The notes beneath the pieces were generated by a model. It saw only the letters and a list, made by a program, of their open reading frames with translations, ran no database searches and was not told the origin of the DNA. From the IMG/VR virus record IMGVR_UViG_3300009068_000108, positions 1 through 32,624 of that record: a stretch of DNA of 32,624 nucleotides; one strand, given 5' to 3'. Below are positions 1 through 32,624 of the stretch, in pieces. This stretch comes from a virus. Within the stretch, counting starts at the first letter, position 1. The number at the start of each line of letters is the position of its first letter. The translations under genes were made by a program, and so were the position numbers.

Positions 1-3000
1 GCTACTATTACAGGCGTAGTCCAACTAGGTATTGAAAAAGACGTTGCAGGAGTACTAGTACTTACTATAGCACTAATCATGTATATAGGTGTACTATCAG
101 CAGCAGGCATTGTTAGTTGCCAGCTACCATTGCCAGTTATACTATTAGTACTAATAATGTATCCAACACCACTAGGAGCACTAGGTGCTGTAGCACTTTT
201 TTGATATAGTTGCAGCACTCTAATGCTATTACCGGGTGCTCCGGCTGTACCACTTTGCGCCATTACTACTGGTGTAGACCAACTAGGTATTGGAAAAGCT
301 GTTCCAGGAGTACTAGTAACAATTGTGGCTGTAATTGCATAAGTAGGTGTATTATCTACAGTAGGCAATGTTTGTAACCAACTACCACTACCTGTAACAG
401 TATTAGTATTTATAGTATAACTAACAGCATTAGCTACTGGAACAGAAGGTACTGTAGCACTTTTTTGATATAACGTTATTGTTGCAGTACTACTACCAGA
501 AACACCAATAGAGCCACGACTAGCACTAGGGCCAAATCTAATATTTTTAGCTCTAGCCCCCGGTGTCTGAAAAGCAATAATTGCAGAAAATCTTAGTGCA
601 CTAATAGCACCAGTATCAATACTAAGTAGTAGTGTAGCGTCTTTATAAAAATTTACATATTGATTATCGTAAGTTATACTAAATACATTGGCTGTAGTAT
701 ATGTAGTACTTGGAATGCTCTTATTAGTTGCACCTGTCCATATTTGTACAGTGCCATTTGCTAGGCAACGTATGCCATAGTCTATAATAACATAACTTGA
801 ATTTGCTGCATAACTATTAGTTGGATTAATACTAAAACCACATTGAAATTCGGCATTTGTTTGATACGCTTGAAAACTTATAAATGCACCGGCAACAAAT
901 GATTCAATTGTATATGCTTTATTATTCCAAGCAGTAACACCACCAGTAGTTCGTGCAAGTTCAATACCACTAATTAGTTGAGTATTAACGTCAGGAACCC
1001 AGGTTTGTCCAGCTGTGGTTATACTACTAGGAATATTATTAATAACATTCCAATCTACTGTGCCAGCACTAACTATTGCCTTATTATTAACATCATAAAT
1101 ATTAAGACCAACGCCATCCCATACCATTCTACTACCAGTGCTATTACCAATAGTTACTTTACCAATAGTATTAATAAGTAAGTTTGTACCATCCCACTTT
1201 AAATAATCCGAAGTAGGGTTACCTACTCTCATATTACCACTTTTATCTAAGTAATATCCTATACCATTATTTAAATCAATAGTGGCACCAATACCACCAC
1301 CTCCGCCTCTAAGACTGCCACTTACATATAAATCTCCAGTATTAGCTGTAATTGCCTGTAAATTACCTACTTTTAATGAACTTAAATAAGGAAATCCCCA
1401 AGTAGTATTTCCACCTGGTATATAAATACCGTCGCTTTGATATAGTATTTCACCTTCATTAATAGTAGGCGGTGTAGTAGACCATATACCTATACCTGCA
1501 ACTCCACTTGTACTAAACCAAGTACCTGTGGGTGGTAGTGCGTCGCCTGAACTTCCATTATATACTGCAGGTGTACTATTAGGAGTTAATGTTGATTTTG
1601 TATAAGCACGTCTGGCGCTATCTCCAACACGTCCTGCGGTACCTTGTACACCATCACTTACTACACTTATACCTTCTGTATCTATTGCTACAGGCGATCC
1701 AGTTGCAGGATTTGTAGAATATATTCTTGCTTCTACAATTGTTGTATTAGGAGGAATAGTATAAGTATAATCAATTACTGTTGAGGTAGTGCTAACAGTT
1801 GCTGTTGAACTACCATTTAAAAATATACTAAAAAAGAATGGTTCTGCAGTAACTAAACCATTAGTATTTTTTCTACCGCTAAAAGTAATAGTTGAAGGCG
1901 TATAAATACCAGTATTACTTTTTACAATAATATTTGCGTTTGCAACAAGATAGGAAACTGTACCTGGAGTACCTGTAGGTCCTTTACTAAAAGTTTGTTT
2001 TACTAAATATGTAAATGTTTCGCCAGCATAATTTTTACCGCGTAATTTAAACAACAAACTACCCGTTACTGTAATACTAAAAATTGCTGCAGTTAAATTA
2101 GCATAGCTAACTCCTGTAGCACCATTTTCAGTAACTAGTGTTTGTGTGCCTGCGGTTACACCATCAGCAGTATCTACTTCTACTACATATTGACCTTTTG
2201 AAAATGTACTTGCAGCAGCACTAGTGTAAGCAATTGCTGTAAGTGCTGTAGTGCCATCATAAGCAAATATTTTATTACCACTGTTAGTAAAATTTCTACT
2301 TGTTGCAGTATCTTGATAATCACAAGGTATGCTATGTGAACTATTAACTAAATCTACACCAATAGCATTAGCGCCTACTACGCCATAGACAGTAACTAAT
2401 TCTATAATACCTTTAGTCCAATATACTGTAGTAGTTGTATCAGTAACATTAGCAATTAAACTTACACTAAATTTATATAAAGCTTGACCTACTGCTGGTG
2501 CCGGAATAGTAGCTTGCCATCCATTTAATGTAGTACCAGTAGTATTAACTGTATTACTACTCCATATATATCCACCTTGACCTACTGGTACAATTGGAAG
2601 GCTACTAGGTATATTATTTATATATAATGTAGCTACACCTGTTTTTACAAATTCATTACTAGTAGTAGTTACTTCAGTTATTTTATAATTACTAGTCCAA
2701 TCAATATTTGTTAGTGTTTGCGGACTAGTAGTACTACTAATATTGGCGGTAGTAATTTGTTGAATATTTAATGTAATTTTCCACAGTCGCCAATCAGCAT
2801 TACTAGTAGGTTTTGATGCAGGACTAGTATACCAAGAATCATCATTGATAATAACGCCACCAGTTATTACTGGTATAGGTGTATAGGTATGTGTTTGTGT
2901 TAACCATACATAACTGCTTTTGGCATTTGGTAAGTGTCCGTTACTACTTGGATTTAAAACATCCCATCGATACAAACTAATAGTACCTGTTTGATAAGGC

Positions 3001-3761
3001 GCATTACCTGCCTTATTTTTAGTTACTGTAAATGTGTCGGTATATGAGCTACCACTTCTAGTTGCAGTTACTGTAAAACTTACACTATCTTGTGACCAAG
3101 AACCAAGACTAACCTCTTCCAACTGTAATTCGCCTGCACTAGTTAACCACAACTTTAGTCCACCTAATATTTGTGGGCTACTTGCAGTAGGTGTATAGGT
3201 AACACCACTAGTAAATTTAGTACTAGCATTGCCTAATTCCAATTTAATAACATTACTAGGCAGTAGTTGGTCTGCTAATGTCATTATAGTATACCCGGCA
3301 CCTAATGAGTCTGTACTATAATATTTAATTGGTTGTGTTAGTGTTGCCTGTATACCAGCATAGGTTCTTTGAATAGTAACTGGCGTAGCAGTATAAGTAG
3401 TACCTTGATATGTTACAGTTGCACTAATAGTAGCTATATCTGCAGACATATCTGCAGGATAAACTTTAATACTATTACTAGTAGGTTTTTCAAATATTAC
3501 ACTACTAGTACTGGCCGTGCCAGCACTGCCATTAATACTATTAGTTTTAATACCTGTACTTGTAAAAGTTATAGCACCAGTTATGTTACCTACTAGATTA
3601 GCAGTAATAAGAGAATATGTAGGTTGAGCTACGCCACCAGCATCATAGGTAAATTGCTGGGTAGTTATACTTAAAAATATAGAATTATTAGTAGTACCAA
3701 GAACTCTTGGTACTAAAAGTTGTAGTAGGTTATCTCTTGAATTAACTGGTGCAGTTGCCAT
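1..3761 (-). CDS. Tail tip / tail fibre protein, 3' end cut by window edge
   Basis: This long open frame starts at the ATG at 3759-3761, directly after the TAA of the upstream gene, with AGGAG at about 3772-3776. It stays open to base 1, giving about 1253 residues without a stop. The protein is rich in Thr, Ser, Gly and Val with many short beta-type segments and no catalytic motif that I recognise. A Gly-rich turn (GSLRGGGGG) lies near residue 815. It is followed by a beta-sandwich-like region at about 930-1080 (IDYGIRCLANG, then VFSITYDNQYVNFYKD, ending NIRFGPS) resembling lectin-like domains in phage tail tip proteins. The C-terminal part holds repeats beginning LYQKSAT. Its place as the last gene after tape measure and hub fits a host-recognition protein analogous to lambda J or a side fibre. 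The role is inferred from position and composition. Confidence 0.75.
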   Translation of the reverse strand, partial: MATAPVNSRDNLLQLLVPRVLGTTNNSIFLSITTQQFTYDAGGVAQPTYSLITANLVGNITGAITFTSTGIKTNSINGSAGTASTSSVIFEKPTSNSIKVYPADMSADIATISATVTYQGTTYTATPVTIQRTYAGIQATLTQPIKYYSTDSLGAGYTIMTLADQLLPSNVIKLELGNASTKFTSGVTYTPTASSPQILGGLKLWLTSAGELQLEEVSLGSWSQDSVSFTVTATRSGSSYTDTFTVTKNKAGNAPYQTGTISLYRWDVLNPSSNGHLPNAKSSYVWLTQTHTYTPIPVITGGVIINDDSWYTSPASKPTSNADWRLWKITLNIQQITTANISSTTSPQTLTNIDWTSNYKITEVTTTSNEFVKTGVATLYINNIPSSLPIVPVGQGGYIWSSNTVNTTGTTLNGWQATIPAPAVGQALYKFSVSLIANVTDTTTTVYWTKGIIELVTVYGVVGANAIGVDLVNSSHSIPCDYQDTATSRNFTNSGNKIFAYDGTTALTAIAYTSAAASTFSKGQYVVEVDTADGVTAGTQTLVTENGATGVSYANLTAAIFSITVTGSLLFKLRGKNYAGETFTYLVKQTFSKGPTGTPGTVSYLVANANIIVKSNTGIYTPSTITFSGRKNTNGLVTAEPFFFSIFLNGSSTATVSTTSTVIDYTYTIPPNTTIVEARIYSTNPATGSPVAIDTEGISVVSDGVQGTAGRVGDSARRAYTKSTLTPNSTPAVYNGSSGDALPPTGTWFSTSGVAGIGIWSTTPPTINEGEILYQSDGIYIPGGNTTWGFPYLSSLKVGNLQAITANTGDLYVSGSLRGGGGGIGATIDLNNGIGYYLDKSGNMRVGNPTSDYLKWDGTNLLINTIGKVTIGNSTGSRMVWDGVGLNIYDVNNKAIVSAGTVDWNVINNIPSSITTAGQTWVPDVNTQLISGIELARTTGGVTAWNNKAYTIESFVAGAFISFQAYQTNAEFQCGFSINPTNSYAANSSYVIIDYGIRCLANGTVQIWTGATNKSIPSTTYTTANVFSITYDNQYVNFYKDATLLLSIDTGAISALRFSAIIAFQTPGARAKNIRFGPSASRGSIGVSGSSTATITLYQKSATVPSVPVANAVSYTINTNTVTGSGSWLQTLPTVDNTPTYAITATIVTSTPGTAFPIPSWSTPVVMAQSGTAGAPGNSIRVLQLYQKSATAPSAPSGVGYIISTNSITGNGSWQLTMPAADSTPIYMISAIVSTSTPATSFSIPSWTTPVIV
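3..482 (-). repeat. Tandem protein repeats (LYQKSAT units) in the tail tip protein
   Basis: Two copies of an 88-residue unit (264 bp between the gtagcactttttt blocks at 190 and 454). Each runs LYQKSAT, P-S-x-P, Y-x-I-x-TN, TG-x-GSW, P-x-x-D-x-TP-x-Y, STP, IPSW-x-TPV. The second copy continues to the window edge. A more diverged copy is visible earlier in the protein (ATLYINNIPSSLPIVP, then NTVNTTGTTLNGWQ, at about 2480-2650). Repeats of this kind occur in phage tip proteins and probably form stacked beta domains. Confidence 0.7.
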
Positions 3762-5321
3762 TTAAATTAAAACTCCTATTTGTACCATTCCGGTAATCCA
3801 GTCTCTGTTAACGCTATACACTATGCCTGGTGCTCCGGTTTGTAGGTTAAATCTACTTGAGGTAAGTTTAACAGTATCACCAAGTTGTGCAAATAAAAAA
3901 TGTGGTAAATAGGTACCGGTTATTAAAAATCTAGGTATTTGCCAAAGATCTAGTCTTTTTTGAGCTTCTGTTTCAGCTTGACTAGATACAATAAGTAAAG
4001 TAGATATTTCATCTACAGTGCCTGCATCTCTGTATATTTGTTTATTAGTAAGATTTTCTTTTGTACTGTATATATACTCGTCATCAAATTTACTAGCAGG
4101 GTTTACACCGCCGGCTACACTGCTTTGTATAGTAAAATTTTTACAGTATGCTAATTTAATACTAGGTTTTACTGGAAATATTTCAGTTACGGCTTGTGTT
4201 CCTGCAACTAGGTAATCGTCAGTTAACTCATATTTTATATCTAGTGGATCAGGAACTTTAAGTTCTACTAATCGTAATTTACTGCTACTTATTGCACCTG
4301 TAGTATAATTTACGCTTATACTAGGACATATTAAACTAGCATTAATACTACTAGCTAGTTGATTACATATTTCTAGCATATTTACTTTATCTTTAATATA
4401 GATGCCTGCAGCTCTAGTATCAGTAGTAGAAAAATCTAGGTCACTAGTATTAAATCTATTTTGTGCAATAGTACCATATTTTGTACTAGTACAAATTTTA
4501 GTAATTATGCCAGGTACTGTATTAGTATAAGCACCAGCAGTATTATCACCTTGAACACTACAAGTTATAGTGCCTACTGGCAACGACTGTAATGTAAAAG
4601 TGCCTACAGTTAGATTTTCGTTTACTGGAATAGGTACGCCATTATCTCTAACTTCAATAATACCTTGAATAGGTCCATCATGTACCATGTAACTATTACC
4701 ACTACCACTAGTACCACTAGTGGTAGTGCCGTTATCTACTAACAATGGTTGTACATTAAAACATTCGCCTAGTGTAATAGGCAGCAAGCTTTCATTTTTT
4801 GTAACTACACCACCAGCAATTGTTTTTGACGCCTCACTATATCCAGTAGTATTAAACAATGTTTTTTCAGTTAGCGAATCGTTTAGTAACTGCAACTTAT
4901 CAAATAGTGTTAATACTAGTTCATTTTCACCATTACTGGTAAGCTCTTGTACTAGTCCGTCAAAAATTAATACAAAGTCACTTTTAACCCAACTAGGATC
5001 ACCTAAGTATATTTTAATTGGTCTACGATTCCACACATAAGTTAAAAATTGATCATTAATACCATAGGTATTTACTAAATTTATACTACAAAAACTTAAA
5101 CTAGCACGTCCATCTGCATTAAGTTGTTCACTAAACTGCAGCCCGCCTACAACGCAAGCGTTGTAGGCGGTGCCGCCGGTATCATAGGCCATACTAGAAA
5201 AATTTAATGTAATACCACTAGTACTGCCGCCAGGTATATATACTTGATCAATATCTAAAAGAGTGCACTTAACATGCCCTGGCGTATTAAACCATTCAAT
5301 AATCTGATCTCTTGTTTTCAT
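3762..5321 (-). CDS. Tail hub / baseplate-like protein downstream of tape measure
   Basis: This 519-aa protein starts at an ATG overlapping the tape measure stop (ATGA) and ends one base before the tail tip gene start. I see segments typical of phage tail hub proteins: an early beta region with FDGLVQELTSNGENELVLTL and DKLQLLND at about residues 125-150, and a C-terminal block LGDTVKLTSSRFNLQTG followed by DWITGMVQIGVLI. No enzymatic motif is evident. The order tape measure, this gene, tip/fibre matches distal tail or hub genes in many siphoviruses, so it probably forms the tail tip ring that the fibre protein binds. The assignment rests on gene order and weak motif recall. A distal tail protein or another minor tail protein is equally possible. 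Confidence 0.6.
   Translation of the reverse strand: MKTRDQIIEWFNTPGHVKCTLLDIDQVYIPGGSTSGITLNFSSMAYDTGGTAYNACVVGGLQFSEQLNADGRASLSFCSINLVNTYGINDQFLTYVWNRRPIKIYLGDPSWVKSDFVLIFDGLVQELTSNGENELVLTLFDKLQLLNDSLTEKTLFNTTGYSEASKTIAGGVVTKNESLLPITLGECFNVQPLLVDNGTTTSGTSGSGNSYMVHDGPIQGIIEVRDNGVPIPVNENLTVGTFTLQSLPVGTITCSVQGDNTAGAYTNTVPGIITKICTSTKYGTIAQNRFNTSDLDFSTTDTRAAGIYIKDKVNMLEICNQLASSINASLICPSISVNYTTGAISSSKLRLVELKVPDPLDIKYELTDDYLVAGTQAVTEIFPVKPSIKLAYCKNFTIQSSVAGGVNPASKFDDEYIYSTKENLTNKQIYRDAGTVDEISTLLIVSSQAETEAQKRLDLWQIPRFLITGTYLPHFLFAQLGDTVKLTSSRFNLQTGAPGIVYSVNRDWITGMVQIGVLI
5143..5170. repeat. GC-rich perfect inverted repeat inside the hub-like gene
   Basis: Arms of 13 bases (ccgcctacaacgc at 5143-5155 and gcgttgtaggcgg at 5158-5170) are perfectly complementary with only AA between them. 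The patch is far richer in GC than the surrounding AT-rich gene and encodes AYNACVVGG. It would form a very stable hairpin near the 5' end of the hub mRNA, about 50 codons after the start. Confidence 0.6.
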
Positions 5322-8300
5322 TTAATTGTTGCCCTTGTCTGGATTCTTGCAGACTGAATTGCTTTGTCCGCATTTGCGCCAATTGCTGTGCTAAGTGTTT
5401 CTGTGTTACGATCTGTTGCTTGTGCATTAATTACAGCACCTTCAACAATTGCTTGCTCTAAATCACCAATACGTTGATTTAACAATCTAATTTCTTGCAC
5501 CATCTCCATATTAGTATTCATTAACTGTTGATTATCTGCAGCAGGTATAATACGTTCACCTTGATGAATTTGTGCAAGCATATCATAAGGAACATAATTA
5601 GTTCCACTAGCCAGTTTAGGTATACCAACAATATTGCCGCCAGCTGCAGTTGCTGCAGTATTGTAAGTTGATACAGAAGCTAAATATGTTTCAATTAATT
5701 GCGCTGTAGTTTGTGAAGCTGTATCAATGCTTTGTAGATAACTATTACTAGTTTTTAATGTTTCTAATTGAAGTTCAGCATCAGTTTTGCGTGCTTCTAA
5801 GTCTGCTTTTGTAGCGTCTATAATACCAATTACAGTTGCTTGGTCAACACTGTATTGTTCGCCACTAGCAAAAAGTTGACGAGATAATGTAAGTACCTGG
5901 TCACTAGCACCTTGAAGCTTTCCTAGTGCCGTATTACGTTGTTCTTCAGTTGCGGTTGTACTAGTAGCTGTTTGATATAAGTCAGTTAAATTCTTTTTAG
6001 CTAATTGATACTGATCTACTGCAGTAAGTGTAGACTTATCACCAATCATCAGCGATTGACGATAGTCAGTTAAACTAGTAATTTGCGATTTCATAGTTTT
6101 AGTTACATCGTTTAGTCTAGTCTGCAGTGTTTTAGCTGCTGTTTGCATATCTTGCATTGCAAATACTTGACGTTGTAATGCTTGATTGCTAGCGTCTAGT
6201 TTACTTACATCTATATCTCGTAGTTGTTCAGTGGTTAGTGTTAACTCATCTAGTTTGCGTTTTAAACCGTCGCGTTCATCACTGATCTTTTTAGCTGCAG
6301 ATTCAGCAGCATCGGCCACTTTGTCAAATCCATTAGCAATATCAAGTAATGCTATATAAGTTTCTGCAGTAGTTTTACCAGCACGTCCAGCAGCAGGATT
6401 AAAAAGATCAAAGTTTTGAATTAAACTTTTAAGTTCTTCACGACTAATATCTGCACTGTAACCTAAGTCAATTAAACCTTTGCGATATGCTGCGTTAATT
6501 GGTGCTAATTGTTCTGCTTCGGTTAAAAAGTTTGATCTAAAATTTTCTACTTTGTCTAAAAAGTTGTCCAGTCCGTCAGCTGCTTTTACTAGTGCTTCAC
6601 TTATATCATTGGTAAGTTTATCGTAGGTGGTGCTCAAAAGATTTATACTGGTTTTAATACCGAAAATACTAAAGTTAAGACTTTGTGTAAGTTGACCACT
6701 AATGCTAGTGCCAATATTTTTAATAGCTTGATTAACCTTGGTATTAGTATCTATTACTCTAACCACAGTTTCTAGCATGCCTTCGCCGAATTTAGCAAAT
6801 TTTTCAAATTCGCTAAATATTGCAAATGTGGCATCATCTAGTATAGCACCTACTACATTACTAAGTTCTTTGCTAAAGTCTTCGCCAGTTAATCCACGCA
6901 ATGAAACTAATTCATCTACACTAACACCGGCCATTCCCTTTGCAATCTCATCAGGCAGTTTACCCGCCTTTTCACCAATACTGTAAAGCAAATCTCCAGC
7001 ATAACTAAAAGCATTTCGTAAAGCTGCTTCAGCTTTAGGGTCTAGCATACCAAAATTTGTTCCAACACTAGTTTTACTGCTACTGCCAATGCCAAAGAAT
7101 CCACTACTTTTAGTAGTTGTGCTTACTGTTTCAAAAGTCTGAATTACTCCGCTACCAGCTTTAGCAAGATCTAAAAAAGTACCTGCTATTTTTATGCCGC
7201 TATCAATAATGTTACGAGTTGTTGTTTTGCCAAATAAACCACTAACACCAAACCATCCTCCGCTACTATTAGCGCCTTCTACAGTTCCAAAAGCAGTGCC
7301 ACTACGTAGTCCTTTGACTCCAAAAAGTGCTTGAGCAGATTCTGTTAATGCGTCACGTAATCCTTTTAAAGCATTAAGCATCTTATTATCGTAATCTAGG
7401 CCATCTACACTATTTTCAGCAATTAGTTTTAAGGAGTTGTCAATAGATTCACTTTTTGCATTTTCGTCGCCAAACACTCCACGACGTACCTGTATTTTTT
7501 CACTAACAGCATTATAACCCATAGCAGTGCCTTGAGTTTCTTGACGCTGAGCTGCTGTAACCATTGGAGGCGCTTTACTACTACCACCTTTACCAAAAGC
7601 TGCTAATAATAATGCTACTAAGCCTGCACCTACTATACCACCCATAGGAAATGGTAATTTACCTAAAGTTTGTCCCCAAATATCTGTAATATAAGCTGGC
7701 ATACGAGCAGCAGTACCTGCTGTAGTAGCTGCAGTAGTTCCTGCCTCAGTAGTTAGTTTACTAGCTAATACCATAGCATTTGAAGCTACTTGTGCAATAG
7801 CTAATGCTTTTTCTATGGCAGCAAATATTTTATAAGCTGCTGTTTTTTCTTTAAACATCTTTTTAGTTGAACTTATAGCGGCTAAATCACCTTTTAACTC
7901 TTCTTTGTTATTTTTCTTTTTATCGTCTGCCATTTTGTTTTGCAAGTCAATAATACTTTGTTCGTCTGCGCCGCTGTTACTTTTTAAATCATTTAGCTTT
8001 TTTTCATCTTCTAGTTGTTGTTTAGCAGATTTTTCTTGTCTAATGTTACTTTCAGTTAATCTGGTAACCGTTTCGCCAAGGGCTTCGCCAACTGCTTTAA
8101 CCTTATCTCCAAATAACCCAAAAGTGTCTTTTAAGCTAGTAGATAGATCATTGCTTGCTCTTAGCAACTCATTATATTTAGCTTGTTGTATATTTTGCTC
8201 TGTTGTAACAGCTAATGATTTTAATTTATAATCAAGTTGTACTTGTGCATTAAGTATAGCATTATTATTAAGTTCTGTTTGTTTAGATAATTCAAGTGTA

Positions 8301-11300
8301 ATTAGTGCATCTGCTGCTGCCTGCTGGTCTGGAGTTTGTTTACCAGCGGCTGTTAAAGCTTGATTTGCTACTTTTTGAGCACCTGCAATAGCTGTTGCTG
8401 TTTTAGTTTGAGCCTGAAGATTGCTAATTTGAATTTGTGTTTGCAATCTAGCAGTTTCTTCCTCATTAATACTTTTAATTTTGGCTAGGTAAACTTCTGC
8501 GCTAGAATTATTTTGTGCGTACACATCTAATTTAGAACGTTTTAATTCTAATTCTCCTAGTCTTTCAGAATTTTTAATTTCTCGCTTACTGGTTTCTAGT
8601 GCTGCGTTTAAATTAACTTGTCTAATATCTTCTGCTAGTTTAAGTCGAATTGTATCTAGCTTAATTTGATGCTCTCTAATTTCATTTTGCGCTGCAAGTT
8701 TTTTACGTTCTTCTTCAGTAAGTTCTGTACGTCTTACAGCTTCTTTTCCAATCTCTTTTTGTAAGTTTTTATTAGCAATTAAATCATCTTGTAATTTTCT
8801 TGTTTCAGTTTTTTCAGCTTCTGTTTGCTGTACCATTAAACTTTTTGTTTGAGCTAAACGCTCAGTTATTTTAAATTCAGCTTCTTTAAGCGCAAATATT
8901 TTATCGCCAGCATCTTGATTGTTTCTGTTTTCCTCAGCATTTAACTTACGATTTGATTCTTGAAATTCAGCAATACGTTGTTGATTTTCTAGGGCTTTGT
9001 TAGTCATACCAGTAGCAAATGTACTACCAGCACCACCAATATCGCCTAAAGCACTAACAGTCATTCTACTTTTTTCTAGAGCAGCATTTTTTTCAATATA
9101 ATTTGTCTGAGCTTTAGACTGTTCAAGTTCATATTGTCTAGCACGTTCAGCAATTTTAGCTTCTACTAATGCAATTTGTTTATTAAGATTTAAAATATCT
9201 TTTTTACCATCTGTTTCTATTTTAACTTTTTGTTTTGCTATTTCCGCTAATTCAGTTACCTGATTCATTTCTTTAGTTAATTCACCACTATCGCTACCGA
9301 CTACGTCTATTTTTTTATTAATCTCGTCAATTTTCTTTGCACGATCAATCTCAATGGCCCTTAGTTTTTCAGCAGAATCTTCATCTGCTCTAGCAAGTTC
9401 TATTCTAGCAGTTTCATTTGCTAAAAATTGTTCTGAAGTACTAGATAACTTAGCATAAACACCTAACCTAGCCATAGTCATATTATAAGATACTTGACTA
9501 CGAGCAATATCTACATCTAAATTAGCTTTATTTATTTCATATGCTCTGTTAATAGCCTGTAGTTCAAACTGTAACAGTTTTTGCCTATCTTGAATTGCTT
9601 TAGTGTCTAATTCAATTATATGACGCTCTTGAGTTGCCTTAAGTATTGCTTCAGCGTTACCAACACTTTCTTTATTAATCACTCCTGTAGCAAGTTTAGC
9701 TGTTGCTACTGCTGCAGTTGCATCAGCCAGTTCTTTTGCTTGATTCTTTAATAGAATTTCTTGTGCTTTTTGATTTTCTGTTGTAATTAAGGTTTCATCA
9801 GCAACTCCTAAAATAGATTCTTTTAGTGCAAGCTGATCTTTCATTGCTTGTGTAACACTAGCTTCTGCAGTTAGCCTTCTTTTTTGGTCTTCAGCCTTTC
9901 CTTGAATTACTTTACCCTCTGTTGTTTTTTCATCAACTTTTGCTGCTGCTTTAACATCTTGCATGCCTTGGGCTAAAGCAGCATATCTTGGAGTTGCATT
10001 GCCTACCATCTGTTTAAGCATGGCTTGTCCTAACTCACTAAGAGGTCTGCCCCAGTCTAATTCCGCGTTAAGTTCAGCTTTAAAATTTGGAATTTGTCCA
10101 GCCTTAAGTTGTTTGTCTATTATAACTCTAAATGCTTTGGTTGCGTCAAGTTGTGCTTGAGCTTGTTCTTTCAGAGCTTGATTATCGCTATCTTTTAAAT
10201 TAGCTACTGTAACAGCTGCAGTATTTTCAGCAATAACAGCAATTAATCTATCTTGATTTAGCATTAAATCAACATTGCTTTTAATAGTTTTTAATCTAAT
10301 AGCAAATTCTTGTTGATTTAATTTGCCTTCTTCTCTGGCTTTTTCTGCACCGGTTAAAAATTGAGCACTTGCTCTAGCAATTTTAACAGCATTTAATTCA
10401 GCACCATTTTTAAGAGCTGTTTGTATTAACTCAGCACCTTTATCAAAAGCTGAATTCATGCCTGTAACAAATAAAGTTTTTGCTTTTTCAAAACTGTCTT
10501 TATCTGCTACAATCTGCACATTTTCAGCAGCAATTTGAGCGTTTGCTTTTAAACCAACATATTGTGAATAACCTTTAGTTCCTAAATTTTGTAGCTGTTC
10601 TTGTTCCGTCATTTTAGAGGGGCTACCAAATACTAAACTAGTATTTGCATCTTCAAATTCTCTTTGCGCTTTTTGAGCTTCAACTAATTGACCCCTAAAT
10701 TGGCTTAAAAGTTTTGAGTCTTGTTGTAATTCAGATCTTATTTTTATAAATTGAGTAGTAAAAGCATCACCAAAAAATGCAATTTTTTCTGGAGATTCTC
10801 CTAATTTAAGCAATGCTGCGTTAAATTCTTTAAAACTGCCCTGTGTAAGGGTTTCCATTTCTACGCCTAAATTATTGATATTTTGGCCTAGTTTAAATAA
10901 AGGATCTTGACTAGAAACACTTAATAAATAATCTTGATAAGATTTAGTAGTAGTTTCTACTGAAGATTTAAATTTTTGTAATTTACTATCTGCATTACTA
11001 ATATCTATTCCAAACTGTTTAATCTTTTCTCTAACAGGTTTTGCTCCCTCATTGCCTAATTTTACTAGAGCGTCTGTTACCTCAGAAGTATTAAAATTAT
11101 TTATTTTAAGTAAATCTTTTATCTCTGCTTCAAATTTATCGCCAACACCACTTGCTCTTGCAAGATCTATACTAGATAATATTTGCTTACTAAGAGTATC
11201 TGCTAATTTAGAGTCAACGTCTCCACCCCATGCACTACTGGCAAAATCTTTAAATTTATCAAATAGATTACCTGTTTGAATAGAACGTTTAGCTTCTGCT

Positions 11301-13219
11301 GCTGCAATAGCTGCCTCATCAGCACTTCTTGATACTTCTCTAAATGCATTGGCTAAAGCATTAATACCTTCAATGCTATTTACATTGCCATTCATAGTGC
11401 CAAACATTAATTTTAACGTTCTATTAGTATTATCAACTGATTCATTTGCAGTGTCTAATGCAGAACTAAATTTTTGCAGTTCTTTAGAATTACTTGATAA
11501 AAATGAATCAAGTATTTCGTAAACTGCTATAACCATTAAAATTCTATTTACAAAATTTCCAACTGCAGCCCCTAAATCAACTATTGCTGATGTTAAAATT
11601 GCAACACCGCCACGAGCCTTAAGTGAAGCTTTTTCAAATTTGCTTAGTTCAAGGCCTGAGCTGTCAATATCTTGTTTAAGTAATTGCCAGGCACCACTTG
11701 CTCCAATTAAACCTTGGTTTGTAGCTGCAGCAGAAACAATTGTTTCTTTAGTATAGTTGTCCTGTGCTTTGCGTGCAGCTTCAATATTAGAAGCTAAACG
11801 GGTATTACCTTTTTCTAGTTCTTTAGTCCTAGCTTCTTCAGCCATTCGAACTTTTGTTACTTGATCTTCTAAAGTTTGATACGCCTTAAATGATTCCATT
11901 GTGCCTTTTACGGCTTGTGCGGCTTGTGCATTACCTTCTTTTAAATATTTACGCCGCTCTTCTTCCATCTTCTTAAAGTCTCTGCCATTAACATCAGCAG
12001 TATCCTTGGCTAAAGCTTGTGCAGTTGCTCCTGCTGGATCAAACTGACCTTTTTTACGTAATTGTTCAATCTTTTTTTCTTGTGCTACTACAGCTTTAAG
12101 TGCATTATCTGCTTCTTGTTCAAAATCTTTAGTAGCTAATCTTTCAATTTTTTTCCTGGCTTGTCTAGCTTCATCAGCTTTTTGTATTGCTAAATCTTTA
12201 GCATCATCTGCTGCACTTCTTAAACCTTCTTTAAATTGTCCAAAAGCAGGCAATGCTTGCTTAATAAGTGCTATTCCAATAGCAGCAATAGCAGCAGTTA
12301 AAGCAGCTGGATTTTCTGAAAGTAAATTTATAATTGGTCCTAAAACTTTGTTAACAAGTTCTAATCCAGTTTGTGCTAAATTTTGTAAAGAGGCAAGTAA
12401 TTTATCGTAAGGATTAGCATTTACAGCAGCACCAAGTGCAGAAAATTTATCTTCACCTTCTTTAATTACTGCATTAGTAAATGCTTGACGTTTTTCAAAA
12501 TCAGTAAGCGAACCAACAGTTTTGCCTACACTTCTAGCATATGCCTCGGTTGCGGGTCCAATTTTAGTAAATAATCCTAACTCGTCTAGTAATTCAGGTT
12601 CTAATTTTACAACACCGCGGCTTAAACGACTTAACGCGTCGGGCAAACTAATGCCTAAACTTAGACTAGCATTTTTAGCTACTACTGCTAAACGTTCAAT
12701 ATCTTTGTTAGCAATACCAGCAGTACTAGTTTTTGCTACTGCTTGCAGTGATTCTTGTAGTGAAATTGCACCATCAGTTAATTGAACAATATTTTTACTG
12801 ACACTACCTAAGCTTTTACCAACGCTAGCACCTAATTGATCCGTACTACGAATCATATTAGTAGTATCCATAGCACGGCTAAGCGCACCAAAAGCCGCAC
12901 TAAGTGCAAATACGTTAGCGGCATAGGTTGCGTATAAACGAACTAATCCACCCAAACCTTGGGATTCTTTGGCAAAGTCTCTAGCAGCAGCACCTGTTCC
13001 AGTACCAGTAGCACGCAGCTTGCCGTATGAACTACCACTCATTGCACTTTCTGATAAACTACGACTACCAGTAGTACCGCCAGTATTTATACCTTGTTTT
13101 GCTTCGTTTTGAGCATTTTTTAGTTTACTAATAAGTGTTTCAATATTTGAAATTAGTCTCTTTGTTGAACCACCGTCAGTAACTTCTACATTATAAGTAG
13201 TAGTATTTTGTGTAGCCAT
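5318..13219 (-). CDS. Tail tape measure protein
   Basis: This 2633-aa protein is by far the largest here. I take the ATG at 13217-13219 as start because AGGAG lies five bases upstream. An in-frame TTG six codons earlier would overlap that Shine-Dalgarno site. Hydrophobic stretches occur at about 300-330 (PAALTAAIAAIGIALI), 545-590 (GGVAILTSAIVDLG, MVIAVYEILDSFL) and about 1850-1885 (GGIVGAGLVALLLAAF). Between about 700 and 1750 it is nearly all charged, Ala/Gln/Lys/Glu-rich helix typical of coiled coil. Gene order (after the tail chaperones, before tip genes) and composition make this a confident tape measure protein, which sets tail length and is ejected with the DNA. No muramidase or peptidase motif was obvious. 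It has its own consensus promoter. Confidence 0.93.
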   Translation of the reverse strand: MATQNTTTYNVEVTDGGSTKRLISNIETLISKLKNAQNEAKQGINTGGTTGSRSLSESAMSGSSYGKLRATGTGTGAAARDFAKESQGLGGLVRLYATYAANVFALSAAFGALSRAMDTTNMIRSTDQLGASVGKSLGSVSKNIVQLTDGAISLQESLQAVAKTSTAGIANKDIERLAVVAKNASLSLGISLPDALSRLSRGVVKLEPELLDELGLFTKIGPATEAYARSVGKTVGSLTDFEKRQAFTNAVIKEGEDKFSALGAAVNANPYDKLLASLQNLAQTGLELVNKVLGPIINLLSENPAALTAAIAAIGIALIKQALPAFGQFKEGLRSAADDAKDLAIQKADEARQARKKIERLATKDFEQEADNALKAVVAQEKKIEQLRKKGQFDPAGATAQALAKDTADVNGRDFKKMEEERRKYLKEGNAQAAQAVKGTMESFKAYQTLEDQVTKVRMAEEARTKELEKGNTRLASNIEAARKAQDNYTKETIVSAAATNQGLIGASGAWQLLKQDIDSSGLELSKFEKASLKARGGVAILTSAIVDLGAAVGNFVNRILMVIAVYEILDSFLSSNSKELQKFSSALDTANESVDNTNRTLKLMFGTMNGNVNSIEGINALANAFREVSRSADEAAIAAAEAKRSIQTGNLFDKFKDFASSAWGGDVDSKLADTLSKQILSSIDLARASGVGDKFEAEIKDLLKINNFNTSEVTDALVKLGNEGAKPVREKIKQFGIDISNADSKLQKFKSSVETTTKSYQDYLLSVSSQDPLFKLGQNINNLGVEMETLTQGSFKEFNAALLKLGESPEKIAFFGDAFTTQFIKIRSELQQDSKLLSQFRGQLVEAQKAQREFEDANTSLVFGSPSKMTEQEQLQNLGTKGYSQYVGLKANAQIAAENVQIVADKDSFEKAKTLFVTGMNSAFDKGAELIQTALKNGAELNAVKIARASAQFLTGAEKAREEGKLNQQEFAIRLKTIKSNVDLMLNQDRLIAVIAENTAAVTVANLKDSDNQALKEQAQAQLDATKAFRVIIDKQLKAGQIPNFKAELNAELDWGRPLSELGQAMLKQMVGNATPRYAALAQGMQDVKAAAKVDEKTTEGKVIQGKAEDQKRRLTAEASVTQAMKDQLALKESILGVADETLITTENQKAQEILLKNQAKELADATAAVATAKLATGVINKESVGNAEAILKATQERHIIELDTKAIQDRQKLLQFELQAINRAYEINKANLDVDIARSQVSYNMTMARLGVYAKLSSTSEQFLANETARIELARADEDSAEKLRAIEIDRAKKIDEINKKIDVVGSDSGELTKEMNQVTELAEIAKQKVKIETDGKKDILNLNKQIALVEAKIAERARQYELEQSKAQTNYIEKNAALEKSRMTVSALGDIGGAGSTFATGMTNKALENQQRIAEFQESNRKLNAEENRNNQDAGDKIFALKEAEFKITERLAQTKSLMVQQTEAEKTETRKLQDDLIANKNLQKEIGKEAVRRTELTEEERKKLAAQNEIREHQIKLDTIRLKLAEDIRQVNLNAALETSKREIKNSERLGELELKRSKLDVYAQNNSSAEVYLAKIKSINEEETARLQTQIQISNLQAQTKTATAIAGAQKVANQALTAAGKQTPDQQAAADALITLELSKQTELNNNAILNAQVQLDYKLKSLAVTTEQNIQQAKYNELLRASNDLSTSLKDTFGLFGDKVKAVGEALGETVTRLTESNIRQEKSAKQQLEDEKKLNDLKSNSGADEQSIIDLQNKMADDKKKNNKEELKGDLAAISSTKKMFKEKTAAYKIFAAIEKALAIAQVASNAMVLASKLTTEAGTTAATTAGTAARMPAYITDIWGQTLGKLPFPMGGIVGAGLVALLLAAFGKGGSSKAPPMVTAAQRQETQGTAMGYNAVSEKIQVRRGVFGDENAKSESIDNSLKLIAENSVDGLDYDNKMLNALKGLRDALTESAQALFGVKGLRSGTAFGTVEGANSSGGWFGVSGLFGKTTTRNIIDSGIKIAGTFLDLAKAGSGVIQTFETVSTTTKSSGFFGIGSSSKTSVGTNFGMLDPKAEAALRNAFSYAGDLLYSIGEKAGKLPDEIAKGMAGVSVDELVSLRGLTGEDFSKELSNVVGAILDDATFAIFSEFEKFAKFGEGMLETVVRVIDTNTKVNQAIKNIGTSISGQLTQSLNFSIFGIKTSINLLSTTYDKLTNDISEALVKAADGLDNFLDKVENFRSNFLTEAEQLAPINAAYRKGLIDLGYSADISREELKSLIQNFDLFNPAAGRAGKTTAETYIALLDIANGFDKVADAAESAAKKISDERDGLKRKLDELTLTTEQLRDIDVSKLDASNQALQRQVFAMQDMQTAAKTLQTRLNDVTKTMKSQITSLTDYRQSLMIGDKSTLTAVDQYQLAKKNLTDLYQTATSTTATEEQRNTALGKLQGASDQVLTLSRQLFASGEQYSVDQATVIGIIDATKADLEARKTDAELQLETLKTSNSYLQSIDTASQTTAQLIETYLASVSTYNTAATAAGGNIVGIPKLASGTNYVPYDMLAQIHQGERIIPAADNQQLMNTNMEMVQEIRLLNQRIGDLEQAIVEGAVINAQATDRNTETLSTAIGANADKAIQSARIQTRATIK

Positions 13220-13244
13220 TATATCTCCTAACAGCAACTTTTAT

Positions 13245-13262
13245 GTATTAAAACTTTAATAC
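13245..13262. repeat. Inverted repeat in the leader of the tape measure mRNA
   Basis: gtattaaa and tttaatac flank two bases, giving eight complementary pairs. It lies between the promoter at 13282-13310 and the start codon at 13219. It could be a small leader hairpin or a protein-binding site; nothing in the sequence decides which. Confidence 0.4.
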
Positions 13263-13281
13263 AGGTTTTACCTTAAACACG

Positions 13282-13310
13282 ATTATAACACAAGGGCACT
13301 ATTTTGTCAA
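13282..13310 (-). promoter_or_regulatory. Consensus sigma-70 promoter for the tape measure/tail tip operon
   Basis: On the minus strand the -35 is TTGACA (13305-13310) and the -10 is TATAAT (13282-13287) with a 17-base spacer, a perfect match to the bacterial consensus. It sits after the terminator of the chaperone gene, 63 bases before the tape measure start. The spacer contains GTGCCC, also present at the same position in the promoter at 23104-23132. Confidence 0.88.
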
Positions 13311-13331
13311 CTATAATTTTTATGTACACAA

Positions 13332-13373
13332 AAAAACGCTCTACAACTAATTACTTAGCTGTAGAGCGTTTTT
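13332..13373 (-). terminator. Rho-independent terminator after the tail assembly chaperone gene
   Basis: aaaaacgctctaca (13332-13345) pairs perfectly with tgtagagcgttttt (13360-13373). On the minus strand the stem ends in a run of T, as in an intrinsic terminator. The stop codon of the chaperone gene lies in the loop and its last codons form one arm. A-runs on the other side would also allow it to work in the opposite direction. Confidence 0.85.
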
Positions 13374-13692
13374 GTTCTATTCTGTCTGCTATATTTTTTG
13401 ACTTAATACCATCAATTATGTGTAAAATATCTAATACAAATAGTCTTTCACCTTGTTCTATTTCGTACAAGTCAAACAATTTAAATACAATTGAATAATC
13501 TTTGCCTAAGTAGTTGCCATTCATAGTATCCCAAATATCTGTTAGTGTTCTGTGTATAACAAAACACTGTTGAATTAAATTAGGTAACTCTGAAAACTCA
13601 ACAGGCATATTTTCTTCAACAGGTTCTTCACCGAGCATTTCGCACATTTCAAGATAAGTTTCTAAGTCTACGCCAACATTACTATTTTGCAT
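13351..13692 (-). CDS. Tail assembly chaperone, downstream (T-like) part, probably made by -1 frameshift
   Basis: As a free-standing ORF this gives 113 aa starting MQNSNVGVD, preceded only by a weak AGG. The same frame is open further upstream to 13740, exactly where the preceding gene carries a -1 slippery heptamer. The frameshifted peptide would continue LFYEQVNQIEDILTRY and then this ORF, adding 129 residues to the first 130 of the upstream protein (259 aa in total). The sequence is acidic and helical with no enzymatic motif. Two overlapping genes joined by a -1 shift between tail tube and tape measure genes is the classic G/GT chaperone arrangement of lambda-like phages. The chaperone binds the tape measure protein and recruits tail tube subunits. 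Confidence 0.8.
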   Translation of the reverse strand: MQNSNVGVDLETYLEMCEMLGEEPVEENMPVEFSELPNLIQQCFVIHRTLTDIWDTMNGNYLGKDYSIVFKLFDLYEIEQGERLFVLDILHIIDGIKSKNIADRIEQKRSTAK

Positions 13693-13721
13693 ATACCTAG
13701 TAAGTATATCTTCAATTTGGT

Positions 13722-14129
13722 TTACTTGCTCGTAGAAAAGTTTCCCAAATCTGTTACCTGCTCGCTGATAAAACTATCAAAGTTTGTGGAGTTTTTCATC
13801 AAATAAAGCGCATTTTCTTCGTTGTATTCAAGCTGTAGTTCTGCATCTTGACCAGTTAAATCCACGGGTACAAGTTGTTCTAGGTACTTAAGTTTTAAAC
13901 CTGACCAACCTTTAATACTAGATTTAACATAAAGTTCTAGGAAAAGATCGTCATTAACTTCTTCTACTGGTTGACGATTTTTAAAAGTAGTTTTTGTAGC
14001 CTTTTTACGAATATTTTGTAGTGTTTCACGAGATAAAAATGCTAACTCAATTTTAAAGTCAGGCATTCCGGGATACTCTACAGTTACTGCTTTTGAGGGT
14101 ACAAGTAAATTTTTAAGTGAAAGTGACAT
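13722..14129 (-). CDS. Tail assembly chaperone, upstream (G-like) part
   Basis: This 135-aa protein starts MSLSLKNLLVPSK with AAAGG upstream of the ATG. It reads VTVEYPGMPDFKIELAFLSRETLQNIRKKA at the N terminus and ends with an acidic helical region, similar in plan to the G-type chaperones found right after tail tube genes. A -1 slippery heptamer near its 3' end lets a fraction of ribosomes enter the next ORF. It should assist tail assembly around the tape measure protein and be absent from the mature virion, as known for lambda G and GT. The assignment rests on gene order, size and the frameshift signal. Confidence 0.8.
   Translation of the reverse strand: MSLSLKNLLVPSKAVTVEYPGMPDFKIELAFLSRETLQNIRKKATKTTFKNRQPVEEVNDDLFLELYVKSSIKGWSGLKLKYLEQLVPVDLTGQDAELQLEYNEENALYLMKNSTNFDSFISEQVTDLGNFSTSK
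13740..13746 (-). promoter_or_regulatory. -1 ribosomal frameshift site G GGA AAC
   Basis: On the minus strand GGGAAAC is phased as G GGA AAC in the 135-aa chaperone frame, fitting the X XXY YYZ rule for -1 slippage. It lies five codons before that frame's stop (13722-13724). After slipping, the new frame has no stop through 13740-13693 and runs into the 113-aa ORF. Lambda uses the closely similar GGGAAAG at the same place in its G/T genes. Confidence 0.82.
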
Positions 14130-14146
14130 GTTTACCTTTATGGGTT

Positions 14147-14172
14147 AGAACTGGGCCATAAGGCCCAGTTCT
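14147..14172. terminator. Stable hairpin between tail tube and chaperone genes
   Basis: agaactgggcc (14147-14157) and ggcccagttct (14162-14172) pair perfectly over 11 bases with a 4-base loop. There is no T run after it on the minus strand. It is more likely a partial terminator, RNA-end stabiliser or processing site that keeps the abundant tail tube message separate from the chaperone message. Confidence 0.55.
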
Positions 14173-14184
14173 GGTTAGTTTTAA

Positions 14185-16404
14185 TTAAGCAATATAAGTA
14201 ATTGTTGCTTCGTTAAGTTGTTCAATATCAAAGGCACTACTTGCTGAACCTTGAGCTGTAAACGAAATAGTTGTGGAAACAACCTGTTCCGTTGCAACTG
14301 TAGGAATTGTAAGCATGACTGCTGGCATTTCGATATCTACGCGACAAAGAGCAGTTGGATTACCACCGATGCTTAATTTCATGTAGAATGCTGGATCTAC
14401 TGTTGTAGAGCTGCCTTCTAGCAATGATTTTAACAATCCTGCGGTTTGTAGAGTGCCTGTACGTAAATAGGCATTCATTGTGCCGCTAATTGCACGAGTA
14501 CCTGTAAAGTACACAATTGGAGTATTAACAACACCTAGATTAGCAGGAGTCAAATAACTAACGTTATTTGCAAATGTTAAATTACCACCAGTAATTGCAA
14601 CTGTGTATGCTGTACCGCCGGTGCCAATTCCAGTATCTAATACTACTGTGCTTAGCTTATTGGCAAGATAAGGTGCACTGATGTTTTTCCAATTAGATGT
14701 ACCAGTAAGACTACCAGGTAAAGTATGAACAACTGTTTGTCCAATAAGTGTTCCGGCTGTTGTTGTAATTGCAGCACCACCAAGTGTTGAACTTAGGGTA
14801 AAGTTAGTTGGACCAGTTGTTGCTGTAATATAGTAAGTGCCGTTTGTTACAACACCACTACCAGTCATAACTGCTGTTTGTCCAATAATTGTTCCAAGTG
14901 TTGTTGTAATTGCAGCACCACCAAGTGTTGAACTTAGGGTAAAGTTAGTTGGGCCAGTTGTTGCTGTAATATAGTAAGTGGCGTTTGCTACAACACCAGT
15001 ACCAGTATTAGTACCGGAAAAAGTAACTGTATTACCAACTGCTAATGAGGAGTTTGAAACGCATGTAAATACACCAGCACCATTTACTGCAGGTGAAATA
15101 CCAGTAAAACTTATTGGTGTTGTATTAGTACCTGAAAAAGTAACTGTACCACCAACTGCTAATGAGGAGTTTGAAACGCATGTAAATACACCACTAGCAT
15201 TTACTGCAGTTGCAACACCAGTAAAACTTAGTGCTGATGTAGGAGGTGCAAAAGTAACAACGCCAGTAGTAGTATTATTAGTAAGAATTGGTGAATTGCT
15301 TAGTTGACGTAAAGAACTACCTTTTCCTGCCCAAGCAATACTAGCAATAGCGTCTAACCCAAAATCAATGGTTGCTGAATCCATAACACAGTTATCGATT
15401 ACAAAAGTAGTACCGCCAAGAACAATAACTAAACCAAACTGTTGCAGTTGATGCTTACCGCTGTTTAACAATGAGCAAACTGCTGAACTAACACGTGGTT
15501 GCCATGCGTTAATACCTGCGGTTACAGTATGGGTAAAAGTTAAACCAGTAACTGAAGTACCAACTACGCCGGTAATAACAGCTCCGCCAAGTGTTGTGCT
15601 TAAACTAAAATTAGTTGGGCCAGTTGTTGCTGTAATGTAGTAAGTACCATTAGCTAAACCAGTAACACCGCCAGGTGCTACATAAAGAGCTGTTTGTCCA
15701 ATAATTGTTCCGGTTGTTGGTGTTGAAATTGCAGCACCACCAGATGTTAGACTTAAGGTAAAGTTAGTTGGACCAGTTGTTGCTGTAATATAATAAGTAC
15801 CATTAGCTATAACACCAGTACCAGTATTAGTACCTGAAAAAGTAACTGTACCACCAACTGCTAATGAGGAGTTTGAAACGCATGTAAATACACCCGAGGA
15901 ACCAACTGCAGTTGCAACACCAGCAAAACTTATTGGTGTTGTATTACTACCGCTAACAGTAACAATATTTCCAACTGCCAGTGTACTATTACTGGTACAA
16001 CTAAATACTCCGCTGGAAGCAGTATGTGCTACACCAGATAAACTTATTGCAGGAATAGGCGCTGCACTAAACATGGCGTTCCAAAGAACGCCTTCTTCAG
16101 CATCAATAACACTACCAGCATTACGTGGCCGAATATAAGTACTAAAAGAAAAATCAACTGCTTCTAGTGCAGTGTTGAAGTTACGTTGACCGCGGTTAGG
16201 GGTATCACCGGCTTCATTTAGTGTAACGGTTTCTGTTGTGGTATTTTGACTAAAACTAAATCCGTCTTGAACTTGAATTTCCCAAGTATTGCCTGTGCCA
16301 TAGGCTCCATTCAAAAAACCAGTTGAGTTTACTACACCAAAGCTATTGACGTTTGTAGTAAAGAAGACTCTACTATCGCGAATTAAATTAAATGACGATG
16401 CCAT
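14185..16404 (-). CDS. Major tail (tube) protein with two inserted repeat cassettes
   Basis: This 739-aa protein starts MASSFNLIRDSRVFFTTN with AAGGA seven bases before the ATG. Core segments fit a tail tube subunit: WEIQVQDGFSFSQNTTTETV, FNTALEAVDFSFSTYIRPRN (residues 40-95), TIDFGLDAIASIAWAGKGS (about 345-363) and a C-terminal part with MKLSIGGNPTALCRVDIEMPAV. The core is interrupted twice, at about 119-292 and 391-566, by near-identical Thr/Gly/Ser-rich modules (SGVFTCVSNSSLAVGG; NGTYYITATTGPTNFTLS). Without them the protein would be about 390 aa, a more usual size. The gene lies between the tail terminator and the tail chaperones. The inserts probably project from the tube as surface domains. 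The tube assignment is by position and core pattern. Confidence 0.8.
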   Translation of the reverse strand: MASSFNLIRDSRVFFTTNVNSFGVVNSTGFLNGAYGTGNTWEIQVQDGFSFSQNTTTETVTLNEAGDTPNRGQRNFNTALEAVDFSFSTYIRPRNAGSVIDAEEGVLWNAMFSAAPIPAISLSGVAHTASSGVFSCTSNSTLAVGNIVTVSGSNTTPISFAGVATAVGSSGVFTCVSNSSLAVGGTVTFSGTNTGTGVIANGTYYITATTGPTNFTLSLTSGGAAISTPTTGTIIGQTALYVAPGGVTGLANGTYYITATTGPTNFSLSTTLGGAVITGVVGTSVTGLTFTHTVTAGINAWQPRVSSAVCSLLNSGKHQLQQFGLVIVLGGTTFVIDNCVMDSATIDFGLDAIASIAWAGKGSSLRQLSNSPILTNNTTTGVVTFAPPTSALSFTGVATAVNASGVFTCVSNSSLAVGGTVTFSGTNTTPISFTGISPAVNGAGVFTCVSNSSLAVGNTVTFSGTNTGTGVVANATYYITATTGPTNFTLSSTLGGAAITTTLGTIIGQTAVMTGSGVVTNGTYYITATTGPTNFTLSSTLGGAAITTTAGTLIGQTVVHTLPGSLTGTSNWKNISAPYLANKLSTVVLDTGIGTGGTAYTVAITGGNLTFANNVSYLTPANLGVVNTPIVYFTGTRAISGTMNAYLRTGTLQTAGLLKSLLEGSSTTVDPAFYMKLSIGGNPTALCRVDIEMPAVMLTIPTVATEQVVSTTISFTAQGSASSAFDIEQLNEATITYIA
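14707..15234 (-). repeat. AABB repeat cassette, second insert in the tail tube protein
   Basis: Residues about 391-566 consist of two A modules (SFTGVATAVNASGVFTCVS; SFTGISPAVNGAGVFTCVS, each followed by NSSLAVG and TVTFSGTNT) and two B modules (ANATYYITATTGPTNFTLS; TNGTYYITATTGPTNFTLS, each followed by GGAAITT and IGQT). DNA identity between copies is very high, for example gctaatgaggagtttgaaac at about 15041, 15158 and 15860, which implies recent duplication or gene conversion. Confidence 0.85.
15529..16050 (-). repeat. AABB repeat cassette, first insert in the tail tube protein
   Basis: Residues about 119-292 repeat the same order: two A modules (SLSGVAHTASSGVFSCTSNS; SFAGVATAVGSSGVFTCVSN) and two B modules (ANGTYYITATTGPTNFTLS; ANGTYYITATTGPTNFSLS). 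The outer A and outer B copies are more diverged than the inner ones. This cassette and the one at 14707-15234 are separated by about 100 residues of tube core. Confidence 0.85.
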
Positions 16405-16478
16405 CTCATTTCCTTTTTGTTAATGCCGCTATGCATAAACTAGACATTTATCTGTTTTTAACACTTAGGCATGGTTGC

Positions 16479-16916
16479 TTACATGATCTCGTATCGGACT
16501 TGTAAGTTAATTTCACCTACTGCGTATGGAGCTAGTAGTCCTTCGTCAGTAGTAATCGACTGAATTAATATTTCAGTAGTGGAATAATTTTTAGTTGTGT
16601 CGTATACTATCTGACGGTTACTGTCTATACACAACTCTATGTCTGTTAGTAAATTTTCTAGCTGCTCACTGCTAGTTTCACCGTGACAATATACTTTAAT
16701 ACTAACACCTAAGAATCCCCAAACAAAGTCGCTTGGATGATATTCGCGCATTTCAGTACCGGGCGTTAAATATACGCTAGGAAAGTCTTGTACTTCGTCC
16801 CAGAATTTTAATTTAGCATAAGCATTTTGAAATAGGTTAACGTTATAAGGTGTGGCACCATCAATTAGGTTAAGTTTTTCAGTAATAGCTTTAATAATGG
16901 AAGTTCTACGACTCAT
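16479..16916 (-). CDS. Tail terminator / tail completion protein
   Basis: This 145-aa protein starts MSRRTSIIKAITEKLNLIDG. Its ATG overlaps the stop of the upstream neck gene (ATGA), so the two are translationally coupled. It has the plan of small tail terminator proteins: an N-terminal helix, then FPSVYLTPGTEMREY, FVWGFLGVSIKVYCHGE and a second helix (EQLENLLTDIELCIDSN), ending in a strand (GEINLQVRYEIM). In siphoviruses such a protein caps the tail tube at the head-proximal end and sits between the head-completion genes and the tube gene, as here. Assigned from position, size and fold pattern. Confidence 0.7.
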   Translation of the reverse strand: MSRRTSIIKAITEKLNLIDGATPYNVNLFQNAYAKLKFWDEVQDFPSVYLTPGTEMREYHPSDFVWGFLGVSIKVYCHGETSSEQLENLLTDIELCIDSNRQIVYDTTKNYSTTEILIQSITTDEGLLAPYAVGEINLQVRYEIM

Positions 16917-18382
16917 ACTAACACCGCCCTTAACCTATTTTGTACTTTTTGTTGTGCAATTTCTCTAATTGATTTGCCTATTAACAATTTAGGGTCTCTG
17001 CTTTTAGGATATTGCTGTTTGCCGCCATCACTAAATGTAGCATAAGGATTACGCATATAAGTATAAAATGCTGTAATCATACCTGCTCTGCTTTCACTTA
17101 ATTGTTCTACTTTAACGCTTTCAGCAAATCTACCAGTACGCAGGTTTAATATGTCTCTACGATTACCGGAGCCCATGTTTTCTTTTACGCGTTGCACTAA
17201 TTGAGCGTCAAGTAGTCCCCTTAATGCTGTAAGACTAAAAAATTCGCCTTTTTTAGTTCTTAGTATATTGGGGTTTGATTTAACCTTAGGTAACTTTATT
17301 GCTAATTTTGGAATTTTTAAATCTATTGCAGAAGTTTCGTTATTACCTTTTACAGCTCTTTGTGCATCGTATTTTTTAGATTTAATTCCTTTTAGTGCAT
17401 CGCTAATTGATTCGTCCACATATTCTATAAAACTTTTTGAGCTATAAACATTAGGAAATAATTTTTGCAAATCTTCTTGCGTTAGAGTTTCTTGTAACAC
17501 AGAATTTAAAGCTTGATTTAATTCTTTAGATAAACCCTGTGGATCTTTCATTAAAGAATCTAAATACTGAGTAAAATTAGCTTGAATTGATTTAGCAACA
17601 GTACCTTTTAATCTATTAAAGGCTGCAATTTCAAAGGTTACTCCAATTTTTTCAGGACTAGCTGTAATTTTTCTTTTTAAATTAACTGTAGTATCAACTT
17701 TTACTGATAAAATTTGTTGATTAAGAATTTCTCTGCCAAGATCACTAAATCCTTTTGAGCCTTGATAACTAAATGCTTTTTCTACTACGTCTTTTATACC
17801 ATCAAGAGTTGTAACATTAGAGCCACGTGCTATATTTTTAAATGACTGACTTTTTTTCAAAAACTTTAAAAGCTGACTACGCGTTTGAACTTTATCTAGT
17901 TCTTCGAGAGTTTCAGTATAAGTAGCAATTAATGCTATAGTTTTTGATATGTCTTTTAAATCCTGATCTGTTAGTTGATCAATATTATTACGACGTAATG
18001 GTAAGTCTTGTTCAAACAACTCTGTTTGCGCTTTACCTTTGCTAGCAATTGTTAAATTAGACTGTACATGGCCTATATCAACACCAAGCTCTTTTAGTTC
18101 TGTAAAGTTACTTAAAAAGGTTTTCTTTACACTATCAGCAATTTTACTAAAAGTAACATCACTAATGCCTTTTTGAGCAATTGTTTCTAGGGCTTGTGCA
18201 TACTTTTTATTAAACTGTATTTCCGCTTGAGCACTAATTGTGGAAATCTGATTTTTTATAGCAGCTAAATCTTCTTCTAAATAGTGTACTGCTTTTTTAT
18301 TTAATTCATCTCTATAAGATTTATTACTTTGAATTGCGTCACGATATTTTTTAAAAAATACTTCTAAAACTGTACGTGCCAT
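16913..18382 (-). CDS. Neck / head-tail joining protein with long helical N-terminal part
   Basis: This 489-aa protein starts MARTVLEVFFKKYRDAIQ; its ATG overlaps the stop of the connector gene by one base (TAATG). Residues 1-330 are mostly charged helix. The C-terminal part (LDAQLVQRVKENMG, ILNLRTGRFAESVKVEQL, MITAFYTYMRNPYATFSDGG) resembles HK97 gp10-type head-closure or neck proteins, which are usually only 100-180 aa. The long N-terminal extension is unusual and has no motif I can name. Position between connector and tail terminator supports a neck role. Its exact family is uncertain. Confidence 0.55.
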   Translation of the reverse strand: MARTVLEVFFKKYRDAIQSNKSYRDELNKKAVHYLEEDLAAIKNQISTISAQAEIQFNKKYAQALETIAQKGISDVTFSKIADSVKKTFLSNFTELKELGVDIGHVQSNLTIASKGKAQTELFEQDLPLRRNNIDQLTDQDLKDISKTIALIATYTETLEELDKVQTRSQLLKFLKKSQSFKNIARGSNVTTLDGIKDVVEKAFSYQGSKGFSDLGREILNQQILSVKVDTTVNLKRKITASPEKIGVTFEIAAFNRLKGTVAKSIQANFTQYLDSLMKDPQGLSKELNQALNSVLQETLTQEDLQKLFPNVYSSKSFIEYVDESISDALKGIKSKKYDAQRAVKGNNETSAIDLKIPKLAIKLPKVKSNPNILRTKKGEFFSLTALRGLLDAQLVQRVKENMGSGNRRDILNLRTGRFAESVKVEQLSESRAGMITAFYTYMRNPYATFSDGGKQQYPKSRDPKLLIGKSIREIAQQKVQNRLRAVLV

Positions 18383-18957
18383 TATGTATAGTCCGTTCTA
18401 TACTGGTCTAATACGCGACGAATATGTGCAGGTAGTTGACTACTAGTAATATATTCAATTTGAGTTTTATTGGTGCCTGGAGCACTATTACTGTGCACAC
18501 TCATATCGCTTTTGCGATAGTATGTTACTAAGTCCATAATAGCTAAACCTAAATCGGCTGGTACATCGTCCCAGCCGCCATAGTAGGTTAGCTTGTAACC
18601 ATTTATATATTCGTCAAATCCTTTAGGTGCTAGGCTAACTATTTTATCGCCATTTTGTACCCAGTCTACATACTGTGTAAGTAGTGTATATGTTTGGCCA
18701 TAATCTACACTGCCTTCAAATTTTGTAATACTTACTATAGGAGTCTCTGTGGGTATTATAGTATTAAAACCACCGGAAAATATTTCTACTTTTGGTAGAT
18801 CAGGCGAAGCAAAGTAGTCAACAAATGTTCTGCCACAGTAATTTTTTACAAATTGCGTTACGCGAGGAATAAGTGCGCTAATTTCAGCATCGTAATTTGT
18901 GCTCTTAATTCCGGCATAAGTTTTGTATTCTGTTATGGTAATTAGGTTATATGCCAT
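18382..18957 (-). CDS. Head-tail connector protein (gp6-like)
   Basis: This 191-aa protein starts MAYNLITITEYKTYAGI. The pattern of an N-terminal helix with YDAEISALIPRVTQFVKNYCGR, a middle beta region (PKVEIFSGGFNTIIPTETPI) and a C-terminal helix (GLAIMDLVTYYRKSD) is typical of HK97 gp6-like adaptor proteins, which form a ring beneath the portal. The gene lies just downstream of the capsid gene after a terminator-like hairpin, the usual place for this adaptor. Confidence 0.78.
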   Translation of the reverse strand: MAYNLITITEYKTYAGIKSTNYDAEISALIPRVTQFVKNYCGRTFVDYFASPDLPKVEIFSGGFNTIIPTETPIVSITKFEGSVDYGQTYTLLTQYVDWVQNGDKIVSLAPKGFDEYINGYKLTYYGGWDDVPADLGLAIMDLVTYYRKSDMSVHSNSAPGTNKTQIEYITSSQLPAHIRRVLDQYRTDYT

Positions 18958-18970
18958 GTTATTCCCCTAT

Positions 18971-19008
18971 GTCTTTTAAATAGACTCCTTAAAACCTATT
19001 TAAAAGAC
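18971..19008. repeat. 13-bp inverted repeat overlapping the capsid-gene terminator
   Basis: gtcttttaaatag (18971-18983) is perfectly complementary to ctatttaaaagac (18996-19008), with a 12-base loop. The right arm shares three bases (19006-19008) with the neighbouring terminator stem, so both hairpins cannot be complete at once. The left arm ends 14 bases before the connector start codon. Confidence 0.6.
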
Positions 19009-19027
19009 AGGGCTTTTCAGCCCTGTC
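19006..19027 (-). terminator. Intrinsic terminator after the major capsid gene
   Basis: On the minus strand GACAGGGCT, loop GAAA, AGCCCTGTC, then TTTT: a 9-bp GC-rich stem with a GNRA-type loop and a T tract. It lies 24 bases after the capsid stop codon. It likely reduces transcription from the abundant capsid message into the connector and tail genes rather than stopping it completely, since no promoter was seen just downstream. Confidence 0.8.
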
Positions 19028-19050
19028 AGTACTAATATTAAATTAGTAGA

Positions 19051-20400
19051 TCAAGTATACTTGAGTGTTGTAGCGCCAGTACCATAATTACTTGTAACTT
19101 GTACAAATCCTGTACGTAAGCTAGCAACCATAACACGACGTTGTGTTTCAACTAGTTCTTGTGTATCAATGCGAAGGCCGCGTTGATTACCAACAACGAA
19201 GTTACCTGGTGCAAAACAAACTGCAGCAATACTATTAGCTGCTCCAGTACCTACGAATTCGCCAGAAACTAGTACTGGTGAATTACCAATCTGACCAATC
19301 TGACCAGTTAGTAATGTAGCTGAAGGACCAACTTGGTTCATTGTTTGGAAAACTGAATCATCAAGTAGATTGTAATATGTTGAGGTATCAACAATATAAA
19401 TTACGTCTGCTGGATCAAGACCCCAAACTCCAAGACCTTGACGCATTTTACGGAGATTAGCAACAGTAAATGCTACACCAGCAGTACCGTTTGTAACTTG
19501 ACCTGAAGTACCGGCTAGAGTTACTAAGCCGCTGATAGGATCGCCACTAGTAGCAGCTGCGCCACGTAAGAATGCTTTGTCAACTGCGCGAGCAATACGA
19601 CGAATCATACCATCACGAATTACAGGCATAATAGCAAGAAGGCTATCTTCCTCTTCTTCGTAAGCTGTGTATTCGTTTGTAGCTACCTTGTATGCGCTTA
19701 GTGTGATCTCTTTGATAGCATGAACTACTGTATTACCACCGCTTGTTGATGTACCAAAAGCAGTATTGTCAACCCACTGAGCAGTACCTGCTTCTGGATT
19801 AACTGGAATCTTCATTACGTTAGTTTGCATAGCAATCTGACGGAATAGCGGTGCAACGACTAGGCGACGACGAACCTCAGCTTCCATGTTTAGGCTAACT
19901 TCTTGTTCCCACTGGCTAGTGGGTAGATGTGGGCCTTGACCACTACCTGCATATTTTTCAACCATTTCTTTGCCAAACTTAGTACTATCAATAGACTTGT
20001 TAGACATTTTGGCTAAAAGAACTGCCTTTTCCTTATCAGCATAAGACATTTCGCCGTTTTTAATATCAGCAAACTGCATACGTGATTTTTGAATAGCTTC
20101 AAGTTCAGCAGCTTTTTCTGCTAGTGTAGCATGTAGATCAGCAATAGCTGATTTGTGTGACTGCTCTTGTTCAGCAACGCGTTTTTCTACTTCTGCAAGT
20201 AGACGCTCTGCACCTGTATCAACTGTTTGCACTTGTGCAACAGCAGCTTTAATTTTAGCATCAAGCTCAGCTTGTGCACGTTCTTGTGCTGCGCGTTCTT
20301 GTGCAGCTTTAACTTGCTCAGCAGCAATAGCTTTTGCTGTTTCAGCAGCAGCTTGTTTTGCTGTATCAGCTAGCAATTTTTCTAGGTCTTTAGGATCCAT
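19051..20400 (-). CDS. Major capsid protein from internal in-frame start
   Basis: ATG at 20398-20400 (Met199, MDPKDLEKLLADTAKQ) is preceded by AAAGGA at 20408-20413 with 7-base spacing, a good Shine-Dalgarno site inside the coding sequence. Translation from it gives a 449-aa protein made of the coiled-coil delta domain plus HK97-fold capsid domain, the normal layout of HK97 gp5. This would supply the several hundred capsid subunits without equal amounts of protease, while the full-length fusion would supply protease copies. The start is inferred from sequence only. Confidence 0.65.
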   Translation of the reverse strand: MDPKDLEKLLADTAKQAAAETAKAIAAEQVKAAQERAAQERAQAELDAKIKAAVAQVQTVDTGAERLLAEVEKRVAEQEQSHKSAIADLHATLAEKAAELEAIQKSRMQFADIKNGEMSYADKEKAVLLAKMSNKSIDSTKFGKEMVEKYAGSGQGPHLPTSQWEQEVSLNMEAEVRRRLVVAPLFRQIAMQTNVMKIPVNPEAGTAQWVDNTAFGTSTSGGNTVVHAIKEITLSAYKVATNEYTAYEEEEDSLLAIMPVIRDGMIRRIARAVDKAFLRGAAATSGDPISGLVTLAGTSGQVTNGTAGVAFTVANLRKMRQGLGVWGLDPADVIYIVDTSTYYNLLDDSVFQTMNQVGPSATLLTGQIGQIGNSPVLVSGEFVGTGAANSIAAVCFAPGNFVVGNQRGLRIDTQELVETQRRVMVASLRTGFVQVTSNYGTGATTLKYT

Positions 20401-20994
20401 TTTCCATTCCTTTGTAGTGTCGCTATTTGCCGTAATACTGGAGTCTAGCCCTTTAGCTGGCGCCGGGGTAGTGGCAAATTGCAGTTTAAAAAATTTAAGT
20501 TCTTCGTCGCTGTTAAACGACTTAGATAAACTAAATATTGTGTTTTGATTTGCAGGTACGGACACTACTGAAATTTCATGTAGTTCCAAGTCTTTAACAA
20601 CAAACAGCTCTTGGGCTGCATTATATTCCGCATCAACGATACGAAAACCAATACTAAAGGCAGATAGTACTCCGTCTTTGATTAGATTAAACACTTCAGC
20701 TGCGGCTGCAGAAATACGTGCTTTAATCCATAAACCTTTACTGTCTACTCTGTGATCTACCATACGGCCAATAGGCTCACTGTGATCATGATAGGCTAAA
20801 ATTACTGGATTTTTTAAGTAATTGTTTAGCCCTTGCTTCCACACTTGCGGTGGTACAATGTCACCTTGTCTATCTACATCTTGAGTACTTGCGTAGCCCT
20901 CGATCATGATACTGTCAATTGTCATGTCTTTGGTAGGCAGAGTACTCTTGGTAAAGCTACTGGTTAATGTAATCAGCTTATTTTTATCTACCAT
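19051..20994 (-). CDS. Prohead protease-scaffold-major capsid protein fusion
   Basis: One 647-aa frame joins three parts usually encoded separately or in pairs. Residues 1-170 are an S78-type prohead protease: IEGYASTQDVDRQGDIVPP, VILAYHDHSEPIGR with the likely catalytic His69, LSAFSIGFR with the likely Ser114, and LHEISVVSVPAN. Residues about 200-310 are Ala/Glu/Lys-rich coiled coil (EQVKAAQERAAQERAQAELD), the scaffold or delta-domain equivalent. From about 330 to the end is an HK97-fold capsid protein (VVAPLFRQIAMQTNVMKIPV, VRDGMIRRIARAVDKAFLRG, RGLRIDTQELVETQRRVMVA). The first ATG has GGAGA upstream. A second start with its own ribosome site lies at codon 199. In HK97 the protease trims the delta domain during maturation; here it would have to cleave itself off as well. 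Confidence 0.9.
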   Translation of the reverse strand: MVDKNKLITLTSSFTKSTLPTKDMTIDSIMIEGYASTQDVDRQGDIVPPQVWKQGLNNYLKNPVILAYHDHSEPIGRMVDHRVDSKGLWIKARISAAAAEVFNLIKDGVLSAFSIGFRIVDAEYNAAQELFVVKDLELHEISVVSVPANQNTIFSLSKSFNSDEELKFFKLQFATTPAPAKGLDSSITANSDTTKEWKMDPKDLEKLLADTAKQAAAETAKAIAAEQVKAAQERAAQERAQAELDAKIKAAVAQVQTVDTGAERLLAEVEKRVAEQEQSHKSAIADLHATLAEKAAELEAIQKSRMQFADIKNGEMSYADKEKAVLLAKMSNKSIDSTKFGKEMVEKYAGSGQGPHLPTSQWEQEVSLNMEAEVRRRLVVAPLFRQIAMQTNVMKIPVNPEAGTAQWVDNTAFGTSTSGGNTVVHAIKEITLSAYKVATNEYTAYEEEEDSLLAIMPVIRDGMIRRIARAVDKAFLRGAAATSGDPISGLVTLAGTSGQVTNGTAGVAFTVANLRKMRQGLGVWGLDPADVIYIVDTSTYYNLLDDSVFQTMNQVGPSATLLTGQIGQIGNSPVLVSGEFVGTGAANSIAAVCFAPGNFVVGNQRGLRIDTQELVETQRRVMVASLRTGFVQVTSNYGTGATTLKYT

Positions 20995-21006
20995 AAGTTC
21001 TCCGTT

Positions 21007-22194
21007 TTATTCTTTTGGTGCGGTTGGGGGTCTACCGCCTTGTGCTGGATTTACAGCACTGCCTGCAATATTAGCAGGTATACGCAGAGTATCATTTCCG
21101 TCAATTGGTGCGTATCGTAGCTCTACTCTAGCTTCATTTGGCGTAATAATTCCGGCATTTACTAATGTTTGATGATATGTTGCAATATCTTTTAGTTCTG
21201 GTTGTAACGCACTTACTGTACTAGTAATGGCTTCTATATCATAACCATAGTAACGTTCAAGAGCACTAATAAACTTTCTTATTACTGGCATTACTGTTTC
21301 TAAGTAAAACAATCGCAAGTTGGGTGAAATATTAGCATTGTTTCCACCATCTAGTAAAATAGGTGGAACACCAATTACTTGCAGCAATAAATCGTTGTGA
21401 GTTTTAACTGCATTGTCAAAGTCTAAGTCTTTGTAACTATTATTGCTTATTGAATGTGGCTTTAAGCCGCTGTCTAAGATAACTGGTCGTTTACCACCAG
21501 TTTTATTACTGTAACGTTGTAGCCAATATTGTACTGTTTTTTCTTTGGCAACTTGTGATAAAGTATTATCACTAGTAAGTACAAAGCCAAAGGTTGCACC
21601 GTTGTCAAAAAATTGTGTTTGAAACTTGTGCATAGAGTCCAACAAATCAATACTATGTTGTGCTGCTTCTAGCCTACTAGCTCCGCGATAAATGCTTTGT
21701 GAGCTTAAGTCGCGGAAATGAAATACGTCTTTTTCTTCAAAGTCAATATAACCGTTGTAACGATAACCTCGAATAAAAGTTTTAGTGTCTGTTAAAATTT
21801 CTGTGTATTGTGCAGGCAAGTGATACATAAATACACCATCAAAGTGTATAAATACATTGCCTTCTAAGATTAGATCTTGAAATATAGCTTGACGAAATTC
21901 TTGAACACTTTGATAAGGATTAGGTCTATAGTTAAGTAAATTTAATAACTGTTTTTGCCTAATACCGCTAACTACACCTTCTATTAATTTATCTTTAACA
22001 TCGTAGTCTAGTGAGCTTGCTGCACTAACTACCATGTTTACTCCGCGATTAACTACTTCTAAATTTCTAAATGCTAGTTGATATGTAATCTTGCTGGTAG
22101 TAGGTATGTGAGTACCCTCAGCCTGTGCAATTCTTACTTGTGCAGGATTCAATTTTTCACGAATCCACTGCACACTATCTTTAATTAAACCCAT
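21007..22194 (-). CDS. Portal protein (HK97 family)
   Basis: 395 aa from the ATG at 22192-22194, with AGGA seven bases upstream; an in-frame TTG five codons earlier would overlap that site. Features of HK97-type portals are clear: NVFIHFDG, the helix DLDFDNAVKTHNDLLLQVIGVPPILLDG (the family's R/N-x-x-x-GVPP-x-L region), and the C-terminal helix signature VNAGIITPNEARVELRYAPIDGND. The portal forms the 12-subunit ring at the head vertex through which DNA is packaged. It is slightly shorter than HK97 gp3 (about 420 aa). It lies between the HNH gene and the protease-capsid gene, the usual order. Confidence 0.93.
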   Translation of the reverse strand: MGLIKDSVQWIREKLNPAQVRIAQAEGTHIPTTSKITYQLAFRNLEVVNRGVNMVVSAASSLDYDVKDKLIEGVVSGIRQKQLLNLLNYRPNPYQSVQEFRQAIFQDLILEGNVFIHFDGVFMYHLPAQYTEILTDTKTFIRGYRYNGYIDFEEKDVFHFRDLSSQSIYRGASRLEAAQHSIDLLDSMHKFQTQFFDNGATFGFVLTSDNTLSQVAKEKTVQYWLQRYSNKTGGKRPVILDSGLKPHSISNNSYKDLDFDNAVKTHNDLLLQVIGVPPILLDGGNNANISPNLRLFYLETVMPVIRKFISALERYYGYDIEAITSTVSALQPELKDIATYHQTLVNAGIITPNEARVELRYAPIDGNDTLRIPANIAGSAVNPAQGGRPPTAPKE

Positions 22195-22202
22195 GGTTTT
22201 TC

Positions 22203-22631
22203 CTAACAAAATTCGCTAAAGAAACTACCACGTGTTTGCTTAGTACTTGTACCGCCCAGTTTAACCTTGTCACGTTGAATTTCTATCCAACGCTGCTGTT
22301 TAGACTCGCTGCCTGGTTGAGGAGTTTTACCGTAAACACCGTGAAGCGCTACATGATGTGGATTACATAGGGTGTAAACTTGTTCATATAACTCTACACG
22401 ATGGCTATCAATAAACTCGTCTCTAACCGCCAAGATGCCTTCATCAGTTGAAATATCATATTGCATTTTTTGTGCCCAGCGCTCTAGTAAGAGTGTTACG
22501 CTATGCAAGTGATGTAATTCTAGGTCGTTGCTGGTGTTGCAAATATAGCAATGATCTTGCTTTGTATAAGCAGACTTGGCTTTATCTCTAACGTGTTTAA
22601 CGGGTATACGTTTATTTGTATTCTTTGCCAT
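22203..22631 (-). CDS. HNH endonuclease in the packaging module
   Basis: 142 aa. Zinc and catalytic residues are visible: C28-x-x-C31 (CYIC), the HNH histidines in LELHHLHS (40-43), and TLCNPHHVALHGVYG (C89, N90, H92, H93, H97). The ATG overlaps the stop of the Dps-like gene by one base and the portal starts eight bases after its end. HNH proteins next to terminase/portal genes in HK97-type phages help the terminase cut at cos sites, so a packaging role is likely. A homing nuclease is less likely because the gene is coupled to both neighbours and interrupts nothing. Confidence 0.83.
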   Translation of the reverse strand: MAKNTNKRIPVKHVRDKAKSAYTKQDHCYICNTSNDLELHHLHSVTLLLERWAQKMQYDISTDEGILAVRDEFIDSHRVELYEQVYTLCNPHHVALHGVYGKTPQPGSESKQQRWIEIQRDKVKLGGTSTKQTRGSFFSEFC

Positions 22632-23071
22632 TACTTAAGTGAACTGCGAAGCATCCATGAATGCTTTTTGTGTGCATCTTGACGATCTGCTAAAAAGTTT
22701 GATAGTCCGTGATCGCCAAATTCTTCTGCAACCATAAATAACTGTTGAAACTTCATAGCCATCATGTCTGAATCTAGTAACAGTTCTTGCAGCAGGCCTT
22801 TCCAATCACCTGGAGTATTTTCATCGCTGATATAAGTTAGCTGTAAAAATTGTGATAAACTAGCAGGAGCTACAATTTGTAGGGCACGTAGTTCTTCTGC
22901 AAAAGTATCAATAGACTCTAAAACTTCGTTATAGATACGCTCTAACATTAAGTGTAGTTGGTAAAAAGGTTCGCCTTCTACATTCCAGTGAAAGTTAGCT
23001 GCTTTTAAATAAAAACTAAACTCACTGGCAAAAACGCGTTTAAGTTCTAGTTGGTATTCGGTTCCGTCCAT
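22631..23071 (-). CDS. dps: Dps-like ferritin (DNA-protecting / iron-oxidising protein)
   Basis: 146 aa, close to normal Dps length (about 150-165). The ferroxidase residues of Dps are all in place with family spacing: H28 in NFHWNVEGEPF, H40 twelve later, E44 where Dps has Asp, D55 and E59 (ESIDTFAEELRAL). Dps forms 12-subunit shells that oxidise and store iron and protect DNA from peroxide. A basic DNA-binding N-terminal tail, as in E. coli Dps, is absent (MDGTEYQLELK). This is the first gene after the promoter at 23104-23132 and is coupled to HNH and portal. In a phage it is an auxiliary metabolic gene that may protect phage or host DNA during infection. Confidence 0.88.
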   Translation of the reverse strand: MDGTEYQLELKRVFASEFSFYLKAANFHWNVEGEPFYQLHLMLERIYNEVLESIDTFAEELRALQIVAPASLSQFLQLTYISDENTPGDWKGLLQELLLDSDMMAMKFQQLFMVAEEFGDHGLSNFLADRQDAHKKHSWMLRSSLK

Positions 23072-23103
23072 TATATGACTCAGTAATTTTTTATAATATA
23101 GCT

Positions 23104-23132
23104 ATTGTACACCTTGGGCACCAATAAGTCAA
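23104..23132 (-). promoter_or_regulatory. Sigma-70-type promoter for the Dps-HNH-portal-capsid operon
   Basis: On the minus strand the -35 is TTGACT (23127-23132) and the -10 is TACAAT (23104-23109) with a 17-base spacer; each box has one mismatch to consensus. It lies in the 78-base gap between the large terminase gene and the Dps-like gene, with the start codon 33 bases downstream. Confidence 0.82.
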
Positions 23133-23149
23133 CGTAATTTTTTTATGAC

Positions 23150-24439
23150 CTAAATAGTGTAGGTGTACAGTGCGTAACGAATGGCATCAGCCATATGTGA
23201 ATATTTATCGTGTACGGGACGCTCGCGTTGCAAATTTTCACGATTATCCCAACGGTATTGGTCCATTACGTCTAGGACGTTTTGGCAGTGTGGCGCTACT
23301 TTAAGCCTGTTAGTTTCCACCAAGGTCTGCACATATGCAATGCCTGGTAATACATCTTTTTTAGCTTTAGTGGTACTAATGTTATAAGTGTAGGCAAGAT
23401 CACCAGCAAATTGTGCTGCTGCCGAATCTATAAATACTACTTCTACGCCCCAGCGATCTAAGTACTCACGAAATGCTGTAGCATGTTTGTCTGTGGTAGC
23501 TTCGCTTTTTAAGTACTCGTCTATAATATGAAAGCAATCACTAACGGGATTATAGCTGATAACCACAAAAGCAGTAGCATCGCGGTATCCAGGATCGCAG
23601 CCAGCAATGTATTCACAGCCGTCTTGGTGTTGGTATTCACAAACGCTTGCCTCACGATTAAAATTATAAATCTGACCCTCAAACACATTAAAGCTAGCCA
23701 AGTACTCTTGTTCAAATTCAGCTTTTGACATCGATCGTCTGGCTTCCTGCACGTCCGATTCCGCCATACGCGAATTTTCAGTATAGTCTGCGGTTATACT
23801 ACACCACTCTGGATACTCTTGACTATACCCTCGGTGATAAAACTTTGAAAACCAGTTTTGCTGACCGCGTGGTGTTGAAATAAAAATTGCCTTTGAGTTT
23901 GGTCTGTCCAGGGTCGGGCGTAGCTGCACGTTAAATGCTGACTCGCCGTCGTTGCCCAGTGCAGCCTCGTCAAATAAAATAATTTGATAACTGCGTCCTA
24001 CTGTCGAATCTACTGTGCTAAGGGAACCCATGCGTATTGTACTGCCATTTGAGAGTTCTACAACTTTGTCTTTTAAGTTATCGCGCTCGACTTCTAGGTC
24101 AAAGTGTCTGATAAACTTGCGTTGCAGCTCAAATGAAATTGAACTTAAATTGTAATTTGGCGAGATAATAAGCACATTGCATTTTGGCACTAGTGAGACC
24201 AGCTGCGCAATAATATTAGCAATGTAGGTTTTGCCAAGTCGTCTGGCAAGTGCAGCGCAAACAAAGCGGTACTTGGGGTTGTTAATTGCGTTGATTAAGG
24301 CGATTTGGGGTCTGTTCATTGAATCCCAAGCACCTAGAAGCTTTAAGTAGTTTTCAATAGGCAGTTTAATAAATCTGCTTTCTACTGGAAACTCTGTGAT
24401 CTCATCGCAATCTACGTCGTCACGCGAGACTTTAAGCAT
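23150..24439 (-). CDS. terL: Terminase large subunit (packaging ATPase/nuclease)
   Basis: 429 aa. ATPase motifs: Walker A variant LARRLGKT (residues 64-71), Walker B IILFDEAA (153-160) with the catalytic Glu158, and the coupling segment FISTPRG (186-192). Nuclease domain acidic residues: D282 in GCDPGYRDATAFV, D338 in VVFIDSAA, and D417/H415 in DKYSHMADAIRYAL. This two-domain layout is that of large terminases that pump DNA into the prohead and cut the concatemer. The ATG overlaps the small-subunit stop by one base. Base composition is richer in GC here than in the tail genes. Confidence 0.95.
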   Translation of the reverse strand: MLKVSRDDVDCDEITEFPVESRFIKLPIENYLKLLGAWDSMNRPQIALINAINNPKYRFVCAALARRLGKTYIANIIAQLVSLVPKCNVLIISPNYNLSSISFELQRKFIRHFDLEVERDNLKDKVVELSNGSTIRMGSLSTVDSTVGRSYQIILFDEAALGNDGESAFNVQLRPTLDRPNSKAIFISTPRGQQNWFSKFYHRGYSQEYPEWCSITADYTENSRMAESDVQEARRSMSKAEFEQEYLASFNVFEGQIYNFNREASVCEYQHQDGCEYIAGCDPGYRDATAFVVISYNPVSDCFHIIDEYLKSEATTDKHATAFREYLDRWGVEVVFIDSAAAQFAGDLAYTYNISTTKAKKDVLPGIAYVQTLVETNRLKVAPHCQNVLDVMDQYRWDNRENLQRERPVHDKYSHMADAIRYALYTYTI

Positions 24440-24921
24440 TATAGTTTGTCTCCTAGTAGCTTTGAAATAAGGGCTCCGTACTTGGTACCGTCGCCGCCTT
24501 CGTTGATTTGCACGTTTACTTGCGATTTAGGTCCGGCTCGTTCTTGGCGCAGTTTTTCCAGCTGAATTTCACGGTCTAGCAATTCCATTGACATTTTATG
24601 TGATAGTGCTAATAGCTCAGCAATGTCCTTATTCGACCCAACGTCTGCCTCCTCCATTTCTTGAAACTTGCGCTTTAATACCGCGTCCATTGCCGACCGC
24701 ATTTTAAAACGATTGTTAAAGCCCAAGTCAAAAAATACTTGGTTAATATAGGCTTTTACTTCACGGCGGGCTAAGATTCCCGACACGCTTTCTACAGGCA
24801 AGCACAAGTTATCAGCCACAGCACGCGCATCTTGGCACTGTAAGTAGCAATTGGCCACTTCCAGCGCTTCTGGTGATATGTTAAGCACCTCGGCAGGCGC
24901 TGCGGTTGGGGTCAGGTTCAT
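24439..24921 (-). CDS. terS: Terminase small subunit
   Basis: 160 aa, directly upstream of and overlapping the large subunit. The N-terminal part contains a helix-turn-helix-like segment (DARAVADNLCLPVESVSGIL, residues 31-50, then REVKAYI). It is followed by a helical oligomerisation region (LLALSHKMSMELLDREIQLE) and a Gly-rich tail (NEGGDGTKYG). Small subunits recognise the packaging site on phage DNA and form rings. Assigned from position, size and HTH pattern. Confidence 0.82.
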   Translation of the reverse strand: MNLTPTAAPAEVLNISPEALEVANCYLQCQDARAVADNLCLPVESVSGILARREVKAYINQVFFDLGFNNRFKMRSAMDAVLKRKFQEMEEADVGSNKDIAELLALSHKMSMELLDREIQLEKLRQERAGPKSQVNVQINEGGDGTKYGALISKLLGDKL

Positions 24922-25238
24922 TTTCGTAACTTTTCTTCTAGGATAACAATATGTTCACGATTTTGGTGGATTAGCTCACGATTGGCTAAGATTTCTTTTT
25001 CCAAGTCTTGGCGCAACTTTTCACGTGCTAATTCAGCACCTGAATTATTAGCTTGTTTATTATCACTGGTAACTACTAGTGAAATTTTGCCGTTTAAAAT
25101 AGTAACGTCGTGTTGTAGGTTTTGCAGTGCACTCATCAAGTACACTACACAGGTAAATAACAGTGGTAACAGTGCAAAGCTAATTTTTTCAATTAGCTGA
25201 CCTTTGGCATGTGCTTCTTGTAGTTTTTCATCACTCAT
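24918..25238 (-). CDS. Membrane-anchored coiled-coil protein (holin or spanin-like candidate)
   Basis: 106 aa. A short polar N terminus is followed by one hydrophobic segment (ISFALLPLLFTCVVYLMSAL, about 19-38) and then a charged helix likely to form a coiled coil (AELAREKLRQDLEKEILANR, to the C terminus). The start overlaps the glycosyltransferase stop (TAATG), with GGAGA five bases upstream, and its stop overlaps the terminase small subunit start (ATGA). The shape fits phage holin-like or spanin-like proteins, and the window has no other clear lysis gene. Function is not established. Confidence 0.6.
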   Translation of the reverse strand: MSDEKLQEAHAKGQLIEKISFALLPLLFTCVVYLMSALQNLQHDVTILNGKISLVVTSDNKQANNSGAELAREKLRQDLEKEILANRELIHQNREHIVILEEKLRK

Positions 25239-26236
25239 TACAGTCTCCTTACCAAATTATATTTAAATATTTGCCAGCATTTTTCCCACGACCAACGATA
25301 ACTAGCTACCATAACTACATGACGTGGAATTGCTAATGCACGAACTACTGCTAGTTTAAGATCTGGGCTAGTATAGCCGGTTCTGTCTAGTTCAATAACG
25401 TCCTGTGGACCACAAACTGGATAAGCTGCCACTGGTGTACCACACGCCATTGCTTCTAGCATTACAATACCAAAAGTATCCCAACGGCTAGTAAATACTA
25501 AACAATCTGCTTGCTGGTAGTAGCTAGCTAATTCCTTGCCGGTTTTCATACCCACAAATTCCACCTCAGGATATTTTGCAGCCAAGTACTTTAGTTGCGG
25601 GCCACTACCAACTACAATTTTTTTAGCACCCAAGTAGTCCAGTTTGCAAAAGTCTTCGCAGCTCTTTTCCACACTTACTCTACCAACCCATAACAGCGTA
25701 GGATAGGGTGTTCGGCGAGGTTCTTCCAACGGATAAAACTGTTGACGATCTACGCCGCGGGTCCAAGGCACAATTTCACCACAAAATTTATGCTGTTTAA
25801 GTTCATTAACCATGCTGACCGTGGTAGTCAACACTTTGCCACTATGTTTGTGAAACCACCTAAGATAACGATAGGTCCAGCTAGTAGGAATACCATAGTA
25901 ACGTTTTAAGGCTTCTGGAATTTTGGTGTGATAGCTGGTATTATATCGCCAACCATGACGGTCCATCCAGCAGCGTGCTGCCAGCCCTAGTGGGCCTTCA
26001 GTAGCAATATGCACATATTGAGGGTTTATCTGCTCCAGTACTTTGCCAATTTGGCGAGGCCACGATAGCCTAATATCCCCATAACCAGGAGCACCACAAT
26101 TAGGGAACTGCCGGGGATCACAATATACAATATCGTAGCCATCGCGATTTGCTTCGCGTTCCAAGTTGCGGAACGTTGTAACCACTCCGTTAACTTGTTG
26201 GGGGACATTATCCGTTACTACTAGTATTGTTTTCAT
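25238..26236 (-). CDS. GT4-family glycosyltransferase (MgtA/SQD2-like)
   Basis: 332 aa with the full GT-B plan. N-terminal: MKTILVVTDNVPQQVNGVVTT (acceptor loop NGVVTT at 16-21), YNTSYHTKIP (98-107). Linker: PWTRGVDRQQFYP (157-169). C-terminal nucleotide-sugar domain: LLWVGRVSVEK (181-191), VVGSGPQ, FTSRWDTFGIVMLEAMACGT with E261. The TDTFG-type version of the E-x7-E motif and the HIATEGPLG segment are typical of GT4 enzymes that transfer mannose or a sulfosugar to lipids. It overlaps the phosphoesterase gene by 29 bases. Such a pair often lies side by side in Proteobacteria, so it was probably acquired as a unit. Likely membrane-associated, modifying a lipid or envelope glycan; the substrate is unknown. 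Confidence 0.87.
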   Translation of the reverse strand: MKTILVVTDNVPQQVNGVVTTFRNLEREANRDGYDIVYCDPRQFPNCGAPGYGDIRLSWPRQIGKVLEQINPQYVHIATEGPLGLAARCWMDRHGWRYNTSYHTKIPEALKRYYGIPTSWTYRYLRWFHKHSGKVLTTTVSMVNELKQHKFCGEIVPWTRGVDRQQFYPLEEPRRTPYPTLLWVGRVSVEKSCEDFCKLDYLGAKKIVVGSGPQLKYLAAKYPEVEFVGMKTGKELASYYQQADCLVFTSRWDTFGIVMLEAMACGTPVAAYPVCGPQDVIELDRTGYTSPDLKLAVVRALAIPRHVVMVASYRWSWEKCWQIFKYNLVRRL

Positions 26237-26969
26237 GTTTAATAATCTTCCAGTTACCGTCCAGGTTCTCTACCAGTGCAGTACACGACTCTACCCAATC
26301 ACCACTATTCATATAACCTACACTACCTACTAGCTTAATCTCAGCTTGGTGAATATGACCGCAGATAACGCCGCTAAAGTTACGCTTGTGGGCATATTTA
26401 GTAATAGTTTCTTCAAATTGCCAAATAAAGTTGGTAGCGCGTTTTACCCTAGACTTTAACCATTGAGATAAGCTCCAGTAACCAAAGCCTAAGCGATGTC
26501 GCCACTGGTTAAAGTGTGTGTTTAGCCCTAAGACAAAATCATAAGCACTGTCGCCTAGCCAAGCTAACCAAGGCGCTAATCTGGTAATACCATCAAACAT
26601 ATCGCCGTGAGTAACTAACCAGCGGCGACCGTTAAGGTCTACATACTCACACTGGTTTACTACCTCAATTCTACCAAACTTTAAACCGTAGCTGATTAGT
26701 GGACGAAGAAACTCGTCGTGATTGCCGGCTACGTATATGACTCTGGTTTTTTCACGATTAGCTTTTGCTAAAACATGACGCACTACGTTAGTATGTGAGT
26801 TTGCCCAACGCAGACGATTTTGCTTGACCTTCCAGCCGTCAATAATATCGCCAACTAAGTAAAGTTGGTCGCAAGTGTTGGATTTTAAAAATTGACTTAA
26901 GTATTCAGCTTTGCAAGCTTTAGTGCCTAAGTGCACGTCGCTGATAAAGATAGCCTTGTAGTGTGCCAC
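26208..26969 (-). CDS. LpxH-like metallophosphoesterase
   Basis: 253 aa, similar in size to LpxH (UDP-2,3-diacylglucosamine diphosphatase, about 240 aa). Calcineurin-type metal motifs are complete: SDVHLG (D11, H13), GDIIDGW (D41), GNHDEFLR (N83, H84), VTHGDMFDG (H121), and GHIHQAE (H205, H207). The sequence best matches the LpxH-related family often called UDP-2,3-diacylglucosamine diphosphatase-like rather than a DNA phosphatase: MNSGDWVES near the C terminus is typical of it. With the glycosyltransferase it could remodel host lipid A precursors or glycolipids. Substrate is inference. It follows the 50-aa membrane peptide by two bases. Confidence 0.86.
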   Translation of the reverse strand: MAHYKAIFISDVHLGTKACKAEYLSQFLKSNTCDQLYLVGDIIDGWKVKQNRLRWANSHTNVVRHVLAKANREKTRVIYVAGNHDEFLRPLISYGLKFGRIEVVNQCEYVDLNGRRWLVTHGDMFDGITRLAPWLAWLGDSAYDFVLGLNTHFNQWRHRLGFGYWSLSQWLKSRVKRATNFIWQFEETITKYAHKRNFSGVICGHIHQAEIKLVGSVGYMNSGDWVESCTALVENLDGNWKIIKHENNTSSNG

Positions 26970-26971
26970 GG

Positions 26972-27124
26972 TTATTTGCCGGATTTGTTGTAGAGATCAA
27001 ATAGTGTTTTTACTTTTTCTTCCAAAACTCCTAAGCGCATATCTGCTTTGGCAAAAAGTACCACAATCATAATAAAAGCCACAAATACTGGCCAAGCTTT
27101 TAGCATTAGTTCAATAATTTCCAT
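26972..27124 (-). CDS. 50-aa single-span membrane peptide
   Basis: Starts MEIIELMLKAWPVFVAFI with GGAGG seven bases before the ATG. One membrane segment (AWPVFVAFIMIVVLFA, residues 10-25) is followed by a short amphipathic charged helix (DMRLGVLEEKVKTLFDLYNK). This is the first gene after the promoter at 27147-27175. The architecture resembles that of the 106-aa protein at 24918-25238 in miniature. It could be a small holin or an accessory protein of the downstream envelope enzymes; unrecognised otherwise. Confidence 0.72.
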   Translation of the reverse strand: MEIIELMLKAWPVFVAFIMIVVLFAKADMRLGVLEEKVKTLFDLYNKSGK

Positions 27125-27146
27125 GGTTAACCCTCCAGTTTACTAG

Positions 27147-27175
27147 AGTATAACACTTTAGGGCTTATATGTCAA
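27147..27175 (-). promoter_or_regulatory. Sigma-70-type promoter for the envelope enzyme/terminase operon
   Basis: On the minus strand the -35 is TTGACA (27170-27175, perfect) and the -10 is TATACT (27147-27152) with a 17-base spacer. The spacer contains GCCC and ends in GTGT like the promoter at 13282-13310. The first downstream start codon is at 27124. Confidence 0.84.
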
Positions 27176-27210
27176 CTATAAAAAATTTTGTGGTGTTCAA
27201 AAAAATTTTC

Positions 27211-27239
27211 TTGAATTTGTGCAGTTTTAGTGATATAAT
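27211..27239 (+). promoter_or_regulatory. Plus-strand promoter of the right arm
   Basis: TTGAAT (27211-27216), 17 bases, TATAAT (27234-27239). It diverges from the promoter at 27147-27175, so this gap of about 135 bases is where transcription of the two arms splits. The 49-aa gene starts at 27260. Confidence 0.75.
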
Positions 27240-27259
27240 ATTATTTTTGGAAGAATCTT

Positions 27260-27409
27260 ATGTGGCGACTGTGGGCAAAAGCACTGGGTGATAAGTATGG
27301 TTTAACTGACAAGGAGGCTGATGTAGTTTGCTGGATTAGGACTCTTATAGTGTTGAGCTATTTGGTAACAAATGTGGTAATTGTGTTGGGTGTGGTGCAT
27401 CACTGGTAG
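27260..27409 (+). CDS. 49-aa small membrane protein
   Basis: Starts MWRLWAKALGDKYGLTDKEA after GGAAG, and ends in a hydrophobic segment (TLIVLSYLVTNVVIVLGVV, residues 28-46) and HHW. Similar short proteins with an MWR-W-AKALG start, a D/E-A-D stretch and one membrane span followed by a His/Trp end are, as far as I recall, found in other phages. No function is known to me. First gene of the right arm, with its own promoter. Confidence 0.72.
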   Translation: MWRLWAKALGDKYGLTDKEADVVCWIRTLIVLSYLVTNVVIVLGVVHHW

Positions 27410-27490
27410 CTGGCACCGAAAGTTTTGTGGGGATTTTTTTAAAGTTGGCCGTGTGGTAGGGCCCCTATAGTTATAGTTTTTATAATGTCC

Positions 27491-27509
27491 AATAACCGCC
27501 CAGGTTATT
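27491..27509. repeat. Short hairpin in the 27410-27662 gap
   Basis: aataacc (27491-27497) pairs with ggttatt (27503-27509) around a 5-base loop. No T tract follows. The gap also contains a degenerate GGCAC and AGGGCCCCT stretch (27411-27475) that looks like decayed copies of the modules further right. Confidence 0.4.
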
Positions 27510-27515
27510 ACAAAG

Positions 27516-27567
27516 TCTATTATATTATAAATCCTATTATATTATAAAATCTATAATAATTATAAAT
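27516..27567. repeat. AT-only tandem repeats upstream of the first HTH gene
   Basis: Units TCTATTATATTATAAA (27516-27531), CCTATTATATTATAAA (27533-27548) and a degenerate third unit (27550-27567) form about 50 bases of nearly pure A/T. This is an easily melted stretch between two promoters. It could be an UP-element-like region, a protein-binding array or a replication start; only the repeat itself is seen. Confidence 0.5.
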
Positions 27568-27571
27568 TCCC

Positions 27572-27588
27572 TGCGTCAATATGTCGCA
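27572..27588. promoter_or_regulatory. Candidate operator, copy 1
   Basis: TGCGTCAATATGTCGCA is a near-perfect 17-base palindrome (one mismatched pair). It ends 10 bases before the -35 box of the first HTH gene. The same site recurs at 28692-28708 in front of another promoter, within a 40-base block with four differences. A regulator, perhaps the HTH protein itself, may bind here. Confidence 0.5.
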
Positions 27589-27598
27589 CCCTTTGGGC

Positions 27599-27627
27599 TT
27601 GCATTGTCTGGTTGACTAGCCTATAAT
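27599..27627 (+). promoter_or_regulatory. Promoter of the first HTH/SprT operon
   Basis: TTGCAT (27599-27604), 17 bases, TATAAT (27622-27627). The -10 is perfect and the -35 is weak, suggesting activator dependence or help from the operator-like site upstream. The bases after the -10 (ACTACAT) are shared with the promoters at 28719 and 29746. Confidence 0.72.
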
Positions 27628-27662
27628 TACTACATCGAAACAGCACTCAAAGGGAGAGCAAA

Positions 27663-27989
27663 ATGGCAGAAAAAGCCGTAAACTATAGCCCTGAGCAAAC
27701 CGCTCAGATTATTGCCGATTATCAGTCGGGCGTTAGCGTTGAATCGTTGGCATTGGCAATGGGTAAATCCGTTCGCTCAATCGTTGCTAAACTGTCACGC
27801 GAAGGCGTGTATCAGAAAAAAGCATACAAAACCAAAACGGGCGAACCCGTTGTGAAAAAAGATGCTCATGCTGATGCAATTGGCGCAATCTTGCGCTTGC
27901 CTGAGAATGACATCGAATCGCTCACTAAAGCTAACAAGAGCGCATTAAAAGCGATCTTCGAAGCATTGGCTAATTCTAAGCCAATCTAA
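27663..27989 (+). CDS. HTH-type DNA-binding protein, copy 1
   Basis: 108 aa, starting MAEKAVNYSPEQTAQIIADY, with AGGGAG six bases upstream. Residues 25-50 (SVESLALAMGKSVRSIVAKL) look like a helix-turn-helix; the rest is basic (KKAYKTKTGEPVVKKD) and then helical. Small proteins of this type are common in phages of aquatic bacteria and are usually annotated as hypothetical or HTH proteins. A second copy lies at 32140-32466 (93 of 108 residues identical). It is the first gene of a short operon with the SprT-like protease and a membrane protein. Likely a transcription regulator or DNA-structuring protein. Confidence 0.75.
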   Translation: MAEKAVNYSPEQTAQIIADYQSGVSVESLALAMGKSVRSIVAKLSREGVYQKKAYKTKTGEPVVKKDAHADAIGAILRLPENDIESLTKANKSALKAIFEALANSKPI

Positions 27990-28016
27990 GCTAACGTAGA
28001 ATAGGATAACGAACCC

Positions 28017-28379
28017 ATGAACGTCGCAACATTAAATGCCACAATTCAGGCTCAGGCGACTAAGATATGGGTTCGTTATACTAACATTTACACTAGGCTT
28101 GCATTGTTTCCAATGCCCGTTATTAAACTTAATAACAGATTGACTAAGACTGCGGGGCGTTGCTTTATGGAAGCTAACGTAATAGATATTGGTACTAAAT
28201 TCTTTAATAAACATCATGACCGTATGCTCTCCGAAATTATGGTACATGAAATAGCGCATCAGGTTGACTATAACCTTAATGGTGTACCAGCAGGCAATCG
28301 TTGGCATGGTAAAACCTGGCAGGATATTATGCTAAACTATGGCGCAACACCTAACACTTATCACGACATGGAATTATAA
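28017..28379 (+). CDS. SprT-like zinc metalloprotease, copy 1
   Basis: 120 aa. The zinc site HEIAH is at residues 77-81 and the third ligand region WHGKTW (His97) follows, the arrangement of SprT/Spartan-type proteases. The N-terminal part is helical (VATLNATIQAQATKIWVR), with the typical strand-turn VIDIGTKF before the helix carrying HExxH. Spartan-type enzymes cleave proteins cross-linked to DNA, and SprT-like domains are frequent in phages, possibly removing proteins from phage DNA. No zinc-ribbon C-terminal domain is present. It lies downstream of the HTH gene and overlaps the next start (TAATG). Confidence 0.82.
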   Translation: MNVATLNATIQAQATKIWVRYTNIYTRLALFPMPVIKLNNRLTKTAGRCFMEANVIDIGTKFFNKHHDRMLSEIMVHEIAHQVDYNLNGVPAGNRWHGKTWQDIMLNYGATPNTYHDMEL

Positions 28380-28585
28380 TGTTAGCATGGATTGGCACAA
28401 TTGCCAGTATAGCGGGATCTTTTCTGGTTGCAATGGGCGTAATGAATTGGGGTTATATATGCTTTGCTACTGGATCAATAAGTTGGCTAATCATTGCACT
28501 AATGCGACGAGATAAAGCATTGGGCACACTTAATGGGGCCTTTTTAATAGCTAATACGATCGGCATTGTTAATTATGTAATTTAA
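28379..28585 (+). CDS. 68-aa membrane protein (SemiSWEET/PnuC-like appearance)
   Basis: Three hydrophobic segments: LAWIGTIASIAGSFLVAMGV, GYICFATGSISWLIIALM and GTLNGAFLIANTIGIVNYVI, separated by a basic loop (RRDKA). The N-x-x-GI motif at the C terminus recalls SemiSWEET or PnuC-type small transporters, which are made of three-helix bundles. That resemblance is weak and function is unproven. It is coupled to the SprT gene by a one-base overlap. Confidence 0.6.
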   Translation: MLAWIGTIASIAGSFLVAMGVMNWGYICFATGSISWLIIALMRRDKALGTLNGAFLIANTIGIVNYVI

Positions 28586-28593
28586 AACGACCG

Positions 28594-28692
28594 GGTGTTG
28601 CAAAAAAACAACACCGCTGGCGCCAAATTATAGCATATAATTTGGGGCCGTGTCAAGGGGGTGGGCAAAAATACCACACTAGGGGAAACCCT
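28594..28692. repeat. Intergenic module A
   Basis: In order: hairpin ggtgttg (28594-28600), A-rich loop, caacacc (28609-28615); a GGCGCC site (28619-28624); inverted repeat ccaaattata-gca-tataatttgg (28623-28645); CGTGTCAA; a ggtgggcaaaaataccac element; and the hairpin AGGGGAAACCCT (28681-28692). The same elements recur in three other gaps to the right. No coding potential is seen. Confidence 0.7.
28627..28656 (-). promoter_or_regulatory. Antisense consensus promoter, module A
   Basis: Minus strand TTGACA (28651-28656), 18 bases, TATAAT (28627-28632). It overlaps the inverted repeat and is followed by TTTGGCGCC. It points back into the plus-strand operon 27663-28585, antisense to it. Confidence 0.65.
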
Positions 28693-28708
28693 GCGTCAAT
28701 GTGTCGCA
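28692..28708. promoter_or_regulatory. Candidate operator, copy 2
   Basis: TGCGTCAATGTGTCGCA, one base different from the site at 27572-27588 and at the same distance from the following -35 box. Confidence 0.5.
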
Positions 28709-28718
28709 CCCTGGGGGC

Positions 28719-28746
28719 TTGCATTCTCTGAAAATCGGCGTATAAT
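28719..28746 (+). promoter_or_regulatory. Promoter of the small-ORF operon 28778-29540
   Basis: TTGCAT (28719-28724), 16 bases, TATAAT (28741-28746), followed by TCACTACATGG. The expected start of transcription (about 28752-28754) falls at or just before an ATG, so the mRNA could be leaderless. Confidence 0.7.
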
Positions 28747-28777
28747 TCACTACATGGACACAACGCACAGCAACAAG

Positions 28778-28933
28778 ATGAAAACCAGCCGATCACAAGA
28801 AGCAGTTATTGCGCTCCTGAAAAAACAATTGCAAACTGAAAGAAAAGAGATTGTTCGTAATAGTTTCTTTAAGATATTTAATAACCTGAATAACAAACTG
28901 AAACAACAATTGTGGATTGAGGCACAACTATAA
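28778..28933 (+). CDS. Small basic helical protein
   Basis: 51 aa from the ATG at 28778 (MKTSRSQEAVIALLKKQLQT), highly charged and helical. No Shine-Dalgarno sequence precedes it. An in-frame ATG at 28754, probably at the very 5' end of the mRNA, would add MDTTHSNK. The same leader peptide pattern precedes the HAD gene. Length and helical pattern suggest a small nucleic-acid or protein binding factor; I do not recognise it. Its stop overlaps the next start (TAATG). Confidence 0.55.
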   Translation: MKTSRSQEAVIALLKKQLQTERKEIVRNSFFKIFNNLNNKLKQQLWIEAQL

Positions 28934-29001
28934 TGGAAACTGTAATTGTTTTAACTGCAATGTTTTATGGCAAGATTTGGTTTATTGAGCGGTATTTATA
29001 A
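28933..29001 (+). CDS. 22-aa hydrophobic micro-protein
   Basis: METVIVLTAMFYGKIWFIER plus two residues. It overlaps the preceding stop and the following start by one base each (TAATG twice), so it fits exactly into the coupled chain. A hydrophobic stretch (VIVLTAMFYGKIWFI) suggests membrane insertion. The support is the double coupling; no homologue is known to me. Confidence 0.45.
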   Translation: METVIVLTAMFYGKIWFIERYL

Positions 29002-29168
29002 TGGCGACAAAATTACACTTGGCACTGGCAATGAAAAAAGCCAGCAAACCTGATAATCGGGCGCATAAGCCCCTATTTGTGAATAGCCCATTTAAGCCTA
29101 AGGTTATTCCAAATAAAAAACAAAGCAAATTGGCTAAACTGTTTAATGGTTGGGGTTTTGATGACTAA
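29001..29168 (+). CDS. 55-aa basic protein
   Basis: Starts MATKLHLALAMKKASKPDNR; rich in Lys and Pro with a C-terminal LAKLFNGWGFDD. Its start overlaps the 22-aa ORF stop and its stop lies eight bases inside the next gene. Very basic in the middle, so nucleic-acid binding is possible. Unrecognised. Confidence 0.55.
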   Translation: MATKLHLALAMKKASKPDNRAHKPLFVNSPFKPKVIPNKKQSKLAKLFNGWGFDD

Positions 29169-29358
29169 ATTCAATTTGATTGAGGAAGCGGCAAAATTCG
29201 AAACGTCGCAATTAACCCGCGACGAATTGATTTATTTTGTAGAATCTGTTAAAATGCACGAGATGATGGAATTGGATTATCCGGCTTTAGTAAAACGCAT
29301 TGAGCGTACTGCTAAACACTTGGTTGATGTTGCACAATTTTTTAACAAAGGAGAATGA
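29161..29358 (+). CDS. 65-aa acidic helical protein
   Basis: I choose ATG 29161 (MTKFNLIEEAAKFETSQLTR), which overlaps the stop of the preceding gene by eight bases (ATGACTAA); an in-frame ATG 15 bases upstream lies deeper in that gene. The protein is helical and acidic (DELIYFVESVKMHEMMELDY) with a C-terminal helix (KRIERTAKHLVDVAQFF). No known domain is evident. Confidence 0.6.
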   Translation: MTKFNLIEEAAKFETSQLTRDELIYFVESVKMHEMMELDYPALVKRIERTAKHLVDVAQFFNKGE

Positions 29359-29360
29359 TT

Positions 29361-29540
29361 ATGTTTATGGCTAAAAGCACTAATGACGAAACCATTATGT
29401 CAATTGGTAATTCCATTGAGGAAGTCTGGCAAGACTTGCAATTTGGTTTTGAATTGACCGATGATGATTTTGAGGATTTAGAATGGTTTGAGGTAGATCC
29501 AATTACCGTAAAACGTAAATTGGAATTCGTTATTGAATAA
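29361..29540 (+). CDS. 59-aa strongly acidic protein
   Basis: Start ATG 29361 has GGAG seven bases upstream; an in-frame ATG at 29355 would sit too close to that site. The sequence is mostly acidic (EEVWQDLQFGFELTDDDFED). Acidic small phage proteins sometimes mimic DNA or bind basic host proteins, but there is no direct evidence for that here. Last gene before a large GC-rich palindrome. Confidence 0.62.
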   Translation: MFMAKSTNDETIMSIGNSIEEVWQDLQFGFELTDDDFEDLEWFEVDPITVKRKLEFVIE

Positions 29541-29548
29541 ATAACGAT

Positions 29549-29570
29549 TGGCCAGGCCGCGGCCTGGCCA
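29549..29570. terminator. 22-bp GC-rich perfect palindrome after the small-ORF operon
   Basis: tggccaggccg and cggcctggcca are perfectly complementary with no loop bases, the most GC-rich site of the right arm. It lies eight bases after the stop at 29540. There is no T tract, so it may be a pause/processing hairpin rather than a true intrinsic terminator. As DNA it could equally be a binding or cruciform site. Confidence 0.55.
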
Positions 29571-29596
29571 TGTGTTGTAAAAAAACAACACATGGC
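29567..29596. repeat. Module B hairpin with A-rich loop
   Basis: gccatgtgttgt (29567-29578) pairs with acaacacatggc (29585-29596) over 12 bases around six A. Equivalent stems are at 28594-28615 and 30783-30804. Downstream in module B are a GGCGCC/inverted repeat (29594-29622), a second hairpin gttgtat-tt-atacaac (29653-29668), a second GGCGCC (29673-29678) and AGGGGTTTGTCCCT (29712-29725). Confidence 0.65.
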
Positions 29597-29602
29597 GCCA
29601 AA

Positions 29603-29632
29603 ATTATAACATATAATTTTGGGCCGCGTCAA
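29603..29632 (-). promoter_or_regulatory. Antisense promoter B1
   Basis: Minus strand TTGACG (29627-29632), 18 bases, TATAAT (29603-29608), followed by TTTTGGCGCC. The RNA would begin with the 12-bp hairpin at 29567-29596 and continue through the GC-rich palindrome antisense to 29361-29540. Confidence 0.6.
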
Positions 29633-29681
29633 GCAAAATTTGAAAAATTTGTGTTGTATTTATACAACGCTTGGCGCCAAA

Positions 29682-29710
29682 ATTTTACCACGGCAAAAAT
29701 TTTCTGTCAA
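29682..29710 (-). promoter_or_regulatory. Antisense promoter B2
   Basis: Minus strand TTGACA (29705-29710), 17 bases, TAAAAT (29682-29687), followed by TTTGGCGCC. It lies in tandem behind B1 and reads toward it. Confidence 0.58.
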
Positions 29711-29745
29711 TAGGGGTTTGTCCCTATGTTGTATTTTTGCAAAAC

Positions 29746-29774
29746 CTGGCACAACCCGATTTTTCGTGTATAAT
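29746..29774 (+). promoter_or_regulatory. Promoter of the HAD gene operon
   Basis: CTGGCA (29746-29751), 17 bases, TATAAT (29769-29774), then TCTCTACATGG. The TSS is expected at about 29780-29782, next to an ATG, as in the promoter at 28719-28746. Confidence 0.68.
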
Positions 29775-29805
29775 TCTCTACATGGACACAACACAGAGCA
29801 ACAAG

Positions 29806-30285
29806 ATGATTAAGCGGATCGCAATTTATGACATGGATGGAACAATCGTTGATTCAAGCCACCGTTACCGGACTATTCTCACCGACCAAGGTGAGCGCAT
29901 TGATATTGGCTATTGGCGAGATAATCAGCATTTGGCAATGTTGGATGGCCTATTGCCATTGGCTAATAAATTTTGGGATGACTTGGACGATCCAGAATGT
30001 TATACAATTATTGCGACTGCGCGTGTAATGAATGATCCAGATTGGGAATTTTTAAATACTAAATTGGGTATGCCAGATTATGTTATCTCGCGTACCCGCG
30101 ATGATCAACAATCAGGTTCCACGCTAAAGATTAACGGTTTAATTGAATGTTTTAAAACTGCTAATATTAACTTGGCAATGATGACTGATGTTGTTTTTTA
30201 CGAGGACAATGTACAGTATTTAAAAGCGGTATGCGATTATTTTAATATTCGCGGTGAATATATTCCAAGCAAACAAGGACACTAA
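29806..30285 (+). CDS. HAD-type phosphatase
   Basis: 159 aa from ATG 29806. Motif I DMDGTIVDS (residues 9-17) carries both catalytic aspartates; IIATARV gives the motif II Thr; a Lys in STLKING is a motif III candidate; and VVFYEDNVQYL gives the motif IV acidic pair. This is a small HAD hydrolase similar to phage-encoded 5'-nucleotidase or polynucleotide-phosphatase-like proteins. I chose the start at the beginning of the fold (MIKRIAIYDMDGT). An in-frame ATG at 29782 would add MDTTQSNK and might be used on a leaderless mRNA. Likely substrate is a nucleotide or nucleic-acid end, by analogy only. Confidence 0.82.
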   Translation: MIKRIAIYDMDGTIVDSSHRYRTILTDQGERIDIGYWRDNQHLAMLDGLLPLANKFWDDLDDPECYTIIATARVMNDPDWEFLNTKLGMPDYVISRTRDDQQSGSTLKINGLIECFKTANINLAMMTDVVFYEDNVQYLKAVCDYFNIRGEYIPSKQGH

Positions 30286-30286
30286 A

Positions 30287-30382
30287 ATGACTAACGGAAA
30301 CGATCCAGACAAAATTGTTTTTTATGCGCTAATTGCCAGCACATTGGCAATTGCTTATCTTGTTTTTACCGGAGCAGTATAA
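30287..30382 (+). CDS. 31-aa membrane micro-protein
   Basis: MTNGNDPDKIVFYALIASTL followed by AIAYLVFTGAV: a polar N terminus and one membrane span. AAGGA lies nine bases upstream, and its stop overlaps the next start (TAATG). The ribosome site plus coupling support translation. Function unknown. Confidence 0.58.
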   Translation: MTNGNDPDKIVFYALIASTLAIAYLVFTGAV

Positions 30383-30564
30383 TGAAACCATGGAATGAAT
30401 TAACCCGATTGGAACAATTGGCAATAACCCATTGGGACGCTTACAAAGACGCGCATGGCGTGCGTCCTCGTTGGATTGATACCAGCCAATGGACTGAATC
30501 AGATTTTGAAAGTGAAATTGAATTGTTAATTGAAATAATGAAACGCGATAATCAGGAGGATTGA
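30382..30564 (+). CDS. Small conserved-type phage protein (RPRW motif)
   Basis: 60 aa: MKPWNELTRLEQLAITHWDA, then YKDAHGVRPRW and an acidic C-terminal helix (ESDFESEIELLIEIMKRDNQ). The YKDxxGxRPR segment is familiar from small phage and bacterial hypothetical proteins. No function is known to me. It is coupled to the 31-aa ORF. Confidence 0.68.
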   Translation: MKPWNELTRLEQLAITHWDAYKDAHGVRPRWIDTSQWTESDFESEIELLIEIMKRDNQED

Positions 30565-30566
30565 TC

Positions 30567-30773
30567 ATGGATTTTTTAAATTATGACATTCTGGATTGTT
30601 GTGGTGCTTATGGCCGCAAGGCCACTTGGGACGATTGGGTTAATGGCCTAGACTTTAAAATTATTGACGGCCCGTATTTTAGCATAAAAGATTGCAAGGA
30701 ATTAAGCAAGGAATACGACGAATTGCATTTTCGTTCTGCAATGGGAATTGAATTCCGGGTGTATTTAAAATAA
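30567..30773 (+). CDS. 68-aa hypothetical protein
   Basis: MDFLNYDILDCCGAYGRKAT, start ATG 30567 with a perfect AGGAGG seven bases upstream. A Cys pair (CC) near residue 12, several aromatic residues (WDDWVNGLDF) and a beta-type C terminus (MGIEFRVYLK). Unrecognised. Last gene of the HAD operon before module C. Confidence 0.65.
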   Translation: MDFLNYDILDCCGAYGRKATWDDWVNGLDFKIIDGPYFSIKDCKELSKEYDELHFRSAMGIEFRVYLK

Positions 30774-30814
30774 ATAACGAAATGTGTTGCGAAAAAACAA
30801 CACATGGCGCCAAA

Positions 30815-30844
30815 ATTATACCATATAATTTTGGGACGTGTCAA
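30815..30844 (-). promoter_or_regulatory. Antisense promoter C1
   Basis: Minus strand TTGACA (30839-30844), 18 bases, TATAAT (30815-30820), followed by TTTTGGCGCC. It points antisense into 30567-30773. Confidence 0.65.
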
Positions 30845-30901
30845 GAAAAATTTTGTAAATTTTTCGTGCTGTTGTATTTTTACAACAGCTGACGCGCCAA
30901 A

Positions 30902-30930
30902 ATTTTACCACCAAAAAATTTTTTTGTCAA
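30902..30930 (-). promoter_or_regulatory. Antisense promoter C2
   Basis: Minus strand TTGACA (30925-30930), 17 bases, TAAAAT (30902-30907), then TTTTGGCGCG. Same tandem position as B2. Confidence 0.58.
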
Positions 30931-30965
30931 TAGGGGAAAACCCCTATGTTGTATTTTTGCAAAAC

Positions 30966-30995
30966 CTGGCACTGGGCAAATTTTCGTGGTATTAT
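30966..30995 (+). promoter_or_regulatory. Promoter of the exonuclease/SprT operon
   Basis: CTGGCA (30966-30971), 18 bases, TATTAT (30990-30995). It shares the upstream element aaaacctggcac with the promoter at 29746. The leader contains a small hairpin cggc-gtctt-gccg (31003-31015). Confidence 0.6.
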
Positions 30996-31034
30996 CTTAA
31001 CTCGGCGTCTTGCCGTGGCTAACCCTTATCTATC

Positions 31035-31736
31035 GTGGCTAAAAAGCAGTTTTTCGCAATTCTCGACACCGAAACCACTTGCAATGATACTGTTGCAGAC
31101 TTTGCAATTGTTATTTGCGATCGCAATGGTCGCATTTACAATAAATGCGCGGTATTGGTTCGCAATCATTTTGATGCAATGGATCTTTTTTATGACAAAA
31201 CAAAAGCTAATTCCGAAATGTGGTCGCGTGAATACGCAAGCAAAAAGCAAACCCAATATTTTGCAATGCTTGATTCGGGTAAACGGCAATTGGCGTCTGT
31301 TGCCTCAATCAATGCGTGGATTCAAAAAGCCATTGGCAAATACAATCCTACATTAACCGCTTACAATCTGGCATTTGATAAAACCAAATGCCAAAATACT
31401 GGCATTGATCTTTCGGGTTTTGCTGAATCGTTTTGCCTTTGGCAAGCAGCTATTGGCAATATTTGCAAAAAACAATATCGTCAATTTGCACTTGACAATC
31501 ATTTGTTTAATGCTCCGACTAAACACGGCAATATGTCCATTAAAACTACTGCTGAATCTGTTTTTGCATTTTTAAATGGTCAATTTGTTGAAGAGCCGCA
31601 TACTGCATTAGAAGATGCACAAGACTTTGAATTGCCAATTCTGGTCAATGTTTTAAAACGTCGCAATTGGCGTGACAATATCATTGCACATGATTGGAAA
31701 CGGTTTCAAGTAAAAGATTTTTACAAGGCAATCTAA
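31035..31736 (+). CDS. DEDDh 3'-5' exonuclease (DnaQ/RNase T-like)
   Basis: 233 aa, starting at a GTG (GTGGCTAAAAAG). Exo I LDTETT (D11, E13), Exo II TAYNLAFDKTK (D115) and Exo III with the DEDDh pattern EEPHTALEDAQ (H189, D194) are all present. The middle (KKQTQYFAMLDSGKRQ) is longer than in minimal DnaQ domains. Such phage exonucleases act in nucleotide recycling, proofreading or RNA/DNA end trimming. No polymerase is encoded in the window. No clear Shine-Dalgarno site is seen before the GTG, so the exact start is less certain than the function. Confidence 0.87.
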   Translation: MAKKQFFAILDTETTCNDTVADFAIVICDRNGRIYNKCAVLVRNHFDAMDLFYDKTKANSEMWSREYASKKQTQYFAMLDSGKRQLASVASINAWIQKAIGKYNPTLTAYNLAFDKTKCQNTGIDLSGFAESFCLWQAAIGNICKKQYRQFALDNHLFNAPTKHGNMSIKTTAESVFAFLNGQFVEEPHTALEDAQDFELPILVNVLKRRNWRDNIIAHDWKRFQVKDFYKAI

Positions 31737-31737
31737 A

Positions 31738-32079
31738 ATGGAAAATTTAGCATATTACATTGAATTCTTGGGGCTGAAAAGCCCTGTTGAATTGACGTTT
31801 AAAACCAAATCCAATAAAACAATGGATGCAGTTTATTATCCTAAATTTTCCAATAAGGGTAATTTAAAAGCGCATAAAATTACCGTATTTCTGGGCAATC
31901 AGGATGTTAATTCACGGCGCACGCTAGACGAATTGGTCGCACACGAATTGATTCATGCTTGGCAACAAGAAAATAACCTTGTTGAATTTCACGGGATTAA
32001 TTTTGTTGTGCAAGCAATTGCAATGGACGATAAATTTGATTTGCCTAATATTTACCTTGCTGAATTAGACGACGAATAA
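31738..32079 (+). CDS. SprT-like zinc metalloprotease, copy 2
   Basis: 113 aa. HELIH (residues 69-73) and FHG (His85) form a SprT-type zinc site, preceded by ITVFLGNQD and TLDELVA. The sequence is only distantly related to the copy at 28017-28379, although domain size and motif order match. It starts two bases after the exonuclease stop and has no strong ribosome site, so it is probably coupled. It is followed by the second HTH gene, the reverse of the order in the first pair. Confidence 0.8.
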   Translation: MENLAYYIEFLGLKSPVELTFKTKSNKTMDAVYYPKFSNKGNLKAHKITVFLGNQDVNSRRTLDELVAHELIHAWQQENNLVEFHGINFVVQAIAMDDKFDLPNIYLAELDDE

Positions 32080-32086
32080 TTTGCAC

Positions 32087-32115
32087 TTGATTAACCCATC
32101 CCAACCCTGTATAAT
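32087..32115 (+). promoter_or_regulatory. Promoter of the second HTH gene
   Basis: TTGATT (32087-32092), 17 bases, TATAAT (32110-32115). It lacks the TGCG palindrome found in front of the first HTH gene, so the two copies may respond to different signals. Confidence 0.7.
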
Positions 32116-32139
32116 ATTAACTTAACTGGAGAAAACGCA

Positions 32140-32466
32140 ATGGCTGAAAAGACTGTAAACTATACCCCTGAGCAAACCCTGAACCTGATTGCTGATTACA
32201 AAAACGGTTTCACCGTTGAGGAATTGGCTGTTCAAATGGGCAAATCGGTTCGCTCAATTGTTGCTAAACTCTCGCGTGAGGGAGTTTATCAAAAGAAAAC
32301 CTATAAAACAAAAACCGGCGAGGCAGTTGTTAAAAAAGACGCGCACGCTGATGCAATTGGCGCAATTCTCCGATTGCCAGAAAACGATATTGAATCGTTG
32401 ACCAAGGCTAATAAATCGGCACTAAAAGCCATTTTTAACGCATTGGCTAATTCAAAACCCATTTAA
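32140..32466 (+). CDS. HTH-type DNA-binding protein, copy 2
   Basis: 108 aa, starting MAEKTVNYTPEQTLNLIADY with GGAGA nine bases upstream. It is identical to copy 1 (27663-27989) at 93 of 108 residues by my count. Twelve of the 15 changes fall in the first 32 residues, while the HTH region and the C-terminal part are almost unchanged. At DNA level most synonymous positions differ. It has its own promoter and terminator, so it is a single-gene unit. Its function is probably the same class of regulator as copy 1, with altered partner or DNA choice at the N terminus. Confidence 0.76.
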   Translation: MAEKTVNYTPEQTLNLIADYKNGFTVEELAVQMGKSVRSIVAKLSREGVYQKKTYKTKTGEAVVKKDAHADAIGAILRLPENDIESLTKANKSALKAIFNALANSKPI

Positions 32467-32476
32467 TTGGGCACTT

Positions 32477-32504
32477 AATAAAACCGGCAATTGCCGGTTT
32501 TATT
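32477..32504 (+). terminator. Intrinsic terminator after the second HTH gene
   Basis: aataaaaccggcaa pairs with ttgccggttttatt as a 28-base perfect palindrome, followed by a T-rich stretch (tatttta). It begins 11 bases after the stop codon. The symmetric A and T runs would allow it to work in both directions. Confidence 0.85.
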
Positions 32505-32514
32505 TTATGCAAAT

Positions 32515-32551
32515 CGTTTTAAAAAATATAATCGTTATATTTTTTAAAACG
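32515..32551. repeat. Long inverted repeat of module D
   Basis: cgttttaaaaaatata (32515-32530) and tatattttttaaaacg (32536-32551) are perfectly complementary over 16 bases with a 5-base loop. It occupies the position that the A-loop hairpins have in modules A to C, just before GGCGCC (32551-32556). Confidence 0.7.
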
Positions 32552-32557
32552 GCGCCC

Positions 32558-32587
32558 ATTATACTAGTATAATGGGGAACGTGTCAA
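32558..32587 (-). promoter_or_regulatory. Antisense consensus promoter, module D
   Basis: Minus strand TTGACA (32582-32587), 18 bases, TATAAT (32558-32563), followed by GGGCGCC. It is embedded in the palindrome ccattatactagtataatgg (32556-32575). It reads back through the inverted repeat and terminator toward the second HTH gene. Confidence 0.66.
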
Positions 32588-32589
32588 GG

Positions 32590-32624
32590 GGTTGTGCAAA
32601 AATACAACACTAGGGGAAACCCTA
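32590..32624. repeat. Module D tail hairpins at the right window edge
   Basis: gttgtgcaaaaatacaac (32591-32608) forms a small stem, followed by AGGGGAAACCCT (32612-32623). Both match module A (28659-28692); the following promoter and gene would lie outside the window. Confidence 0.6.

Follow-up and report, generated by a model that had tools for sequence, protein, structure and literature searches.

Within a large clade of uncultured T5-like phages, a class of predicted antisense promoters is found at the ends of most operons in one block of small genes. Each module is a near-consensus sigma-70 promoter that points back into the genes it follows, with a GGCGC sequence just after its −10 box. 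The original prediction was of a family of antisense near-consensus promoters within repeated intergenic modules; this family is real and is conserved in relatives. According to PMC7472727, it is not known how T5, relying on host sigma-70 polymerase alone, switches off its pre-early genes, and a clade-wide antisense class confined to the apparent counterpart of the pre-early region offers a directly testable switch-off mechanism.

The window analyzed here spans 32,624 nucleotides (a 32.6-kb fragment) and derives from an uncultured T5-like phage; the IMG/VR records used are metagenomic. The window's portal and terminase match phage protein families, and the terminase is ∼50% identical to those of Vibrio T5-like phages. 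Late genes lie on the minus strand and the module-bearing block of small genes (27663–32466) on the plus strand, with modules at the ends of its operons. The block encodes, among others, two HTH-like paralogues, two SprT-like proteins, and a homologue of T5 dmp (open reading frame 29782–30285, E = 1e-8), a gene that the T5 annotation places in first-step-transfer DNA. Homologues of A1 and A2 were sought and not found. The dmp homologue and the position beside the terminase suggest an equivalence between this block and the T5 pre-early region. In each relative, four paralogues of the HTH-like protein, which matches DNA-binding PHROGs, are located in or beside the block. A comparison with named phages gave neither a DNA match for the block nor a relative of the HTH-like protein.

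All six of the minus-strand sites originally predicted are present. Three match the consensus at 12/12 bases (28627–28656, 30815–30844, and 32558–32587) and three at 11/12 (29603–29632, 29682–29710, and 30902–30930). Positions 27501–32624 contain six sites with at least 11/12 matches; Markov controls averaged 0.27 such sites and did not exceed 3. The antisense sites do outscore the gene-sense promoters of the block, at 11–12/12 vs 9–10/12, and they have the sigma-70 pattern of hexamers near TTGACA and TATAAT at a spacing of 16–18 nt. E. coli consensus rules were assumed, and the phages' own sense promoters fit these well. Two more near-consensus minus-strand promoters in the window, at 13282–13310 (12/12) and 27147–27175 (11/12), are sense promoters of the usual kind for genes on the minus strand and do not carry GGCGC.

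The six modules, all on the minus strand, share a common layout. Module 1 (28620–28656; TTGACA-N18-TATAAT, with GGCGC at 28620–28624) has a palindrome that includes the −10 box (28623–28645) and a downstream hairpin at 28594–28615 (z = −2.65), in which GGTGTTG and CAACACC flank a T-rich loop. Module 2 (29595–29632; TTGACG-N18-TATAAT) has a palindrome at 29598–29622 and a hairpin at 29570–29593 (z = −5.0), followed by a GC-rich palindrome at 29549–29570. In tandem upstream of it is module 3 (29674–29710; TTGACA-N17-TAAAAT), which has no perfect palindrome and a hairpin of GTTGTA/TACAAC at 29653–29668. Module 4 (30807–30844; TTGACA-N18-TATAAT) has its palindrome at 30810–30834 and its hairpin at 30782–30805 (z = −2.4); module 5 (30894–30930; TTGACA-N17-TAAAAT) lies in tandem upstream, with a hairpin of GCTGTTGTA/TACAACAGC at 30868–30889 (z = −5.4). 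Module 6 (32552–32587; TTGACA-N18-TATAAT) has a palindrome at 32555–32576 and a downstream A/T hairpin at 32515–32551 (z = −5.6), separate from a bidirectional terminator-like palindrome at 32477–32504. The discriminator is GGCGCC at five sites and GGCGCG at 30894. Each site had been described as followed by a GGCGCC-type sequence and then a hairpin with an A/T loop. Both elements occur at all six; the shared hairpin type does not extend to the site at 32558, where the promoter, palindrome, and GGCGCC are retained and the hairpin is a different one, composed entirely of A/T. Five of the six leaders fold better than shuffled sequences (z from −2.4 to −5.6), and that of module 3 is weak (z = −1.3).

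Candidate gene-sense promoters, identified by sequence, are distinct from these sites. On the plus strand they are TTGCAT-N16-TATAAT for the next operon (28719–28746), CTGGCA-N17-TATAAT (29746–29774), and CTGGCA-N18-TATTAT (30966–30995), the latter two each 35 nt past the antisense −35 box; across the modules the divergent sense −35 box is often 32–46 nt beyond the antisense one. Terminator-like hairpins in the gene sense, each followed by a T-rich tract, are located at 29710–29727, beyond the antisense promoter, and at 30930–30947.

The modules form a class separate from the sense promoters of these phages. The spacer is 18 nt in 415 of 466 modules, compared with 17 nt in 125 of 145 sense promoters, and the GC content after the −10 box is 70% vs 23%. 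The −35 box is TTGACA in 426/466 modules (91%) and TTGACG in the rest, the only two forms that the module search admitted, vs TTGACA in 29/145 sense promoters (20%). When sites were anchored on the −10 box and GGCGC alone, the −35 box matched TTGACA at 6/6 positions at all block sites except the TTGACG of the window. Furthermore, when three genomes were scanned for sites of at least 11/12, nearly all of those outside modules were sense or inside genes, those in gaps outside the block were essentially all sense, and none had GGCGC.

Recurrence was assessed in several ways. A search by DNA pattern alone retrieved 118 IMG/VR stretches, and all 110 that were newly fetched encode relatives of window proteins; the palindromic pattern had zero matches in 84,980 bacterial and archaeal genomes. 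The general pattern, TTGAC-N17..19-TATAAT-N0..3-GGCGC, occurs in 38/38 IMG/VR records at 1–16 sites each, on a single strand per record, a result that describes the strand rule and not prevalence, because these records were picked as known relatives. The reversed pattern gave zero sites in the same 38 records, and the general pattern is absent from the complete genomes of T5 and Vibrio phage D51. In nine mapped records (eight relatives of ∼100 kb and the window), all modules fall in one block of small genes, 5–8 kb long, in which a dmp homologue is among the genes. Modules occupy 34 of 52 co-directional gaps in the block, the other 18 having no recognizable module, and 0 of 138 elsewhere. Convergent gaps contain them and the divergent gap that precedes the first block gene does not, which ties them to 3′ rather than 5′ gene ends. 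For 446 distinct modules a gene was called on either side, and 402 of these modules face a gene on the opposite strand, with a median of 73 nt between GGCGC and the stop codon of that gene; gene calling relied on a simple codon-usage script, so individual distances may be inaccurate. The expectation that the pattern would always lie antisense thus holds for about 90% of modules, while GGCGC and the single strand per record are invariable. Nor are the inverted repeats kept without their boxes: of 572 GG/CGC palindromes, 462 retain both, the remainder are nearly all the opposite-strand reading, a second hairpin, or variants in the −10 box, and in only about seven is a good −35 box no longer present. 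No comparable backward promoter system was found in T5 or in the literature searched.

Palindromes with arms of at least 8 bp that include the −10 box occur in 326/466 modules, compared with 1 when spacers were shuffled, and are almost never seen without the promoter. The sequence of the arms, the length of the loop (2–8), and the length of the discriminator all vary, and pairing is kept: the partner of TATAAT is ATTATA, that of TAAAAT is ATTTTA, and discriminator bases are matched to their partners in almost every palindromic module. The p-value of this co-variation is overstated, since only modules already judged palindromic were included and related sequences do not count as independent cases, although the count of distinct arm types is unaffected. 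The inverted repeat described for the group with 18-nt spacers is genuine, and the suggestion that a repressor binds there is less supported, because half-sites and spacing vary and only palindromicity is kept. The pattern appears to fit a hairpin or cruciform better than the operator of a dimer. A symmetric bidirectional promoter was rejected, as co-variation reaches past the mirrored −10 box, on whose side a −35 box is lacking. A single-stranded DNA promoter of the F-plasmid Frpo type was also considered and rejected, as the −35 box of the module is outside the hairpin stem.

A median of 3 nt separates GGCGC from the second hairpin, which is found in 411/466 modules vs 165 shuffled. Terminator-like hairpins within 120 nt are equally frequent in the promoter sense (32%, compared with 3.5% shuffled) and the gene sense (32%, compared with 5%). 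The canonical U-tract is missing in most modules. Coding by an antisense RNA was rejected, with a ribosome site and open reading frame in only 3/466 leaders, and Rfam covariance models gave no family match at the gathering score.

We favor, with less than even confidence, the interpretation that these antisense sigma-70 promoters brake or insulate the pre-early operons by transcription interference, because the layout of gene, hairpin, and reverse promoter is that of a synthetic repressing part. In that part, a terminator and reverse promoter at the 3′ end of a gene gave repression proportional to promoter strength (Brophy and Voigt 2016; PMC4731013). The module similarly sits just past the last stop codon of an operon, beyond a hairpin, and if active would fire back through it. 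Host RNA polymerase at the module may then block, or collide with, polymerase reading the operon; this could set the level of pre-early expression or end it, and could prevent read-through from one operon into the cassette that follows. The hairpins that separate promoter and stop codon may help to halt polymerase from both sides, and short structured RNAs could be a by-product. The modules differ from the synthetic part in being natural, in being repeated within one phage block, and in having their own spacer, GGCGC, and palindrome. Their hairpins also look partly bidirectional, and their repression is only predicted. In the same library, strong reverse promoters behind bidirectional terminators gave no repression (PMC4731013), so the effect of interference could be nil if the module hairpin terminates both ways. 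GC-rich discriminators have been linked to supercoiling sensitivity, the topic of PMC8422995, and it is a suggestion only that GGCGC, in contrast to the A/T-rich discriminator of the sense promoters, might confer different timing, for example weak activity on relaxed entering DNA and stronger activity later. A fuller proposal, that a backward-only, discriminator-marked sigma-70 class with its −10 box in a co-varying hairpin uses convergent transcription to time pre-early expression or to end it, is more tentative and somewhat unlikely. If interference were confirmed, the modules would be a naturally occurring version of a part that has until now been synthetic, and an instance of antisense promoters maintained by purifying selection rather than noise. 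The interference model leaves the co-varying −10 palindrome, in two thirds of modules, unexplained.

The main rival, which we regard as somewhat unlikely, is that the promoters make short structured RNAs (∼35–100 nt) that start with the hairpin and work in cis or in trans; pairing to 3′ untranslated regions in several mRNAs of the block would be one such action. The close placing of the second hairpin and the folding of five window leaders argue for this, as do terminator-like sites in the promoter sense within 70 nt (21% vs 1.8% shuffled) and the sharing of downstream 7-mers among the modules of one genome (57% vs 18% shuffled). However, sharing between genomes is 44%, there is no clade-wide conservation of hairpin sequence, and the U-tract is mostly absent; the G-U asymmetry (31 vs 41) does not favor an antisense RNA and is uninformative as to which strand folds. 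Less probable again, and in our view improbable, is that the palindrome is an operator at which one or more of the four HTH-like paralogues bind and switch the divergent promoter pair. The presence of these paralogues in or beside each block, the covering of the −10 box, and the close spacing of the divergent −35 boxes are consistent with this, but the conserved half-sites and fixed spacing of a dimeric operator are not found (only base-pairing persists through changes of loop and of ATTATA or ATTTTA arms), and ∼30% of modules have no palindrome.

Other readings treat the promoter as incidental or as serving different genes. The T4 PeSL promoters drive the next gene in the sense direction, unlike those of the modules, which point backwards and are accompanied by separate sense promoters. 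PeSLs are promoter-stem-loop cassettes of T4-type phages (Arbiol 2010 and Comeau 2014, cited in PMC4503421), and the modules resemble them as repeated promoter and stem-loop units in gaps within an early region of variable content. Recombination between operon ends of shared sequence could likewise allow gene swaps, with promoter direction secondary, and the recurrence of near-identical units in one genome, among variable small genes, is compatible with this; a near-invariant TTGACA and class-specific spacer amid otherwise divergent sequence, with absolute strand bias, make such shuffling cassettes slightly more improbable than an operator. It is very improbable that the modules drive the late operon from a distance, with transcripts crossing the block to reach the terminase and structural genes. 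They do share the direction of that adjacent operon in the mapped relatives, but the operon is served by a sense promoter of its own (27147–27175 in the window, with a similar one in G001), the gap next to it has no module, and each start is followed by a hairpin. Least probable is that GGCGC is a nick site of the T5 type (Pu/GCGC), cut on one strand for packaging or DNA transfer. The T5 annotation does have 5′-NPu pGCGCN-3′ nicks on one strand only, and the modules have RGCGC on one strand near the terminase. Nick sites were nonetheless rejected on sequence, as the T5 consensus R/GCGCRGG (PMC3517423) continues in only 13/466 modules. Furthermore, T5 nick sites are spread genome-wide with other flanks and no promoter boxes, nicks have no need of TTGACA or TATAAT, and GGCGC is otherwise common on both strands.

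A parallel within T5 itself is with its early and late sigma-70 promoters, which are of a strong host-polymerase type and fall into classes set apart chiefly by the discriminator (PMC7472727). The T5 early discriminator is ATATT, whereas the modules have GGCGC, an 18-nt spacer, and antisense orientation. The offset of GGCGC from the −10 box is not fixed, at 0–3 nt, and such variation is odd for pure contact with RNA polymerase.

The block of small plus-strand early genes that carries the modules (antisense sigma-70-like promoters with GGCGC) also contains a family of helix-turn-helix (HTH)-like proteins of approximately 108 amino acids, encoded in the window at 27663-27989 and 32140-32466. A search of Pfam gave no match for this family, and its matches among the PHROGs, to a D5-like regulator and to DNA-binding groups, are weak. 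Four paralogues lie in or beside the module block in each of the eight related phages checked. Other genes of the block encode a homologue of the T5 pre-early deoxynucleoside-5'-monophosphatase, dmp (29782-30285, ∼32% identity), and two SprT-like proteins, the first at 28017-28379 and the second, a weak match, at 31738-32079.

Modules located at the convergent junction in relatives perhaps represent a subclass. They lack the palindrome around the -10 box (for example, 32973-33010 in the related phage record G001 and 3475-3512 in G022), and have in common another spacer motif, GGTTT-GCACTG, positioned 5' of the -10 box. After the first module at this junction in L278, from record G011, approximately 1.2 kb (∼1966-3145) is without called genes and includes a tRNA-like sequence; comparable gaps of 1-2 kb occur in G013 and G018.

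Across whole genomes, GGCGC is approximately twice as common on one strand as on the other (G001, G002, G004, and G015 versus G018 and G022), a bias for which codon usage is the probable cause.

Elsewhere in the window, a sense promoter at 13282-13310 (12/12) lies directly upstream of an open reading frame of 2639 amino acids (5318-13237), which is placed where a tape measure gene would sit. Genes for a glycosyltransferase and a metallophosphoesterase (25238-26969) separate the terminase genes from the late promoter.
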